Assembly (NCBI GenBank): GCA_007695035.1
Contig: REEO01000034.1
Span: 1 to 64,000, forward strand
Reading direction: 5' to 3'
From: Saprospirales bacterium
GTDB lineage: Bacteria; Bacteroidota; Bacteroidia; Chitinophagales; Saprospiraceae
DNA length: 64,000 nt
The notes beneath the pieces were generated by a model. The model made no database searches and was not told the origin of the DNA. It saw only the letters and a program-made list of their open reading frames with translations. Below are positions 1 through 64,000 of this stretch, piece after piece; the first letter of the stretch is position 1; each line of letters starts with the position of its first letter. A program made the translations under genes and the position numbers.

Positions 1-50
1 AGGCGCATTCGGGACTTTAACCCTATCAGTATATAGTATGCATGGCACAC

Positions 51-80
51 AAAAAAAGGAGCAGCCTTACGCCACTCCTT
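51..80 (-). terminator. Intrinsic terminator downstream of sod
   Basis: Read on the minus strand, this is a 10-bp hairpin stem containing two G-U pairs and a 5-nt loop, followed directly by seven T residues. It lies about 130 bases past the stop codon of the superoxide dismutase gene, so it probably ends that transcript. The call rests on the hairpin and T-run alone. Confidence 0.65.
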
Positions 81-210
81 GAAATAATATTTGCTTAGCT
101 AATTCTCAAAAAATCCCGTTAATTGCTAAATCAACCGGTGCTATTGAAAATATATCAACTCTCGTATAGCAAAATACTTTATGAAGAGTCAGTAATATGT
201 ACCTATTCGT

Positions 211-819
211 TTATTTCGCAGCCTGGTACTTTTTCTCCACTGCATCCCAGTTGATGACATTGAAGAAGGCATTGATGTAATCGGGGCGCTTGTTTTGGTA
301 CTTCAAATAATAAGCATGCTCCCAAACATCAAGCCCCATAATCGGTGTACCTTTTTTATCAGCCAGGTCCATTAGCGGGTTGTCCTGATTTGGGGTGCTT
401 GTCACGGCCAGTTTTCCATGATTGTCAACAATTAACCACGCCCATCCTGAACCAAATCTGGTTGCCGCTGCTTTGCTAAACTCGTCTTTGAAGTTGTCAA
501 AAGAACCGAAAGCCTCATCAAGTGCCTTAGCTACTTCTCCACCGGGATTGCCACCACCGTTTGGCGACATAACTTCCCAAAAGAGGTTGTGGTTGTAATA
601 TCCACCTCCATTGTTTCTAACTGCATTTCCATGCTTGCTCACTCCGGAAAGAATGTCCTCAATGTTTTTTCCTTCCAACGCTGTGCCTTCAACCGCAGCA
701 TTTAATTTGCTCGTATAACCGGCGTGGTGTTTACCATGGTGAATTTTCATGGTTGTTTCGTCGATATGTGGTTCCAACGCATCGTGAGCAAATGGAAGAT
801 CAGGTAATTTGAAAGCCAT
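211..819 (-). CDS. sodA: Superoxide dismutase, Fe/Mn family
   Basis: This cytoplasmic enzyme converts superoxide to oxygen and hydrogen peroxide. The 202-residue length and full-length similarity are typical of Fe/Mn superoxide dismutases. The four metal ligands are visible: His27 (in KIHHGKHH), His77 (in YYNHNLFW), Asp164 and His168 (in DVWEHAYY). A glycine four residues before His77 together with Gln145 in the NQD motif resembles the manganese form, but cambialistic or iron use cannot be excluded from sequence, so the symbol is provisional. There is no signal peptide. It is divergently transcribed from fumC, with about 140 bases between the start codons, and is followed by an intrinsic terminator, so it is probably monocistronic. 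Confidence 0.97.
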
Positions 820-959
820 AATCTTAAATGTTTTTTGTGTGAAAAAATATAATAATCGTTCTTTTGTAAAACGGAAACGACTGCTTTTTGTTCCGATTAA
901 TTGGGTAATGAATGAACAAATGGGCTTGTTGAAAGCCGAAGTAACAAATTAATATTATT

Positions 960-2342
960 ATGAACTACAGAAAAGAGAGAGACAGCATTGGTGTAGTGGA
1001 AGTGCCGGCAGATGTTTACTGGGGCGCGCAGACACAGAGATCGCTACAAAATTTTAAGATTGGTGGACAGAAAATGCCATTGGAAATTATCCGTGCATTT
1101 GCTGTCCTGAAAAAGGCAGCCGCTCTTACCAATGCCGAATTAGGCGCACTTCCGCAGGAAAAAGCGGATATTATAGCACAAGTTTGCGATGAAATAGCAG
1201 AGGGCAAACACGACGACCAATTTCCTCTGGTTGTTTGGCAAACCGGCTCCGGAACCCAAACAAATATGAATGTCAACGAAGTGGTGGCCAACCGGGCCCA
1301 TGTACTCAAAGGAGGGAAGTTGGACGATGAGAAAAAAATGTTTCACCCCAACGACGACATAAACAAATCTCAATCCTCCAACGACACTTTCCCGACGGCG
1401 ATGAACATTGCCGCATACAGAATTTTGTCAGAAAATACCCTTCCCGGATTGCTTCACCTGCGGAAAACAATAGAGGAAAAGGCAGATACTTTTTCCGATG
1501 TGGTTAAAATTGGCAGGACCCACTTTATGGATGCCACCCCGGTAACAGTTGGTCAGGAACTGTCGGCTTTTTCTTCACAAATCGCTAATGCCGAAAGGAC
1601 CATAAAGAACAGCTTGCCTCATCTGGCCGAGATTGCACTTGGAGGCACCGCAGTTGGAACCGGCTTAAATACACCTGAGGGCTATTCAGAAAAAGTGGCA
1701 GCCCGGATAGCGAAATTCACCAATTATCAGTTTGTGTCGGCTCCCAATAAATTTGAAGCCATGGCTGCACACGATGCCATTGTGGAATCTCACGGTGCCT
1801 TGAAAACCGCAGCAGTATCGCTGATGAAAATTGGCAATGATGTGCGAATGCTGGTTTCAGGACCTCGAAGTGGAATAGGAGAGTACAACATTCCGGCCAA
1901 TGAACCAGGTTCTTCTATCATGCCGGGTAAAGTTAATCCCACCCAGGCCGAAGCTCTCACCATGGCAATGGCTCAGGTGACAGGGAATGACGTGGCTGTG
2001 AATGTAGGGGGAATGACCGGACATTTTCAACTCAATGTTTTTAAACCGGTTATGATCTACAATTTGTTGGTATCTGCTCGTTTGATAGGAGAGGCCAGTG
2101 TTAGTTTTGCAGACAACTGTATTGCGGGTCTGGAACCCAATCGCGAGCGCATAACACAGCAACTGGAAAACAGCCTGATGTTGGTTACGGCACTCAATGT
2201 ACACATCGGTTACGACAAGGCCGCCGAAATAGCGAAAAAGGCCTACAAAGAGGGAACGACCCTTAAGCAAGCTGCCCTGGATCTGGAATTGCTCACTGAG
2301 GAGCAATTCGACCAGTGGGTGAGACCTGAGAAAATGGTTTAG
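960..2342 (+). CDS. fumC: Fumarate hydratase class II (fumarase C)
   Basis: Iron-independent fumarase of the TCA cycle, interconverting fumarate and L-malate; the active form of the family is a homotetramer. The 460-residue length is standard. Visible landmarks are [13 protein letters not shown] (about 95-107), GRTHFMDA with the catalytic base His188, and the superfamily signature [11 protein letters not shown] at 317-327 that carries the mobile-loop catalytic serine. These features separate it from argininosuccinate lyase and aspartase; aspartase is the nearest alternative, but the N-terminal pattern [19 protein letters not shown] is that of fumarases. It stands alone, divergent from sod; the next gene starts about 230 bases downstream and seems to have its own promoter. 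Confidence 0.97.
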
Positions 2343-2537
2343 AGGCACGAGTGGGAAGTTTTTGGCGCAACAGATCGTGAGAATCCGATTAATAATTGGC
2401 TCATGGAAAGGCAAAAAGAGCGTATAAGCAATTGATTTTTGACCGCTTACATATAGGTAAAAAAATATCAACAGGGGCGGGATTATTTTTTGAAAATTAT
2501 TATCGAATCCATTGGGATGCAATTCAATACATTGTAG

Positions 2538-2545
2538 TATCTTTG
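2538..2545 (+). promoter_or_regulatory. Candidate Bacteroidota -7 box for yceD-rpmF
   Basis: TATCTTTG matches the Bacteroidota TAnnTTTG -7 element and lies 24 bases ahead of the yceD start codon. The nearest upstream TTG is 23 bases away, longer than the usual 19-20, so the -33 half is weak. The position supports starting yceD at 2570 rather than at an in-frame ATG further upstream. Confidence 0.4.
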
Positions 2546-2569
2546 CACTCCAATTCACACAACGCAGTT

Positions 2570-3103
2570 ATGTTGGAATTGAAAGGATTTATCTTGCCGA
2601 TCAAAGGATTGGCTAACGACCAGTACGAATGGAACTTCATTTTGGGAAGCGATTTCTTTGAAGACAGGGAAAATTCACCCATCAAAGACGCCCAACTCGA
2701 AGTTACTGTAAAACTCTATCGCAGAGCGACCCTGCTGGTCTTTGACTTTGAAATAGGGGGTTATGTAAACTGTAGCTGCGACCGGTGCACAGCAAAAATC
2801 AATTTGCCGGTTACAGGAGATTATCGACTGATGGTAAAAATGACCTGGGAGGAGGAAATATCAGAGCAAAACGATGAAATTATTTACATCGACCCGGATG
2901 TTCCCCAGTTGGACCTGTCGGACCATCTGTATGAGTTTGCCTGTTTGAGCTTGCCAATCAGCAAGACGTACGACTGCGGTGGAGAGAACCCCCAACCCTG
3001 CAACCTCGAAGTTTTGGAAAAACTGGAAAATGTCCAACCGGATACAGAAGAAGATTCTGAGATGGACGGCATTTGGGAGCAGATCAAGAGAGAATTGCAA
3101 TAG
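2570..3103 (+). CDS. yceD: YceD family protein (DUF177)
   Basis: DUF177/YceD proteins are small soluble proteins encoded next to rpmF in many bacteria and are linked to large-subunit or 23S rRNA metabolism; the biochemical role is not settled. The 177-residue protein has the family's two-part layout: an N-terminal beta-rich half (MLELKGFILPIKGL) and a central Cys-rich turn, CSCDRCTA, followed by INLPVTGDYRL. An upstream in-frame ATG at 2396 would add 58 residues that look like translated non-coding sequence and would place the start before the candidate -7 box, so 2570 is preferred. rpmF begins 24 bases after the stop, the standard yceD-rpmF operon. Confidence 0.9.
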   Translation: MLELKGFILPIKGLANDQYEWNFILGSDFFEDRENSPIKDAQLEVTVKLYRRATLLVFDFEIGGYVNCSCDRCTAKINLPVTGDYRLMVKMTWEEEISEQNDEIIYIDPDVPQLDLSDHLYEFACLSLPISKTYDCGGENPQPCNLEVLEKLENVQPDTEEDSEMDGIWEQIKRELQ

Positions 3104-3127
3104 TTAATTAATAAAAAGTAAGGTGTC

Positions 3128-3337
3128 ATGGCACATCCAAAGAGTAGAATATCAAAGCAGAGAAAGCGCAAGAGAAGAACGCACTACAAGGCCACTTCTC
3201 CTCAAATTGCCACCTGCCCCAATACAGGTGAAACACACCAGTTTCACAGAGCATTTTGGTATGAGGGTAACATGTACTACAAGGGCAAAATGGTGATCAA
3301 GGGATTTGATGAAGAAGATGAGGTAGAAATTGATTAA
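3128..3337 (+). CDS. rpmF: 50S ribosomal protein L32
   Basis: A 69-residue basic ribosomal protein of the large subunit. It begins with the typical [19 protein letters not shown] stretch and has the middle motif ATCPNTG and a YYKGK tail motif. In the common zinc-binding L32, two CxxC pairs hold a metal ion. Here only one cysteine (in CPNTG) remains; the partner is Thr, and the second pair is replaced by FWYEGNMYY. The protein is therefore of a zinc-free type. It sits directly behind yceD and is followed after 30 bases by the RidA gene; all are on the plus strand and may be co-transcribed. Confidence 0.96.
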
Positions 3338-3367
3338 GCAACCGCTATTTTTGCAACCCAGGGAAGG

Positions 3368-3745
3368 ATGAAAAAAATAATTCATACCGACAGGGCACCC
3401 AATCCACTAGGACCCTACAGCCAGGCTGTTAAAGTTAACGGTTTCACTTTCGTCTCTGGACAGATCGCCATCGACCCCCAAACCGGTGAGATGGTAGCAG
3501 ATGATATCGAAAGTGAAACACACAAGGTGTTGGAAAATTTGCGACAGGTACTTTTGGCCGCCAATTCTGATCTTGAAGGGGTGGTGAAATGCTCCATTTT
3601 TGTTCGTGACATCAATCAGTATGCCCGCATCAACGAGGTTTATACCGAGTTTTTCAAAGGCACCCAACCGCCGGCCAGAGAATTGGTCGAGGTTTCCAAA
3701 CTTCCAAAGGGCGCCAATGTAGAGATATCAGCCATTGCGGTTTGA
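3368..3745 (+). CDS. ridA: RidA family reactive intermediate/imine deaminase
   Basis: RidA proteins hydrolyse 2-aminoacrylate and related imines released by PLP enzymes, protecting other PLP enzymes from damage. The 125-residue protein has the full YjgF/RidA fold with PLGPYSQAV near the N-terminus and the C-terminal motif ARELVEVSKLPKGANVEISAIAV-end. Residues corresponding to the RidA active site are present: Tyr17, Ser30, Arg104 and Glu119. The position held by Cys107 in E. coli is Leu106, as in a number of RidA homologues. There is no signal peptide. It lies 30 bases after rpmF and 99 bases before trpS, probably within the same transcription unit. Confidence 0.95.
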   Translation: MKKIIHTDRAPNPLGPYSQAVKVNGFTFVSGQIAIDPQTGEMVADDIESETHKVLENLRQVLLAANSDLEGVVKCSIFVRDINQYARINEVYTEFFKGTQPPARELVEVSKLPKGANVEISAIAV

Positions 3746-3844
3746 TTGGATTGTGTCATTCAGTTGAGATGACCCCACCTTTGAACACAGTTGCTGATTT
3801 ACCATTTTTCCTCTCCCCATCCCCAATCAACAACTCAGCTTAAT

Positions 3845-4843
3845 ATGTCAGAGAAAAAACGAATACTTTCCGGGGTACAACCTACCGGCAACCTGCATTT
3901 AGGACGTTATCTGGGTGCTATTCGCAACTGGGTTGGATTACAGGATGATTATCAGTGCTTTTACAGCGTGGTCAACTACCACGCCATCACTATGCCCTAC
4001 AAGCCCAAAAAACTCCGGGAGCAAAGCTGGGACCTGGTTTACCGGCTTTTGGCCTGCGGAATCAAAGAGGAAAACCTATTCATCCAGTCTCTCGTACCGG
4101 AACACACTGAACTTGCCTGGATTTTAAACTGCAACACCAGTTACGGTGAACTTGGTCGCATGACACAGTTTAAGGACAAGTCCCAACAAGTGAGGGAGAC
4201 GGACAAGGATATGTTTATTTCTGCCGGCCTTTTCACCTATCCGGTTTTGCAAGCCGCTGATATTTTGATCTACAAACCCTCCCTTGTTCCCGTCGGAAAA
4301 GACCAGGAGCAACATTTGGAACTCACCAGAAACATAGCACAGCGGTTTAACAATGTCGTGGGCAATAAGTATTTCCAACTACCCGAACCGCTTTTCACGC
4401 GAATTCCAAAGGTGATGTCCACCGCAGATCCCAGCCGAAAAATGAGCGCAAGTCTGGGCGAAAAGCACAATATTGACCTGTTTGCAGATGAAAAGCGGAT
4501 TGTTAAGCAGATAAAGAGCGCGGTGACGGATTCGGGGGAGGTTAAACCCGATACAATGAGTCCCGGTATTGCCAACCTTTTCAACATATTGTGGGAAATC
4601 AATCCGGAAGTGCACGGACAATTTTTGGAGGACTACAAAAAGGGCAATTTGCAATACGGCGTATTCAAAGAGGGTATCGCAGAATCTCTAATTAATTATC
4701 TCAAGCCCATCAGGGAGCGTTTTGAAGAAATACAAGCCGACAAAAAACAGATCCGAAGACGAGTTAAAGACTCGTCCGAAGAGATTAGAAAAGTAGCTGC
4801 GCAAACCCTAAGTGAGGTCAAGGAACTCTCTGGACTCCTGTAA
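3845..4843 (+). CDS. trpS: Tryptophan--tRNA ligase
   Basis: Class I aminoacyl-tRNA synthetase that charges tRNA-Trp. The 332-residue protein has the HIGH-type motif in TGNLHLGRYLGA (His18-Arg21) and the KMSKS-type loop as KMSAS at 199-203. The length and the GKDQEQHLELTR stretch, which contacts the tryptophan pocket in this family, fit TrpRS and not TyrRS. An in-frame ATG 18 codons upstream would add a hydrophilic tail with no family match; the start at MSEKKRILSGVQPTGN fits the family N-terminus. The next gene starts 10 bases after the stop, so the two are very likely translated from one mRNA. Confidence 0.97.
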   Translation: MSEKKRILSGVQPTGNLHLGRYLGAIRNWVGLQDDYQCFYSVVNYHAITMPYKPKKLREQSWDLVYRLLACGIKEENLFIQSLVPEHTELAWILNCNTSYGELGRMTQFKDKSQQVRETDKDMFISAGLFTYPVLQAADILIYKPSLVPVGKDQEQHLELTRNIAQRFNNVVGNKYFQLPEPLFTRIPKVMSTADPSRKMSASLGEKHNIDLFADEKRIVKQIKSAVTDSGEVKPDTMSPGIANLFNILWEINPEVHGQFLEDYKKGNLQYGVFKEGIAESLINYLKPIRERFEEIQADKKQIRRRVKDSSEEIRKVAAQTLSEVKELSGLL

Positions 4844-4853
4844 AACAACTTTC

Positions 4854-5462
4854 ATGAAGATTTTTTGCATCGGTCGAAATTACGTAGATCACGCCCGGGA
4901 ATTGGGCAATGAAGTACCTGATGAACCTGTGGTTTTTATGAAGCCTCCGGGATCCCTGCTGGTGAATGGCAAGCCATTTTACTACCCGGATTTTTCCTCT
5001 GATATCCATTACGAATCTGAATTGGTTATTAAGATTTGTAAGAACGGACGCCATATCGATCCAGCCTTTGCTTCTCGCTATTACGACAAGGTAGCTCTGG
5101 GCATTGACCTAACTGCCAGAGACCTGCAAAAGGAACTCAAGAAAAAGGGACTTCCCTGGGAACTTGCCAAAGCCTTTCACCACTCTGCTCCCATAAGCAA
5201 GTTTATCCCCATTTCCTCACTGGAAGAGGGACCGATCAATTTCCATCTCGAGAAAAATGGGGAAGTAGTACAAAGAGGAAATACGGAACAAATGATCCAC
5301 TCCTTCGAGAATCTGATCGTGTTTTTGTCCCGCTACTTTACGCTCCAAATGAACGACCTCATTTTCACCGGAACCCCGGCAGGTGTCGGCCCCATCGCAG
5401 TAGGAGATCATTTCCGGGGCTACCTGAACGGAAAACCCATGCTCAATTGCCAGGTCAGGTGA
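4854..5462 (+). CDS. Fumarylacetoacetate hydrolase family protein
   Basis: Member of the FAH superfamily, whose enzymes cleave C-C bonds of acylpyruvates or decarboxylate oxaloacetate using a divalent metal. The 202-residue protein is the short single-domain form (YcgM/FAHD1-like). The metal ligands are visible as Glu54 and Glu56 in HYESELVI and Asp85 in GIDLTARD; the loop GTPAGVGP at 173-180 is the family hallmark. An acylpyruvase or oxaloacetate decarboxylase role is the best guess from length, but the substrate cannot be read from sequence. The start at MKIFCIGRNYVDHA is chosen over an ATG 14 codons upstream that overlaps the end of trpS. It is the last gene of the plus-strand run. Confidence 0.92.
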   Translation: MKIFCIGRNYVDHARELGNEVPDEPVVFMKPPGSLLVNGKPFYYPDFSSDIHYESELVIKICKNGRHIDPAFASRYYDKVALGIDLTARDLQKELKKKGLPWELAKAFHHSAPISKFIPISSLEEGPINFHLEKNGEVVQRGNTEQMIHSFENLIVFLSRYFTLQMNDLIFTGTPAGVGPIAVGDHFRGYLNGKPMLNCQVR

Positions 5463-5676
5463 ATTTTATGCCGACCATAAATTTTTGATGTTGGAGCAGT
5501 AGAAATTTATGAAAAGACCCGCCTCCCAAAGCTTTGGGGATAAGTGGATATGGTTAATTTCTGTCGATACGTAATTCCTTGGATATCTCCTATCATATTA
5601 ATCATATTCCACCATGAAATTCCCATTGGGCAACCAAAAAAATACGGGTTCTTAATTGGGTGCAAAGTTTAGAGTT

Positions 5677-5767
5677 ATGAGAGGCAATTAGTGAATTGCG
5701 TGTTTTGAGAGTGCTCTACCTTAGCCTTTTTATCCCCTTGCAGGCTTGTATGCAATATCAATTAATT
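5677..5767 (+). repeat. Dispersed repeat, copy 1, first block
   Basis: This roughly 90-base block closely matches 56358-56446. The first 31 bases are identical in both copies and include a small hairpin (GCAATT-AGTG-AATTGC); the block ends in the shared atcaattaatt. A shorter, diverged match to its first part lies at 48373-48400. No open reading frame is conserved between copies, so it appears to be a non-coding element. Confidence 0.8.
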
Positions 5768-5994
5768 CCTATGAAAAGACGGCCTTTATGAATTTGGCGT
5801 TAAGAAAAATTGGTTTCTCACCGTTAAGAAAGTTATCAGTGTCTGAAGGTCATAGGAATTCGACAAAAAGATTCGGAGAATTCCAAGAAACAAATTTTAC
5901 AAGCCGTGATTCTTCCCTCAATATTGGTGCTTTGCAAATTCCTATGAACAAGTTTGACAACTTTTAGGTAAGGGGCCGATTTTTTAGCGAAATA

Positions 5995-6252
5995 CATGCC
6001 TGCCCCCCAAAGCTTTGGGGGGGGGTGGGGATTGTTACTTTTTGTACTTGTCCCCAATCCTTTGGTGGATCAAGACAAAAAGTAAGAGATATTGAATTGA
6101 AATCCGTAACAATTAAACTGGGGACAAACTATGATTTGTATAAGCCAATCATTTTCAAGGGTCATTAATTACGGGTTTTATCTCTTTAAATTAATGTACC
6201 AATCTATGCATTAAATATTGGCAGTTGGACATATACCAACTACAAATCTTGA
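5995..6252 (+). repeat. Dispersed repeat, copy 1, second block
   Basis: About 250 bases that align with 56458-56703. It starts with a palindrome of six C, AAAGCTTT and six G at 6003-6022. It continues with a near-perfect inverted repeat, TTACTTTTTGTACTTG at 6035-6050 against CAAGACAAAAAGTAA at 6071-6085, whose 20-base loop is identical in the other copy. The remaining A/T-rich part is about 70 percent alike by eye and ends near cttgag. It finishes just short of the rodA stop codon on the other strand and may also shape the 3' end of that mRNA. Confidence 0.8.
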
Positions 6253-6261
6253 GCAAAATAA

Positions 6262-7677
6262 TCACGAGTTCCTGCGCTCCAAATCCATGCGCAGTAACAC
6301 CCCCATCATAGCGCTGAAAACGAGCAGTGAGGAACCACCATAGCTCAAGTAAGGCAGTGGTATGCCCACCACCGGCATCAGTCCCATGGTCATCCCAATA
6401 TTGATGGCAAAGTGAATAAATAAAAAGCCACCGAATCCGTAAGCAAATGCGCGGTCGAAGTCATTTCGCATTCTCTCTCCCATCCTGAAAATCCGTATCA
6501 TCAAAATACTGTAGATAATGATCAATGCTGAGGCTCCAATAAAACCCTGCTCCTCAGCCACGGTCACAAAGATGAAATCCGTGTTTTGCTCAGGCACATA
6601 GTTCAATTTGGTGAGGGTGCCATCCAGATAACCCTTCCCGGTCAGTCCTCCACTGCCTATGGCGAGTTTGGACTGAAAAACATTGTAGAGGGCACCTCGT
6701 GGATCCGAGAGTTCCGGCTGAAGCCATACATTGAGGCGATCTCTTTGATGGGGTAAAAGGACATTGTCAAAGACGTAAGTAGTAGAAAAACTAAATGCAC
6801 TTGAGAGGGCAAGTACAGGCGCAAAAACAAATACCAGCCGCTGCTCTCTGGTGGTAAAAATTTTAAGTACATAAACCGAACACAGCAATACCGCCAGCAC
6901 CATTGCGAGTGTGTACATCTCCAATGCGACGACCAAAAGGATTAGAGTGGTGAACAATGCGTATGCCAAAAACCAGTTGAGCTGGTCTTTGTAATATAAA
7001 ATGGCCAGTCCCCCACCACCCAGCAACAAAACCAGAATCACATAGTAAGAGCTGAAAAGAATGGAAGTTATGAATAAAACTCCAATACCCAGAAAGAGAA
7101 TGTACCAAATGGGATGGGCACCGGCTCTGAAAAGAACAATTAGGAGTGCACCGTAGGTCAGTGCGGTTCCTGTATCCGGCTGTAACATAATCATTCCAAC
7201 GGGCAGAGCTATGATTCCCAATGCGGTGAAAAAATGAAGGTTTTTTCTGAGGTCTGTTCTGTAGTAGGCGAGATAGGCAGCAAGAGCCAATATGGCGGGG
7301 AATTTAGCGACTTCTCCCGGTTGCAGAGAGACAGGACCAAATGTAAACCAGGATTGAGAACCCTTAATCTCCTGTCCGAAAAACAACACAAGAAGCAGTA
7401 AAGCCAGGGCCCCGATGAGTATAGCGTATGCAAATGTGCGCCAAAAACTGGAGTGTATAACCTGGGTGGCAAATACAATGCAGAGAGAAATGACTATCCA
7501 AATAAATTGTTTTCCGTATGAAGTGGATAAGTTGACCAGCGGTTGCACACTGTCCTCCCGGTACTCTACAGCATAAATCATGAGCCATCCCGCTGTGAGC
7601 AGTAATAGATAAATCCAGAGAGTTATCCAATCAAATCGCTTCGTATTCCCGGTTCTGCGGTTGGTCATATTTCGCAA
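6262..7677 (-). CDS. rodA: Rod shape-determining protein RodA
   Basis: SEDS-family peptidoglycan glycosyltransferase of the inner membrane. It polymerises lipid II during cell elongation together with a class B penicillin-binding protein, which is not in this window. The 471-residue protein has about ten or more hydrophobic segments from residue 20 onward. Signature stretches are GSGGLTGKGYLDGT and NYVPEQNTDFIFVTVAEEQG in the large extracytoplasmic region, and MGLMPVVGIPLPYLSYGGSS near the end. It is longer than the roughly 370 residues of E. coli RodA, mainly through additional membrane segments in the middle. FtsW is the close alternative; the NTDFIF pattern and the SPOR neighbour favour RodA. 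It begins 17 bases after the SPOR gene. Confidence 0.92.
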   Translation of the reverse strand: MRNMTNRRTGNTKRFDWITLWIYLLLLTAGWLMIYAVEYREDSVQPLVNLSTSYGKQFIWIVISLCIVFATQVIHSSFWRTFAYAILIGALALLLLVLFFGQEIKGSQSWFTFGPVSLQPGEVAKFPAILALAAYLAYYRTDLRKNLHFFTALGIIALPVGMIMLQPDTGTALTYGALLIVLFRAGAHPIWYILFLGIGVLFITSILFSSYYVILVLLLGGGGLAILYYKDQLNWFLAYALFTTLILLVVALEMYTLAMVLAVLLCSVYVLKIFTTREQRLVFVFAPVLALSSAFSFSTTYVFDNVLLPHQRDRLNVWLQPELSDPRGALYNVFQSKLAIGSGGLTGKGYLDGTLTKLNYVPEQNTDFIFVTVAEEQGFIGASALIIIYSILMIRIFRMGERMRNDFDRAFAYGFGGFLFIHFAINIGMTMGLMPVVGIPLPYLSYGGSSLLVFSAMMGVLLRMDLERRNS

Positions 7678-7694
7678 ATGATTTTGGGCTCCGG

Positions 7695-8108
7695 TTATTC
7701 TAAGAATTCTTCGTAGGGAATGTCTGCATTCATCTCAAAAGCTCCGGGGAACTCCTTGCGTATTTCCATCAATGTAGGAATGACATCCCATCTACTGTAA
7801 TAGGCCCCAGTCAACAATCTGAAAAAGGGATCTGAAAAAATCCAGGTGACCTCACGGTCGGGAAATTTTTCCCTAAACTTTTTCTCCATATTATCGAGTT
7901 CCCGACGTTCTCTGGTAATTCCTACTACCACCCGCCAGCCTCTGTAATAAGGCCGGTCTGCTTTTTTCTCCATAAAGCGCTCCCGCGCACGTTCTACACC
8001 CGGTGAGATTATGAATTCAACCTGCTGGGCTTGAAGCGTATCTGAAACCAACATAAAAAATGTAAGCAGAAGACCTGCTAAGAGTGAGAAATGCCTGTTC
8101 TTCTTCAT
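7695..8108 (-). CDS. SPOR domain-containing secreted protein
   Basis: A 137-residue protein with a clear signal peptide (hydrophobic 9-22, cleavage probably after LQAQ). The C-terminal two thirds fit the SPOR fold, which binds denuded peptidoglycan: GWRVVVGITRERRELDNMEK gives the first beta strand and helix, and FRLLTGAYYSRWDVIPTLME matches the second repeat of the fold, where family members usually carry a y-V-r-v-G pattern. It is likely periplasmic and wall-bound. It directly precedes rodA (17-base gap) on the same strand, suggesting a joint role in elongation or shape. No enzymatic domain is present. Confidence 0.8.
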   Translation of the reverse strand: MKKNRHFSLLAGLLLTFFMLVSDTLQAQQVEFIISPGVERARERFMEKKADRPYYRGWRVVVGITRERRELDNMEKKFREKFPDREVTWIFSDPFFRLLTGAYYSRWDVIPTLMEIRKEFPGAFEMNADIPYEEFLE

Positions 8109-8259
8109 TGATCACTGGTTTAAGTTGGCCGTGAAGGGCTTCTGACGCATGGGTTAATAATACTTTTCATTAAAAAATCTTCACCATCACCGTGGCCTGG
8201 ACAAAGATAGGGAAGGGATTTGGATAATTTTATTTACCTGCCTCTGAATATGGTATTTA

Positions 8260-9471
8260 TCAATCGGTTCTCAATGAAACACTGATTCCGGAGGCCTTTA
8301 CAGCGGGCCATACACTGCCCAAAATACTGATGGCTGATACGGTTATTGCTACTATCACAAAATCCAAAAACCGAAGACTGATGGGATAGGAATCAACCAC
8401 AAAACCCGGCGGTACGGGAATTAGCCCCACCGTCACCTGCAGCCAGTAAAACACCAAAGCGATGAGTATCCCTACCACCATTCCACCCAATCCGATAAAA
8501 AGGCCCGACAACAGGAAAATGTGCTTAATAAATTTATTGTTGGCACCCATTGCCCTGAGAATGGATATGTCCCTTTTCTTTTCCAGCACAATCATCCACA
8601 GCGCACCCACCAGGTTAAAAGCTACCAAAATCAATGTGAGACTTATTATCGCAAAACTCACCCACTTTTCTATTTGCATAATGCGGTAGAATGCAGCATC
8701 CTGTTGATATCTGTCAAGGACATCAAATTCATCCCCCATCAATTCCTTCAAATCCCTGATTAGAGAAGAAACAGAAGCCCCTTCCCTGACAGCAATCTCA
8801 ATACCACTCACGGCTTCGGGTTCTGCCAATAGGTCCCGTACAAAATCAATGGGAACCACCACGTATTCCTGGTCAGCTTCGTGGTGTACGGCAAAAGTTC
8901 CTGCCGTTCTAATCAGACTGCTGCGAAAAGGCTGGTCCAGCGCACCGGCTCTTTGATCGGGCATATACACGGCCAGCGAGGTGAATTGATCTCTTAGATT
9001 GACTTGCAGCTTTCTCGCCATACCGGCTCCGAGCACAGCCCTTGCGCCCCCTTCCTCAGAGAGGACGAAACGACCCTCCCTCATAACCTTTTCCAGATCA
9101 GTTACCTCCTTAAAGTTGACATCCACCCCCTTTACAGTTCCTATTTCAATTCTGTCATCGTATTCAAAAAGTGCCAGGTCCTCGAGCGTAAAGGAAAAAG
9201 CCCTGACATCAGGGTGTTCCCGGAGGAAGGATTCCACATCGTCTCCCGGCAGGAAAGTCTTGCCAACTTTTGGGGTTATCTTTACCTCGGGATTGAAGTT
9301 GGAAAAAAACTGCATCAAAAGATCCTGAAAGCCATTGAAGACAGACAGTATAATAATGAGTGCGGCAGTACCCACCGAAAGACCGACCACCGATATGCCC
9401 GTGATCACATTGATTGCATTGGTCGATTTTTTGCCGATCAGGTATCTTTTCGCAAGTTGGTATTTCAGCAT
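8260..9471 (-). CDS. ABC transporter permease, LolC/LolE (FtsX) type
   Basis: Inner-membrane permease of the FtsX/MacB superfamily. It has one N-terminal membrane helix (about 22-46), a large periplasmic domain (about 47-265) and three C-terminal helices (about 275-297, 318-350, 370-395). The N-terminal YLIGKKSTNAINVITGISVVG is characteristic of the LolC/E family, which extracts lipoproteins from the inner membrane for transfer to LolA. The loop LEKKRDISILRAMGA is the coupling segment that contacts the ATPase. No LolD ATPase gene is adjacent, so it must pair with one encoded elsewhere. In Bacteroidota a single LolC/E-like subunit often forms a homodimer. It lies 62 bases after the GH3 fusion gene on the same strand. 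Confidence 0.9.
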   Translation of the reverse strand: MLKYQLAKRYLIGKKSTNAINVITGISVVGLSVGTAALIIILSVFNGFQDLLMQFFSNFNPEVKITPKVGKTFLPGDDVESFLREHPDVRAFSFTLEDLALFEYDDRIEIGTVKGVDVNFKEVTDLEKVMREGRFVLSEEGGARAVLGAGMARKLQVNLRDQFTSLAVYMPDQRAGALDQPFRSSLIRTAGTFAVHHEADQEYVVVPIDFVRDLLAEPEAVSGIEIAVREGASVSSLIRDLKELMGDEFDVLDRYQQDAAFYRIMQIEKWVSFAIISLTLILVAFNLVGALWMIVLEKKRDISILRAMGANNKFIKHIFLLSGLFIGLGGMVVGILIALVFYWLQVTVGLIPVPPGFVVDSYPISLRFLDFVIVAITVSAISILGSVWPAVKASGISVSLRTD

Positions 9472-9533
9472 TTTATCTCTATTGCATAACAGGGGTGGCC
9501 GATTGAGAGGGCAGGAACAGAATCATTAGACCC

Positions 9534-12515
9534 TCAGGCTCCCCCACTTTCTCGGGGATCAACAATGGCCCGGTACACCTTATCCTGAATTCTTATCCGG
9601 TAATTATCCCTTATAAACTTCCTGTTTTCCATGGTTGGAAAGGTCCGGTTGGACAATATGACGAATATGAGCTGATCTTTGGGATCTGCCCAGGCAGCCG
9701 TTCCGGTAAATCCCAGGTGGCCAAATGTCCTGTATGAAGCGTACTCTGACATATTGGGTCTCCTGGCTTTGTTCAATTCCTGCATATCAAAACCTATTCC
9801 TCTGCGGGTTTCCATTTGGGGGCGGGTAGTAAAAAGGGACACCGTACCCGGGTCCACTAATCGAACTCCGCCGTAATATCCACCATTGAGCAGAGATTGC
9901 ATAAGCACAGCTACCTCAGTGGCATTGGAAAAAAGACCCGCATGCCCGCTTACGCCCCCCAGCATCGCCGCCCCCATGTCGTGTACATAACCCCGGAGTC
10001 GCTCTCCCCTGAAATAGCGGTCGTCCTCGGAAGGTACGATCTGATCTGGGCTGAATTTCTCCCTCGGATTGTACATCGTCCTGCGTAGATTGAGTGGGTG
10101 AAAAATCTCCCGATTGGCAAATTCATCAATGGGACTGCCACTCACCCTGTCGATCAACTCTGCCATCATGTAAAATCCCAGGTCACTGTATCGATATCTG
10201 TTCGCTCTACCCAGTGGAGAGTTGATGATCTCACTCCAAAGTACAGACGGATACTCTGAATTGATCCACAATTGATCGCTCACTCTGAGGGCATATTGCT
10301 CAGAAGGGCCTGAGTTGCTGTAAATTTCAGGGTCGTGCAGTATTCTGCCTCTGGTATTTTGTACGGTCTCCTGGTAAAAGGGAATCCACGCCTGCAATCC
10401 GGAGCGGTGAACCATGATGTCGTGTATCTGCAAAGGCCCCTTGTCCGACGCCCTTAACTCCGGCAGGTAATACCCAATATCCCTGAATACATTTAACCGA
10501 TCCCGGTCGGAGAGTATCATGGTACTGTAGGTGGTCGAAAGCACTTTTGTCAGTGAGGCAATGTCGTAAATGTGGTTGTGTTCCACGGGCTTAATTCTTT
10601 CATAAGTGTGGTACCCAAAAGAATGTCTGTAAACTATTTTGCCCTTTCTGGCCACCACAATTTGGCAGCCGGGGGCGGCTCTATCCGCAATCATCTCCTC
10701 CACCAACTTGTCAATTTCTTTAAGAGAATTGGAACACATCCCCACCCGTTCGGGAAGGACGAATCCCAGCCGGAACTGCGATGCAATGTCCAATCCATCC
10801 CCAGCCCAGGACCTATCAGATGCAGTTACGGGAAGTCTGCCTGTTATCGCGAAAGCCCCACTCAAGCCCTGAGCGGTAAAATCTCTGAACATCTCCCCAT
10901 CGTCATATGCGACAAGCACTGTCTCAACATCATCAAAAAACCTGAGCGAATACGGACTGCCAAAAATAACCAGTGCCACACGGCTGTGCGATGCGAGCCG
11001 GTTCACAAAGCCTATGGTGGAGTTTTTGAGGCCGTAATTACCCGACAAAAACCTGCCCATGTTGTGAAGTGACACTACCACAAGGTCGCTGTCGGAAAAC
11101 CGGGTTGCAAATTCCTGCGAGGACAATTGGAGATCGTCCTGCAAAAAGTGGTGGTGTTCCCAGTCGGCGTAATCGTCCAGTCGATGCTGAAATTTATTCT
11201 TGCCTGCGGTACCGATTGCTATGGTTGTGCGCTTTTTTTCGTTATCGAGGTCGATGGGAAAAATTTCCTGTTCATCCCTCACCAGGGTCAGTGCATTCTC
11301 GATTAATTCTGATTTCAGGGCGAGTGCTTTGGGGTGGTTGACTTCCTCGGTGAGGTTATCAAGTTCGACCGGTTCGTAATTATTGAGACCCAGAAAGTAC
11401 TTGGCAGACAGTATTTTTTTAACGCTCTCCTCCAGCCTGTCAGGGCTTAACCTGCCCTCTTCATAAGCTTTTTTCAATGCAGAAAAGGTCTTGTCCACAT
11501 CAGCGGGAAGGCAGATGATGTCATTGCCCGCCAAAATTGATTTCACCTCTGCCTCTCCGGCCGGAAAGTACTTTGTAACCCCTTTCATTTCCATTGCATC
11601 GGTTATGATCAGTCCCTTGAATCTCAGCTCCTCTTTCAGAATTCCTGTAACCACATCTTTTGAGAGCGTGGTGGGCATATTGGGGGTGGAATCGTAGGCG
11701 GGAATGTGCAGGTGGGCAATCATGATGCTCTGCAAGCCCTGGGGAATGAGTTGTTTGAATGGAAATAACTCGATACTGTCGAGTCTTTCGACGCTGTGGT
11801 TTATTACGGGTAGGTCAAAATGGGAGTCCACATCCGTATCACCGTGTCCGGGGAAGTGCTTTCCGCAGGCCATCACCCCGCCGTTTTGCAAACCGCGCAT
11901 ATAGGCGTGACCCTTAACAGCTACCTGCTCCTTCACCTCTCCAAAAGAACGGTCGTTGATCACCGGATTGGCCGGATTGTTGTTGACATCGATAACGGGT
12001 GCAAAATTGATATGTACTCCGATGCGGTTAAGTTGTCTGGCAATTTCGCGGCCTTTTTGATAAACCAGATTGTTGTCCTGGATGGCTCCGAGAGTGAGTT
12101 GTCTCGGAAAGGAGATTCCGTCCTCCCTGAATCGCATACCCAGACCCCACTCTGCATCCATTGCCACCAGCATTGGGATGTTCGAAAGTTCCTGGTATTT
12201 GTTGGTGAGCCGGGCTTGCTCTAGTGGATTGCCCTGAAAAAAGCACACAGCCCCTACGTGGTATTGCTCAATTTGCCGCTTTACCTCAGCGATGTGATTT
12301 TCTCCTAAATTGGAGTGTGCCCTGATCATAATGAGTTGGCCGATTCGCTCTTTCAGGGACATTTGATCGTAAACAGAGTCCACCCAATGGATTGATTTTT
12401 CGTCTTCGACCATTTGAATGGGCCATTGGGCAATGGCTGTGTTGTGCAGGGACAGCGACAGAAGGACGCCAATCACAAGAGAAACAGTAATTTTCGAATA
12501 AAATTTATTGACCAT
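9534..12515 (-). CDS. GH3 N-acetylhexosaminidase fused to a serine beta-lactamase-like hydrolase
   Basis: A 993-residue secreted protein with two catalytic modules. After a signal peptide (about 1-29), residues 45-380 form a glycoside hydrolase family 3 domain of the NagZ type: KHFPGHGDTDVDSH at 219-232 carries the Asp230/His232 acid-base dyad, and Asp306 in IITDAMEM is the expected nucleophile. A GH3 C-terminal-like region follows (about 400-590). Residues 598-980 form a class C beta-lactamase/DD-peptidase fold with Ser654-x-x-Lys657 (SLTK), Tyr776-Ser-Asp and a C-terminal HLGFTGT. It probably removes GlcNAc and trims peptides from muropeptides in the periplasm; this is inferred from the domains. 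Its start overlaps the end of the upstream glycosyltransferase gene by 11 bases, so the two are translationally linked. Confidence 0.93.
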   Translation of the reverse strand: MVNKFYSKITVSLVIGVLLSLSLHNTAIAQWPIQMVEDEKSIHWVDSVYDQMSLKERIGQLIMIRAHSNLGENHIAEVKRQIEQYHVGAVCFFQGNPLEQARLTNKYQELSNIPMLVAMDAEWGLGMRFREDGISFPRQLTLGAIQDNNLVYQKGREIARQLNRIGVHINFAPVIDVNNNPANPVINDRSFGEVKEQVAVKGHAYMRGLQNGGVMACGKHFPGHGDTDVDSHFDLPVINHSVERLDSIELFPFKQLIPQGLQSIMIAHLHIPAYDSTPNMPTTLSKDVVTGILKEELRFKGLIITDAMEMKGVTKYFPAGEAEVKSILAGNDIICLPADVDKTFSALKKAYEEGRLSPDRLEESVKKILSAKYFLGLNNYEPVELDNLTEEVNHPKALALKSELIENALTLVRDEQEIFPIDLDNEKKRTTIAIGTAGKNKFQHRLDDYADWEHHHFLQDDLQLSSQEFATRFSDSDLVVVSLHNMGRFLSGNYGLKNSTIGFVNRLASHSRVALVIFGSPYSLRFFDDVETVLVAYDDGEMFRDFTAQGLSGAFAITGRLPVTASDRSWAGDGLDIASQFRLGFVLPERVGMCSNSLKEIDKLVEEMIADRAAPGCQIVVARKGKIVYRHSFGYHTYERIKPVEHNHIYDIASLTKVLSTTYSTMILSDRDRLNVFRDIGYYLPELRASDKGPLQIHDIMVHRSGLQAWIPFYQETVQNTRGRILHDPEIYSNSGPSEQYALRVSDQLWINSEYPSVLWSEIINSPLGRANRYRYSDLGFYMMAELIDRVSGSPIDEFANREIFHPLNLRRTMYNPREKFSPDQIVPSEDDRYFRGERLRGYVHDMGAAMLGGVSGHAGLFSNATEVAVLMQSLLNGGYYGGVRLVDPGTVSLFTTRPQMETRRGIGFDMQELNKARRPNMSEYASYRTFGHLGFTGTAAWADPKDQLIFVILSNRTFPTMENRKFIRDNYRIRIQDKVYRAIVDPRESGGA

Positions 12516-14436
12516 CAGACCTCATTTTTTCGACAATATTGGGTTCCATTTCCTTTGCTTTTTGGTGGTACTTTTCCGTCATATCCGGCCTGCCCAGATG
12601 GTGATAAGCCGAACCCAAATTGTACCAGGCCCCGGCTGCATCGGGATTGACCTCAGCGGCTTTCCCGAAAAAACTCACAGCCTCTTCATGTCGGCCGGCA
12701 AAACCGTGTGCGACCCCGAGCAATCGCAGGGTTTCGTAATCCTCCGGCATGTAGCTTTCGGCCTTAATTAAAAACTCCAAAGCTTTTTCAATGTTGCCCT
12801 CGCGCTCTCCAAAATATTGGCCGCCATCCCGGTACGCTATTCCGATGTTTTTTCTGGCTTCCCTGTAATTTGCATCCAATGCCAGTGCTTCCTTATAAGC
12901 ATTTACTGCCTCTTCATATCGCTCCAGATAATACAGTGCATTTCCCTTTAGGAGATGGGCGTTTTTATAAGTAGGATGAATTTCAATGGCTCTCTCCGCA
13001 TGCGTCAGCGCTCGCTGTAATTTTGCTTCCCTTCCACCTGCTTCAAGTCCCATCCCCGCTGCCCTGGAAGTCAATTCTCCGGCTACTGCATTGTTTAGTT
13101 TGGCTGACCGCTCACTCACAGCAATGTCCGTGGTAAAGAGTGTGTAGTTATCTTTCCAGGCGTAATTTCTGTTGAAGGTGATAAGGGCAAAAATCAGCGA
13201 AATCCCAAGTACAGCGTACAGTGCAGCACTTGACCGGCCCGGTCTCTTTTTGTGAAAAAGTTTATTGAGGTAGTGGCCCAGCACCATACAGGCACCGACT
13301 GAAGGAGTGAATAAAAACCGCTCCGACAAATTGGTGCCGATGGGAAACAATATGTTCGAGTAAGGGAATAGGGCCATGGCAAAAAACAACAGGCCGTAAG
13401 ACAGCAGCGGTTTCTTTCTAAAATTTATTAGGGTGAGATAAATCAGAAAAGCGATTAGGGCGAGACTGACCAGGGGAAGTGCATCGCTCATTTGATATAT
13501 CTCGATATGGCGCGGATAGTAGTCGTGCGTCAGTGGCCAGGGTATGACCATCAGTTTTAGGTAATGGAAAAGGATCACCAATATGGTCGCCATTTTTTCA
13601 CCCACATCAAAGGGGACATACCTACCGCCCTCCATCTTTAAAAAAGGGTTGTTCATGAGTTCCCCCGGCGCATCACCTCCAATTCCCATCCCCAGGACAG
13701 ATTGCCTGGCAATCAAAAAGACAGCAGCGGCAATAAATAGCGGAGCACTTCTGACCAGTGAATCTCTGATGGTTCGTTTTTTCAAGAGATAGAGGGCGAG
13801 CGGAACAACCACTGTGAAAACAATGGCATTTTCTTTGGAAAACAAGCCCACGGAGAACACCGCAAAAGCCAGAATCTGGGATTGTAGATTGTCCGCTTGT
13901 TTGCCAAGTAAAATGTAAAAAGCCGCCAAACCACCCAGCAATGCCATGATCTCGTCACGCCCTTTGATATTTGCCACCGCCTCGGTGTGTAGGGGATGAA
14001 CCACAAACACCAAACACAATAAAAAGGCGACCGGATAAAGGAATTCCTTCCTGAAATTGCCCCTGAAAAGCCTTTTGAAAAAGTGGAATAAAACAGCGCA
14101 GGTGATCGCGTAAAGTAACACATTGATGAGATGCCCCGGAAATGGATTGGGTCCGAAAAGTTCGTACTCCACGGCAAACATCATCGGTGTAAATGGACGA
14201 TACCTGCCCCCGGCCACCAAATCGGCCTTTCCCGCATCTTCAAAAAATCCGTAAAACGTATCGTGCTTTAAAAGACCCGGTATGCCTTTAATTCCCTGGG
14301 TGGTAAATGCATTTTCGGTAATGACAATGGCATCGTCCATCACAAAATCGTGAGACAGTGTATTGGCGTGCAGCAGAAAAGCCAGCGCAAAAATCACCCA
14401 TAAAGCCCACTTTTCCATTTTTTTCAGAACGCCCAT
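12505..14436 (-). CDS. TMTC-like membrane glycosyltransferase with TPR repeats
   Basis: A 643-residue protein. The N-terminal two thirds are a GT-C type membrane domain with about ten helices and an early acidic motif (DFVMDDAIVI, residues 29-38) where GT-C enzymes keep catalytic acids, plus the periplasmic stretch IPWPLTHDYYPRH typical of the DUF1736/TMTC family. From about residue 455 on there are at least four TPR units (e.g. AHLLKGNALYYLERYEEAVN, AWYNLGSAYHHLGRPDMTEK). Eukaryotic TMTC proteins with this layout are O-mannosyltransferases; a protein glycosylation role here is inference. The last 11 bases overlap the start of the GH3 fusion gene. A -7-like box (TATTTTTG on the minus strand, 14470-14477) lies upstream, but no clear -33 was found. 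Confidence 0.82.
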   Translation of the reverse strand: MGVLKKMEKWALWVIFALAFLLHANTLSHDFVMDDAIVITENAFTTQGIKGIPGLLKHDTFYGFFEDAGKADLVAGGRYRPFTPMMFAVEYELFGPNPFPGHLINVLLYAITCAVLFHFFKRLFRGNFRKEFLYPVAFLLCLVFVVHPLHTEAVANIKGRDEIMALLGGLAAFYILLGKQADNLQSQILAFAVFSVGLFSKENAIVFTVVVPLALYLLKKRTIRDSLVRSAPLFIAAAVFLIARQSVLGMGIGGDAPGELMNNPFLKMEGGRYVPFDVGEKMATILVILFHYLKLMVIPWPLTHDYYPRHIEIYQMSDALPLVSLALIAFLIYLTLINFRKKPLLSYGLLFFAMALFPYSNILFPIGTNLSERFLFTPSVGACMVLGHYLNKLFHKKRPGRSSAALYAVLGISLIFALITFNRNYAWKDNYTLFTTDIAVSERSAKLNNAVAGELTSRAAGMGLEAGGREAKLQRALTHAERAIEIHPTYKNAHLLKGNALYYLERYEEAVNAYKEALALDANYREARKNIGIAYRDGGQYFGEREGNIEKALEFLIKAESYMPEDYETLRLLGVAHGFAGRHEEAVSFFGKAAEVNPDAAGAWYNLGSAYHHLGRPDMTEKYHQKAKEMEPNIVEKMRSDGQ

Positions 14437-14582
14437 CGCTTTTTATCAATGCCATTTAACTAACCGATACAAAAATACGAAACTATACGGAATGGATAGC
14501 GGAGGACTCCGGAAAATTGAAAGGATAGGATTCTATGTAGCCTGGGTCTGTCAATCCCGGGAGAGATTAAAATAGGCAGGGA

Positions 14583-15344
14583 TCACTTTTCCAGAGCCAG
14601 CTTTTTAAGTCGCTGGAGAAAGGGTGAGGCGAAGATAAAGTTTTGAATAATTCCGCTATCTGTACTCAATACATCCCCACTGGATCCCTGCCAGACAAGA
14701 TGGCCGTCTTGCAGCAATATGATGTTTTCTCCAATTTCCATTACGGAGTTCATATCGTGGGTATTGATAATGGTGGTAATGTTGTTCTCGCGCGTGATAT
14801 CTCTGATTAGCTGATCGATGAGAATTGAGGTCTTGGGGTCCAGTCCACTGTTGGGTTCATCGCAAAACAAGTACTGGGGATGCATCACAATGGCCCGGGC
14901 TATTCCAACCCTTTTTTGCATACCACCGGATATTTCTGACGGATACCTGTTGTTGACTCCTTCGAGATTGACTTTTTCCAGACAACTATTTACCCGATTA
15001 CTTTTTTCAGCGGGGGTGAAATTGGTAAACATATCAAGGGGGAAGCGGATGTTCTCCTCCACAGTATAAGAATCGAAGAGAGCCGAAGCCTGAAACAACA
15101 TTCCCACTTCCATCCTGAGTTTACGAATCTGTTTTTTATTGAGCTTGTAAAAGTCTGTATCGTCGTAAAAAACGGTACCACTGGTCGGGATAATAAGACC
15201 GATCAATATTTTTAGTAACACCGTCTTTCCCGCACCACTTCGACCAATGATAAGGTTGGTTTTTCCGCGCTCAAATTCGACATTGATATCTTTGAGCACT
15301 TCCAAATCTCCAAATTGTTTGTATATTTTTTCGACCCTTATCAT
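14583..15344 (-). CDS. mlaF: ABC transporter ATP-binding protein, MlaF family
   Basis: Cytoplasmic ATPase of an MCE-type lipid transporter that moves phospholipids between inner and outer membrane. All ABC motifs are intact in the 253 residues: Walker A GRSGAGKT at 34-41, Q-loop Gln85, signature SGGMQKR at 139-145, Walker B LFCDEP with Asp162 and Glu163, D-loop SGLDP, and the switch histidine in INTHDM. The signature SGGMQKRV and the long C-terminal tail after residue 215 are typical of MlaF rather than generic importers. It follows mlaE by 7 bases in one operon. No mlaD (MCE protein) gene is adjacent. Confidence 0.92.
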   Translation of the reverse strand: MIRVEKIYKQFGDLEVLKDINVEFERGKTNLIIGRSGAGKTVLLKILIGLIIPTSGTVFYDDTDFYKLNKKQIRKLRMEVGMLFQASALFDSYTVEENIRFPLDMFTNFTPAEKSNRVNSCLEKVNLEGVNNRYPSEISGGMQKRVGIARAIVMHPQYLFCDEPNSGLDPKTSILIDQLIRDITRENNITTIINTHDMNSVMEIGENIILLQDGHLVWQGSSGDVLSTDSGIIQNFIFASPFLQRLKKLALEK

Positions 15345-15351
15345 TGCGGAA

Positions 15352-16098
15352 TTAGGTTGTTAGGAGTAAGGCGATGAAATAATCGGACAGCAGAATAAAA
15401 ACATTGCTGAAAACCACTGCTGCGGTACTGGCATTGCCGAGTTCTATGCTTCCCCCTCTCACATTGTAGCCCTGATAGGCAGGAATAGTAATCAATATAA
15501 AGGCAAAGACCACCGACTTAACGAACATCATGAATACATTATAAGGGTCGTAAAACATGCCCAGTCCTTTGATAAACTCATCTGCCGAGAAGAGCCCGAT
15601 TGGAACGGAGGCCACAAAAGCTCCAAAAATGCTGATAATCGCAGCCATAAATACCAGCAGGGGAATCATGGTGAGACCGGCGATAACTCTTGGTAAAATA
15701 AGGAAAGAGGCAGTATTCACACCCATGATTTCCATAGCGTCGATGTGTTCCTTTTGCCTCATACCCCCAATTTCGGATGCTATATTGGAGCCCACTTTAC
15801 CGGCCAAAACCAGGCATGTGATCGTCGGAGCCAACTCGATGATGGTCATATCTCTGACGATATATCCGATGTAATATCTGGGAATGAGCGTACCTCCGAG
15901 CTGATAACTGAACTGGACAGCGGTAACAGCCCCTATAAAAAAGGCTATCAAAGCCACGATAATGACGGATCCAATGCCAATATCCATCATATGCCGAATA
16001 GTCTCCCGGAAATAAATATTCAGCTTGCGCGGACCCCCCAGAGATTGTCCGAGGAGCATAACATACCGGCCGAAATGATAAATAAAATTTGTGATCAT
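15352..16098 (-). CDS. mlaE: ABC transporter permease, MlaE family
   Basis: Integral membrane subunit (248 residues, five to six hydrophobic segments) of the MCE lipid-transport system. The family hallmark, the cytoplasmic coupling stretch EIGGMRQKEHIDAMEIMGVN at about 90-109, is present, followed by PRVIAG. Partner of MlaF, encoded 7 bases downstream. It is divergent from the SDR gene; the roughly 110 bases between the two starts hold an A/T-rich segment and a short GC-rich inverted repeat (CCCG/CGGG near 16110) just before the start codon. Confidence 0.93.
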   Translation of the reverse strand: MITNFIYHFGRYVMLLGQSLGGPRKLNIYFRETIRHMMDIGIGSVIIVALIAFFIGAVTAVQFSYQLGGTLIPRYYIGYIVRDMTIIELAPTITCLVLAGKVGSNIASEIGGMRQKEHIDAMEIMGVNTASFLILPRVIAGLTMIPLLVFMAAIISIFGAFVASVPIGLFSADEFIKGLGMFYDPYNVFMMFVKSVVFAFILITIPAYQGYNVRGGSIELGNASTAAVVFSNVFILLSDYFIALLLTT

Positions 16099-16207
16099 AT
16101 AAAAAACCCGGTTCCGGGAACAGAGATTTATTTATTATTATTGCAAAAATGGGTATTTCCTTTGAAACAACCCGCATCTTTTAACATCAATTAAAACACT
16201 TGGTTCT

Positions 16208-16912
16208 ATGAAAGCTTTTATCACCGGGGCCAGCCTGGGAATTGGAAAAGCCATTGCTGAGGCCCTGGCAGCGAAAGGCTATGACCTCATACTCAACGCG
16301 CGAAACTCCGAAAGACTTAAGCATTTTAGCAAAAATCTTACTGGGAAGTACCCATCCATCCATTGCGATTGTCTGGCAGCCGACCTTACGGACCCAAAGG
16401 AACGATCTTCTCTTACCCAATCAATTCGTTCACGTCACCAAAAACTGGATGTGGTGGTTAACAACGCAGGGATTTTTGAAACCGGGGACTGCCTGCAAGA
16501 TCCCGAAGTATTCGAGACGGCAATAGATCTGCATCTTAAGGCCCCCTTCTATTTGATTGTGGACCTTAGTTCCTTACTCAGAGCTTCCCGCAATCCTCAT
16601 GTAATCAACATTGCATCAGTACAGTCTAAAACACCCAATGCCCAAAGTCCGGCCTACAGTGTTTCAAAATACGCACTTAGAGGATTGAGTGACAACATGA
16701 GAGAAGTATTCAAAAAGGATGGAATAAAGGTGACCAATGTAATGCCCGGTTACACCTGGTCCAATTCATGGGAGGGTGCTGAATTCCCTCGCGAGCGACT
16801 TATGGAACCGGAAGATATAGCCAAAGTGGTCGTCTGTGCACTCACTTTGGGCAAATCGGCAGTTATGGAGGAAGTGGTCCTCAGACCGCAGTTGGGAGAA
16901 TTCCCGGATTGA
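16208..16912 (+). CDS. SDR family NAD(P)-dependent oxidoreductase
   Basis: Classical short-chain dehydrogenase/reductase, 234 residues, cytosolic. The cofactor motif TGASLGIG is at residues 6-13, NNAG at 85-88, and the catalytic residues Ser137 and Tyr150-x-x-x-Lys154 are present. Asn30-Ala31-Arg32 after the second strand suggests NADP(H) preference (basic residue near the 2' phosphate), which is inference. The substrate is unknown; 3-oxoacyl reductase-like or small carbonyl reduction are both possible. The spacing to its neighbours is about 110 bases on either side, so it may be expressed alone. Confidence 0.9.
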   Translation: MKAFITGASLGIGKAIAEALAAKGYDLILNARNSERLKHFSKNLTGKYPSIHCDCLAADLTDPKERSSLTQSIRSRHQKLDVVVNNAGIFETGDCLQDPEVFETAIDLHLKAPFYLIVDLSSLLRASRNPHVINIASVQSKTPNAQSPAYSVSKYALRGLSDNMREVFKKDGIKVTNVMPGYTWSNSWEGAEFPRERLMEPEDIAKVVVCALTLGKSAVMEEVVLRPQLGEFPD

Positions 16913-17059
16913 TAAATGGGTACTACAGTACTTACATATGCCGTTTAATGGTCAAAATAGTTCAAGGATCGCCTGTTGCGATAATTTTTTGATCGACACC
17001 ACAGGGGTTTGAGAGGCGACATCCAACTCCTAATTACTAACAATTTCAAGCTGAATATT

Positions 17060-17776
17060 ATGAAAATATGGATTGTCACAGTTGCCTTTTTTCTTTTGCT
17101 TCCCAACCTGGTAGATGCCCAGATCGGCAATTTACTGGATCGCGCCAGAGACAGAATTGGACTGGGAGAAAGTGAAGTAGCTGCCGGCCTGAAGGAAGCC
17201 CTTGAAAAAGGTGCCGACTACGCCTCAGAGACTCTATCTGAAACGGACGGCTACTATATGAGTCCCTATAAAATTCTCCTTCCAGACGAAGCCCAAACTG
17301 TGGTTAGTCGCTTGAGTTCAGTGCCTGCATTCAGGAATTTGGAGGACGATCTGATCAAGAGAATCAACCGGGCCGCCGAACTTGCTGCTGCCAAAGCAAA
17401 ACCCATATTCAGGGATGCGATACGAGGAATGACCGTCCGCGATGCAAAGGATATTCTACTTGGTGAGGATGACGCGGCAACCCGCTATTTGCACCGCACT
17501 ACCAATGAACAACTGTTCGCTGAATTCCTCCCGGTCATTAGAGAATCTCTGGAGGAGGTCAATGCAGTGAAAGTCTGGGAGGAGGCGAGTACTGCTTACA
17601 ACCGATTACCCATGGTTTCACCAATAGATACCAGATTGGACGAACACGTTACCAACAGGGGCTTGGAGGGGCTTTTTTCCATGATTGAAAAAGAGGAAAT
17701 GAAAATCAGGACCGATGTCAGCGCCAGGACCACCGATCGGTTGAGAAAAGTTTTTGCGGAGCAGGATGACCGGTAA
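17060..17776 (+). CDS. DUF4197 domain-containing secreted protein
   Basis: A 238-residue protein with a signal peptide (KIWIVTVAFFLLLPNLVDAQ) and a mature part matching the DUF4197 family. The family pattern is seen in AAGLKEALEKGADYASETLS and GMTVRDAKDILLGEDDAATRYL, with a largely helical, charge-rich remainder. It is probably periplasmic; no function is established for the family. The ATG at 17060 is preferred over one 17 codons upstream because it begins immediately before the signal sequence. It is followed after about 50 bases by the O-methyltransferase gene. Confidence 0.87.
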   Translation: MKIWIVTVAFFLLLPNLVDAQIGNLLDRARDRIGLGESEVAAGLKEALEKGADYASETLSETDGYYMSPYKILLPDEAQTVVSRLSSVPAFRNLEDDLIKRINRAAELAAAKAKPIFRDAIRGMTVRDAKDILLGEDDAATRYLHRTTNEQLFAEFLPVIRESLEEVNAVKVWEEASTAYNRLPMVSPIDTRLDEHVTNRGLEGLFSMIEKEEMKIRTDVSARTTDRLRKVFAEQDDR

Positions 17777-17829
17777 ACAACCGGACTGTTTTCCCGTTTC
17801 CTACCTGTTTTTTCACCTAAAAAATCAGC

Positions 17830-18465
17830 ATGAAATTTATCGATAAGTCGCTGGAGAATTACTGCAGGGATATGAGCAGTAAACCACCTGAATATCTCAT
17901 GGAACTGGACCGGGAAACCCATCTCAAAGTGCTTTCCCCCAATATGCTCAGTGGCTATCTGCAGGGGCGTATGCTGTCCATGATCAGCAAATTGGTCAGA
18001 CCTTCAAAAGTGGTGGAAATCGGCACCTACACCGGTTACTCCGCTCTTTGTTTTGCTGAGGGCCTGGCAGACAATGGGGAGGTACACACCATCGAGGTGA
18101 ACGATGAACTGGAACCCATGATTCGCAAATATTTTGAAAAATCACCTTTTGCCAATGCCATCCACCTCCACATTGGCGATGCAACTAAAGTTATCTCAAA
18201 TCTCCCGGCCCCATTTGACCTGGTCTTTATCGACGCCGGAAAAAAGGATTATCCCCTTTACTTTGACCTGGTGATCGACAAATTGTCCAAAGGTGGTGTC
18301 ATCCTGGCGGACAATGTGCTCTGGAGCGGAAAAGTACTCCAGGAAGAAAGAGATGACGATACTGAGGCCCTTGTTTTGTTTAATGAGAAAGTCCGAAAAG
18401 ACCCCCGCGTTGAAGTGGTAATGTTGCCCGTGAGAGACGGTATTTCTGTGATTCGGAAAAAGTGA
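17830..18465 (+). CDS. SAM-dependent O-methyltransferase
   Basis: Class I Rossmann methyltransferase of the caffeoyl-CoA/catechol O-methyltransferase family, 211 residues. SAM-binding motif I is VVEIGTYTGYSAL (61-73), and the acidic residue of motif II is Glu89. The metal-dependent subgroup is indicated by Asp135 (in VFIDAGKKDY) and Asp161-Asn162 (in LADNVLW), which coordinate a divalent cation and position a catechol-like substrate. The true substrate is unknown. It may be in one transcript with the DUF4197 gene upstream. Confidence 0.92.
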   Translation: MKFIDKSLENYCRDMSSKPPEYLMELDRETHLKVLSPNMLSGYLQGRMLSMISKLVRPSKVVEIGTYTGYSALCFAEGLADNGEVHTIEVNDELEPMIRKYFEKSPFANAIHLHIGDATKVISNLPAPFDLVFIDAGKKDYPLYFDLVIDKLSKGGVILADNVLWSGKVLQEERDDDTEALVLFNEKVRKDPRVEVVMLPVRDGISVIRKK

Positions 18466-18628
18466 ATCCTTCGGAATCTACCGGTTTTTCGTGGAGAAAA
18501 ATTTTCAACGGCATTCCACCATGCTACCTCCACTTTCTCTTCTTTTCAAAATACGGAAGATATTCCTTACTTTGCTGCCATGTATTTAAGGGATTCCTAT
18601 ATCCCGCCAGAGCAAAATAATTGACCCA

Positions 18629-19759
18629 ATGAAGATGGTCCTTATCACAGATTTGGTTTTCAAAGTCGATACAAAGTCCGGCAGCGATAATGAAAACACC
18701 CTGCACTGGCTCTGTGATTGGTTGAGATTTGCTGAAAGTAGTACTGTTTTTGGTTCCTATGAAACGTGCTCCTATCTGCTTAAACTTACCGAAAAGAACC
18801 CGGTTGGGAACTTTTTGGTAAAAGAACTTCCAGGGCAGATTGGAAATTCTCTTTTCCGCCGGATTGTCAGACCCTACCAGGCTTTAACTATTGCACTCCG
18901 TTTTCTCCTGGCAGCCCGAAAATGCGACCACTTGCTAATTCATTACTCGGGAGGGCGATCTGCCATTGCGCTTTTTCTGCTACCATTTTTTTCCACGGAT
19001 GCAAAAACCGTGATTTACGACCGGAATTGGGGCGTCGGTTCCAAGCGATCCAGAACCGAGGGACTGTTGCGACTTTTGCTGGGATGGAAATTTTTTACCC
19101 GAAGATCCCAGATCTTAATTTACAATGAGCCCCTTCCGACCCAAACTGCATTCAAGTATGTGGTACAACCTCTTTATAAAAAAATTCATGCGGAAGAAAT
19201 CCGGGTGCGGAAATTCACCCCCTGCATTAAATTCTTGCACACAGGTGGTTTGGACCCCGAATTTCAGCCTGTTTTGGCGTGTAAATTGATCAGGAGATTG
19301 GTTGTAGAGGGCTACCCGGTAAAACTTCACTTCCACTGCAAGGGAAATGATAGCGAAAGAAAGCCCGTGGAAGACTTTATCAAAAGGAATGAACTGGAAG
19401 GTCAAATTCACCTGCACAGCATACCGAAAAACGGGCTATCCCTACAAGTTTTCAGGGAGGCCCATTTTTTTCTGTACCTCGTCAGGGATGCTGTTTGGCC
19501 AATTTCAATAGCAAAGGCCATGTCATTGGGTTGTCTTCCTGTAGCCACTCCGGTTGGTTGCATTCCGCAATTGATTGGTGACAATCTGGAGCGTGGTATC
19601 CTCACCATTCCAGACCCCGAAGTCATGGCCTCAAACCTCAAAGGAGTCCTCAACAATGAACCCCTCTACGCAGAAAAGGCAAATGCAGCAAGTCTATACA
19701 GTGCAAGATTTTCGCCGGAAAAAGGTCGCAGGGAAATCCTGGAAATATTGAACACTTAG
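18629..19759 (+). CDS. Glycosyltransferase, GT4-like (GT-B fold)
   Basis: A 376-residue protein with the look of a GT-B glycosyltransferase. The C-terminal half has the nucleotide-sugar domain pattern, with KFLHTGGLDPEFQPVLACKL opening the second domain and REAHFFLYLVRDAVWPISIAKAMSLGCLPVATPVG, here split into its parts: a GT4-like ISIAKAMSLG loop followed by a PVATPVGCIPQLI turn. No nearby polysaccharide cluster gives a substrate. The N-terminus (MKMVLITDLVF) lacks a strong family anchor, so the exact start among close ATGs is uncertain. Base usage resembles its neighbours. Confidence 0.75.
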   Translation: MKMVLITDLVFKVDTKSGSDNENTLHWLCDWLRFAESSTVFGSYETCSYLLKLTEKNPVGNFLVKELPGQIGNSLFRRIVRPYQALTIALRFLLAARKCDHLLIHYSGGRSAIALFLLPFFSTDAKTVIYDRNWGVGSKRSRTEGLLRLLLGWKFFTRRSQILIYNEPLPTQTAFKYVVQPLYKKIHAEEIRVRKFTPCIKFLHTGGLDPEFQPVLACKLIRRLVVEGYPVKLHFHCKGNDSERKPVEDFIKRNELEGQIHLHSIPKNGLSLQVFREAHFFLYLVRDAVWPISIAKAMSLGCLPVATPVGCIPQLIGDNLERGILTIPDPEVMASNLKGVLNNEPLYAEKANAASLYSARFSPEKGRREILEILNT

Positions 19760-19848
19760 ATCCGCTACCGGAATTCTTTTGATAAGGTGCTTTTGTCGAT
19801 AAAATCATTGTGTTGGTCAAGTATTTTGTATAGTCAGAGTACTATGTA

Positions 19849-19878
19849 TTGCAAGGTTCTATATCTATCGTACATTTG
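19849..19878 (+). promoter_or_regulatory. Bacteroidota-type promoter for padR-pspC
   Basis: TTG at 19849-19851, a spacer of exactly 19 bases, then TACATTTG at 19871-19878 match the Bacteroidota -33/-7 consensus. Transcription should begin near 19885, giving a leader of about 170 bases before padR. PadR regulators often repress their own operon, so an operator near here is expected but not identified. Confidence 0.7.
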
Positions 19879-19935
19879 CAGTGATTAAAGCAGCTAAAAT
19901 GTGGTAACAATTGAGGGGGAAGGAAGCAAAAACTA

Positions 19936-19986
19936 CCGGAAAAATTGTTGTATTTACTGTTAGGATTCCGGTAAAACTTTTTCCGG
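19936..19986 (+). other. Inverted repeat in the padR leader
   Basis: CCGGAAAAA at 19936-19944 is matched by its exact complement TTTTTCCGG at 19978-19986, with 33 bases between. It lies inside the predicted untranslated leader, so it could form an RNA hairpin or serve as a split operator; nothing in the sequence decides between these. The T-run precedes the second GC arm rather than following it, so it is not a standard terminator. Confidence 0.45.
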
Positions 19987-20056
19987 GGGCAATCCAGACC
20001 GGAAGAACCGATTTTCGCGCTTAAGCAACAGTCTAACCACAGGAAAAGATTTTTGA

Positions 20057-20398
20057 ATGAAAATGGATAATATTCAAAGACAGATGAAAAAGGGGGTATT
20101 GGAGATGTGCATACTCGCCATAATCTCCAGAGGAGAAGTTTATACCTCTGAGATCATTGAGAAGCTTAAAGAAGCAGAATTAATTATTGTTGAAGGGACT
20201 TTATACCCGATGCTAAGTCGTTTAAAATCTGCGGGCTATCTCGAATACAACTGGCGGGAGAGCAAGTATGGCCCGCCCCGGAAATACTATCAATTGACGG
20301 CGGCAGGAAGTGAATTTTTGAATAATCTGGAGGGATCCTGGGGGAAACTGGTAAACTCTGTTGAAAACATTGTAGAAAAAAATTCGAATCATGAATAA
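20057..20398 (+). CDS. PadR family transcriptional regulator
   Basis: A 113-residue winged-helix regulator. The DNA-binding PadR domain spans about 12-100: MKKGVLEMCILAIISRGEVY opens helix 1-2, EAELIIVEGTLYPMLSRLKS is the recognition helix region, and GPPRKYYQLTAAG is the wing. It is the short form lacking a long C-terminal dimerisation domain, as in phenolic-acid or multidrug regulators. The start could also be the ATG two codons later. Its last 8 bases overlap the pspC gene, so translation is coupled. A padR-pspC pair is common in Bacteroidota and suggests control of an envelope-stress protein. Confidence 0.92.
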   Translation: MKMDNIQRQMKKGVLEMCILAIISRGEVYTSEIIEKLKEAELIIVEGTLYPMLSRLKSAGYLEYNWRESKYGPPRKYYQLTAAGSEFLNNLEGSWGKLVNSVENIVEKNSNHE

Positions 20399-21050
20399 AG
20401 TAGTCAATATTAATTTAGGAGGCATGCCATTTACGGTGGATGACTCTGCCTATGAAAAGCTAAGCCGATACTTAAAATTGTTGAGTGTCCACTTTGAAAA
20501 GACAGAGGGCTCCGATGAAATTCTCAAAGACATAGAAGTGCGTATGGCTGAAATCATCCAGGGCAATTTGAATGACCGAAAAATTGTCAACGATTCGGAT
20601 GTCTCGATGGCCATTGACATCATGGGTACCCCAAAAGACCTGGGAGCCGAGATGGATTGGGAAGAAATCAATGCCACTGAAGACCACCGAAACAAATCCA
20701 AAGCAGGTGAAACCCGCTACAAAACCGGCAAAAAACTTTTCAGGGATCCTCAAAATTCGATTATTTCGGGTACCTGTTCCGGTTTGGCTGCATATTTTGG
20801 GGTTCACGACCCCGTGTGGGTGCGCGTTGCTTTTGTAATTTCCTTTCTGATATCAGGAGGAGCCATTGCTGTTCTATACATAGTGCTTTGGGCAATAACC
20901 CCGGAAGCAATAACGGCCAAAGACCGGTTGATGATGAGGGGAGAAAAGATCGATGTAGATGCCATTTCTAAAAAGGTGAGGGAGGAGTTTGACAAAGTGG
21001 AGAAGCAGTTTTCTGATTTCGGCAATTCTTTCAAGTCCAAAAAAGAATGA
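20391..21050 (+). CDS. PspC domain-containing membrane protein
   Basis: A 219-residue protein. The N-terminal 100 residues (VNINLGGMPFTVDDSAYEKL, then a charge-rich helical part ending at MGTPKDLG) form the cytoplasmic extension seen in Bacteroidota PspC proteins. The PspC domain proper is at about 115-175, with LFRDPQNSIISGTCSGLAAY and a pair of hydrophobic stretches (VWVRVAFVISFLISGG and AIAVLYIVLWAITP). The C-terminus is helical and highly charged (KKVREEFDKVEKQFSDF). PspC domains sense or respond to membrane stress in phage-shock systems; no pspA gene is next to it. It overlaps padR by 8 bases. Confidence 0.9.
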   Translation: MNKVVNINLGGMPFTVDDSAYEKLSRYLKLLSVHFEKTEGSDEILKDIEVRMAEIIQGNLNDRKIVNDSDVSMAIDIMGTPKDLGAEMDWEEINATEDHRNKSKAGETRYKTGKKLFRDPQNSIISGTCSGLAAYFGVHDPVWVRVAFVISFLISGGAIAVLYIVLWAITPEAITAKDRLMMRGEKIDVDAISKKVREEFDKVEKQFSDFGNSFKSKKE

Positions 21051-21188
21051 TTCCTGATTGCCCCTCACTGCCTCTTTTCATTCACTTGCGGAATGGCTAC
21101 ACTCCGTCAAAATAAAAATCACTGGAACAATGTAGCACCTAGCTATATGACAGTTATTCCGAGGATAGAAGCCGGTTCTTTTCACCAC

Positions 21189-21701
21189 TTACTTGTACCA
21201 GGAGGCGTATTTCACGTAGTTTTTTGAAGTTCTCTTTATAAAAAAGTCAATTTGCTCCTCCGACAGGGGTTTGACCTTTTTTGCCGGCATCCCCATATAG
21301 AGGTAACCGGATTCCAAAACCCGACCTTCGGGAATAAGAGCCCCGGCCGCTATCATGGTAAATGAAGGAATCTCCGCACCGTCCAGCACCATAGCACCCA
21401 TTCCAACAATGGTATTGTCGTGAAGAGTGCAGCCGTGAATAATGGCATTGTGACCGATGGATACATTGTCACCGATGCTGGTGCCAAACTTTTCGTAGGT
21501 GCAGTGCACAGTGGCGTTGTCCTGAATATTGACCCGGTTACCGATTCGCACTGCATTTACATCGCCCCTTACCACCGCATTGAACCAAATGCTACATTCG
21601 TCACCCAGTGTTACATCACCTGTCAGCACAGCTGTTTCTGCCAAAAAACATTGGTTGCCGAAAACGGGCGTTATCCCTCGAACTTTTTTGATGATGGCCA
21701 T
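21189..21701 (-). CDS. Gamma carbonic anhydrase family protein
   Basis: Left-handed beta-helix protein of the YrdA/PaaY/gamma-CA family, 170 residues and cytosolic. Hexapeptide repeats run through about 15-125. The three zinc-ligand histidines of gamma carbonic anhydrases are present: His66 (ATVHCT), His84 and His89 (SIGHNAIIHG). The catalytic loop glutamates of archaeal Cam are not evident, so activity is uncertain, as for most YrdA-like members. The start MAIIKKVRG is preferred to an ATG 16 codons upstream because the family begins here. It follows the TraB/GumN gene on the same strand after 84 bases. Confidence 0.93.
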   Translation of the reverse strand: MAIIKKVRGITPVFGNQCFLAETAVLTGDVTLGDECSIWFNAVVRGDVNAVRIGNRVNIQDNATVHCTYEKFGTSIGDNVSIGHNAIIHGCTLHDNTIVGMGAMVLDGAEIPSFTMIAAGALIPEGRVLESGYLYMGMPAKKVKPLSEEQIDFFIKRTSKNYVKYASWYK

Positions 21702-21785
21702 AGGATTGTTTCTATAAGATATTACAAAACCCCGCATCGTACATTTCACCTCAGCCCCAGTTTACGGGAATCAATAGCGAGTCTC

Positions 21786-22739
21786 TTAATTTTTTACCGG
21801 GGTGAGGGTATACCCCTCCTTTCTAAGCAGCCGAATCACTCCTTCATCGCCTCCGAGGTGACCGGCCCCCACTGCAAAAAAGACCGGTTGTTGTCGCATT
21901 TTTTCAATCATTGGCTCAATCCAGGCTTTATTCCTGCTCTCCAGAATGAGATAGGTAAAATCTCCAAAGCCCGCATCGTCCTCGTTTATCATTTGGGCCA
22001 TTGCCTCGATGTCCTGGGAGGTGTAGATGCTCACGATTTCATCAAACCCCGCACTACCATTGTCGCCTACCGGGTTTTTGATGGATTCTACCAACATATC
22101 TGCCTGCATTTTGTAGGGAATAGAGTCAAACAGGCTGATTTGAAATTCTATACTTTCCAATCCGCCTACGGGTTTTCCGGCAGCTTCAGCCAGATTATTA
22201 AGTTCTATTTCATAGGATTTTGTTTGGCCCCCTGCACTGCCAAAAAGATCCAGGTCGAGACCTCCGAATTCTGAATCTCCGGTGAGGATGGTTAGAAACA
22301 TCGGTTTGATGCGCTCCATCATAAACATGGGCAGACCCATATTTTGAAAGTGTTCGCTCACCAGCTCATAATCTTCTTCCGACATCAAATCGCTCAGGGT
22401 GGTATTGTCCCGCATAAAGGCCATTTGAAAGAGATTGAGTTGGGAACCGATGTCTGTCATTTCATTCATGTCGATTTCAAAAACCACTTTCTCTGTTTTA
22501 TCAAAAGCGGAAAGGGTCCCCGCCGGCCAGAAAAAATCATCGGCCGATATGAGGTGAATAGTTCCAAACAAATAGGACGTGTGCTTCAGGTCGTTACCCG
22601 AAATTTCCCAGAGGAGCGCATTGGCGAGTGGTTCATCAGCGGCACGTACCTGTTCGCCAGCTTTGGGTGAACAGGCGGCCAGGACGGTGGCTGAAATGAC
22701 TGTAAGAGTGATCAATGCCCAGGATAATATATTTTTCAT
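21786..22739 (-). CDS. TraB/GumN family lipoprotein
   Basis: A 317-residue lipoprotein: hydrophobic signal followed by lipobox VLAAC with Cys23 as the acylation site. The TraB/GumN fold is shown by the first motif YLFGTIHLISADDFFWP and the closing motif FFAVGAGHLGGDEGVIRLLR; the G-x-x-H in each is the conserved pair thought to bind metal in Tiki-like proteases of this family. Hydrolase activity is plausible but unproven for bacterial members. It likely sits in a periplasm-facing membrane. A minus-strand -7-like box (CAAACGTA on the plus strand at 22768-22775) lies 29 bases before the start, without a clear -33. Confidence 0.9.
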   Translation of the reverse strand: MKNILSWALITLTVISATVLAACSPKAGEQVRAADEPLANALLWEISGNDLKHTSYLFGTIHLISADDFFWPAGTLSAFDKTEKVVFEIDMNEMTDIGSQLNLFQMAFMRDNTTLSDLMSEEDYELVSEHFQNMGLPMFMMERIKPMFLTILTGDSEFGGLDLDLFGSAGGQTKSYEIELNNLAEAAGKPVGGLESIEFQISLFDSIPYKMQADMLVESIKNPVGDNGSAGFDEIVSIYTSQDIEAMAQMINEDDAGFGDFTYLILESRNKAWIEPMIEKMRQQPVFFAVGAGHLGGDEGVIRLLRKEGYTLTPVKN

Positions 22740-22795
22740 GGTGTCTATTTTCTTAGTGATTTTAGTTCAAACGTATAAAGATCGAATTACCTTGC

Positions 22796-23569
22796 TTATT
22801 TTCTTTTATTGCCGGCTTGAATTCCGGTCTTAAAATTGCGCTGTCTGGCTATTTCGTAGAGCAAAATTCCCGTTGCTACCGAGACATTGTAAGATTCTGT
22901 TTGTCCAATCTGAGGAATGTGAATCCAACTATCAGCATTTCGCATCAGGTGTGGTCGTACGCCCTTTTCCTCCGAACCAACTACCAAAGCCAGCGGCCCA
23001 CTCAAGTCGGATTCGTGAGCAGATTTACCGGATTTTACATCGGTAATAACAATCCCTATGCCGTGAAGTTTCATGTGCTTGAGTGCTGTCAGCAAACTCG
23101 GGACCCTGCAAAGTGGGATATTCAACAGTGCTCCGGCCGATGCTTTAATACTTACTTCATTGATCTTAGCGCTACCACCCTCAGGAAGAATGATGGCCGA
23201 GACCCCTAGCAACTCTGCACTTCTCGCTATTGCTCCCAGATTCCTGACATCACTCACCTGATCCAGAACTAAAAATACAGGATCACCCTTTTCATACATA
23301 AGTTGATCCACCGTATCCTCAAATGGTGAAAAGTCCAGCACAGCTGTTTGTGCAACCACTCCCTGGTGCATGGCTTTAGACACACCATCCAGGACATGAA
23401 CAGGTACCCTTTGCAGTGGTATATTTTTTTCCTTGCACAACTTCCTCAACTTTATCTCAACTTCGCCGGTTAATTTCTGGTCGATCATCACCTTGTCCAA
23501 AGACATACCAGACTCTATGGCACCCAGCACCGGCTTACGTCCTGCTATAATTTGCGTTGAATTTTTCAA
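22796..23569 (-). CDS. rlmB: 23S rRNA (guanosine-2'-O-)-methyltransferase RlmB
   Basis: SPOUT-class methyltransferase of the TrmH/RlmB family, 257 residues. RlmB methylates the ribose of G2251 in 23S rRNA. An N-terminal L30e-like RNA-binding domain (residues 1-75; IAGRKPVLGAIESG) is followed by the knotted catalytic domain with motif 1 DVRNLGAIARSAELLGV, motif 2 LALVVGSEEKGV and motif 3 QTESYNVSVATGILLYE. The presence of the substrate-binding domain supports RlmB over TrmL. It ends in a short basic tail. It is divergent from the large metalloprotease gene. Confidence 0.93.
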   Translation of the reverse strand: MKNSTQIIAGRKPVLGAIESGMSLDKVMIDQKLTGEVEIKLRKLCKEKNIPLQRVPVHVLDGVSKAMHQGVVAQTAVLDFSPFEDTVDQLMYEKGDPVFLVLDQVSDVRNLGAIARSAELLGVSAIILPEGGSAKINEVSIKASAGALLNIPLCRVPSLLTALKHMKLHGIGIVITDVKSGKSAHESDLSGPLALVVGSEEKGVRPHLMRNADSWIHIPQIGQTESYNVSVATGILLYEIARQRNFKTGIQAGNKRK

Positions 23570-23699
23570 AATTTTATATGGTTTTAAAGCGCTTAGCCAT
23601 TTATTGTTGGCTACAATGTTAAGGGATTTTTAAATAAGCAAAATGAAGGCTGACCACCTGCGTTAAAAAGCTAACTTCACTTAATAAAATTGATTCAAT

Positions 23700-26600
23700 A
23701 TGTGGAAATACGTTTACCTCACTTTACTAATCTTACCTGCCTGGTTGAATGGCAATGCCCAAAATCAGGAAAATCCGGCAGATAATTTCGCACAACACTT
23801 ACAAAAATACGCATCAGATTGGAATCTGACTGCAAATGACCTGATGGAATTCAGAGTCAGGGATAAATACACCAGCCGTCACACAGGGGCGAAACACATA
23901 TATCTGAACCAACAGTACAACGGCCTCGATGTTTACAACGCCATAGTAACTCTGACCCTGCGTCCCGATGGGGAACCGCTTTCTGCATTCAGTAGATTCG
24001 TACCGGAGCTCGAGCATAAAATTGTGGGAGAGCGACCCACCATGGCAGCTATTGATGCCGTGGTAGCTGCATTCAGCGAAGTCGGAATTGAAGCGGAGGC
24101 CAGTGACTTTGTGCTGTCTGAGCTCCGAGAAGACAAAGTAATCTTTCGCGCTGAGAAGTTTTCGAGATCCGACATACCTGTAGAACTGGTATATCAACCG
24201 CTTCAGGATGGCCAAATTGAACTCGCATACGATTTGTCATTTGATCCTGAGAGTCAATTGGATTATTGGAGTATTCGCACCAGTGCTATAGATGGGCGTG
24301 TTTTGGATAAAGTGAGTTGGACTGTGAGCTGCAACCTTGATGACATCCCCAGCCATCGCCACACTCAGAGTTGCTTTTCTAAACGAGCGGAGCAAGGATA
24401 CTCTGCAAGGGGTGCGGATGGAGTTGTTGCCGATAATCTGCACTTTGGCGCAAAGAGACTGGGCCAGGTAAATGAGGAAAGTGCATACAGGGTTGTTCCA
24501 TTCCCTTACGAAAGTCCGATTCACGGGGATTTTGAATTGGTGGAAAGTCCTTACGATGAAGAGTTTTCCCCCCTGGGGTGGCACAGTATATCCCCCGGTG
24601 ATCAGCCTGATTATACCACTACAAGAGGCAACAATGTAATTGCTTTTGTAGATCGGCAGGGAAGTGGTTCTCCCGATATTTCAGTTGACGGAGGAAGTAA
24701 TTTGGTATTTGATTTCCCCTTTGATCAGGATTGGGAGCCGGAGGAGTACATGGAAGCTGCTGTTACCAATTTGTTTTACTGGAACAACATCCTCCACGAT
24801 TTTTCCATGGCGTATGGATTTGATGAAGCGGCGGGAAACTTTCAGGTGACAAATTTAACCGGTCAGGGCCAGGGTAATGATCCTGTACAAGCTATATCAC
24901 AATCCGGTGCCAATACCGGCTTCAATTTCAACAACGCTACCTTCTCTTCTCCCCCTGACGGCAATCCGGGCACCATGAATATGTTTGTCTGGACCAGAAA
25001 CAGTGCCGATGCCAGCTTGCTTACGGTGGAGGAACCAGCTGAGGTGGCCGGTTCGTATGAAACCGGAACCGCTACTTTTGGAGCTTCGATAACCGAAGAC
25101 CCTATCATTGCCGATGTGGTAATAGTTAATGATGGTGTTGGTATTGTAACCGATGCCTGTGAGGATATAATCAACAGTTCAGAAATTGCAGGCAATATTG
25201 CACTTATTGATCGCGGACAGTGCGAATTTGGTGCCAAGGTGCTGAATGCGGAGCAAAGCGGTGCTATTGCAGTTATAATTTGCAACAACCGATCAGGAGG
25301 AATAGTCAATATGGCTCCTGGAGCAGTGGGTGATTTGGTTAGCATTCCTTCGGTATTTATCTCGCAGAGTGATTGCAATATCATACGTGCCCATGCTGAA
25401 AACGGACTTAAGGTTAGACTGCAAAGACCGGAAATTGGTGGTCCTGATATGTACGATGCCTCATTCGACAATGGGATTATTGCCCACGAATTTGCCCACG
25501 GGATTTCCCTAAGAATGACAGGTGGGCCATCTTCATCCGGCTGTCTGTCCAATTCACAAAACGGAAATCGAAGCGACGGACAGCAAATGGGAGAAGCATG
25601 GAGTGACTTTTTTACACTAATTACAGGTATGAGAGCCGGCGACACCAGAAACACCAACCGGGGTGTTGGAAATTACGTAATCCGGGCTTCGACAGATGCG
25701 AGGGGTATCAGATCGTATCCATACAACTACAACATGGATGCCAATCCGGTCACCTATTACGACACCTACGATGCGTCTGTTCCACATGGAGTCGGGCACG
25801 TTTTTGCCTCCATGCTCTGGGATCTGTTATGGGCCATGATTGATGAATACGGTTTTGATCCCGATTGGTACCGCGGAACAGGTGGAAACAACATGGCTGT
25901 CCAACTGGTTATGGACGGATTGAAAATACAGCCCTGTAATCCCGGTTTTGTGGATGGAAGAGATGCCATACTGGCTGCAGATGAATTGCTTTACGACGGG
26001 GCTAATCAGTGTCTTATCTGGAGTGTTTTTGCCAGACGAGGGTTGGGGTTCGGAGCAGAACAGGGAAATCCTATGAGAGTCAGAGATGCCAGGGAGTCCT
26101 ACGAGTTGCCTCCCACTTGTCTTCCTACTGTAAAAATTCACAAAGAAATGACCCCCAATATTGAAGCGGGTGATAATATCGATGTACAACTTAGACTGGT
26201 CAGCCACAAAAGTGAAAATCCCACCGGCGTGGAGATTAGGGACCAAATTCCCGAGAACACCTCAGTAATTCACGAATCGCTTCCCGCCGGTGCATCGGTA
26301 GATGGAAACGAGGTTGTTATTACGGTGGGTGAGCTTGATTTTGATCAGGATTTAGTCTTTGACTACCAACTCGCCACAGATATAGACCTTTTTTCAAAAA
26401 TCATTTTGGAAGAGGACAATGAAGATCAGGCAAGTAATCGGTTTATTCCCGGGGCACTCGTTGGAAATGATTTCTTCGAACTCACTACAACCGATGCCTT
26501 TTCAGGAAGTCAATCCTGGTTTGCTCCCAACACCAACCGCACCAACGATCAATCACTTACATATACGATTCCAATTGAAGTGGAAGGAGAATTTCCGGTG

Positions 26601-27302
26601 CTTAGGGTCGCACATAGATACCATACGGAAGATGGGACCGACGGGGGATTGATCAGTGTCTCCAACGATGGTCTTGTTTCTCAAATCGACCTTGGATATG
26701 CTATGTTCAGAGAAGACTATCCAAACCGCATCTCCGGTGCAACCTTTTCCCAGGGAGACTTAAAGGCATTTTCCGGAAACTCACAGGACTGGGTGCAGAC
26801 TTATGCAGACCTCTCTGATTTCAGAGGTGAAACCCTGTTTTTACAGTTCAGGTTTGGCAGTGACAATAACGTAAGCATGGAGGGTTGGTACATTGACGAT
26901 TTTGAGGTTTTTGAAGCGCACAACTACAACAGCGAGGTGGTGGTCATATCAGATAATGGTATAGAAGCTACGGCTTATGCAGGTGGGCGCGGCACTATTG
27001 TTGAACCACAGCTCCCCGTCTCCACAGAAGAGCCGGTTGTTGAACACCCCTCGATAAGTTTGTTCCCCAATCCGGCGAGGGACTTCCTCAATATAGTTCT
27101 GAGAGAAATGCCGGCCGAGAGAAATGCCAGTCTTGTTATCACCGATGTGAAAGGCAGACAGGTAGATAACCGCAGTATTTCCATTGAAGGATCCCATCAG
27201 AGTGAAAAAATTGATGTGAGCGGTCTCCCTTCAGGGACGTACAATATTTCCCTGGTGACAAATGGATCGGTGTGGACAGAGCGTTTTATCGTAGTAAAAT
27301 AA
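23700..27302 (+). CDS. Secreted M36 (fungalysin) metalloprotease with PA domain and T9SS sorting domain
   Basis: A 1200-residue exported protease. It has a signal peptide (1-20), an FTP-like propeptide region to about 200, and the M36 catalytic domain with His596-Glu597-x-x-His600 (HEFAHG) and the third zinc ligand Glu632 (GEAWSDFF). A PA (protease-associated) domain, about 465-578, is inserted before the HExxH helix (LIDRGQCEFGAKVLNAEQSG is its core). After about 815 comes a DUF11-like beta domain, then a jelly-roll-like segment (about 920-1095). The last 80 residues form a T9SS type A sorting domain (SLFPNPARDFLNI, then LPSGTYNISL and a short basic end). It should be carried across the outer membrane by T9SS. 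Its own terminator follows. Confidence 0.94.
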   Translation: MWKYVYLTLLILPAWLNGNAQNQENPADNFAQHLQKYASDWNLTANDLMEFRVRDKYTSRHTGAKHIYLNQQYNGLDVYNAIVTLTLRPDGEPLSAFSRFVPELEHKIVGERPTMAAIDAVVAAFSEVGIEAEASDFVLSELREDKVIFRAEKFSRSDIPVELVYQPLQDGQIELAYDLSFDPESQLDYWSIRTSAIDGRVLDKVSWTVSCNLDDIPSHRHTQSCFSKRAEQGYSARGADGVVADNLHFGAKRLGQVNEESAYRVVPFPYESPIHGDFELVESPYDEEFSPLGWHSISPGDQPDYTTTRGNNVIAFVDRQGSGSPDISVDGGSNLVFDFPFDQDWEPEEYMEAAVTNLFYWNNILHDFSMAYGFDEAAGNFQVTNLTGQGQGNDPVQAISQSGANTGFNFNNATFSSPPDGNPGTMNMFVWTRNSADASLLTVEEPAEVAGSYETGTATFGASITEDPIIADVVIVNDGVGIVTDACEDIINSSEIAGNIALIDRGQCEFGAKVLNAEQSGAIAVIICNNRSGGIVNMAPGAVGDLVSIPSVFISQSDCNIIRAHAENGLKVRLQRPEIGGPDMYDASFDNGIIAHEFAHGISLRMTGGPSSSGCLSNSQNGNRSDGQQMGEAWSDFFTLITGMRAGDTRNTNRGVGNYVIRASTDARGIRSYPYNYNMDANPVTYYDTYDASVPHGVGHVFASMLWDLLWAMIDEYGFDPDWYRGTGGNNMAVQLVMDGLKIQPCNPGFVDGRDAILAADELLYDGANQCLIWSVFARRGLGFGAEQGNPMRVRDARESYELPPTCLPTVKIHKEMTPNIEAGDNIDVQLRLVSHKSENPTGVEIRDQIPENTSVIHESLPAGASVDGNEVVITVGELDFDQDLVFDYQLATDIDLFSKIILEEDNEDQASNRFIPGALVGNDFFELTTTDAFSGSQSWFAPNTNRTNDQSLTYTIPIEVEGEFPVLRVAHRYHTEDGTDGGLISVSNDGLVSQIDLGYAMFREDYPNRISGATFSQGDLKAFSGNSQDWVQTYADLSDFRGETLFLQFRFGSDNNVSMEGWYIDDFEVFEAHNYNSEVVVISDNGIEATAYAGGRGTIVEPQLPVSTEEPVVEHPSISLFPNPARDFLNIVLREMPAERNASLVITDVKGRQVDNRSISIEGSHQSEKIDVSGLPSGTYNISLVTNGSVWTERFIVVK

Positions 27303-27326
27303 TTTCCTAGACATAAAGATAGTACG

Positions 27327-27355
27327 AAGGGACAGAAGTTTTCTGTCCCTTTTTT
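27327..27355 (+). terminator. Intrinsic terminator after the M36 protease
   Basis: An 11-bp perfect stem (AAGGGACAGAA paired with TTCTGTCCCTT) with a 3-base loop, followed by a T-run. It lies 25 bases past the protease stop codon. This is the clearest intrinsic terminator in the window. Confidence 0.9.
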
Positions 27356-27389
27356 CGTTTACTGCCGGAATGAACAGATGGTTGCCTCA

Positions 27390-27421
27390 TTTGAATAGTA
27401 AAAAATATGAATGTATTTTTG
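27390..27421 (+). promoter_or_regulatory. Bacteroidota-type promoter for the DUF389 gene
   Basis: TTTG at 27390-27393, a 20-base spacer and TATTTTTG at 27414-27421 match the -33/-7 consensus. It sits between the M36 terminator and the DUF389 start codon, leaving a short leader of about 20-25 bases. Confidence 0.65.
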
Positions 27422-27450
27422 TGCGACTATCAGCCTGAAGAACTGACAAA

Positions 27451-28905
27451 ATGAATCAAAAAGGCCCGGAAAATAAAGACGATAAGGACCACGGATCAGA
27501 GGGGACTTTTTTTCCAAAGTTGAAAGAGATGCTCATCGACTTCGGCAGCTACGTACGTGAGTTGATAGATCTGGAAAAGGACACCAAAGCAGATGCCCAT
27601 GAAACCATCGGACAGATTGAAAAAAGTGTGGTTTTTAAGGGAACCAACCTGTGGATTCTGATATTCTCGGTGCTTGTTTGCTCAGTGGGTCTAAACATAA
27701 ACTCCACTGCGGTGGTAATCGGAGCGATGTTAATCTCACCGCTTTTGGGACCCATCATGGGAGTGGGCCTCGGTGTGGGTATTAACAGTTTTGCTCTTAT
27801 CAAGAAATCTCTGCTCAACTTCGGGGAGATGGTTTCCTTTTCTGTCGTTGCCTCCGCCATATACTTTTTTATCACGCCGCTTTCAGAAGCACAATCCGAG
27901 CTTTTGTTGAGGACAAGTCCTACCATTTTTGACGCCTTTGTGGCACTTTTTGGTGGTTTTGCCGGTATTGTAGCCTATTCCAGGACGGATAAGGGAGGAA
28001 CTGCTATTCCCGGTGTGGCCATTGCAACTGCATTGATGCCGCCCCTTTGTACTGCGGGTTACGGCCTGGCTACTATGGAGTTCAGATTTTTCTTTGGTGC
28101 GCTTTACCTGTTTTTGCTCAACAGTATTTTCATCAGCCTGGCCACGGTAATTACCGTCCGTTACCTCAAATACCCCAAAAAGGTTTTTGTGGACCCAAAG
28201 CGCGAAAAGCGAGTGAAGTGGTACATCACTATTTTTGTACTCCTAACCATTATCCCATCCATTTTTATGGCCTATAAAGTGGTTATGCAGAGTTATTTCA
28301 CTACCAATGCCAGGACTTTTATCGCTGAGAATTTCGATTTTGAAAACACGCGTGTTATCAGCAGTGATTTGGAATACCGCCCTTCGGACACTTCGGTCAT
28401 TGACCTCACCCTTTTTGGTGAACCCCTTGACGAGGACCTAATCAATTTGATGGAAAGGAGGATGGGCAATTATGGCTTGAGAAATACAAAACTCGTAATC
28501 AATCAAAGAGCGGGCCCCGTGGACGGAGTGGAAGACTGGAGGGCTGAGTTGCTCACTACCAATCTCCGATCGGATATCATGGAAGAATTGTTTGAGCGCA
28601 ATGAAGAGCGACTCTCCAGACAACAAGAAGAAATTCGCCAACTCCAGGAGGATCTCAATAAGTACGCGATGCTCGACCAAATGTCCACAGAGGTGTTTCG
28701 GGAGATTAATGTCCAGTACCCCTTCATTGAAGGTTTCTCACTCGGTAGAATGGTGTATCACGAAGAGGAGCGACCGGAGAAAGACACTCTCATTACGGCC
28801 ATTGTCACCATTCCTGATGAAGATTTTGATCAGCGTGAAACCTTTGAAAGGTGGCTGAAGGTCAGGTTAGGAGAAGACAATATCCGGTTTGTGTATTTTA
28901 GGTGA
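27451..28905 (+). CDS. DUF389 family membrane protein
   Basis: A 484-residue protein with a hydrophilic N-terminus (1-60), about six membrane helices (65-275) and a large soluble C-terminal part. The DUF389 core is recognisable in LNINSTAVVIGAMLISPLLG, PIMGVGLGVGINSFALIKKS and a PGVAIATALMPPLCTAGYGL stretch. The soluble part contains a predicted coiled coil (about 375-415, FERNEERLSRQQEEIRQLQE). The family's function is unknown; some members were proposed as transporters or ion channels. It has its own promoter and ends 28 bases before the convergent CMD gene. Confidence 0.9.
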   Translation: MNQKGPENKDDKDHGSEGTFFPKLKEMLIDFGSYVRELIDLEKDTKADAHETIGQIEKSVVFKGTNLWILIFSVLVCSVGLNINSTAVVIGAMLISPLLGPIMGVGLGVGINSFALIKKSLLNFGEMVSFSVVASAIYFFITPLSEAQSELLLRTSPTIFDAFVALFGGFAGIVAYSRTDKGGTAIPGVAIATALMPPLCTAGYGLATMEFRFFFGALYLFLLNSIFISLATVITVRYLKYPKKVFVDPKREKRVKWYITIFVLLTIIPSIFMAYKVVMQSYFTTNARTFIAENFDFENTRVISSDLEYRPSDTSVIDLTLFGEPLDEDLINLMERRMGNYGLRNTKLVINQRAGPVDGVEDWRAELLTTNLRSDIMEELFERNEERLSRQQEEIRQLQEDLNKYAMLDQMSTEVFREINVQYPFIEGFSLGRMVYHEEERPEKDTLITAIVTIPDEDFDQRETFERWLKVRLGEDNIRFVYFR

Positions 28906-28933
28906 CCGATGATTTTGTTCGGGATGTTGAATA

Positions 28934-29533
28934 TCAACCGGAGTGTTTCCCTGTAGTCCAATTGTCCTTTTCCAACCATTTTTCGGCAGATTCTTTGGCG
29001 GGCCCTTCCAACTCCGTACCTGCTGTGTCATTCCATCTGTTTAGAAAGCCAAAAAGGGAAATGACCCCAAGCAGTTCCACAATTTCTCCTGCATTCCAGT
29101 ATTTTCGAAGATTATCGCCGGTTGCTTCATCTACCTCCCCTGGCTGTGCTGAGGCCTGCAGTGCAAATTCCAGTGCGGCTCTTTCAGGTTCTGAATAAGC
29201 AGGATGGGTGTGGAAATCCCAAATATTCTCCAATTTTTCACGCGAAGCTCCGTAGCGTTCGGCCGCACGGATGGTATGCGCCTGACAGTATTTGCATCCG
29301 GCAACACGGCTCGAAAGATACCCTACCAGACGCTTTAGATCACTGGTCACGCTGCCCTTGTTTTCCATGACCGCTTTGTTCATTTCGATAAAAGCCTTCG
29401 CAATGGCAGGCCGGTGGTACATGGTTTTTACGCTGTTGGGACAAAAGCCAAGCGTTTCGTTATAGAATTTTATCAGGGCTTCCAGATCCGGGTGGAACTC
29501 TTCAGAAGCCGTTGGGATCAAAGGTTTTACCAT
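28934..29533 (-). CDS. Carboxymuconolactone decarboxylase / AhpD-like family protein
   Basis: A 199-residue all-helical protein of the CMD/AhpD superfamily. The redox motif Cys80-x-x-Cys83-x-x-x-His87 (GCKYCQAHT) is that of peroxidase-related enzymes, which reduce peroxides through the paired cysteines. No decarboxylase residues are identifiable, and the C-terminal LFGFLNRWNDTAGTELE matches the peroxidase-related subgroup. It is cytosolic. It starts 7 bases after the LysM glucosaminidase gene on the same strand, so it may share that transcript, though no functional link is obvious. Confidence 0.9.
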   Translation of the reverse strand: MVKPLIPTASEEFHPDLEALIKFYNETLGFCPNSVKTMYHRPAIAKAFIEMNKAVMENKGSVTSDLKRLVGYLSSRVAGCKYCQAHTIRAAERYGASREKLENIWDFHTHPAYSEPERAALEFALQASAQPGEVDEATGDNLRKYWNAGEIVELLGVISLFGFLNRWNDTAGTELEGPAKESAEKWLEKDNWTTGKHSG

Positions 29534-29540
29534 GGTGAGA

Positions 29541-30965
29541 TTACTTCTTTACGACCAGTACCTGTCCGATACTCAATTGGTTGTTTGTCAGACCGTTCAA
29601 TTCCATCAATTCTTCCACCGACATATCGTACTTTCTGGAAATGGCAAAAAGCGTTTCTCCGGGACTGACAGTATGCCTGAGCTTTTCAGCTTCGCTATTT
29701 TCTTCCCCGATTTTCCGGAGGTCAATAGATGTGGAAGATTCGGATTGCTCCGTTCTGCTGCTATTCGCCGATGATCCAACGGGGTCTTTCTCTAATTTTT
29801 GGGCAGCGGGTTCAGCATGGACACCGGTATCAGCGCTGGCAATTACATCCTTTGCATCGAATGCATCCACAGGTTTAAGGTCCTCAGGAGATTCCGGTTT
29901 TATCTCTTCTTCCTGGGTTGGTGGTCGGTAATTCTCAGGCCTGTACCTCACCGGTTGGTTTCTGTTACGCCTTCCTCTGAGGATAATGCGCTCCCCCACA
30001 GCCGGCTCGCGGTCCCGGTCCACCCTGTTTCTCCGATGGAGGGCGTTAAGTCTGATTCCATGAGCGTTGGCAATGTCAAACATTTCCTCTCCTTCGCGGA
30101 CCCGGTGAATTTCCCGGCCACCCCGGTAATTTCTTCGCTTGCGCTCCAAAAACACATACCGCTCCGAATCAAAGGTCTCAAATGCATCCTCGACCCCATC
30201 GTTAAACCTGAGTAATGCCCTGAGAGAAACCTCCAGTTCAAGGGCAATATCCGCTAGGGTTTCACCGGCATTGGCTTTAACTGCCGCCAGTCTGTTTATA
30301 GAGGTTTGTCTTCTCGGGGGCGGAGGTGCCTGGGTGCGGAAAAAGCCGCCGTCTTTTCTTTTTTCAGCCATTCTTTCTCTTAGCTCCTCCCTCTCTGAAG
30401 CAGACGCAAGTGGTCTCTCCATGTGATCCAATTCGTATAGGCTGTAATTTTCTATTACGTTGATCAGCAAATTGCCGTAGCGGCGATTGGTCGCATAGCC
30501 GGATTTTTGCAGTCCATGGGCCCACGCCTCGTAATCGGTGGGATCTAGATCAAACAACCATCCGTAACGCGATTGCCTGGAAGGTCCACTCAAAAATTCA
30601 GAATGAGCGATAAACGACTCCTCCACAGTTTGATAACTCCTGAAACAACTGGGAATCAGACGTCCATGGGAATCCCGGTCATCGTCCTTTTGATAGAAAG
30701 TCCTTCCATTCCAGTCATTCCCGCATTTGATACCAAAGTGGTTGTTGGCATTTACTGCCAATTTGCTGCGACCTGCATTGGATTCCAATATGGCCTGGGC
30801 CATTTTAATGCTAGCCGGTACGCCGGTGCGCTCCATTTCGGCAATTGCAATATCTTTGTAGGTGGCAATGTAGTCGTAAATAGCCTGGCGTCCATTGTCG
30901 GATGCCTGCAATTGGGGTGCTGCCATAATCAGCAGTACGAGGGGTAAAATCAATGTTGATTTCAT
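29541..30965 (-). CDS. Glucosaminidase with LysM domains (peptidoglycan hydrolase)
   Basis: A 474-residue secreted wall hydrolase. It has a signal peptide (1-21), then a glucosaminidase domain of the FlgJ/AcmA type at about 25-170: GVPASIKMAQAILESNAGRS with catalytic Glu61, and NNHFGIKCG. Residues 225-335 hold two diverged LysM-like repeats (ETLADIALELEVSLRALLRF; GEEMFDIANAHGIRLNALHR), followed by a low-complexity Pro/Glu/Ser linker and a canonical C-terminal LysM (about 430-474, HTVSPGETLFAISRKYDMSV). It cleaves GlcNAc-MurNAc bonds in glycan strands and probably acts in daughter-cell separation or wall remodelling, which is inference from the domain layout. Confidence 0.93.
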   Translation of the reverse strand: MKSTLILPLVLLIMAAPQLQASDNGRQAIYDYIATYKDIAIAEMERTGVPASIKMAQAILESNAGRSKLAVNANNHFGIKCGNDWNGRTFYQKDDDRDSHGRLIPSCFRSYQTVEESFIAHSEFLSGPSRQSRYGWLFDLDPTDYEAWAHGLQKSGYATNRRYGNLLINVIENYSLYELDHMERPLASASEREELRERMAEKRKDGGFFRTQAPPPPRRQTSINRLAAVKANAGETLADIALELEVSLRALLRFNDGVEDAFETFDSERYVFLERKRRNYRGGREIHRVREGEEMFDIANAHGIRLNALHRRNRVDRDREPAVGERIILRGRRNRNQPVRYRPENYRPPTQEEEIKPESPEDLKPVDAFDAKDVIASADTGVHAEPAAQKLEKDPVGSSANSSRTEQSESSTSIDLRKIGEENSEAEKLRHTVSPGETLFAISRKYDMSVEELMELNGLTNNQLSIGQVLVVKK

Positions 30966-31182
30966 AATACAGCTTTTTGCCCTATTATAACAAAAACCAT
31001 GCCTTTTTATTGACTTGCAAATGCTAATATGTTAAAATTTTTAATCATATGTGTGAGGTGCGGGAAAAACTTTACTACTACCTACCAAAACGAGGTTTAC
31101 AGCGTTAATTTATCTGAGTTTGAAAGGACTTAACATGAAATTATCAATAATTCCTAAGGATAGATCAATAAATACGGACACC

Positions 31183-32277
31183 ATGAAGAACCACAGAATA
31201 AATGTACCTGAGAGCATGAGATATCAAGTTTTGGGTTGGGCAAGGCTGCTTGTCTTTGTATTGGCAGCAACCCTGCTACTGTCTTCTTGTGGAAATGACA
31301 GCCGTGATGCCCGGGAGGATGCAGGCCAAGAAGAGAATGCGGGTGTTAGCAGCGGGGTGCCTGAAATAGATAAACTGAGCCGTATGATAGCTCAAAATCC
31401 CGAAGACCCGGAATTGTATCACGAGAGGGCCACCATTTACTACGAGCGGGGTGTGATGCGGGAGGCAATCAGGGATTGGACGCGTGCCATGGACCTCGAT
31501 TCACTGAATCCGGAGTACTACCACCGGCTCTCTGATGCATTTATGGACGACAATGCCCCCATGCTCGCCATCGAAACCATGGAGGATGTGGTGAACATGT
31601 ATCCCGAGCGCGTGCCAAGTTTGTTGAAGTTGGGTGAATTTTACCTCATCATTGGGCAGTTTGACGAGGCTATACAATCATTTAACAGGGTGTTGATCGC
31701 AGCCCCCAACAACCCGGACGCCCTCTTTATGAAGGGGTTGACTTTCAGGGACCAGGGTGATACGACCCGCGCAATCCGGTTTTTGCAGACCTCTATAGAT
31801 GTAGATCCAAGCATCGAGGACGCCTATATTTTACTCGGTCAGTTGCACATGGAAAAGGGCAGTCCACTGGCGGAGCGATATTTCCGCAACGGCATACGGG
31901 CCAACCCCAAAGAACCTGTGATGCACCACGCTCTTGCTCACTACCTGCATTTCATGGACAGACTTGAGGAAGCCCTGGAAAAATACAGGGAAATGCATGT
32001 GAAATTTCCCTCTTATGCGGAGGGTTTTTATAATGCAGGACTCATTCACATGGAATTGGAAGAGTATGACAATGCGTTTGAAATGTTCGATATGGCGGTA
32101 AAGATAAAGCCGGCCCTTTCGCGTGGTTATTTCTATCGAGGCAAAATTTTTGAAAAGCGCGGTGAATATCAAAGAGCCAAAATGGATTACGATCAGGCCA
32201 GAACATTGGCGCCCAATTTCAGAGCGGCTGAAGATGCCTTAAACCGACTGGTAGCTGAAACAGATCCTGAGAGTTAG
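31183..32277 (+). CDS. TPR-repeat lipoprotein
   Basis: A lipoprotein with tandem tetratricopeptide repeats. The lipobox LLSSC gives Cys36 as the acylated residue in this start choice. About eight TPR units follow, for example PELYHERATIYYERGVMREA, PSLLKLGEFYLIIGQFDEAI, PDALFMKGLTFRDQGDTTRA and AEGFYNAGLIHMELEEYDNA. It probably scaffolds other envelope proteins; no specific partner can be named. Start codons at 31120 and 31135 upstream and 31216 downstream are also in frame; 31183 or 31216 place the hydrophobic signal closest to the N-terminus. It converges on the M14 gene. Confidence 0.87.
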   Translation: MKNHRINVPESMRYQVLGWARLLVFVLAATLLLSSCGNDSRDAREDAGQEENAGVSSGVPEIDKLSRMIAQNPEDPELYHERATIYYERGVMREAIRDWTRAMDLDSLNPEYYHRLSDAFMDDNAPMLAIETMEDVVNMYPERVPSLLKLGEFYLIIGQFDEAIQSFNRVLIAAPNNPDALFMKGLTFRDQGDTTRAIRFLQTSIDVDPSIEDAYILLGQLHMEKGSPLAERYFRNGIRANPKEPVMHHALAHYLHFMDRLEEALEKYREMHVKFPSYAEGFYNAGLIHMELEEYDNAFEMFDMAVKIKPALSRGYFYRGKIFEKRGEYQRAKMDYDQARTLAPNFRAAEDALNRLVAETDPES

Positions 32278-32324
32278 GGCCGCGTTGATTTTAAACCTGC
32301 AAAAGCAATCCAAAGAGTTTCCAA

Positions 32325-33773
32325 TTACCTGAAGAGGACGAGGTTGTGCATCCGGCCATTGGCCACGATGTACCTGTATTCTCCTTGCTTTTCCATCAAA
32401 AGGGCTGCATTTTTTCCAAGCATGGGAAATTCAGGGCGCTCTTCCTCAGGTCCGAGCACCACAAAAGGCATTATGCGCTGCAAACTTTCAGGGATGGGTC
32501 CATCGAGCCGGAAGTAAGTATATCCCTCTTGCAGTCGCTCTGCCCAGATGCTGTTCGCCAGCTCTTCCGAACTTTTAAAAACTTCCGGCCAAATTTCGCC
32601 CTGTTTCAGGGTAAAACCGGATGCATCGTATTCAGTGTAGGCGCCGAATGTAGAAAGGTCTCCCACATCTACCAATCTGGGGCCGATTTCCGGGGAACCC
32701 ACGTGGCCGTCTCCAAAAACGATATGGTCTCTGTATCCCAGGTCCAGCACAAAAGTCCCCTCGGGTAATTCAACTTCTGCATTTCGTATTACCAAATCAA
32801 ATATGGAGATGCGATTGGCAGGAATGGATTCGTAGGCCTCCCGGCTGTAGTTTTTGAAGTCTCCATCGGCAATGCTGAAAAAGGAGCTCATGAGGATGGT
32901 GAAGTGAAGTTTTCGCAAGTACTGTTTTTCGGGGTCGTCCCTGTATCCACCGGATTCGATTAAAATAGTGGAGGTTCCCCAGCGCTGCATGTTGTCTCCG
33001 AAGGCCCTCGGCTCAAAGGCATCGCTGAATTTTGCCACCTTTCCCGGTGCGTATTCCTGCACTATTTCATTGAGTTGCGCAATCAGCTTCATGGCATTCA
33101 GGCGCTGTTTGTTGACCTCCCGCTCCTGATTGTAGGCCGGAGCGAGAAAGGCAATTGCCACAGGCTTACCGGAAAACCCGGCTCCATAATACAGGCTTTG
33201 ATCGTGCAGATTGAAACCAAAATCGGGATTGTAGCGGTCTCGAACGTCCTTGAGTATCACAGATTCCGGACTCTGCAATCTCTGTGCATCGCGGTTCAGG
33301 TCCACATCCAGTGCGTTTCTCCTTTTGTAAACCTCTGCCCCATCGGGATTAACCATCGGGAGAAACAACAAAGTGACTTTTTCTGCCAGTTCCTCTTTTA
33401 TTTCTTCGTTTTCGTCCGAGGCAAGGAAGTTGAAAATATCGGCAACGGCCATGGTCGCGGTAGGTTCATTGCCGTGCATCTGGGTCCACAGGTACACCTT
33501 TTTGGGTCCGCTGCCCCATTTTACCAAATAAATACTCCGTCCCTGTACGGACTCTCCCTCCAAATTGACCTCAAAATCCGGGTGGTCTTTAAGATTGACT
33601 ATTAGCGGTTCCACATCGCTGTGGGTAAAAAATCGATCTTCCAAACTGGCCTCCCGGTATTCTTCGTGAATTTCATAAAACCACTGGTGATCCTGAGCTA
33701 CCAGCGAGGAAAAGAAGAAGGACAGAACAACCAAGATCAAAGTCAAGCGCATTGCAGTAGAGTTTTTTGTCAA
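32325..33773 (-). CDS. M14 family zinc carboxypeptidase
   Basis: A 482-residue secreted metallopeptidase with a signal peptide (8-27, ending in LVAQ). The M14 zinc site is His100-x-x-Glu103 (MHGNEPTA) and His190 (FNLHDQS). Asn160-Arg161 (DVDLNRDAQ) match the substrate carboxylate-binding pair, and Glu273 (ILIESGGYRDD) the general base. The C-terminal 190 residues are an added beta-rich region. Targets may be dietary or cell-wall peptides; the subfamily resembles M14 enzymes next to tricorn-type proteases in Bacteroidota, but the substrate is not determinable. It is divergent from dacB, with 63 bases between start codons. Confidence 0.92.
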   Translation of the reverse strand: MTKNSTAMRLTLILVVLSFFFSSLVAQDHQWFYEIHEEYREASLEDRFFTHSDVEPLIVNLKDHPDFEVNLEGESVQGRSIYLVKWGSGPKKVYLWTQMHGNEPTATMAVADIFNFLASDENEEIKEELAEKVTLLFLPMVNPDGAEVYKRRNALDVDLNRDAQRLQSPESVILKDVRDRYNPDFGFNLHDQSLYYGAGFSGKPVAIAFLAPAYNQEREVNKQRLNAMKLIAQLNEIVQEYAPGKVAKFSDAFEPRAFGDNMQRWGTSTILIESGGYRDDPEKQYLRKLHFTILMSSFFSIADGDFKNYSREAYESIPANRISIFDLVIRNAEVELPEGTFVLDLGYRDHIVFGDGHVGSPEIGPRLVDVGDLSTFGAYTEYDASGFTLKQGEIWPEVFKSSEELANSIWAERLQEGYTYFRLDGPIPESLQRIMPFVVLGPEEERPEFPMLGKNAALLMEKQGEYRYIVANGRMHNLVLFR

Positions 33774-33836
33774 AACAGAGGTTAAAGTTGGTAAATTTCA
33801 CGAGAAAAACCCAAATTTACGCAAAATTCCTCTACG

Positions 33837-35207
33837 ATGCCGGGAGCTTGTTTCAGTAGTATTCATAATTTCCTCGCGACATTGGCCGCCTGTTTGATGC
33901 TGGTTGCTGCCTGTAAATCGCCTGCACATCTGTCGAGATCTGACAAGCGCAGCCTGGATGAAAAAGTCACGCAATCTGCCGTTTTTGAAAATGGATTTTC
34001 GGCCCTTCATTTGATAGAGGCAGAGACCGGGGAGGAAATCTACAGTCTGCGAGGCGGAAAGCATTTTACACCGGCCTCCAATATCAAAATCCTCGCACTC
34101 TTCACCGCCCTGAAAACACTCGGGGACTCATTACCCCTTTTTCACTACGCAACCGCAGGTGATACCACAATCATCTATCCGAACGGAGGACCCACTCTTT
34201 TCAATCCTTTTTTCCCAGGAGAGGAGAAAGCTGAGCAAAAACTGTTGGAATTGCTGTCCGGGAATGCAGTCGGAATAGCGGAGGTCCATTTTGACGGCAA
34301 CCGATTTGGTCCGGGATGGACGTGGGATGGTTATCCGCACAATTATCAGACAGAGCGCAGTGCCTTTCCCCTTTACGGAAACAGGGTGGAATTTGTCTTC
34401 CTGCCCGGCGAAAAAGAGCCCTTGGTCTCACCTGAATTTGCACAATCCCGGGTCGCTTTTAAAAAGCCGAATGAGGATTTTGTCAGAGATGTTATGACCT
34501 GGCGAGAGGAGAAAAGCAACGAATTTTACTACTACAGTGATGGAAGCAATGAAGATTCTATCAAGCGATATGTACCATTTATTACAGATTCCGAGACTTT
34601 ATTGGAACTACTGGGAAGTAAGGGCACGGCTGAGCTTTTCTTCCTGGATAACGAGGGTCCTTCGGTGGAAGAAAAACACACCCTTTTTTCGGCCTTTCCC
34701 GATTCCATATACCGCAGAATGATGTGGCAAAGCGATAACTTTTTAGCCGAACAGCTTTTGATCGCCGTGGCCGGGGAGGTTTTTGACAGCCTGGATGCGC
34801 AACTTGCCATTGATTACGCCCTGGATAGCTTTTTTTCCGATGTACCGGATATTATCAATTGGTACGATGGCTCCGGACTTTCGCGCTACAATTTGATAAG
34901 TCCGAGGACGCTGACCTATATTTTACATCACCTATTTGAGGAGTACGGAATGGACAAAGTAGAGGAATTTTTCCCGGCAGGGGGGCGCTCGGGAACCATC
35001 AGGAACCGCTACGCCGGGAATGGGTCTCCCTTTGTTTTTGCAAAAACGGGCACCCTGAGAAACAACCACAGCTTGAGTGGATACCTGAAAGCAGAAAGTG
35101 GAAAAGTCTATATTTTCAGCTTTATGCACAGCAATTTCCCTGGTTCATCCATTCCCCACAGGGAGGAGATGGAATCCATTCTCCGTTTTTTGTACAGAGC
35201 TTTGTGA
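33837..35207 (+). CDS. dacB: D-alanyl-D-alanine carboxypeptidase/endopeptidase (PBP4 type, S13)
   Basis: Class C low-molecular-weight penicillin-binding protein that removes terminal D-Ala or cuts peptide cross-links in the periplasm. The three active-site motifs are in order: Ser81-x-x-Lys84 (ASNIK), Ser299-Asp-Asn301 (QSDNFLAEQ) and Lys403-Thr-Gly405 (AKTGTL). The region between the first and second motif (residues 90-290) is the insertion typical of S13 enzymes, somewhat shorter than in E. coli PBP4. A lipobox-like LVAAC (Cys26) ends the hydrophobic N-terminus, so it may be a lipoprotein. The 456-residue length is close to the family norm. Confidence 0.92.
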   Translation: MPGACFSSIHNFLATLAACLMLVAACKSPAHLSRSDKRSLDEKVTQSAVFENGFSALHLIEAETGEEIYSLRGGKHFTPASNIKILALFTALKTLGDSLPLFHYATAGDTTIIYPNGGPTLFNPFFPGEEKAEQKLLELLSGNAVGIAEVHFDGNRFGPGWTWDGYPHNYQTERSAFPLYGNRVEFVFLPGEKEPLVSPEFAQSRVAFKKPNEDFVRDVMTWREEKSNEFYYYSDGSNEDSIKRYVPFITDSETLLELLGSKGTAELFFLDNEGPSVEEKHTLFSAFPDSIYRRMMWQSDNFLAEQLLIAVAGEVFDSLDAQLAIDYALDSFFSDVPDIINWYDGSGLSRYNLISPRTLTYILHHLFEEYGMDKVEEFFPAGGRSGTIRNRYAGNGSPFVFAKTGTLRNNHSLSGYLKAESGKVYIFSFMHSNFPGSSIPHREEMESILRFLYRAL

Positions 35208-35608
35208 AAGAGGGTGGTTGGTTGGGATTCAGGGAGTGGGAGATGCTTTTTCCTTGAGGAGTGATGGAAGAGGGGATTTCTCTATTGTGGCATGGGATAC
35301 TATTTATCCGTATGTTGATTACACCCCTAATGCTTTGATAAACGGAAATCAAATTTTGGTAAGGTTGCCTGAGTTCATGGATTGTAAAGCCGGGGTCTCT
35401 GAGGAATGAGTATGCAGTTTTTCCACCAGTCCTACGAAAATGGCACAATGGCTTCCGGAATTGGCGGCGCAATCACCACTGCTTTGTGGTATTACAGTCA
35501 CAACACTTATAGGATTGGACCCATAGGCCTTTGTGGGAAATAAAACCCTGGTTTTGAGGAGAGAATTTACTGCCAAAACCAACCACTTTCATAAAACCAT
35601 GTCCCTCA

Positions 35609-35839
35609 TTACGGACAAACCGCAGAATCAATTTTAATGGTGTCCCCTAATTTTCTAATGGCATGACCATTGGTTACATCAAAAAATCTGCCACTCACTC
35701 TGTTCGGATATACAATTCTCAGCCTTTCGCACCATTCAATTTCATAAATAAATCTTTCATAAATCGCAGCTTTTAGGGTAACAAAATTACTGAAAATAAT
35801 TGCCTCAACATACACCCGGTGTCCAACCAGGTTTGGAGC
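35609..35839 (-). pseudogene. Fragment of a small unknown protein, copy 2
   Basis: An open stretch with no ATG, preceded by an in-frame TAA, encodes about 76 residues including YEIEWCERLRIVYPNRVSG. This resembles FEFEWCESNRVVYPQRVSA in the neighbouring fragment: the shared pattern is E-W-C-E-x-x-R-x-V-Y-P-x-R-V-S. Upstream of the stop, the same frame stays open back through LNSGSEDHMENFRFLFDSIR. No start or signal peptide belongs to it. It is best explained as the remains of a duplicated gene. No protein family is recognised. Confidence 0.45.
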
Positions 35840-35931
35840 TTAATACATGACTGCATTTGCTGAATTATTATGCTCTCGAATAGAATCAAATAAGAATCTA
35901 AAATTTTCCATATGGTCCTCACTCCCGGAAT

Positions 35932-36285
35932 TCAGATAGTCAAATTCATATTGCGAGACCAGTGGAATTGTGAAGCTGATACTCGCTGGGGATATACAAC
36001 TCGATTGCTCTCACACCATTCAAACTCAAAGATATGTGCAACTTCAGGGAAGTATTTGGTGTAATTCGCTTCAAAAGCAAGCCCGAGAAATAAGTAGAAA
36101 AAGTTGTCCCGCATGTAAAGCTCCGAAAAGGAAACCGCGAAATCTGCGTTGACATTATCATTCAGTGCTTTCCTTAAATCGGGAATAAAATCTTCTACAG
36201 CAGTATTGAACTTGGGTAAAAAGGTCAAATCAAAATTGGGTTATAGGAATGCCCCGGGCAGCAGTAATTTTAACAGTTGTCGCAT
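35932..36285 (-). pseudogene. Interrupted small secreted protein gene, copy 1
   Basis: An ATG at 36285 begins a signal-like peptide, MRQLLKLLLPGAFL, which runs into an in-frame TAA at 36243-36241. The same frame then continues open for a further 102 codons, from PNFDLTFLPKFN to the end at 35932, containing FEFEWCESNRVVYPQRVSA. A second frame, open from about 36000, continues beyond (SQYEFDYLNSGSEDH), suggesting a later frameshift. Together this looks like one exported protein of 120-150 residues broken by a stop and a frameshift. A translated TTG start at 36228 cannot be ruled out. Confidence 0.45.
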
Positions 36286-36636
36286 AGGGTGTCTTTTAGT
36301 TGATAGGTGGTTTTGTGGTAATCAGGGTTTGTTTCTATGCTACCGGGATTCAGTTACTGGTACGACCGATTGGTTTTGGAGTGAGGACTAAGGCAATCCC
36401 GGGAATTTGGTGATCAACTGGATTATTCCCCTTGTGAAAGATCCCGGGCATGTAGCAATACAGATGCGAATTTACTTCAGCACCCATTTCACAACCGGGA
36501 ATGTCCGAAAAGAATAGCCTTTGAGATCATTTATGCCCACCATAATCGATCTAACGAACTACACCTTTTGAAGGATACCATACCAGGCCCAAATGCATGT
36601 CTTAATCACACCAGGTACCATTATTTCAGTAGATAT

Positions 36637-36668
36637 TTTGAAAAACAACTTACAAGGCCTTACTTTTG
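36637..36668 (+). promoter_or_regulatory. Bacteroidota-type promoter for the adenylate cyclase gene
   Basis: TTTG at 36637-36640, a 20-base spacer and TACTTTTG at 36661-36668 match the -33/-7 consensus. The start codon follows 19 bases after the -7 box, so the leader is very short. This also supports the chosen start of the cyclase. Confidence 0.7.
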
Positions 36669-36687
36669 GAAGTCATAATTTAATCAA

Positions 36688-38508
36688 ATGGTGATACTTG
36701 GCAAAAAACAATTCAGGATTGCCTCCAAAATCTGCTTGGTAATACAACTGAGCTGCATTGTGCTGGCAATGGTCTTCCCCAGTCCGCTGGCCGCTAGCTC
36801 ATCCGAAGAGGAAGGGGTCAAAGCTATCCTTGAAAGTGTCGATGAGAAACTCAGGCTCGGCGAGTACGAAATTTTGAGGCAGAATTTGGTCTTGGCCCTG
36901 GAAAAATCTAATAGGATAGAAAATGAGCTATTGAAAGCAAGAGTGTATAACCAATTGGGCATACTGAACATCTATGAATACCGTTTTCCCGAAGCACTGT
37001 CCAATTTGCAAAATGCATTGACTATTTTTGAAACCCACGACAAAGCCGAAGGAGTGGCAGAGTGCTACAACAACATTGCCTCTATTCACCTGAGTTTGAA
37101 CAATTATTCCCAGGCTAAGCAGTACTACCGTCTCAGCATGGAGATACGTGAAAAAGGTGATGACCCTGGAAGTTTGGGAGTTGTTTACAACAATTTGGGA
37201 ATTGTATTCACCCATATGAACAAATTGGATTCAGCCCTTTATTATCACCACAAAAGTCTGGAGATATTGGAGGCTATTGAGGACTTTTCACGTATTGCTG
37301 TCACCCTCATCCACATAGCTCGAATTGTGAAAGAACAAGGTGATCTTGACACTTCCATGGATTTACTGAGGGAGAGTTACGAATTGTTGGAATCCGATCC
37401 AAAAAGGAGAATATCCACCAAAGAAGTGGTTCAGTCCGAAATAGGACTTTTATTTTCCCTGTCAGGCCAATATGAGAAAGTGCTGGAATGGTGCAGTGAC
37501 TTGTGCTGGGATGTAGAATATACCAGCTCCAAAATAAGTGCCCAAAATTGCTGCAATGCTCTGCATTTGGCCTTTGTTGGATTGGGGGATCATGAAAAAG
37601 CCCTGGCTGCACATATGAATTATGTGAGAATCGGAGAAGATATGCTGTCCAATCAGGCTATTCAGGAAGTAACCAGATTGGAACTGAACTACGCATTCGA
37701 TCAAATTCACAAGGCCGACAGCCTGAGGTTTGAAAGTGAAAGTCAACTTCAACAGGAGAGAATTAACCGACAGAGGATGGGCCTGATGGCTGCCATTGGA
37801 ATCTTGATTTTGGTAAGTATGCTCGCTGTAATCGTGGTGAAGGGAAAAAGGAGAAGTGAAGAATTGTTGCTTAATATACTTCCCGCCACTGTGGCAAGTG
37901 AACTGAAAAAGACCGGAAAATCAGTGCCCCGAAAATACGATCTTGTAACTGTTATTTTTGCTGACATAAAGGAGTTTACGAATATTTCCGAAAAACTGAG
38001 CCCGGAGGAATTGATTCAGGAGATCAACACCATTTTCACCTCCTTTGATAGAATTGTGGATAAGCACGGTATTGAGAAGATCAAAACCATTGGCGACTGC
38101 TACATGGCTGTATGCGGGTTGCCAGATGAGAATAAAGACCACGCCTTAAAAAGTGTGCAGGCTGCCATTGAAATGCAAGAATTTATGAGGGAGAACAACC
38201 GCAGAAAAAAGGACACATCCGGGAATCCCATTTTTGAGATAAGGATTGGATTGCATTCTGGTCCGGTGGTTGCAGGCATCGTGGGAACCAAAAAGTTTCA
38301 ATACGACATTTGGGGGGATACGGTCAATACCGCCAACCGACTCGAAACTGCTTGCAAACCTGGCAAAATCAATATCTCTGAATCAACTTACAAGCTGGTT
38401 GAGGGTAAGTTCAATTGTGAATGCCGGGGAAACATAGATTCAAAGGGAAAAGGTAAGATTTCCATGTTCTATGTAGAACATTCTGACTCAGCAGGTGATG
38501 ATACCTAA
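36688..38508 (+). CDS. Class III adenylate cyclase with N-terminal TPR domain
   Basis: A 606-residue membrane signalling protein. An N-terminal hydrophobic segment (signal or anchor, about 11-34) is followed by five to six TPR units (about 60-340; e.g. AECYNNIASIHLSLNNYSQA), a membrane helix at 364-383 and a class III cyclase domain at about 415-600. The catalytic residues are complete: metal-binding Asp426 (FADIKEFT) and Asp470 (TIGDCYMAV), transition-state Asn547 and Arg551. Lys466 and Asp540 are the pair that selects adenine in adenylate cyclases, where guanylate cyclases have Glu and Cys. It should therefore make cAMP in response to something bound by the periplasmic TPRs. Its own promoter lies directly upstream. 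Confidence 0.93.
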   Translation: MVILGKKQFRIASKICLVIQLSCIVLAMVFPSPLAASSSEEEGVKAILESVDEKLRLGEYEILRQNLVLALEKSNRIENELLKARVYNQLGILNIYEYRFPEALSNLQNALTIFETHDKAEGVAECYNNIASIHLSLNNYSQAKQYYRLSMEIREKGDDPGSLGVVYNNLGIVFTHMNKLDSALYYHHKSLEILEAIEDFSRIAVTLIHIARIVKEQGDLDTSMDLLRESYELLESDPKRRISTKEVVQSEIGLLFSLSGQYEKVLEWCSDLCWDVEYTSSKISAQNCCNALHLAFVGLGDHEKALAAHMNYVRIGEDMLSNQAIQEVTRLELNYAFDQIHKADSLRFESESQLQQERINRQRMGLMAAIGILILVSMLAVIVVKGKRRSEELLLNILPATVASELKKTGKSVPRKYDLVTVIFADIKEFTNISEKLSPEELIQEINTIFTSFDRIVDKHGIEKIKTIGDCYMAVCGLPDENKDHALKSVQAAIEMQEFMRENNRRKKDTSGNPIFEIRIGLHSGPVVAGIVGTKKFQYDIWGDTVNTANRLETACKPGKINISESTYKLVEGKFNCECRGNIDSKGKGKISMFYVEHSDSAGDDT

Positions 38509-38579
38509 TGGTCGTTAAGTGGTTGGTATTATGACCGATTCGATCTTCAACCTATCTGGCACCAGGTTTTCCGTAGATT

Positions 38580-39254
38580 TTAGCGCTCTTCCCCTTCATT
38601 TTCATCGCTACCCTCTTGTTGATTTGTATCCCCATGAGGATCGTATAAATACACCCACCGATCAGCACAAAGAGGTGGACATGGTTGAGTCTCCAATTCA
38701 TGCGTTCGTCTTCTTTCGCTTGAATAGGCGTAAGCGTAAAGCGCTACAGTGGGATAAATTGAATCCGCAGTCACGCGGTATTCGTCCGGGTGAAGGACCA
38801 TCTCATCAAATCCACGCGGCATATCCCTTTTTGAAATTTCAGATATCATATTTGAAATGCTCCTGTCGTGATTGACATAACCGGCAAACTGTATTGCCTG
38901 TTCGTGGCTTATTGATTGATGTGTCCCCCGTTCATCCAGATATATATAACCCATGTCGTTTGGTTCGTTGAGTTCTACTCCGTCGCTGTTGACAGCAACT
39001 AGAATCACTCCGCTTCTTTGTCCTCTTTCATCAATCATCGCATTGTAGAATCGGAGACTTTCGGCTATGTCCTGGTTCAGAAGACCCCAGATTACTTGAG
39101 AATCCACAGTTAATGAGTCAAATCCGATGTTAAATTCCTGAACTACGGTTTTATCATTTGGCTCCTCAACTTCGTTGGGTTGGTTATCCATCCAGATGAA
39201 CCATACTCCAATGATAATTGCTATAACAATAAGCGCGGCAAGTAATTTTTTCAT
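38580..39254 (-). CDS. Membrane-anchored protein of unknown function
   Basis: A 224-residue protein with a single N-terminal hydrophobic helix (residues 3-22) acting as an uncleaved anchor or signal, then an acidic linker (NQPNEVEEPNDKT) and a soluble domain of mixed character. Notable are a run with DMGYIYLDERGTHQSISHEQ and a late CPPLCADRWVYLYDPHG with two close cysteines, followed by an acidic tail. I recognise no family. It converges on the adenylate cyclase gene (71 bases between stops). It could be a cargo or partner protein, but nothing in the sequence supports a particular role. Confidence 0.7.
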   Translation of the reverse strand: MKKLLAALIVIAIIIGVWFIWMDNQPNEVEEPNDKTVVQEFNIGFDSLTVDSQVIWGLLNQDIAESLRFYNAMIDERGQRSGVILVAVNSDGVELNEPNDMGYIYLDERGTHQSISHEQAIQFAGYVNHDRSISNMISEISKRDMPRGFDEMVLHPDEYRVTADSIYPTVALYAYAYSSERRRTHELETQPCPPLCADRWVYLYDPHGDTNQQEGSDENEGEER

Positions 39255-39587
39255 GGCAAGTAGTTAAATTTTTGGAATATTTTGGGTCAAAGTTAAGTAT
39301 ATTTTTTAATTCTCATAGGTATAAGTGTTTTCATCCTTGCCAAAAATCCCGATTTTCTCCTTTTCTTTATGGTGATGAGCGGGCTTAACCAAAAGTAGTG
39401 CACAATTATGGAGGAACAATTAACAGACAGAGAATTGAATGGAGACGTTTTAAAATTCAGACCGATAAACGTATTGAAAATAATCGGTCGCGGAAAGCGG
39501 GATTCATTTGAAACTCTCCGGTTATATTGCCCCCTAAATCCTTCAAATTTTAAGGGGTATTTTTCTGTAAATCCGACCTGAGTAATT
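39255..39587. other. Intergenic stretch with one small open frame
   Basis: These 333 bases separate the membrane-anchored unknown protein from the AONS-like gene. They contain one short plus-strand frame (39408-39581, listed separately) and a C-run/G-run inverted repeat near 39530-39557 (CCCCT and AAGGGG flanking an A/T-rich middle, then a T-rich run) that could weakly terminate plus-strand transcription. Nothing else was found. Confidence 0.5.
39408..39581 (+). CDS. Small open reading frame, unknown
   Basis: A 57-codon frame starting MEEQLTDRELNGDVLKFRPI with an ATG preceded by an A/T-rich region. It has no homologue I recognise, no clear promoter, and overlaps the C-run/G-run inverted repeat at its end, which is unusual for a real gene. 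It could be a remnant of a larger gene or chance. It is included because it fills most of an otherwise empty stretch. Confidence 0.2.
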   Translation: MEEQLTDRELNGDVLKFRPINVLKIIGRGKRDSFETLRLYCPLNPSNFKGYFSVNPT

Positions 39588-40661
39588 TCACGGAATACCT
39601 ATGGCCTCCACCAATTCCTCAATATCCTCCTCTCTATGAAGAGAATTCAACACTACTCTGGTGATTTTCGGATCATTGGGTCCCGGGTAGTTGAAGGCGG
39701 AAATTACAATTTGCTTTTGGAGCAGATCGCGGTCCTTGTCGGGGTCTTTGCAGTGGAAAACCGGAAAGTGGTCGAGGTGGTGGAAGTGGTCATCAGTTTT
39801 TATCAATCTGTGCAGCAATGAAATATTACTTCTCAGTTTTTGAAGTTGTTTTTTATACAGAGAACGACCTTTCGTCCATGCATACAAGAAGGCCGGATTG
39901 GGGGGAGAACTACCACCGAATATCCTCGTTGCCCTCAGTTTTTCTATGGTGTTGCTATCTCCCAGTACATAACCTGCAGGGATGCCCATACCCTTCCCAA
40001 GGGAACCCATAAACAGCGTTTTTCCGGCTAATGAACCAGACCAGGAAGCAAATGAACCCGCACCCGACGGCCCCATGACCCCAATTCCATGACTGTCGTC
40101 AGCCACTACGGTAATCCGCTCGGGCTCTGCGGCCTTTTTCAGCCAGCCCATGTCTATTTTTTTGCAAAAAAGCGGATCTATGGTGTTGGATAGTACGATA
40201 GCTTTGCCTCTGTATTCCCTTAGTTGTTCGAGGGTTTGCTCCTCCCAGAGGCTGCGCGGCATGTCAGCTGGCGGGTGGAAATTTTTCCACAGCGCAGAAT
40301 GCGTACCTGGGGCAACGAATATCCGGCTTTCCGCAGGCACTTCCTGAGTAAGCACATAACCAGCAAATGAACCAGAGGATAGCAACAGTGCGCTTTCTGC
40401 ACCACATAATAGGGCGAGTTTTTCCTCCGCCCTTTCGAAAATATCGATTTTTACATTGCTCAAACGGCTGCCGCCAAAATGGGTGCCGATACGGTCTATT
40501 CCCTCTTTTATCAACTCCTTGAAGGCGGGCAATTGACTTATGCCCAAATAGGAAGTGCCACTGAAATACAGCATTTCCCTTCCATCGTGGTGAATGGTTC
40601 TGCCGGGAAGTCGTTCCGTGACAAGGGGTGTTTCAATTCCAGTCTTTTTTCTCGCTCCCAT
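39588..40661 (-). CDS. PLP-dependent enzyme of the AONS/KBL (class II aminotransferase) family
   Basis: A 357-residue fold-type I PLP enzyme related to 8-amino-7-oxononanoate synthase and 2-amino-3-ketobutyrate CoA ligase. The PLP lysine is Lys223 (MGSLGKGMGIPAG), with Asp189 and His191 (ADDSHGIGVMG) contacting the cofactor, and the GGSRLSNVKID stretch (63-73) matches the family. It lacks the N-terminal segment of typical BioF and is encoded with a dipeptide epimerase and an LD-carboxypeptidase, not with biotin genes. It probably acts on an amino acid released by that pathway; the reaction is unknown. It starts 82 bases after the epimerase stop. Confidence 0.85.
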   Translation of the reverse strand: MGARKKTGIETPLVTERLPGRTIHHDGREMLYFSGTSYLGISQLPAFKELIKEGIDRIGTHFGGSRLSNVKIDIFERAEEKLALLCGAESALLLSSGSFAGYVLTQEVPAESRIFVAPGTHSALWKNFHPPADMPRSLWEEQTLEQLREYRGKAIVLSNTIDPLFCKKIDMGWLKKAAEPERITVVADDSHGIGVMGPSGAGSFASWSGSLAGKTLFMGSLGKGMGIPAGYVLGDSNTIEKLRATRIFGGSSPPNPAFLYAWTKGRSLYKKQLQKLRSNISLLHRLIKTDDHFHHLDHFPVFHCKDPDKDRDLLQKQIVISAFNYPGPNDPKITRVVLNSLHREEDIEELVEAIGIP

Positions 40662-40743
40662 TCAGCTGCTGTAATTTGCAGTCATACCCATCACCTCCTG
40701 CAAAATCCCGGCCAAAAATTGGATGGGTTGGTTGGGATGGTCC

Positions 40744-41754
40744 TTACTTCAAAAAGCAACCCAGGCCAGGTGTATCGGGAAATTCAATATTCCCCCGGTC
40801 AACGACCACACCGCCTGCCGGATCATTGGAGAGTAGGGCGGCACCGTCCAGGTCCACGTAATCGAATAAAGGGCTGAGGTGCGCCATGGCGGAAATGCCC
40901 ACGGAAGATTCGGTCATACAGCCTCCCATAACCTTTAAGCCGAGAGACTTGGCGCGCCTTATCATTTCCAGGGCGGGTGTAATACCTCCGCACTTCATCA
41001 ATTTGATGTTGATTCCGTCAAACCACTGCATGCACTTTGCCACATCGCCTGGTCTGCTGCAGCTTTCGTCTGCGATAACGGGTACGCTGCTGGAATGGCG
41101 GGATTTGTCCAGGTTGTTCTCCATACCGACCGGCAGGGGCTGCTCAATCAGGTCCACATTCAGGTCCTTGAGGGTGGAGTAATCTTCATATAGGTAGTGG
41201 GGATCCCAGGAGCCATTGGCGTCGATGCGGAATACAGCATCGTTGGTTTCGCGTAGCTTTTTGACCAGTTCGAGGTCATTTCTGGAAGAGAGCTTGATTT
41301 TATAGATGGACCAGGGAGCGGCATCCATTTTTCGCTTCATCTCTTCAAAAGTTCCATAACCTATGGTGTAACTGGAAATGGGGGTACTGCCGTCCTTCAT
41401 CTTGAGAATTCCCCGCACACTTCTCCCCTTCTTTTTTCCAAACCAATCCCATGCTGCACAATCAATGGCGGAGAGCAAAAAGGAATGGCCGCGTAGTTTG
41501 GGTTCTGCAATCTTCCACAGGTCCTCAGGCCAGGCCCAATCAGCGGTGGATAGTGTATCAGCAACTTCATTAAATTTTTTCTTGAGACCTTCCAGACTCA
41601 CTCCCAGATAGGGAATAACGGTGGCTTCACCATAACCCTTTATACCGTCTCTTTCGAGTTCCACGATCATGGTGTCTCGATATTCATAACTTCCATGAGA
41701 GATGGTAAAGGTGTCTTTTAATTCAAGGCGATATGTAGCAAAAGATAATTTCAT
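40744..41754 (-). CDS. Dipeptide epimerase (L-Ala-D/L-Glu epimerase type)
   Basis: Enolase-superfamily enzyme of 336 residues. The catalytic lysines are Lys152-x-Lys154 (KIKLS) on one face and Lys251 (INIKLMKCGG) on the other; metal ligands are Asp178 (RIDANGS), Glu204 (LIEQPLP) and Asp229 (VIADES). The D-x-D at 300-302 (VDLDG) matches the dipeptide-specificity motif of L-Ala-D/L-Glu epimerases, which act on the murein dipeptide L-Ala-D-Glu. No signal peptide, so cytosolic. It lies between the LD-carboxypeptidase and the AONS-like gene, with 68 bases to the former, which fits a murein-peptide salvage pathway. Confidence 0.93.
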   Translation of the reverse strand: MKLSFATYRLELKDTFTISHGSYEYRDTMIVELERDGIKGYGEATVIPYLGVSLEGLKKKFNEVADTLSTADWAWPEDLWKIAEPKLRGHSFLLSAIDCAAWDWFGKKKGRSVRGILKMKDGSTPISSYTIGYGTFEEMKRKMDAAPWSIYKIKLSSRNDLELVKKLRETNDAVFRIDANGSWDPHYLYEDYSTLKDLNVDLIEQPLPVGMENNLDKSRHSSSVPVIADESCSRPGDVAKCMQWFDGINIKLMKCGGITPALEMIRRAKSLGLKVMGGCMTESSVGISAMAHLSPLFDYVDLDGAALLSNDPAGGVVVDRGNIEFPDTPGLGCFLK

Positions 41755-41822
41755 GGATTTTACTGGTTTAAACGCATTTAAGCCCGGGAAACGGATGTTT
41801 ATCCGGGCATTTAAGATTCTAT

Positions 41823-42881
41823 CTAAGTTTTTACAGGAGATTCGAGTAAATAAAGTGATTTGCGGTCTGCGTCCAATTCCGCCTCAATACCCATAGGCAG
41901 GGTGAACTGGTTTTTTATATGACCAAAGGAAAGTCCGTAAACTGCAGGGATCTCCAACTGCTCGATGCGGTCTCTCAGGGTTTCTTCCAGACTCAAGGAC
42001 CGGCTGCCCTTTTCTTTGTCGCAGGCATTACAAATTCCAAATGCAATACCGGCGGCACTTCTCAGGTTGGTAGCCTGAAGCAACTGGGTGAGCATGCGGT
42101 CGATTTTGTAAGGTTTTTCACCCACATCCTCAATAAATACGATTCGGTCCTTGAATGAACCCAGGTATGGAGTCCCGCAAAGTGAGGCCAAAAGCGATAA
42201 ATTACCCCCGGTCAGTTTCCCGCTAGCGTGTCCACCACTGATGGTAAACGAACGGAATTCGGTTCGCCCCCTGCGGTTTTCTCCCTGGTCTTCCGCAGAT
42301 TCCAATTTCATCGGAAAATCGGACTGTCCGCTAATCAGTGGCAAAAAATGGTTTTTATTGAATTTGGTGAATTCGCTGGCAGCTACAGGACTGTGAAACC
42401 CAACCAAACCGGATTTCAGACTGAATGCATTAAGCAGGGAGGTGATGTCACTGAATCCCGCAAACACCTTTGGGTTTTCGCGCAATAAGCGATAGTCAAT
42501 TTTTTCCAACAGTCGGGTGGTTCCATATCCTCCGCGAAGACACCAAATACCATGGACTTTGGGATTCCTGAACATATCGTGCAGGTCGTAAAGTCGCTCC
42601 CTGTCAGTGCCTGCCAGATAGCCTTTTTGGCGGTGCAAATGCCTGCCCTCCAACAACCTGAATCCGCACTTACTGATATTTTGAACCGCCCTTTCGTAAC
42701 GCTCCGCATCAAAGGAACTGGCAGGCGCGATCAATCCAACTGTATCACCGGGATTTAGCGGGTAGGGTTTGATTTTTTTCAGTGGGGAGGAGGTTTTACC
42801 TGGTGTGTGAATTCCCACACCGCCCATCAACAACCCTCCGGTACCCATTGCCACCATTTTTCCAAAATGTCTCCGGTCCAT
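41823..42881 (-). CDS. LD-carboxypeptidase (S66) with a Tat-like signal
   Basis: Serine peptidase of family S66 (LdcA/MccF type), 352 residues. The catalytic triad is Ser144 (AGFSDIT), Glu251 (VFIEDVGEKPYKID) and His321 (LSFGHIKNQ); the LRGGYGTTRLL stretch at 115-125 builds the active-site wall. LdcA removes D-Ala from murein tetrapeptides. Unlike the cytosolic LdcA of E. coli, this protein begins with MDRRHFGKMVAMGTGGLLMG, which has a twin-arginine motif followed by a hydrophobic segment, so it is probably exported in folded form. It precedes the dipeptide epimerase gene. The Tat call is inferred from the motif. Confidence 0.92.
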   Translation of the reverse strand: MDRRHFGKMVAMGTGGLLMGGVGIHTPGKTSSPLKKIKPYPLNPGDTVGLIAPASSFDAERYERAVQNISKCGFRLLEGRHLHRQKGYLAGTDRERLYDLHDMFRNPKVHGIWCLRGGYGTTRLLEKIDYRLLRENPKVFAGFSDITSLLNAFSLKSGLVGFHSPVAASEFTKFNKNHFLPLISGQSDFPMKLESAEDQGENRRGRTEFRSFTISGGHASGKLTGGNLSLLASLCGTPYLGSFKDRIVFIEDVGEKPYKIDRMLTQLLQATNLRSAAGIAFGICNACDKEKGSRSLSLEETLRDRIEQLEIPAVYGLSFGHIKNQFTLPMGIEAELDADRKSLYLLESPVKT

Positions 42882-42931
42882 ACAGAATGTAATTTATTCT
42901 CATAATTCAGCTTCTGCAATCATCACAATAA

Positions 42932-45900
42932 TCAGTCCCCATCTCCTGCTTTTTCAAGAAGCAATTCAACGGCCCTCATCAATTGTGGATCCTCACCATT
43001 GGCTTTGGCATCCACCGGATTCTCCACATGGTGGTCGGGTACAGCGGGTCCGTTCTCCATGTTTTCATTGGTCTCGAGTACGAACCACCCGCGGAAGGGC
43101 ATCCTCACCAGTGAGCCGTCAATCAATCTGTGTCCACCGGTGCTTATTACTGCTCCAAAAGTGGGCTGTCCCACGAGTTCGCCGTGGCCCAAATGCTGAT
43201 AGGCGTGTGCGAATATCTCTGCATTGGAGTAACTGCTCTCGTTGATCAGCGTAATTGACGGCATCATCAAAACCGGGTAGGGAAGCCTTTCTGTATAGGG
43301 GTAATTGTCCCTGAATTGCTCCTTGTCACGCTCCAGGTCATCCGTGGCACTCCTTGGAATGGTGTAGGAGTGCTGGCGGGCATTTAAAATGGTCATCAGC
43401 AGATCGGTGGTAAATCCTCCGCCGTTGTACCTTACGTCTATCACAATGCCATCTTTCCCATGTCCACTGGCCATGAGTTCTCTTTCAAAGCGCTCAAAAC
43501 TCGGCATATTCATGCCCTGAATGTGAATGTATCCCAATCTGCCATTGGAGGCAATTTCGGTCATCTCCCTTCGCTGATCGACCCACTCTTCGTAAAGTTG
43601 GCGATTGATGGCCGGGGTGGGTCTGATAATCACCTGCCTCTTTTCTCCATCGGTGCCCTCCACTTGCAGGGCCACTCTTTCATTGGCTGTTTCATCCAGA
43701 TGCTTGAAAAAGTTTTCATCTGCGTGGACCCGGTGACCGTTTATTCTCCTGATTATCTCACCTTCTTCCAACCGGCTATTGCTCCTGGAGGCGGGCGTTC
43801 TGGGAATCACTTTTTCGACCCGCATACCGTCTTCGACCGGCACCAATTCCACACCGAGCCTACCGGTGCGATCTGCCTGGGTCTCTTCGGGATTGCCGCC
43901 AAACATCCCCAGGTGACTGGCGTCCAATTGCCCCAGCATGTGGTTGAACATATCTCTGAAATCCTGTCTGGTACTTGCAGCCAAAGCTTTGGGTTTAAAT
44001 CGCTCCTGCAAGGCTTCCCAGTCCCTTCCGTGAAATTGGGGGTCGTAAAAACCCATTCCAAATATGCGGACGGCCTCCTCGAACATTTGGTCCATTTCTT
44101 CCACATGACGTATGGTCATGCGCGCTGAATAGGGAATATTGTCAGGTCTGCCACCGGAGGCTGAGATTTTCATCAACCGGCCGCGCTCCAAATAGTAAAT
44201 GTGGCTTCCATCATCCGAAAGGCTCAGTGCACCTCCCCGGAAATTATCGGCCAGGGTTTCTCTGTCTGATCCATCCCACTTAATGGAGTAAAGGGTGTTG
44301 CCATTAATGCCCGTACCTGTGAAGTAAAAAGTTTCACCGTCGGGCGATACCATCACATTCCACTCGTTTCCGGCATCGCGGGTGACCTGGACCAGCCTGT
44401 CATGAATGCGGTCAAAATCGATAATGACCTCGAGTTCCTCCTCTTCCTCCTCGTCTTCATCGTCGTCATTGCCATTGTCGGAAGGTGGAGGTGGTGGGGT
44501 TTCGTCTCCAAAAATATCCAACTCGGTCCACTCCGCACGGGTCCTTTCCCAGTCTTCCTCCTGCAACCAGACAAACCAAATGTCAAAGTCCTGATTGTTT
44601 CTGTCCGACACAAATGCGAGTTTGCTTCCGTCTGGACTCCAGTAAGGGCTGAGATCGCGCCTCGGGTGCATACTTATATTTACTGGTTCGGTCGAATTGT
44701 CAGCGGCGTGTATGTAGATTTCTGTATTAAAGTTCAAATCCGGCAGTGAATATGCCAGCCACTGATCGTCGGGACTCCAGGCGAGGCCCTGAGGAGTGGC
44801 CCAACCGTCCAACAGCTCAACCTCACTGGTAATATTTCCCAATTCATCAATATCTGCAGTAATTAGTGTGCCTCTACCCGATTGAATGGCAATTTGCTCC
44901 CTGGAGTTGGACAATTGAAAACTGAGCACATCTTCTTCCATTTCCGTCAGCTTCACTATTTCCCGATCCAGTGTTCTGAATATATCCCCCCGGTCAGGAT
45001 CGGAGGAGCGTGCTGCATAGAGTTCAAACTGGCCGTCGCGATCCGATACGAAAAGGAGGGTGGAATCGCTCAGCCAGGTTGGTTGGTGGTCTCTGGCCGG
45101 ATGATCGGTAATGGAAACGGTATGTCGGTGGTCTTTGTCGTTCAGGGTGAGGAATATCTCACCGCGAATGGTCAGGGCAGCGTATTTTTCGTCCGGTGAG
45201 ATAGCGTATTGATTCGCATCCGAATTAAAGGTTTTCTTCTCCTCGGGGTAAAACCTGAAATCCCGTGTTACCCGAATATCCAGGGGCTCAACCTCTCGTG
45301 AGCTCACGTCCAGAGTAAACAAGCCAATTCCCCTTTCGAAAATCACGTTTTCTCCATCCCTACTCACGTCAAAATGCCGAATACCTCCCTCCACAAAATC
45401 GGTAATTTGCTCTGGTTGGCCCACACCTTCACCGGTTTCACTTATTTCCCATCTGTAGAGATTGTAAGTCCCGGTTTCGGAAGACAGGTAGTACAACGTG
45501 CGTTCTGCCCAACGGGGCTTTACAAACATGGCACCTCCATCGGTCAGCGCCTGGTAGCTTTCGCTTTCGGTATGGTAGATGTAAAGATCTCTGGCCGCAG
45601 GTCCGGTGTAGGGTTCGCGGTTGGTGGGTGCGGTGCCCCGCTCGAAGGCGATCAGGCTTCCGTCCCCGGTTGGAGTGGGGTTAAAACCCAGTGCCCCCAT
45701 AGCCCTGTAAGGGTTTTTATTGTCTGGGTCCAGGCGGTATATCTCCCACTCTCTTTCTACCGATGCGAAGCTTCTCCGTGTGTTAAAGAATAGGGTGCCG
45801 TCCTCCTGTATGCCCGGATTGGTATTGCTGGCAGAGTGGAAGGTAAGGCGCTCTATTCCACTGCCATCCACACTTACCTTGAAAAGGTCAGTGCTTCCGT

Positions 45901-46192
45901 GTCGATTTCCCGAAAAAATGATTTCTTCGCCATCACGGCTGAATACAGGATTGTTTTCATAGCTCTCATGTAGGGTGAGACGAAGGGCCTGACCGCCATC
46001 CGCATCCGCAACCCAGATGTCACCCTGGTAGGAAAATGCAATGCGGTCCGCTTCGGGGCTAATGGCCGGCTGTCTGGCCAGAAACATCTCCTGTGAGAAG
46101 AGTGTTTCTCCGAAGGAGGTAATCGTAAAAAGAATAGCTGTAAAAAGGCTGAGGGGAATTTTGAATGGTTTCATATTACGCTTTATTTTCAA
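42932..46192 (-). CDS. Tricorn-type S41 peptidase with beta-propeller and PDZ domain
   Basis: A 1086-residue exported protein. A signal peptide (to about residue 34) precedes a beta-propeller of WD40-like/TolB-like blades (about 35-590; e.g. PAISPEADRIAFSYQGDIWV, YAALTIRGEIFLT), a low-complexity acidic linker near 575-600 (Pro run, then Glu/Asp run), further propeller blades, a PDZ domain (about 770-860), and a C-terminal S41 protease core with the candidate nucleophile Ser989 in ESSYSNAEIF. This is the architecture of tricorn-protease homologues, which in archaea trim peptides; a signal peptide makes this one periplasmic. It starts 180 bases from uvrC on the other strand and lies 50 bases upstream of the LD-carboxypeptidase gene. 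Confidence 0.93.
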   Translation of the reverse strand: MKIKRNMKPFKIPLSLFTAILFTITSFGETLFSQEMFLARQPAISPEADRIAFSYQGDIWVADADGGQALRLTLHESYENNPVFSRDGEEIIFSGNRHGSTDLFKVSVDGSGIERLTFHSASNTNPGIQEDGTLFFNTRRSFASVEREWEIYRLDPDNKNPYRAMGALGFNPTPTGDGSLIAFERGTAPTNREPYTGPAARDLYIYHTESESYQALTDGGAMFVKPRWAERTLYYLSSETGTYNLYRWEISETGEGVGQPEQITDFVEGGIRHFDVSRDGENVIFERGIGLFTLDVSSREVEPLDIRVTRDFRFYPEEKKTFNSDANQYAISPDEKYAALTIRGEIFLTLNDKDHRHTVSITDHPARDHQPTWLSDSTLLFVSDRDGQFELYAARSSDPDRGDIFRTLDREIVKLTEMEEDVLSFQLSNSREQIAIQSGRGTLITADIDELGNITSEVELLDGWATPQGLAWSPDDQWLAYSLPDLNFNTEIYIHAADNSTEPVNISMHPRRDLSPYWSPDGSKLAFVSDRNNQDFDIWFVWLQEEDWERTRAEWTELDIFGDETPPPPPSDNGNDDDEDEEEEEELEVIIDFDRIHDRLVQVTRDAGNEWNVMVSPDGETFYFTGTGINGNTLYSIKWDGSDRETLADNFRGGALSLSDDGSHIYYLERGRLMKISASGGRPDNIPYSARMTIRHVEEMDQMFEEAVRIFGMGFYDPQFHGRDWEALQERFKPKALAASTRQDFRDMFNHMLGQLDASHLGMFGGNPEETQADRTGRLGVELVPVEDGMRVEKVIPRTPASRSNSRLEEGEIIRRINGHRVHADENFFKHLDETANERVALQVEGTDGEKRQVIIRPTPAINRQLYEEWVDQRREMTEIASNGRLGYIHIQGMNMPSFERFERELMASGHGKDGIVIDVRYNGGGFTTDLLMTILNARQHSYTIPRSATDDLERDKEQFRDNYPYTERLPYPVLMMPSITLINESSYSNAEIFAHAYQHLGHGELVGQPTFGAVISTGGHRLIDGSLVRMPFRGWFVLETNENMENGPAVPDHHVENPVDAKANGEDPQLMRAVELLLEKAGDGD

Positions 46193-46372
46193 AGTCTATT
46201 TTCTAAAAAAACACAATATCGGAAAAATGGTCGTTAATTTACTTCGGCTATCGTCCTTTTAAGTGTTTGTTAGTCATTTTATGGCAAAAATGTGGACTAT
46301 TGACCGGTTTTTATGAAGATTTGCACATTTTTTTGAAAGGTAATCCTCCTATGAGGATGCCGGATCGGAAGC

Positions 46373-48187
46373 ATGAAAAAGAGAGATTATCGTCAAATAG
46401 CGGACAGGATACCCACTCAACCGGGTGTCTATCAATTCCTCGACATAAGGGGGCGCATGCTCTACGTGGGGAAAGCGCGCAATCTTCACAAACGCGTGGC
46501 TACCTATTTCGGCGTAGGGAAAAACCTCCCCAACAAGACCCGCGTCATGGTCAAAAATGCCGACCGGCTGAAATTTATCGTGGCCGATTCGGAACACGAT
46601 GCCCTGCTGCTGGAAAACACCCTCATCAAGGAGCACCAGCCCAGGTACAATGTGATGTTGAAAGACGGAAAAACCTACACCTACATCTGTGTCAAAAATG
46701 AGCGATTCCCCCGGGTTTTTTTCACCCGGAAAGTGATAAAGGACGGCTCCACCTACTTTGGCCCCTACACCTCCAAGTACCGCGCGAAGATCGTCCTCGA
46801 GATGATCAAAAACCTGTTTCCCCTACGGACTTGCAAATACAATCTGTCCGAAGAAAACATCGAAAAGGGTAAGTTCAAAATATGCCTGGAATACCACATT
46901 GGAAATTGCCTCGGACCCTGTGAAGGCCTGGAAAAAGAGATGGATTACAACCGCAAAATTGACCAGGTAAAAAATATGCTGAGGGGAAATTTTGGTGAAG
47001 TGGTCAGACACCTGAAAAAGGAACTCGATCAAAGTGTTGAAGACCTGAATTTTGAACAAGCTCAGGAAATTAAGGAAAAGTTGGATGCATTTGAAGCATA
47101 CCAGAGCAAATCAACCGTAGTCAGTCCCTCCATCAGGGATGTGGATGTATTTACTTTCCAATCAGAAGAAGACCGGGCCTATGTCAATTACCTGAAAATC
47201 GTCGATGGGGCTGTGATCAACACCCACACGGTTGAGTTGAAAAAAAATCTCAACAGGGAGCCCGGGGACCTACTATCCTTCGCCGCGGTAAATTTGCGTG
47301 AGCGTTTTAACAGCATTGCCCCGGAAGTGGTGGTCCCCTTTAAGTTGAACCTTCCGGATGAATCGATCACCGTAACCGTCCCGTCCAGGGGCGATAAGCG
47401 CAAATTGCTCGAGATGAGTAATAAAAACCTCCGCTATTTTGTCTTTCAAAAAAATCAGGAGCGAAAAGAGCGCCAGAAAAAAGAGCGCAGTGGCATGCGG
47501 ATTGTGAGAAAATTAAAGGAGGATCTGAAAATGGAGGAGGCTCCGGTTCACATGGAGTGCTTCGACAACTCCAACCTTCAGGGCAGCAACCCCGTAGCTT
47601 CTTGCGTGGTCTTCAAAAATGGGAAACCCTCCAAAAAAGACTACCGGAAGTACCACATCAAAACGGTGATTGGACCGGACGATTTCGCCTCCATGAAAGA
47701 AGTGATCGAGCGGCGGTACAAAAGACTCCGGGACGAGGGTGAGCCGCTACCGCAACTGGTGGTGATCGATGGGGGAAAAGGGCAGCTCAATGCGGCAGTA
47801 AAAATTCTCAGGGAGCTGGGTGTTAATGACCGCATCACAACCATTGGTATTGCTAAAAGGCTGGAGGAAATTTACTTCCCGGGTGATCCGGTTCCCCTTT
47901 ATCTCGACAAACGAAGCGAATCTTTAAAAGTCCTGCAATTCATCCGCAATGAAGCCCACCGTTTCGCCATTAATTTTCACCGGGACCAACGCTCTGCAGG
48001 ACTCCGTGTAAGTGCGCTCCAGGACATCCCCGGCATCGGCCCCAAAACCACCGACAAACTCCTCCGCCACTTTGGCTCACTCAAGAAAATGAGCAATGCC
48101 CCCAGGGAGGAAATAGTGCAACAAATCGGCCCCTCGCTCGCGGAAAAAATCTACACCTTTTTACATGGGAAACAAGAAGAGGAATAA
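46373..48187 (+). CDS. uvrC: Excinuclease ABC subunit C
   Basis: Nucleotide excision repair nuclease that makes both incisions beside a lesion bound by UvrAB. The 604-residue protein has all domains: GIY-YIG nuclease (14-95; PGVYQFLD and MLYVGKARNLHKR), Cys-rich region with CLEYHIGNCLGPC, UVR domain (about 205-240), RNase H-like endonuclease with Asp398 (ECFDNSN) and VVIDGGKGQLNAAV, and tandem helix-hairpin-helix motifs at the C-terminus (DIPGIGPKTTDKLLRHFGS). The start MKKRDYRQIADRIPTQPG fits the family. It is alone in its transcription unit and divergent from the tricorn-type gene. Confidence 0.97.
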   Translation: MKKRDYRQIADRIPTQPGVYQFLDIRGRMLYVGKARNLHKRVATYFGVGKNLPNKTRVMVKNADRLKFIVADSEHDALLLENTLIKEHQPRYNVMLKDGKTYTYICVKNERFPRVFFTRKVIKDGSTYFGPYTSKYRAKIVLEMIKNLFPLRTCKYNLSEENIEKGKFKICLEYHIGNCLGPCEGLEKEMDYNRKIDQVKNMLRGNFGEVVRHLKKELDQSVEDLNFEQAQEIKEKLDAFEAYQSKSTVVSPSIRDVDVFTFQSEEDRAYVNYLKIVDGAVINTHTVELKKNLNREPGDLLSFAAVNLRERFNSIAPEVVVPFKLNLPDESITVTVPSRGDKRKLLEMSNKNLRYFVFQKNQERKERQKKERSGMRIVRKLKEDLKMEEAPVHMECFDNSNLQGSNPVASCVVFKNGKPSKKDYRKYHIKTVIGPDDFASMKEVIERRYKRLRDEGEPLPQLVVIDGGKGQLNAAVKILRELGVNDRITTIGIAKRLEEIYFPGDPVPLYLDKRSESLKVLQFIRNEAHRFAINFHRDQRSAGLRVSALQDIPGIGPKTTDKLLRHFGSLKKMSNAPREEIVQQIGPSLAEKIYTFLHGKQEEE

Positions 48188-48191
48188 ATAA

Positions 48192-48400
48192 TGGACAGTT
48201 GAGAATGGACAATTGACAATTTGACGATAGACGATGCCTACATAGCGTTGACCGTTTTTTGACAATATTAACCCATAATAATTCTCTTATACTTGAGCGA
48301 TATTTGATCCTGAGGTTTGTTTCCCTCAGTCTGGAAGGCTATGACGAGATGGAGTATTGAATTTTGGTTTCAGTGAGGCAAATAGAAAATTGCGTGTTTT
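48192..48400 (+). repeat. Short repeats and a diverged copy of the dispersed repeat
   Basis: Behind uvrC come imperfect short repeats of the form ggacaattga (48192-48225). Then, at 48373-48400, comes a segment (gaggcaaatagaaaattgcgtg) related to the start of the dispersed repeat blocks at 5677 and 56358. No gene is present in these bases. The copy is short and less similar than the other two. Confidence 0.5.
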
Positions 48401-48431
48401 TTACCATTCACAACTGAGTCAACAAACTACC

Positions 48432-48911
48432 TCACCCACTTTGAGCGATCATATCACAATGCTCAATGCCATCCTCCAGATAATCAGGTCCGACCTTTTC
48501 AAAACCCAGATCGGCGTAAAATTTCGTGAGATAGGATTGCGCCATAATCTTAACCGGGGTGCCGGGGAATTTCTTTCGGCAGAGATCTAGGCTTTTCTCG
48601 GCGAGCAATCTCCCGTAACCGCGACCGCGTAACTCCATGGGGACCACCAACCTGCCGAATGAGGAGTATCCATTGTATTCCAAGCCAGGGGGCAACACCC
48701 TGCTGTATCCGGCCAGTTTCTTTTCCTTCTTGTTGGCGTCCAATTCGAGCAACAGATGGCAAGCAGAAGGGTCCAGGCCGTCGAGATCCTGATATACGCA
48801 ATCTTGCTCCACGACAAAAATGGCCGACCGCATCTGCAGGATTTGGTACAATTCCAGGGTGGACAATCCGTCAAATTCTTCGGTTCGAATGGACCATTTA
48901 TTCTCTTCCAT
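48432..48911 (-). CDS. GNAT family N-acetyltransferase, ElaA-like
   Basis: A 159-residue acetyltransferase of the GNAT fold. The acetyl-CoA-binding loop R-x-x-G-x-G appears as ELRGRGYGRLLAEK (residues about 93-106), following the beta-bulge strand YSSFGRLVVP. The N-terminal YQILQMRSAIFVVEQDCVYQ is characteristic of the ElaA subgroup, whose substrates are unknown. It is cytosolic and is followed by no co-oriented gene at short distance; the lamin-tail gene upstream ends 85 bases before its start. Confidence 0.9.
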   Translation of the reverse strand: MEENKWSIRTEEFDGLSTLELYQILQMRSAIFVVEQDCVYQDLDGLDPSACHLLLELDANKKEKKLAGYSRVLPPGLEYNGYSSFGRLVVPMELRGRGYGRLLAEKSLDLCRKKFPGTPVKIMAQSYLTKFYADLGFEKVGPDYLEDGIEHCDMIAQSG

Positions 48912-48996
48912 GAGGAGTCGGATTTTTAGCTTCTTTAGGCAGACTCAGAGCCAATTTTTCCTAAGGGAATTCAGTTTCTATTCCCGGAGCAGCATA

Positions 48997-51609
48997 CTAA
49001 TTGAGTGGCTCGGCCAGCACTGCAGTGAGTCTCTCCTGTTTCCGCTCACCGTCCGCATTGTGCAATTCCACCAGGATGATGTAAATTCCCACCTGGGCCA
49101 GTTCTCCCCGATTGTTTTCGCCTCCCCAGATAATTTTACCCTCCGTGCCGAGACTTTTGTTTCTCACCAGGTCTCTGACGAGGTGCCCCTTCATGTTGAA
49201 AATTCGGATGTTAGCCACATAGCCGGCTTGGTCGATTTGGTAGGCTATCTCCAAAAAGTCTTCAAATCCATCCCCGTTGGGACTGAAAGTTCTTCCGGGC
49301 AAAAAGAACAAATCCCCCGGCTCCTCAACCACTTCTCTTAGTTGTTGGGAGTTGGGAGCTGTAGGGGTAGCCCCACCGGCGATTGTAGCGGCAGAATACC
49401 AGGCGGCCGGCGAGCTGGTGCTCAATTCGGGATTGGTGCGCTCCAGTGAAATTCCCCTGCGATCTCTCAAAAGGGGGTCGTGTAAATCGTCTGAATACTC
49501 GATGCTGTCCAGATAAACCAGCTCATTGGGATGGAAAGCACTCAGCACGATGCTTCCGCTGTTGTTGTCCAATGCCATCAGTTCCAAATTGTGCAGAAAA
49601 AACGGATTTTCTATGTGGTAGTGGTCTTTGAGTAAATTAGTTTCTCTGCCGATGGTCAGAAAGTCTTCCGGTCTGATTATCCGGTCACTGTCCGGGCGGA
49701 TGGTGGATTCTGCATCGCTTGACCTTCGGTGGTAAAACAGTAGATCTGACAACCTGAAATAGCTGGTTTCGGTGGTGTTTTTCAACTCGATAAAATCCCT
49801 GACTCCAATGGGCGGCAAGTAGAGAATTTCATTGAGGATAATTTCTTGATGAACCGGCAATATCGGCTTCTTAAAACTGTAATTCTCAACTTCTGTATTT
49901 ACATCGCCCCCGCAAGAGGTCATATTTTGAATTTCTATGGTGTACAACACCTCATCTTCAAGGGTTTCCTCAAATTCAAAGCCGAGCCGCTGTGGATTTT
50001 CTCCGTCAAAAGTAAAACGGGCACCTTCCGGGGCCGGGTCAATTGAAAAATCGGGAGGGTTGCTCAGAATGTTCCTGTCGAGTTCGCGGTTGAACACCAA
50101 CCGGAATTTTTCGTCGTCGCTAAAAGTGGCGTACTTCAGCTTTGGAATCCCCGGGCTGAAATTTTCATCCAGTACGGAATTGGCCCGCCCGGGACTTCCC
50201 CCATCGGGATTCTCACTCATTTTCCAGTTGTCGCGGGTTTGACAGTTTATGAAGGGATTGACCAGTTCCAGGGAATAACCCCCATCGGCTTTGAGCGGAT
50301 CGTCAAACCAGGCTGTACGGTAACCCACACCAAACAGTAATTCACCGGTAACCGATTCCAACCGCAGATCATCGCTGGTGTTGTTTATGCTGGGAAAATT
50401 GCTCATTCCGATCACTCGTCCGTATTGCTCCAGCAAAGGTGCATCGTCTCTTTCACTGAGCAGAACATATTCCCCGGGTTCTATTATTCCCTCCTCAAAA
50501 ACCGCCGTTCTGGTGCGGTCCGAAAATTGGAGTCCGTCCAAATCCAGGTATTTGTCAGAGGGATTGAATATTTCCACGTATTTGATATCCGGGACGAGGG
50601 TGGTATTGCTGGGAAGAGACTGGATTTCGTTGATTACCAGGTCTCCGGGCATAGGCAGTTCCGGAAGGATAAACCTGAAAGTCTCAAGCTGATCGGTGGT
50701 ATTCCCGCTTAGGTCCTTAATTCCCGATATTTGGATTTCGTATTCCTCTCCGTTTTCAAAATCTTCCTCAAAGTACAGTTCAACACGGGAGGGCTGGCCG
50801 GGATCAAAAAAGACATCGACCACCTCTCCAACCCCCATTATTGAATAAGTACCGGGATCCGAAGCGGTGGTGGAGTCGAGTAGTTTGTCGAAGGATAACT
50901 GGATACCATTGGGTTGCAGCGCGCGAACGGAAACGAGGCCGGGCCCGATGGTGTCCGGTACAATTGGTCCGATCCTCAGGTCGTCAAAGAAAAAAAGCGT
51001 GGCCCTTGTAGCTGTATAGCTGCACCTGAAACCGAAAAATCCCGCTGTCCAGTCAATGGTTTTTCCTTCGAGAATAGCGCGGTCGGCAAAGAGAGAATCT
51101 CCATCGTAATCCGCCATTAATTCCCAGTCTCCATCCGGTTGGTAGGTGATGCGCACTCTGGCTTCTGCAGGGTCAAATGCCACAGCACCCAATTCCATGG
51201 TCAGAAGAGTTTCCTCACTCCCTCCGGTTCTTTTTTTTAGATAAATGGGCACGTCGTTGCCGTTTTCACCAATTTCCAAAAAGTAGGCATCGCTTTCTGT
51301 CAGGCTGGTGTCGGTTGCAGTGAGATATATTTGCAGGCGATTGGAATTGGAGGGATTGAAATCCATCCTGAAATACACGTCCCATTGCAAACTGTCTTCC
51401 AAATCATACTCAAAATAAACAGTGGACTCCCCGGCCTGATCATCGTTAAGTTGGAGTTCCCCCGCTGGATTTATGATAAAATTATCGACATCACCCTGCC
51501 AGTCAATGGCACCACCAGTCAATTCATCCCGGTCAAAGCGGTCGATGGTTTGGGCGTTGAGAAGTCCCCCTATGAGGAGGAATATTGACAATAACACGAG
51601 TTTTTGCAT
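48997..51609 (-). CDS. Lamin-tail-domain surface protein with C-terminal secretion domain
   Basis: An 870-residue exported protein. It has a signal peptide (1-19), an N-terminal lectin/glucanase-like beta sandwich (about 25-215), an Ig-like domain (about 220-315), a first lamin-tail domain (about 322-460, VINEIQSLP and KYVEIFNPSDKYLDLDG), a further Ig-like domain, a second lamin-tail domain (about 585-740, ILNEILYLPPIGVRDFIELK), and a final domain of the gliding/T9SS C-terminal type (TFSPNGDGFEDFLEI, GHLVRDLVRN and KIIWGGENNRGELAQVGIYI). The lamin-tail domains are usual in secreted Bacteroidota proteins. It is likely surface exposed; the function is unknown. Confidence 0.87.
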   Translation of the reverse strand: MQKLVLLSIFLLIGGLLNAQTIDRFDRDELTGGAIDWQGDVDNFIINPAGELQLNDDQAGESTVYFEYDLEDSLQWDVYFRMDFNPSNSNRLQIYLTATDTSLTESDAYFLEIGENGNDVPIYLKKRTGGSEETLLTMELGAVAFDPAEARVRITYQPDGDWELMADYDGDSLFADRAILEGKTIDWTAGFFGFRCSYTATRATLFFFDDLRIGPIVPDTIGPGLVSVRALQPNGIQLSFDKLLDSTTASDPGTYSIMGVGEVVDVFFDPGQPSRVELYFEEDFENGEEYEIQISGIKDLSGNTTDQLETFRFILPELPMPGDLVINEIQSLPSNTTLVPDIKYVEIFNPSDKYLDLDGLQFSDRTRTAVFEEGIIEPGEYVLLSERDDAPLLEQYGRVIGMSNFPSINNTSDDLRLESVTGELLFGVGYRTAWFDDPLKADGGYSLELVNPFINCQTRDNWKMSENPDGGSPGRANSVLDENFSPGIPKLKYATFSDDEKFRLVFNRELDRNILSNPPDFSIDPAPEGARFTFDGENPQRLGFEFEETLEDEVLYTIEIQNMTSCGGDVNTEVENYSFKKPILPVHQEIILNEILYLPPIGVRDFIELKNTTETSYFRLSDLLFYHRRSSDAESTIRPDSDRIIRPEDFLTIGRETNLLKDHYHIENPFFLHNLELMALDNNSGSIVLSAFHPNELVYLDSIEYSDDLHDPLLRDRRGISLERTNPELSTSSPAAWYSAATIAGGATPTAPNSQQLREVVEEPGDLFFLPGRTFSPNGDGFEDFLEIAYQIDQAGYVANIRIFNMKGHLVRDLVRNKSLGTEGKIIWGGENNRGELAQVGIYIILVELHNADGERKQERLTAVLAEPLN

Positions 51610-51680
51610 GGGCCCGGTTAGCTTTTGAACTTACAAGTGTACACCAAATTAGCGAAAAAAAGAACAAATCGAACAGGTTT

Positions 51681-51712
51681 TTGTGTAAAATAGCGGATAA
51701 CTCATACCTTCG
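51681..51712 (+). promoter_or_regulatory. Possible promoter for the coiled-coil protein gene
   Basis: TTG at 51681-51683 (within a T-run), a 21-base spacer and TACCTTCG at 51705-51712 resemble the Bacteroidota consensus, with one change in the -7 box and a slightly long spacer. The leader would be about 125 bases. Moderate to low confidence. Confidence 0.35.
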
Positions 51713-51844
51713 TATTCGCTGAAATTTAAAGCAGACAGATTGCGTTAAGTTTCATGTGTCTAAGAGGTATTATTGCCTTATGATATGTACTGACCCCTGC
51801 GATGGCGGGGAATGCGATTTTGCAACGGACAGAAATTGACTGAT

Positions 51845-53227
51845 ATGAAAAAGAGACTGGTGTTATGGGGAGAAAACCCCGAGAAAGAAAGAGTTCTTGT
51901 AGCAATTGGATACGATGGAAGTGAAAGTGCTGTTAAGACCTATATTTTCCCTGAAAGTGTTGCTACTGAAGAGTTTGTCAACCAAATGATGAACCTTTGG
52001 AGAGAGGGCAACGAAGTGCCATTCCCCGACTTGAAGGACGAAATGGAAGTCAAGATTACCGAGGCGGACAATCTTATCCCCGAGGGCTATTCCACCGAAC
52101 GCGACGATTTGATCGACAAAGCCAAAGCTGAATGGGTTTACCTTTTCATGTCTGAAAAATTGGCTTCTGTTTACAAAGGTGAACTGGAGGAGATTGGCGA
52201 TAAGATCGAAAATGCGCGCCGATTTGAACAAGATCACTGGGATGATTTGAAGAATTTTTGGGAAAAAGTGCAGGAGCAAATCAGGGAGAAAAATCTGTTT
52301 CACACCCATTACAAGTCCCTGCGCGAAAGTGTCAATTCCCATTTTGACCGCCTTAAAGAACTCAGAAAAGAACTGGACGAAATTCTGCGGAAAGATTCCG
52401 AAAGTAAGCGGGATGAATTTTATGCTGAACTCAGTGAAATCGAGAAGAAAATAGAAGAGGGCATGGGTCTCAAGCCCCTGTTCGAAGACCTCAAAGATAT
52501 ACAGCGTCGGTTTAAAAATTCCAAACTTGTCCGCGACCATCGAAACAAGGTGTTTAAAAGAATAGACGGCCTTTTTAAAGTGGTGAAGAAAAAGCGTTTT
52601 GGTGAAAAAGCCACCAAACCCGGTGCAAGTAGAACTCAGCGCCGTTATGACGGATTGATCAATGCCATTAAAAAAATGGAGAAGTCAGTTGACCGGGACA
52701 AAAAAGAACTCGATTTTCAGGACAAGAGAATTGAATCCACCGCAGGCCAGTTAGAGTCCCAAATCCGCAAGGCCAAGATTAAAATGATTGAGGAGCGAAT
52801 GAGATCCAAGCAGGTGAAGTTGGACGAAATGCTGGGCATCAAAGAGCAGCTGGAAGACCGCCTCAAGGTAGAGAAGGAAAAGGAGGAGCAGAAAAAGCGC
52901 CAGGCTGAGGTAGAAAAACGGAAAGAGGAGGCCAAAAAGAAGATCGAGGAAGAGATGAAGGCCAAAAAGGAGCAACTCAAAGAGGAGGAGGACAAAATCA
53001 AAAAGGCGGCCGAATCACTTGGTGCTGATGCAAAGCAGAGCAAACCTTCCAAAAAGCAGGATGTTAAAAAGGAAGATGCCAAAGAAAAAAAGGCCGGGGA
53101 TAAAACCAGCGCTGAGAAATCATCCGGAAAACCAAAGTCCGAATCGGCTGAGATGGACAAGATCATCGCCTCTGCTGCTGCTCTGGCTGAAACCATAAAA
53201 CAGGGAGACTCCTCAGAAGAAGAGTAA
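51845..53227 (+). CDS. Coiled-coil protein of unknown function
   Basis: A 460-residue, highly charged, cytosolic protein without signal or membrane segments. Residues 1-75 form a small mixed domain (KKRLVLWGENPEKERVLVAI, then FPESVATEEFVNQMMNLWRE). Residues 80-385 are mostly long helices with heptad character (e.g. SHFDRLKELRKELDEILRKD), and the last 75 residues are a Lys/Ala/Glu/Ser-rich low-complexity tail. The N-terminal domain is well formed and the gene is long and intact, so it is expected to be conserved. I do not recognise a family. An upstream ATG 11 codons earlier is less likely as start. It precedes the antiporter by about 100 bases. Confidence 0.8.
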   Translation: MKKRLVLWGENPEKERVLVAIGYDGSESAVKTYIFPESVATEEFVNQMMNLWREGNEVPFPDLKDEMEVKITEADNLIPEGYSTERDDLIDKAKAEWVYLFMSEKLASVYKGELEEIGDKIENARRFEQDHWDDLKNFWEKVQEQIREKNLFHTHYKSLRESVNSHFDRLKELRKELDEILRKDSESKRDEFYAELSEIEKKIEEGMGLKPLFEDLKDIQRRFKNSKLVRDHRNKVFKRIDGLFKVVKKKRFGEKATKPGASRTQRRYDGLINAIKKMEKSVDRDKKELDFQDKRIESTAGQLESQIRKAKIKMIEERMRSKQVKLDEMLGIKEQLEDRLKVEKEKEEQKKRQAEVEKRKEEAKKKIEEEMKAKKEQLKEEEDKIKKAAESLGADAKQSKPSKKQDVKKEDAKEKKAGDKTSAEKSSGKPKSESAEMDKIIASAAALAETIKQGDSSEEE

Positions 53228-53328
53228 TTCCCTGAGGTTTTTGGTCATCGGGCTTTGTAGGCTCATCGTGTAAAAATTCAATTGGCCTCTCAGCAATCAA
53301 TTGAGTGGTCGTAAACTTTTAACTGTCA

Positions 53329-55344
53329 ATGCTCCCATTACATCTGGATTTTAGCTTTCCCCTTGAAGACCCCGTGTTGGTCTTCGCCCTGGTATTGGTG
53401 ATTATCCTATTTTCCCCAATCGTACTTAGTCGATTTAAAATACCCTCCATTATTGGATTGATACTGGCCGGGGTCATTATCGGGCCTAAGGGCTTGGCCA
53501 TCATCGCCTCGGATGAAGCCTTCCGATTATTTGGAAGCGTGGGTCTTTTGTACATCATGTTCATGGCCGGGATTGAGGTGGACATGAACGATTTTAAGAA
53601 AAACAAATGGCGATCCACCTACTTCGGCCTCAACACATTTATCATACCGATGGTACTGGGTAGTCTTGTCGGGTACTACATTTTGGGATTCACCTGGCCT
53701 TCTGCCATTTTGCTCGCCAGTATGTTTGCATCCCACACCCTGCTGGCCTATCCTGCAGTGAGCAAAATGGGGATTTCTAAAATACCGGTTGTTAATATCA
53801 CCGTAGGTGGAACTATAATCACCGATACCCTCGCACTACTCGTTCTCGCAGTAATTGCAGCCATGAGTCAGGGCGATATTACCGAGACGTTTTGGATCAC
53901 CCTGGGGGTTTCATTTCTTATTTTTGCACTCATTGTGATGTTCGGATTTCCCCCGGTGGCGCGTTGGTTTTTCAGGAAGTACGACGACAGCGTAAGCCAA
54001 TACATTTTTATACTGGCCATGGTTTATCTCGCTGCATTTTTGGCTGAGTTTGCCGGTTTGGAGACCATCATCGGTGCCTTTTTTGCTGGACTGGCACTCA
54101 ATCGACTCATCCCCCACACCTCGCCCATGATGGGTAGAATAGAGTTTGTGGGTAACGCGCTTTTCATCCCCTTTTTCCTAATATCGGTGGGTATGCTGGT
54201 CGATGTCAGGGTATTGTTTTCAGGCTTTGAGGCCATTTTGGTTGCCATAGCAATGACTATGGTGGCACTGGGCGCAAAATGGTTGGCCACATGGGTCACT
54301 CAGAAAACTTATGGTTGGAATGATAATGAACGCAACCTGGTGTTCGGTCTCTCAGTTACACAGGCTGCAGCTACACTGGCCGTAGTTTTTGTAGGGGTGA
54401 ATCTCGGGCTCTTCAATGAAGCTGTATTGAATGGCGCAATTATTATGATACTGGTCACTTGCCTTATTGGTTCTTTTTACGCTGAGAAAGCGGGAGCAGA
54501 GGTCGCCAGAGAAGAGAGTGAAAAGACCCCAGAAATCGAACCTGTGGACCAGCGAATTCTCATCTCCCTGCACCGGGAAGAACGCATCAAAGCACTCACT
54601 GACCTGGCTGCTATGTTAAAAAACCCAAAAAATAAAGAGCCCCTCTATACCCTCTTCGTGGCAGAAGACGGTGAACAATCCAGAGAAAATGTGGCTATTG
54701 GCAACAAGGTGCTGGAAAAAGCGGTCAAGTACGCCGCCGCTTATGAATTGGAAACCAATCAGGAAACCCGGGTTGATAAGCAAATTGCTTCCGGGATTCA
54801 GCGCACTGCGGGCGACATCCACGCCACTGAACTCGTTTTGGGCTGGTCCGGAAATAAATACGACGAATCCCGGATGTTTAACGATATGGTGGACAAGCTG
54901 ATCAGAAAGGGACACCGCACCCTCTTTATCTACAAACCCGTACACCCCCTCAATACCCTGAAGAGAATAGTGGTTGCGCTGAATCCCCAAGCTGAAAAGG
55001 AAACCGGATTTGACCTCTGGATGTCCAGGTTGTGCAATTTGAGTAAGCAAACAGGTGCGCCGCTGATCATTTTCTGCACCCAGGCTACTGAAACTGCCAT
55101 GGAGGAAATTTTTGAAAAGAGAATTGGAAAAACCAGCAGAAAATACAACCACTGGAGCGGTCAGGATGATGTACTTATGCTTGCGAGAACCATAAAGGAT
55201 GACGATTTACTCTTTGTCACACTGTCGAGGGAAAAATCTCCCTCCTATACGCCATCAACCCTCGGTGTGCCGGGTTTGTTGGCGCGCAACTTTCCGCGTC
55301 TCGACATGGTTTTTGTCATACCTCAGGTAGAAAAAAAAGGATGA
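53329..55344 (+). CDS. CPA2-type cation:proton antiporter with C-terminal USP-like domain
   Basis: A 671-residue membrane protein. The first 385 residues hold about 12-13 helices of the Na+/H+ exchanger fold; FKIPSIIGLILAGVIIGPKG is the conserved helix 1-2 region, LLYIMFMAGIEVDMNDFKKN the next, and FAGLETIIGAFFAGLALNRL contains the family's functional loop. The cytoplasmic part (about 400-670) is a pair of universal-stress-protein-like domains beginning RILISLHREERIKALTDLAA. This fusion suggests that transport responds to a nucleotide or stress signal; that is inference. No K+/TrkA domain is present. Transcribed on its own. Confidence 0.9.
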   Translation: MLPLHLDFSFPLEDPVLVFALVLVIILFSPIVLSRFKIPSIIGLILAGVIIGPKGLAIIASDEAFRLFGSVGLLYIMFMAGIEVDMNDFKKNKWRSTYFGLNTFIIPMVLGSLVGYYILGFTWPSAILLASMFASHTLLAYPAVSKMGISKIPVVNITVGGTIITDTLALLVLAVIAAMSQGDITETFWITLGVSFLIFALIVMFGFPPVARWFFRKYDDSVSQYIFILAMVYLAAFLAEFAGLETIIGAFFAGLALNRLIPHTSPMMGRIEFVGNALFIPFFLISVGMLVDVRVLFSGFEAILVAIAMTMVALGAKWLATWVTQKTYGWNDNERNLVFGLSVTQAAATLAVVFVGVNLGLFNEAVLNGAIIMILVTCLIGSFYAEKAGAEVAREESEKTPEIEPVDQRILISLHREERIKALTDLAAMLKNPKNKEPLYTLFVAEDGEQSRENVAIGNKVLEKAVKYAAAYELETNQETRVDKQIASGIQRTAGDIHATELVLGWSGNKYDESRMFNDMVDKLIRKGHRTLFIYKPVHPLNTLKRIVVALNPQAEKETGFDLWMSRLCNLSKQTGAPLIIFCTQATETAMEEIFEKRIGKTSRKYNHWSGQDDVLMLARTIKDDDLLFVTLSREKSPSYTPSTLGVPGLLARNFPRLDMVFVIPQVEKKG

Positions 55345-55489
55345 CGACCTTCCCAAACCCCCTGAGGAATACAGTCCCAGCCAAACTATGACCTGGGGAT
55401 ACCACTTATATCGCACCGGAAAGGCCGAATAAGGCATCGATTGAAACTGCATCTCTGCCTTTAGAGGGTGGATTCAAAGTATTGAAAAG

Positions 55490-56221
55490 ATGAAGTCGGA
55501 AAATAGGGAGAGCACAAGTCTGAATAAATTTATAAGCGATACCGGCAGGTGTTCAAGACGCCAGGCCGATGAGATAATCCGTGCCGGCAGGGTCCGCATC
55601 AATGATGTGGTAGCCAGACCGGGTAACAGGGTGGAACCAGGAGATAAAGTCACCATCGATGGTAAGGCAATCGAGGCTGCCGACAAATCCGGTTACGTCT
55701 ATATTGCGCTTAACAAGCCCGTCGGCATTGAATGTACCACGGATCAGCGCGTAGAGGGTAATATCATTGATTTCCTTGGATACCCGGAGCGCATTTTTCC
55801 CATAGGCCGCCTCGACAAACCCTCTGAGGGGCTTCTCCTCCTCACCAACCACGGCGACATAGTCAATAAAATTCTCAGGGCGCGAAATGCCCACGAAAAG
55901 GAGTACATCGTAAGTGTGAATAAACCCATTACCAGTGCTTTTCTTAAAAAAATGGCCACCGGAGTCCCCATCCTGGACACCTTGACACTCCCCTGTTTTA
56001 TTGAGAAAATCGACAAGTATAAATTCAGGATGATACTGACCCAGGGGCTGAACAGACAGATCCGCAGAATGTGTAAAAAGCTCGGCTACGAGGTCACCGG
56101 CCTGAAGCGAGTGCGCATTATGAATATAAGATTAGGGCGATTGAAGACTGGTAAATGGCGGTACCTCAATAAGCGCGAACTCAGCGAACTGAAGGAAATG
56201 CTTCGACACTCCGATAAATGA
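55490..56221 (+). CDS. rluF: 23S rRNA pseudouridine synthase RluF-type
   Basis: RNA-modifying enzyme of the RsuA family, 243 residues. The N-terminal S4 RNA-binding domain (about 11-58, TSLNKFISDTGRCSRRQADE) is followed by the catalytic domain with Asp109 in GRLDKPSEGLLLLTN and the RQIRRMCKKLGYEV motif. Sequence features such as YIALNKPVGIECTTD and HEKEYIVSVNKPITSAFLKK match RluF, which makes pseudouridine at 2604 of 23S rRNA, better than RluB or RluE. There is no signal peptide. It is single in its transcription unit and followed by a repeat-rich stretch. Confidence 0.92.
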   Translation: MKSENRESTSLNKFISDTGRCSRRQADEIIRAGRVRINDVVARPGNRVEPGDKVTIDGKAIEAADKSGYVYIALNKPVGIECTTDQRVEGNIIDFLGYPERIFPIGRLDKPSEGLLLLTNHGDIVNKILRARNAHEKEYIVSVNKPITSAFLKKMATGVPILDTLTLPCFIEKIDKYKFRMILTQGLNRQIRRMCKKLGYEVTGLKRVRIMNIRLGRLKTGKWRYLNKRELSELKEMLRHSDK

Positions 56222-56759
56222 GATTAGTTTTATACCTCAGGGAAAATAAGGTTCTGAAGTGACAGAAGTTTCACAATTGACAGTAGAAAGTACTAATAGT
56301 AGAATGTTTGGAAAGTGGGAAAGTATAAAGTTGATAATGGTGGTTAGGGTTTGAGCCATGAGAGGCAATTAGTGAATTGCGTGTTTTGATAGAGATTTTC
56401 ATTAGCCTGAATATCCTCGCGGGCTTTCAAACAAAATCAATTAATTGCGATGAGGGAGTACCTGCCCCCCTAAGCTTTGGGGGGGTATTGTTACTTTTTG
56501 TACTTGTCCCCAATCCTTTGGTGGATCAAGAAAAAAAGTAAAGGAGATTGATTTTCAACATATTACAATTAAACCAGGGACAAGTTATGATTAGAATAAA
56601 CCAAACATTTTCATGGGGCATTAACTATGGGGTTTTGTAGATTTAAATCAATGTTTCTATACATTAATTATTGGTAGTTAGGCATATCACCTTCGAAACT
56701 TGAGGTATCTCATTGAAATTTCCACTCCCTTGTGGTGAACAGGAAACCTCTGATACCCT
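56222..56759. other. Gene-free stretch with second full copy of the dispersed repeat
   Basis: No gene is seen between rluF and the convergent SAM-hydrolase-like gene. The first 130 bases have short imperfect direct repeats (caattgacag, agaaagtact). The remainder is the dispersed repeat, annotated separately, which runs up to about 55 bases before the neighbouring stop codon. Confidence 0.7.
56358..56703 (+). repeat. Dispersed repeat, copy 2 (uninterrupted)
   Basis: Both blocks of the repeat are present and adjacent: 56358-56446 matches 5677-5767, and 56458-56703 matches 5995-6252. Internal structure is kept: a C-run/AAGCTTT/G-run palindrome at 56465-56484 with one mismatch, and an inverted repeat TTACTTTTTGTACTTG (56491-56506) against CAAGAAAAAAAGTAA (56527-56541). 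The loop between the arms is identical to copy 1. Only about 11 bases separate the blocks here, so this may be the ancestral arrangement. No coding frame is conserved. Confidence 0.8.
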
Positions 56760-57524
56760 TTATCGTAATTCAATTTGTACGGAATCGCCCACTTTCAGGT
56801 CCAGTAATTCTGTAGCGGAAAAATTATTGACTGCAATTTCAAGGTGATCGGAGGAGTTGAAGCGGCAAAGTATTTCTCCGTAGGGCACCTCCATGTAGTG
56901 GGTTTTCAGATTGCGAACAGGTTGGTGGTTTTTGAAGAAAATTTTAAAGTTGCGATCTCCAACCACCCGCTTAAACAAAGACCTGCTCACGTTGAGTGTC
57001 AAATTGCCAAAGTTGTCACAATAGGTCACCACTGCCCGGATGGTGTCACTGCTGACCACCGGTTGAATCCCCAGTTTTTCATTGATGGGAATTTCCAGTT
57101 CGAGTTCCTCCGGATCCGGTTTGATAATGCGCGCCACGGCATTGCAGAGAGTCAATACCAGCGGGAATTCCTTTTTGTAGTTAATACCTATGGAACCAGC
57201 TCTTTTAAGATTTTTAAAAGCAAGGGAAAAAAGGCCGTTGTTAGGACCGACAAAATAGTGGCCATTATGCTCGAAAAACAATATCTCATTCTCCCGGTCG
57301 TAATGAGGCAGCACACAGACAATATGAACTGTACCTTCCGGAAAAGCCCGGTAGAAAGATCGAACGATAAAAGCTGCCTGATTCAGATCAAAGGGGTTTA
57401 TACCGTGTGTGATGTCAAAAATGCGCGCATGGGGAAATCGCTTTACCAGCAGACCTTTCATTTGTCCCGTGGTGTAGCCCTTATCCGACCAATCCGTTGT
57501 AAGTGTTATGTCCGGCATGATCAA
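56760..57524 (-). CDS. SAM hydroxide adenosyltransferase (DUF62) family protein
   Basis: A 254-residue cytosolic protein of the SAM hydrolase/halogenase (DUF62) fold, which in active members splits S-adenosylmethionine to adenosine. The N-terminal domain has ITLTTDWSDKGYTTGQMKGL, then FDITHGINPFDLNQAAFIVR and YFVGPNNGLFSLAF; the C-terminal half is the small beta-barrel domain. The usual V-D-P-G-V-G-x-x-R segment, which carries the catalytic Asp and Arg, is replaced by CVLPHYDREN, so two of the three usual catalytic residues are missing. Activity is therefore doubtful or altered. The start may be the ATG two codons in (MPDITL). Its promoter was not identified. Confidence 0.85.
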   Translation of the reverse strand: MIMPDITLTTDWSDKGYTTGQMKGLLVKRFPHARIFDITHGINPFDLNQAAFIVRSFYRAFPEGTVHIVCVLPHYDRENEILFFEHNGHYFVGPNNGLFSLAFKNLKRAGSIGINYKKEFPLVLTLCNAVARIIKPDPEELELEIPINEKLGIQPVVSSDTIRAVVTYCDNFGNLTLNVSRSLFKRVVGDRNFKIFFKNHQPVRNLKTHYMEVPYGEILCRFNSSDHLEIAVNNFSATELLDLKVGDSVQIELR

Positions 57525-57608
57525 TTATTTTTTCAAAAGTAATAAATTTTGGTAGAAATCAAAGCACTGATTACCCACAAACCACGTTCACTAACACTAT
57601 TTTGGAAC

Positions 57609-57638
57609 TTGCAGCAAGCCTCAGGCGTTTTATATTTG
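57609..57638 (+). promoter_or_regulatory. Bacteroidota-type promoter for phoH
   Basis: TTG at 57609-57611, a spacer of 19 bases, and TATATTTG at 57631-57638 match the -33/-7 consensus exactly. Transcription would begin near 57645, giving a leader of about 200 bases before phoH. Confidence 0.75.
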
Positions 57639-57843
57639 CGTAATATTTAAGTGATCCGGGTCTTTTTTACATCTTTTTTCGTAACATTGTACCATTGTTC
57701 ATAAGCGCCATTTAAGCAGTTTTCACAGCTATTCTGTGTACAATATAATGCCAGGTAAAAACTGTTTTACTGAATTATAAACTAAAACTAAGCAAATTAT
57801 CAGACCAAAGGATTTTAGTGAGATTATTCTCAGTGTTGAAGGG
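57639..57843 (+). other. Long leader of phoH
   Basis: The stretch between the phoH promoter and the coding region contains a 10-codon open frame beginning ATG at 57748 and ending TAA at 57778, in frame with phoH, and a short inverted repeat CAGTTTT (57717-57723) with AAAACTG (57758-57764). From 57781 on, the frame of phoH is open without an ATG. It could carry translational control, which cannot be judged here. Confidence 0.45.
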
Positions 57844-58821
57844 GTGAATCCGGTTGACCTCTTCGGTGAAAAAAACATCAAGCTCAACTTATTTAAGGAT
57901 GCCTACCCGGAATTGAAAATCGTGTCCCGGGGCAATCAGTTGAAGCTAACCGGACATAAAAAGCGCACCCAGGCGGCCAAAGCCGATCTCGAAACCATGG
58001 TGAGAATCCTCAGGGAAAATGACGACTTGCCTGTACAAACCGTGCAGGATCTCATGGAGGGTGTGGAACCTTTTTACACTCAAAAAAGCAATGGACACGG
58101 TAACACCATCGTCCACGGAAGAGACGGGCGACCCATCAAAGCCAAAACCCGCAACCAGAAGAAACTCTTCGAAACCTCGGAGGCCAATGACGTGGTATTT
58201 GCAGTTGGTCCGGCCGGTACGGGTAAAACCTATACCGCTGTAGCCATGGCTGTACGCGCGATGAAAAACCGCATGGTGAAGAAAATCATACTCACCAGGC
58301 CCGCAGTAGAGGCCGGTGAAAGCCTCGGTTTTTTGCCGGGTGACCTAAAGGACAAGGTGGATCCGTATCTCAGGCCACTTTACGATGCCCTGGACGATAT
58401 GTTGCCCGTGGAAAAACTCAATTACTTCATGGCCAACAGGATCATTGAAGTGGCCCCTCTGGCTTTTATGAGGGGAAGGACGCTCGATAACGCTTTTATT
58501 ATTCTGGACGAGGCACAAAATGCCACCACCACCCAGATAAAAATGTTTCTCACCAGACTGGGTCCTTCGGCCAAGTGCATTGTCACCGGGGATATGTCTC
58601 AAATAGACCTGCCCTTCAGCCAAAAATCCGGCCTCGGAAGAGCCATTGATCTTTTATCGCCCCTGGACGGTATCGGTGTGGTTCGACTCACTGCAGAGGA
58701 CGTGGTCAGACACCGCCTCGTAAAACAGATTATAATGGCTTACGACAAATCTGACAACGACCAAAAGACCGCAAATAAAAAACGGCAAAACCGGAAGTCC
58801 GCCAGTGACGAAGAGGAGTAA
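57844..58821 (+). CDS. PhoH family ATPase
   Basis: PhoH/YbeZ-type cytosolic NTPase, at least 325 residues, implicated in RNA metabolism and ribosome maturation. A KH-like N-terminal region (VSRGNQLKLTGHKKRTQAA) precedes the P-loop domain: Walker A GPAGTGKT at 122-129, TRPAVEAGESLGFLPGDLKD, Walker B with Asp222-Glu223 (FIILDEAQNATTTQ), and VTGDMSQIDLP. The only usable start in the standard set is GTG at 57844; the frame is open from 57781, and its in-frame upstream residues (EIILSVEGVNPVDLFG) resemble the usual N-terminus of Bacteroidota PhoH proteins, so translation may really start further up at a rare codon such as ATT. The C-terminus is Lys-rich. Confidence 0.93.
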   Translation: MNPVDLFGEKNIKLNLFKDAYPELKIVSRGNQLKLTGHKKRTQAAKADLETMVRILRENDDLPVQTVQDLMEGVEPFYTQKSNGHGNTIVHGRDGRPIKAKTRNQKKLFETSEANDVVFAVGPAGTGKTYTAVAMAVRAMKNRMVKKIILTRPAVEAGESLGFLPGDLKDKVDPYLRPLYDALDDMLPVEKLNYFMANRIIEVAPLAFMRGRTLDNAFIILDEAQNATTTQIKMFLTRLGPSAKCIVTGDMSQIDLPFSQKSGLGRAIDLLSPLDGIGVVRLTAEDVVRHRLVKQIIMAYDKSDNDQKTANKKRQNRKSASDEEE

Positions 58822-58884
58822 ATTATTTAGGATTTAAACCGGGGGCTGCTGCCACTCATTATAAAAGCCATAACACCATTCAGC

Positions 58885-59289
58885 ATGAAAATATCTGAAG
58901 TTGAATATTCGGGTGAATTGCGAACCAGAGCAGTACACCTCCGTTCGGGCAATGCCATTATTACCGATGCCCCTGTGGACAACCAGGGTAAGGGACAAGC
59001 ATTTTCTCCCACCGACCTTTTGACCACTTCCCTGGCATCTTGCATGCTCACCATCATGGGAATCAAGGCAAGATATATGAACCTCAAAATAGAGGGTTCC
59101 AAGGCTCGTGTGACCAAAATAATGGCATCCGATCCTCGCCGGGTGAGCGAAGTTGCCATTAAAATACAGATGCCCAAAAGCGGATTTTCCGACCGTGACA
59201 AGAAAATACTGGAACAAGCGGCTATGACCTGTCCGGTGATGCTGAGTCTTCACCCGGATATCAAAAAAGACATCTCTTTTGAGTGGTGA
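58885..59289 (+). CDS. OsmC family protein (peroxiredoxin-like)
   Basis: A 134-residue OsmC/Ohr fold protein. The two redox cysteines, Cys53 (LASCMLTIMG) and Cys116 (MTCPVMLSL), are in the positions used for reducing organic hydroperoxides. Its short length and the N-terminal KISEVEYSGELRTRAVHLRS fit the OsmC-like rather than Ohr group. Cytosolic. It starts 63 bases after phoH and may be co-transcribed. Confidence 0.92.
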   Translation: MKISEVEYSGELRTRAVHLRSGNAIITDAPVDNQGKGQAFSPTDLLTTSLASCMLTIMGIKARYMNLKIEGSKARVTKIMASDPRRVSEVAIKIQMPKSGFSDRDKKILEQAAMTCPVMLSLHPDIKKDISFEW

Positions 59290-59384
59290 ATTCCCGGCCA
59301 TTCTGTCGGGTCCGGTTTCTGTATATTTTTTATTGTTCATAGAAAGGCAATCCTTACAGTGCCAGTGCAAAAAGTACAATTTCG

Positions 59385-60635
59385 ATGGCTTCGAAAGTGA
59401 TATTGGAGGGATATAAAGGAGCGTTAAGGGCTGAAGTCGATCTGCCCTACTCCAAGAGCATTCTTAACCGGATACTCGCAATCCATTCTTTTCAGGATGA
59501 AATATCCTTGCCCTCTGAAAATCTACCCGAAGATGTTAAAGTCTTTTGCGAAATGCTGAACCGGAAGGAAGGACTACTCGACGCCGGCCATGCGGGCACG
59601 GCACTTCGGTTCGGAACTGCCGTTGCGGCCTTAAAACCTGGGAAATGGACCATTACCGGAAGCAGCCGCATGAAACAAAGGCCCGTAAAATGGCTGGTGG
59701 AGGCACTGTGGCAGTTGGGGGCATACATAAAGTATCTAGAAAGGGAAGGTTTTCCCCCACTGGCTGTGACCGGGAAGAAACTGCTGTGCAATCAAACTAT
59801 TGAAATTCCCGGAAATATTAGCAGCCAGTATATTTCGGCCCTGTTAATGATTGGCCCTTATGTGCAAAATGGTTTGCAATTAAAAATCCGGGAGCCGGTC
59901 CTGTCCCGGCCATATATCGATATGACTGTTGAGCTCATGCGGAGAGCGGGTGCCATTGTATCACAGGACGGAAATTACTACGAGGTAGAACCTAAACCTT
60001 ATACTGTCACGAGTTTTAAGCCTGAGAGGGACTGGAGTTCCGCTTCCTATTTCCTGGCGCAACTCTTTGCTCAGGGCGAGGGAGAGGTCTTTTTTCCTTC
60101 CCTTGAAAGAGAGAGCCTTCAAGGGGATTCGAAGATTTGCGATTGGTTTGAAAGTAATGGAATGGAGGTTTCTGTCTATAACGGAGGCCTGTTGTTCCGG
60201 CTTTCAAAAGGGAATGCAATTTTCGGAAAGACCGAAGCCATCGATTTTGCAGAAATGCCCGATATGGTGCAGACTTTCGCAGTGCTGTTTTTGAAAAAAG
60301 AAATTGGTGCCCGATTTAGCGGATGTGACAACCTCAATCTAAAGGAGACCAACCGACTCGACAAACTGCGGAACCTGGTGCTACAGTGTGGTGGAGAATT
60401 GCTCCCCGGTGAACCGGGCGAATTGAATTTCAATCCTCCGTCATCAATGCCAGATCTGTCCAAAACGATCCTATCAGTTTACGGAGACCACCGCATGGCC
60501 ATGAGCCAATCCATTTTGGCCTGCAACGGACAACGGCTGCAAATCGAAAACCCCAAAGTGGTGGAAAAATCATTTCCCTCTTTCTGGAAAGAACTCAGAA
60601 AGACCAGGCTTAAGGTAAGTTTTGAGAACCGGTAG
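59385..60635 (+). CDS. aroA: 3-phosphoshikimate 1-carboxyvinyltransferase (EPSP synthase)
   Basis: Shikimate pathway enzyme that joins shikimate-3-phosphate and phosphoenolpyruvate. The 416-residue protein shows substrate-binding Ser23-Lys24-Ser25 and Arg29 (YSKSILNRILA), the loop DAGHAGTALRF (67-77; position 71-72 is the Gly-Thr pair), the catalytic acid region DFAEMPDMVQTFAV, LKETNRLDKLRN, and GDHRMAMS near the end. It is a short form: the region after SKSILNR is somewhat compact compared with E. coli AroA (427 residues). The last 26 bases overlap the end of the convergent small membrane-protein gene. It is not in a cluster with other aro genes. Confidence 0.95.
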   Translation: MASKVILEGYKGALRAEVDLPYSKSILNRILAIHSFQDEISLPSENLPEDVKVFCEMLNRKEGLLDAGHAGTALRFGTAVAALKPGKWTITGSSRMKQRPVKWLVEALWQLGAYIKYLEREGFPPLAVTGKKLLCNQTIEIPGNISSQYISALLMIGPYVQNGLQLKIREPVLSRPYIDMTVELMRRAGAIVSQDGNYYEVEPKPYTVTSFKPERDWSSASYFLAQLFAQGEGEVFFPSLERESLQGDSKICDWFESNGMEVSVYNGGLLFRLSKGNAIFGKTEAIDFAEMPDMVQTFAVLFLKKEIGARFSGCDNLNLKETNRLDKLRNLVLQCGGELLPGEPGELNFNPPSSMPDLSKTILSVYGDHRMAMSQSILACNGQRLQIENPKVVEKSFPSFWKELRKTRLKVSFENR

Positions 60636-60867
60636 CCGGTTGAGAGCTATTCTCATTTTTTCGAAACAGACTGATCACCAGATAATTAACAGTAAAAAAA
60701 ATGACTGCCCACAAAGCGAGGTCAATTAGAAAATTGACGTTGAGCAAGCCATCGCTGAAACTGTAGGAAAACCCTGTCAGGGCATATACGAACCTCATGG
60801 CGATGTAGGTGAATACTATTGAGATAAGCACAGAAAATAACCGAATCTTTCTATTGGATTTCTTCAT
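60610..60867 (-). CDS. Small membrane protein of unknown function
   Basis: An 85-residue protein with two membrane helices (about 11-33 and 47-68; VLISIVFTYIAMRFVYALTG and FLIDLALWAVIFFTVNYLVI) and short basic/polar ends. No family is recognised. An ATG further upstream would give 125 residues with a Cys-containing N-terminal segment that looks like translated non-coding sequence, so the shorter start is preferred. Its 3' end overlaps aroA by 26 bases in a tail-to-tail arrangement. Confidence 0.65.
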   Translation of the reverse strand: MKKSNRKIRLFSVLISIVFTYIAMRFVYALTGFSYSFSDGLLNVNFLIDLALWAVIFFTVNYLVISLFRKNENSSQPATGSQNLP

Positions 60868-61005
60868 CGTTAATTTTTGACTATTACAAAAAAATACAAG
60901 TAATTCGGGTCCATCCGAATTTTTCAATCTCCAATTTATTGCAAGATACTGGCCGCTCTGACTCTGAACACCAAAAGCAATTCTCATTTTGCCGGCAATC
61001 CCACG

Positions 61006-61557
61006 CTATTTTATAAGCTTACTGATCGCCCTGAATTCGTCATTCCCGCTTTCACGCATCATCTGAAAAAGGATCATTTCAACCGAGACGATAAAGACCC
61101 CGGACTGGCAGAGGCGCTCTAGCGCAAGGATTTTATTGTGTTCAAATCTGGAAGAAACCGCATCGGCCACGACGTGAACCCTCAATCCCTTTTCCACTGC
61201 GTCCAGGGCAGTCTGAAGCACGCAAACATGGGCTTCCACACCGCAGAGAACCAGGTCCGTGGCGCCCATTATCTCCTCTGAAATCAGGAGGTGATCGTCT
61301 TTCATACAACTGAAACACATTTTCTCGAAAACCTTCGTGTTTTCCGGCAATTCAATGCCCGCATCGGTATGACCGATACCCTTCGGATACTGTTCGGTGA
61401 CCAGGGTCGGAACCCTGAGGATTTCCATTCCCTTTATCAGTGTATTTACCGATTTTTTCAGCCTTTCCTTTTCGTGAATAACGGGCATCAGCCTCCCCTG
61501 CAGGTCAATTACCATGAGGCGCGTTCCTTTTCGATTGGGAATTCCGGTATGGGACAT
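61006..61557 (-). CDS. Isochorismatase-family cysteine hydrolase
   Basis: A 183-residue cytosolic hydrolase of the isochorismatase-like superfamily. The catalytic triad is Asp18 (VIDLQGRL), Lys79 (FEKMCFSC) and Cys112 (GVEAHVCVLQTALDA). These enzymes hydrolyse amide or imide bonds of small substrates such as nicotinamide or ureas; the substrate is not known. It starts 10 bases after the TlpA gene, which is transcribed first, so they are co-transcribed. Confidence 0.91.
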   Translation of the reverse strand: MSHTGIPNRKGTRLMVIDLQGRLMPVIHEKERLKKSVNTLIKGMEILRVPTLVTEQYPKGIGHTDAGIELPENTKVFEKMCFSCMKDDHLLISEEIMGATDLVLCGVEAHVCVLQTALDAVEKGLRVHVVADAVSSRFEHNKILALERLCQSGVFIVSVEMILFQMMRESGNDEFRAISKLIK

Positions 61558-61567
61558 GGGATGTGGT

Positions 61568-63004
61568 TTAAATGCTTTCCAAATAATTTCTCAGAGTCGT
61601 GGCGATATTTCCGGATGGTCTCTCGGCCGACGGTTCCAGAATATTTCCATCCCTGTCTAAAAGGATAAATCTGGGGATGGAATTGACCAGGAAGTGGGAT
61701 GCAAATTCAGAGTTCCAGGCATTTTCTGCGAACCAGTGGTGACCCGATAGGCTTTTGTCATTTACCATCTCCTGCCAGGGGTCTTTTGTATTGTCGATGG
61801 AAATCGCGAGAAAGGCAACGTCCTCGCCTTCAAACTCTTTGACGAGGTCTTCCCAGTATGGATGCTCCCTCAAACACGGACCGCACCAGGTGGCCCAAAC
61901 ATCGATGTAAATCAATCTTCCGTTGAGAAGAGAGAGGCGGACATCGTTTCCATTGATATCCTCAAATTCGAAGTCAGGAACGGAATTTCCGGGTTGCAGA
62001 TCTTCCCATTTGGCCATTTCTCCCTCAAGGATATCAGCGTATTCTCTTTTTTCTACTTCCTCCATGAAGCGATCGTAAAATTGATTGATCGACCCCGGGC
62101 CCCGGTGAACTACCAGGGTCTTGATGTAGTCAAAAGTCAGGTATTCTGCAATTTTTGGGTTATCAAAAAAATTGGCGATCTGATCGAGTTCAGCACCAAT
62201 GACCTCAGCTGCAGTTCCATCGTACAACTCTTCAGGTAATTCATTCTCAAAGGTCCGGTACATTTGAGAGCTAAGGACATTTCTGAAAACCGGCAGGACG
62301 AGAAAATCGGGATTGCTGTTGTCCAGCGACATTAATTCTTCCTCTACTTCTTCTTTGGGAAAATCCAAATCTTCCTCATCTTCTATTCCCTGGATGTGCA
62401 TGTGGTATCTGGGATACATGTTGTTGAGAAGTGCGATCCGATAAGTTGGATAGGCCCTTTCTAATTGTGCAAAAAGCGGGTGAATGTCCCCTGTTTTTTT
62501 CAAGCTATCCAGTCCTTGATTCAGTGCTTTCTCTGCCTTTGCTATTGCATCAAAATAGTCCTCTTTTTCGCGCTCAAAAAGGGACATAAATTTATTCAAC
62601 TCATGCTGTTCCGCAATCATGGCCTTTTGCCTTACCAGGTAATTGTTTTCAAGACTGCGGTCTCCTGTGGCAGTAAAGGATTCGGGGAAATTGTCCCTGT
62701 CCAACTCAATGTGAATACTATCTCCGGGGCTGAGAAATAAATCCATTCCCGATCTGCCGTCCCCAACAAAAAAGTAGGCGGGTTCCGGGTACTCGAACCT
62801 CAATTCGAAATTCCCGGCTTCGTCCGTGGACCCTTCCATGAGTATGTCAAACAAGGATACCGAAATTTCCTCCTCATTAAGGCCCTTTATTTGGCCGGTT
62901 ATAATGATCTCTGGGATTTTTTCCTTCTTTTCGGCTTCCTGACAGGAACCAAAAAACATTAATAGTGCAATTGCAACCAGACTCTGGGATAGGAAACTTT
63001 TCAT
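61568..63004 (-). CDS. TlpA-like thioredoxin-domain lipoprotein
   Basis: A 478-residue lipoprotein (lipobox FFGSC, Cys21). The N-terminal 90 residues form a DUF4369-like beta domain (IIITGQIKGLNEEEISVSLF), the middle is a helical region rich in acidic residues, and the C-terminal 145 residues (about 335-478) a TlpA-type thioredoxin domain with redox motif Cys374-Gly-Pro-Cys377 (TWCGPCLREHP). Such proteins face the periplasm and reduce or isomerise disulfides, or help metal or cytochrome assembly. The partner is unknown. It is followed directly by the isochorismatase gene, and diverges from the BASS transporter gene. Confidence 0.92.
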   Translation of the reverse strand: MKSFLSQSLVAIALLMFFGSCQEAEKKEKIPEIIITGQIKGLNEEEISVSLFDILMEGSTDEAGNFELRFEYPEPAYFFVGDGRSGMDLFLSPGDSIHIELDRDNFPESFTATGDRSLENNYLVRQKAMIAEQHELNKFMSLFEREKEDYFDAIAKAEKALNQGLDSLKKTGDIHPLFAQLERAYPTYRIALLNNMYPRYHMHIQGIEDEEDLDFPKEEVEEELMSLDNSNPDFLVLPVFRNVLSSQMYRTFENELPEELYDGTAAEVIGAELDQIANFFDNPKIAEYLTFDYIKTLVVHRGPGSINQFYDRFMEEVEKREYADILEGEMAKWEDLQPGNSVPDFEFEDINGNDVRLSLLNGRLIYIDVWATWCGPCLREHPYWEDLVKEFEGEDVAFLAISIDNTKDPWQEMVNDKSLSGHHWFAENAWNSEFASHFLVNSIPRFILLDRDGNILEPSAERPSGNIATTLRNYLESI

Positions 63005-63358
63005 ACTTCGTTATTTTCAGTAATTGAATGTCCGCAAATTTGAGTTTCTGCAACCTCTCAGCCCCCGGGGGAGGGGGGAGGAACTGATAACATTTCAGCC
63101 GTTTTTGCGAGCAGCCACAAACCTCTAAGTTACAACTATTTTCAAAAACGGGAAATCATAATACTTACGGATGCTGTAGTGTCCATTTAGGAGAAAAATT
63201 TTCGGTTGAAAATGTATGTGATTAAAATCAAAGTCGGTCTATTCGCAATGTTCGACTTCCTGCAACTAAAGTAACCGCCAATCGTTTGTATATTCGCGCC
63301 CGAAAATATTGGAAGCCCCGCGGGAAACTTCGCATGTAGAGAAAATAATCAGATCATC
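63005..63358. other. Divergent intergenic region
   Basis: These 354 bases separate the TlpA and BASS genes, transcribed away from each other. Visible are a G-rich run (GGGGGAGGGGGGAGG) at about 63067-63081, which might form a G-quadruplex on one strand, and a possible plus-strand -7 box (TATATTCG at 63289-63296) for the transporter with no clear -33. No coding region is seen. Confidence 0.5.
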
Positions 63359-64000
63359 TTGAGTCAGCAGTTGTTTTCAGAAAGTTTGTTGCCCATTGCC
63401 ATTTTTTTAATAATGCTGGGTATAGGAACCGGCTTGCGATTGGAGAATTTTACAGCCATATTCCGCAAGCCAAAGAGTATCCTCGTCGGTTTGGGAGGTC
63501 AGATGTTGTACCTGCCTGCCCTGGCATTTTTATTGGCCTTCATTTGGCCCATTGATCCGGTCTATAAGGTGGGGTTGATTATTCTGGCCGCCTGTCCCGG
63601 TGGTACAGCCTCAAACCTCATCACATACATCCTAAATGCCAAAGTAGCCCTTTCTGTGAGTCTGACTGCCCTCAACAGCATTTTGATTCTGATGACGGTT
63701 CCCTTTTTTGTGGGGCTTGCCCAGAGTACGTTTATGAGGGATTTTCAGCCTGTGGAGATGCCCTTTTGGCACACTGTGGAGGAAATTGCACTCACTGTAC
63801 TGCTCCCCGTGGGGATAGGGGTCTTATTGAATCACCTTTTCCCACTTTTGATGGAGCGGATACAAAAACCGCTGAAGTACATAATGACGAGCATCCTTCT
63901 CGTGGTTTTCCTCGGTGTTTTTATCGCTTCTGAAAACGGAGACACTGACAGCATTTTTGAGCAGCCTCTTGTGTTTTTGGCAGCTTTCCTGTTGAATCTG
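63359..64000 (+). CDS. Bile acid:sodium symporter (BASS) family protein, partial
   Basis: The first 214 codons of a membrane transporter, cut by the window end. It has at least five hydrophobic helices, and its early part (LPIAIFLIMLGIGTGLRLEN, with AIFRKPKSILVGLGGQM) matches the first helices and loop of the BASS family; AACPGGTASNLITYILNAKV carries the family's sodium-site motif. Substrate may be pyruvate or another organic acid rather than bile acids. No ATG is available at the start: the frame opens at 63275, and TTG at 63359 fits the expected N-terminus; ATG at 63413 falls inside the first helix. Confidence 0.88.
   Translation, partial: MSQQLFSESLLPIAIFLIMLGIGTGLRLENFTAIFRKPKSILVGLGGQMLYLPALAFLLAFIWPIDPVYKVGLIILAACPGGTASNLITYILNAKVALSVSLTALNSILILMTVPFFVGLAQSTFMRDFQPVEMPFWHTVEEIALTVLLPVGIGVLLNHLFPLLMERIQKPLKYIMTSILLVVFLGVFIASENGDTDSIFEQPLVFLAAFLLNL

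Follow-up and report, generated by a model that had tools for sequence, protein, structure and literature searches.

A PLP enzyme subfamily of alpha-oxoamine-synthase fold encoded beside a dipeptide epimerase: a putative murein-peptide salvage module in a Saprospirales bacterium

The locus and its gene products

The window analysed here is a stretch of 64,000 nucleotides from a Saprospirales bacterium (contig REEO01000034.1, positions 1 to 64,000), and it encodes an LD-carboxypeptidase, a dipeptide epimerase and a PLP enzyme in three consecutive open reading frames. These were verified at the coordinates given in Table 1, all on the minus strand, with intergenic gaps of 68 bp between the carboxypeptidase and the epimerase genes and 82 bp between the epimerase and the PLP enzyme genes, so that the consecutive, single-strand arrangement described in the first-pass annotation of this DNA is confirmed. 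A scan for promoters and terminators returned sites no more numerous than in shuffled sequence and listed no minus-strand terminator-like site between the three genes. A gene for a tricorn/S41-type protease lies 50 bp upstream of the trio and is possibly the first gene of its transcript; among the loci laid out, a homologue of this protease adjoins the trio only in one (L064), which belongs to the same genus. Some 4.4 kb away from the PLP gene is an S13 DacB-like gene, and in 13 of the 61 genomes that carry the PLP subfamily an S13 gene and the PLP gene share a contig at a distance of no more than about 8 kb.

Table 1. Genes of the trio and of its surroundings in the window
Feature	Coordinates	Strand	Remarks
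LD-carboxypeptidase, peptidase family S66	41823..42881	-	PF02016 and PF17676 over cut-off; MDRRHFGK twin-arginine signal
Dipeptide epimerase, L-Ala-D/L-Glu type (predicted), enolase superfamily	40744..41754	-	Pfam MR_MLE_N/C; predicted cytosolic
PLP enzyme, alpha-oxoamine-synthase (AOS) fold, own subfamily	39588..40661	-	Aminotran_1_2; predicted cytosolic
Tricorn-core/S41-type protease	42932..46192	-	PD40, Tricorn_C1, PDZ_Tricorn and Peptidase_S41 matches
S13 D-Ala-D-Ala carboxypeptidase, DacB-like	33837..35207	+	PF02113, 117.5 bits

The LD-carboxypeptidase contains both S66 domains, at 129.5 and 126.7 bits (Pfam cut-offs 25 and 23.7), and scores 173.8 bits against the curated model PRK11253, whose cut-off is 378; its best solved relatives include both S66/MccF-type proteins and murein tetrapeptide carboxypeptidases. 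The twin-arginine signal that had been claimed for this protein is borne out, since its N-terminal MDRRHFGK is followed by a hydrophobic stretch (maximum 15-residue Kyte-Doolittle mean of 1.53 within the first 45 residues), RRxF is N-terminal in every one of the 18 distinct LD-carboxypeptidase relatives whose start is intact (a count that left out L048, where the start is cut off, and L033), and the genome encodes TatC (221 bits). From its sequence the protein is predicted to be a Tat substrate and to be exported. The epimerase and the PLP enzyme, as also claimed earlier, are without an export-type hydrophobic N-terminus, with Kyte-Doolittle maximum means of -0.01 and 0.71, respectively.

The Pfam domains of the epimerase exceed their curated cut-offs (MR_MLE_C at 101.8 bits, MR_MLE_N at 38.4 bits) and its best solved relative is 3iji (202.7 bits). 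Residues K152/K154, D178, E204, D229, K251 and D301-x-D303, which we take to be the catalytic lysines, the D/E/D metal ligands and the D-x-D that holds the N-terminal amine of the dipeptide, are kept in 34/34 aligned relatives (L033, L052 and L072 being left out of this set), and the same columns match E. coli YcjG. The enzyme is predicted to be of the L-Ala-D/L-Glu type, its specificity for Glu being putative, and it scores below the curated cut-offs for that activity (146.4 against 343 bits for PRK15129; 117 against 500 for A_G_epim_Thtga).

Gene order and co-occurrence in relatives

Homologues of the PLP enzyme were placed in 63 distinct loci, that is, 64 loci less L033, which was taken as a copy of L047 because both lie on contigs of 8,881 bases with the same gene lengths. 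With epimerase adjacency counted by tblastn, the epimerase gene lies directly upstream of the PLP gene in 36 of the 63 loci, spread over four families, and the full trio is present in 13 of them, all of one family; the same linkage was seen in three of four further loci. The gene order is thus not unique to this genome, and its recurrence in relatives is more than chance would give. Gaps between the epimerase and PLP genes of only -4 to +5 bp occur in several families (L112-L114, L117, L121, L130 and L132), and such overlap or very short spacing suggests a shared substrate or product.

The other 27 loci comprise 10 with another cell-wall peptidase-type gene and 17 with none of the five families counted, so that at least one of the epimerase, S66, S13, Beta-lactamase2-type and M15 families is present in the region fetched at 46 of the 63 loci. 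This count includes L072, which was added to it with an epimerase at G001:C87:43667-44671. Some of the regions fetched for the 17 loci are only 4-10 kb long, and the contigs of L050 and L082 stop upstream of the PLP gene, so that any epimerase on that side would have escaped notice.

Co-occurrence extends beyond the immediate neighbourhood. Among 150 genomes of the family, which are not independent of one another, the epimerase was found at E<=1.5e-60 in 33/38 carriers of the PLP enzyme against 27/112 non-carriers (Fisher p 7e-12), and at E<=2.5e-45 in 34/38 against 37/112 (p 8e-10). Twelve of the 17 carriers in which no epimerase is adjacent have one elsewhere in the genome (E<=2.6e-46), and in five carriers (G018, G046, G073, G125 and G515) a close epimerase is lacking, the best match in each falling in the range 1.1e-34 to 4.0e-22. 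The conserved gene order and co-occurrence support the murein-peptide salvage set proposed in the first-pass annotation, while the 27 to 37 of 112 non-carriers that have the epimerase and lack the PLP enzyme indicate that the pathway can do without the latter. S66 is over cut-off in 58 of the 61 carrier genomes, but the family to which the window belongs is the only one where it lies close to the PLP gene; since it sits elsewhere in the genome outside that family, its distribution neither helps nor harms the salvage reading.

Family placement and active site of the PLP enzyme

The PLP enzyme matches Aminotran_1_2 at 51.4 bits, over the curated Pfam cut-off, and no NCBIfam model reaches its cut-off. 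The best curated model is bioF (TIGR00858; 100.6 bits against a cut-off of 426.45), and the KBL models TIGR01822 and PRK06939 give 45.1 bits (cut-off 493) and 62.9 bits (cut-off 460); the best structure matches of the subfamily profile are BioF. In a quick IQ-TREE tree the subfamily, which was seen in one class only, forms its own clade (SH-aLRT 100), and a separate AOS gene of the same genome groups with E. coli KBL (support 100). No bioB over cut-off was found in this 96.6% complete genome, a search in which 7 of 14 control genomes were positive; 39 of the 61 carrier genomes, this one included, have none over cut-off, and in the 22 that do, bioB and the PLP gene are either on different contigs or over 300 kb apart.

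An AlphaFold2 model of the enzyme (pLDDT 82.9) has the AOS enzymes KBL, BioF, SPT and ALAS as its nearest folds, with Z 35.9 and an rmsd of 2.8 over 348 residues, where the model's own alignment held 7 AOS sequences. Also among its structural neighbours is Alb29 (8xha), an AOS crystallised with L-glutamate. The earlier description of the enzyme as 'AONS/KBL-like' therefore holds for the fold and fails for the family placement, the subfamily being a separate clade without residues common to most of the AOS enzymes compared.

Those residues were examined by comparing 62 subfamily rows (L033 and L052 left out) with 31 AOS rows, in BioF numbering. The catalytic core is kept, with His133, Asp204, His207 and Lys236 in 62/62 and Arg361 in 61/62 rows; we take these to include the stacking His, the PLP Lys and the carboxylate-binding Arg, the last being R335 in the window's enzyme, in which K223 is expected to be the PLP lysine. 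Around this core much is changed: Asn47 (30/31 AOS) is Thr in 60/62 subfamily rows, Gly81 (31/31) is Ile, Leu or Val in 48/62, Phe178 (29/31) is Asp in 47/62, Ser179 (25/31) is Pro in 31/62, and Gly182 (31/31) remains Gly in only 7/62. The Arg260 loop is lost, the position (Arg in 29/31 AOS) being a gap in 62/62 rows, the E/D-G-V-F-S-M-x-G motif of most AOS rows has become mostly N-S/A-x-D-P-L, and the median number of residues before Tyr49 is 27, against 51 in AOS. Asn47, the motif and the Arg260 loop presumably have a part in acyl-CoA binding, and the loss from the clade of hallmarks common to most of the AOS compared makes acyl-CoA condensation not the favoured reaction. No subfamily-specific charged residue was found at >=90% conservation in set A1 (which left out L052, L082, L033 and L034; set A3 left out L039), and this makes a substrate with a second carboxylate less likely.

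Proposed role and relation to known systems

We infer a murein-peptide salvage module made up of the three genes, and the PLP enzyme very probably has its place in cell-wall peptide metabolism. The LD-carboxypeptidase, predicted to be exported through Tat, would, judging by its family, take the terminal D-Ala off stem tetrapeptides outside the membrane; further cleavage and uptake would follow, by components not seen at the locus; and in the cytosol the epimerase, to go by its family and the active-site residues that it keeps, would convert L-Ala-D-Glu to L-Ala-L-Glu. The PLP enzyme would then take a freed small amino acid, most likely alanine, whether the D-Ala from the carboxypeptidases or the L-Ala of the dipeptide. 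Release of D-Ala is the usual function of the S66, S13 and M15 families, which speaks for this substrate. Our preferred reading, which we hold tentatively, is that the PLP enzyme is an alanine-handling enzyme of the racemase or aminotransferase type, which would keep the Calpha-deprotonation half of AOS chemistry with no acyl-CoA partner. More tentatively still, it may represent a Bacteroidia-specific family derived from an acyl-transferring AOS, which has lost the acyl-CoA reaction and is now devoted to cell-wall alanine, as an alanine racemase of fold type I or a D-alanine aminotransferase. Its gene would share an operon with that of the murein dipeptide epimerase and, within a single family, with that of the exported LD-carboxypeptidase too.

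Several observations stand against our preferred reading of a non-acylating alanine enzyme. The enzyme retains the AOS fold, the stacking His and the carboxylate Arg, and among the relatives listed the characterised ones are acyltransferases. Its most tightly linked partner is the epimerase, which yields a product with L-Ala and L-Glu in it and no D-Ala. There remain too the 17 loci without the five neighbour families, the five carriers without a close epimerase and the non-carriers that have the epimerase and lack the PLP enzyme. The genome also has a regular alanine racemase, Alr (132.8 bits), so the PLP enzyme is rejected as its sole alanine racemase, and any additional racemase would need a catabolic role.

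The main rival to the non-acylating alanine reading is a true AOS, which would form an aminoketone by condensing an acyl-CoA or acyl-ACP with the L-Ala or L-Glu that the dipeptide yields, the shortened N-terminus accommodating an unusual acyl donor. The fold, the nearest structures and the retained Lys, His, Asp, His and Arg are those of an AOS, and the glutamate-bound Alb29 is a structural neighbour; we nevertheless regard this as rather unlikely, given the changes in residues common to most of the 31 AOS compared, conserved partners that are peptidases and the epimerase, and the outcome of Pfam scans of one member from each of 11 of the 23 recurrent neighbour clusters (at >=4 loci), in which no acyl-carrier or acyl-CoA gene appeared. 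Less likely again is a role, perhaps that of an aminotransferase or epimerase, in which the substrate is the dipeptide itself or a murein amino acid other than alanine (meso-diaminopimelate, L- or D-Glu): the close spacing of the epimerase and PLP genes would suit such a role, but a subfamily-specific conserved charged residue that could meet a second carboxylate or amine was not found, and the presumed carboxylate Arg, kept in all but one row, is easier to reconcile with a free amino acid than with a dipeptide. A coincidental neighbourhood, with a PLP enzyme unrelated to murein peptides, could account for the 17 loci without cell-wall families, some of them seen only in short regions; it is made very improbable by the 36 loci, in four families, where the epimerase gene immediately precedes the PLP gene, and by the genome-wide co-occurrence. 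An ordinary BioF or KBL, here by chance, is rejected as scarcely credible, for although bioF is the best curated model and BioF structures the best profile matches, the scores fall far below the cut-offs, the clade is its own, a separate gene groups with KBL, and bioB is either not found over cut-off or distant.

Searches of an open-access library gave no paper on an alpha-oxoamine synthase with peptidoglycan recycling, none joining a dipeptide epimerase with an LD-carboxypeptidase or with 8-amino-7-oxononanoate synthase, and nothing useful on the active-site residues of AOS; among the papers listed by further searches, titles and the beginnings of abstracts held nothing on this gene set. To our knowledge, murein recycling outside Proteobacteria is little described, and accounts of the E. 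coli pathway do not include such a PLP enzyme. A conserved PLP enzyme encoded next to a murein dipeptide epimerase suggests a step missing from the present picture of murein recycling, and could show an acyltransferase scaffold turned to another reaction.

What is new about the PLP enzyme is its subfamily, the fold and the pathway both being known ones. DgcN/DgcA D-glutamate catabolism supplies the best NCBIfam score of the epimerase (DgcA, 218.6 bits), but the cut-off of 400 is missed and the D-x-D, presumably for the dipeptide amine, is kept throughout the relatives, and the epimerase is not favoured as such an N-acetyl-Glu racemase. With the AOS enzymes (BioF, KBL, SPT, ALAS, CqsA and cysteate acyltransferase) the PLP enzyme has in common the fold and the catalytic His, Asp, His, Lys and Arg; it differs in its 15-23% identity, its length of about 350 amino acids, its shorter N-terminus, the change of several common residues and its own clade. 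With the murein tripeptide recycling of E. coli (LdcA, MpaA, YcjG) the locus shares homologues of the LD-carboxypeptidase and the L-Ala-D/L-Glu epimerase, and ycjG likewise adjoins the gene of a murein-peptide enzyme, mpaA. The present locus differs in the Tat-type signal of its carboxypeptidase, in having its genes side by side and in its additional PLP enzyme.

The gene set, its neighbours and its conservation

The first-pass annotation placed an LD-carboxypeptidase, a dipeptide epimerase and a PLP enzyme consecutively on one strand of the window, and all three open reading frames are present there, each with a Pfam match over the cut-off (see table). The gene set is real and conserved. Amongst the 63 loci counted (64 were laid out and one duplicate was removed), the epimerase gene stands directly upstream of the PLP gene, on the same strand, in 36 loci from four families (f1, f16, f55 and f68), and the full trio, with the carboxypeptidase ahead of the epimerase, is found in 13, all from f1; the gene order is therefore not unique to this genome. 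In two of the other loci the contig breaks off ahead of the PLP gene; of four further loci, three likewise carry the epimerase upstream.

Features of the window in and around the gene set
Feature	Position	Strand	Length (aa)	Remark
GH3 glycosidase fused to class C beta-lactamase-like domain	9534-12515	minus		PF00933 + PF00144
Glucosaminidase with LysM domains	29541-30965	minus		near trio
M14 carboxypeptidase	32325-33773	minus		head to head with S13 gene
TPR protein	36688-38508	plus		C-terminal adenylate/guanylate cyclase domain; adjoins cluster
Protein downstream of PLP gene	38580-39254	minus	224	single N-terminal hydrophobic stretch; no Pfam match
PLP enzyme, aminotransferase class I/II fold	39588-40661	minus	357	Pfam match over cut-off
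Dipeptide epimerase (enolase superfamily)	40744-41754	minus	336	Pfam match over cut-off
S66 LD-carboxypeptidase	41823-42881	minus	352	Pfam match over cut-off
Tricorn/S41-type protease	42932-46192	minus		50 bp ahead of trio

The glucosaminidase and M14 genes are further cell-wall enzymes close to the trio, and the GH3 fusion is likely to be another in the same window. Across the 63 fetched windows we found the epimerase in 36, S66 in 19, a Beta-lactamase2-type serine hydrolase in 14, the S13 D-Ala-D-Ala carboxypeptidase in 13 and the M15 D-Ala-D-Ala dipeptidase in four; 46 windows hold at least one of these five families and 17 hold none of them. Of 61 carrier genomes, which have zero to five S13 matches each (some being two pieces of one gene), 13 encode an S13 enzyme at most about 8 kb from the PLP gene. 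S66 is over the cut-off in 58 of the 61, but only the family of the window has it close to the PLP gene. In three loci of one f16 genus (g191; L118, L128 and L131) the position held by the epimerase in other families is occupied by a glyoxalase/VOC-family gene, which precedes the PLP gene by 6-8 bp, and the epimerase is located elsewhere in these genomes. In f41, an S13 carboxypeptidase gene precedes the PLP gene, immediately in L123 and separated from it by an esterase and/or GH18 gene in L119, L120 and L126, with a VanX-like M15 gene close by.

Distribution and co-occurrence

The PLP subfamily is carried by 38 of 150 genomes of the family, that of the window included, at E<=8.5e-49, a clean split given that the next match reaches only 2.6e-24. 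With a 36-row profile it was found at 276 bits or more in 25 of 395 class genomes and in 36 of 395 phylum genomes, all 36 within the class; the remaining eight phylum matches under the 1e-40 limit score at most 164.5 bits, near the 140 bits that the same profile gives BioF structures. Of ten loci from the one search reaching beyond the phylum, two belong to the subfamily (35-36% identity, both Bacteroidota judging by record title) and eight are at 23-28% identity.

A close epimerase (E<=1.5e-60) is encoded by 33 of 38 carriers versus 27 of 112 non-carriers (Fisher p 7e-12), and at E<=2.5e-45 by 34 versus 37 (p 8e-10), related genomes not being independent in these tests. Twelve of the 17 carriers that lack an adjacent epimerase have one elsewhere at E<=2.6e-46; in the other five (G018, G046, G073, G125 and G515) the enolase-superfamily matches are all weaker. 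The PLP gene thus nearly always shares its genome with an epimerase, which itself often occurs without the PLP gene.

Predicted export, epimerisation and PLP step

Tat export of the LD-carboxypeptidase is predicted, and well supported by its MDRRHFGK start followed by a hydrophobic stretch, by RRxF at the start of all 18 distinct sequences with an intact start (from 20 rows in the loci) and by TatC encoded in the same genome. The epimerase and PLP enzyme have no such N-terminal stretch, and the signal assignments of the first-pass annotation hold for all three proteins.

The epimerase is an enolase-superfamily protein of putative dipeptide specificity. It keeps K152, K154, K251, D178, E204, D229 and D301-x-D303 in 34 of 34 relatives, residues that align with E. 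coli YcjG, and falls below the curated Ala-Glu epimerase cut-offs; the best curated model, DgcA, is also below its cut-off. The best solved relative (3iji/3ijl/3ijq), labelled muconate cycloisomerase, we take to be the Bacteroides thetaiotaomicron dipeptide epimerase.

We favour murein-peptide salvage in which the exported carboxypeptidase would trim murein peptides, the epimerase would act on peptides in the cytosol and the PLP enzyme would then act on alanine, with no acyl donor. S66, S13 and M15 enzymes belong to families that release D-Ala, so these recurrent neighbours point to alanine, as does an epimerase route ending in L-Ala. No charged residue special to the subfamily is conserved at 90% or above in the 36-member alignment, which leaves a second carboxylate without an obvious binding partner and again favours alanine. 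The PLP enzyme may instead be an acyltransferase, since its known relatives acylate, and both the Alr already encoded in the genome and the many genomes with an epimerase and no PLP enzyme count against acyl-free use of alanine. Against acylation stand changes at residues common to most alpha-oxoamine synthases (AOS), a short N-terminal segment and the absence of acyl-carrier or acyl-CoA genes from those recurrent neighbour clusters that were scanned, 11 out of 23; these same points argue for a reaction without an acyl donor.

Comparison with BioF, KBL and other AOS

The set is made of known folds within a known pathway, and the NCBIfam library searched contains no model dedicated to the PLP subfamily. 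We reject BioF and KBL as identities for the PLP enzyme, which the first-pass annotation called AONS/KBL-like and saw as lying apart from biotin genes: it reaches no NCBIfam cut-off (bioF, 100.6 of 426 bits), its subfamily forms one clade (SH-aLRT 100) in a quick tree built from 62 rows of the subfamily and 31 of other AOS, its genome (3.35 Mb, 107 contigs, 96.6% complete) has no bioB over the cut-off, and a separate AOS there groups with E. coli KBL. By its gene content this genome is taken as Bacteroidota, perhaps Saprospiraceae. All 36 members of the alignment match bioF, the best E-value being only 4.6e-35. bioB over the cut-off is absent from 39 of 61 carriers; in the other 22 it is either over 300 kb away from the PLP gene or on a different contig. 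The KBL-grouping AOS adjoins a gene read as an NAD-dependent epimerase; the same genome has a CysK-like gene followed by an AOS that we read as the SPT/cysteate type (L061:4811-7167), perhaps a sulfonolipid pair.

An AlphaFold2 model of the PLP enzyme (pLDDT 82.9, pTM 0.85) best matches KBL, BioF, SPT and ALAS structures, as is partly expected with seven AOS sequences in its input alignment. Besides this fold, the subfamily shares with AOS His133, Asp204, His207 and Lys236 (62/62 rows; BioF numbering) and Arg361 (61/62). It differs from most AOS rows in that Asn47 is Thr (60/62), Gly81 is Ile/Leu/Val (48/62), His86 is Tyr/Phe (61/62), the Arg260 position is a gap (62/62), the E/D-G-V-F-S-M-x-G motif mostly reads N-S/A-x-D-P-L, and a median of 27 residues, versus 51 in AOS, precedes Tyr49.
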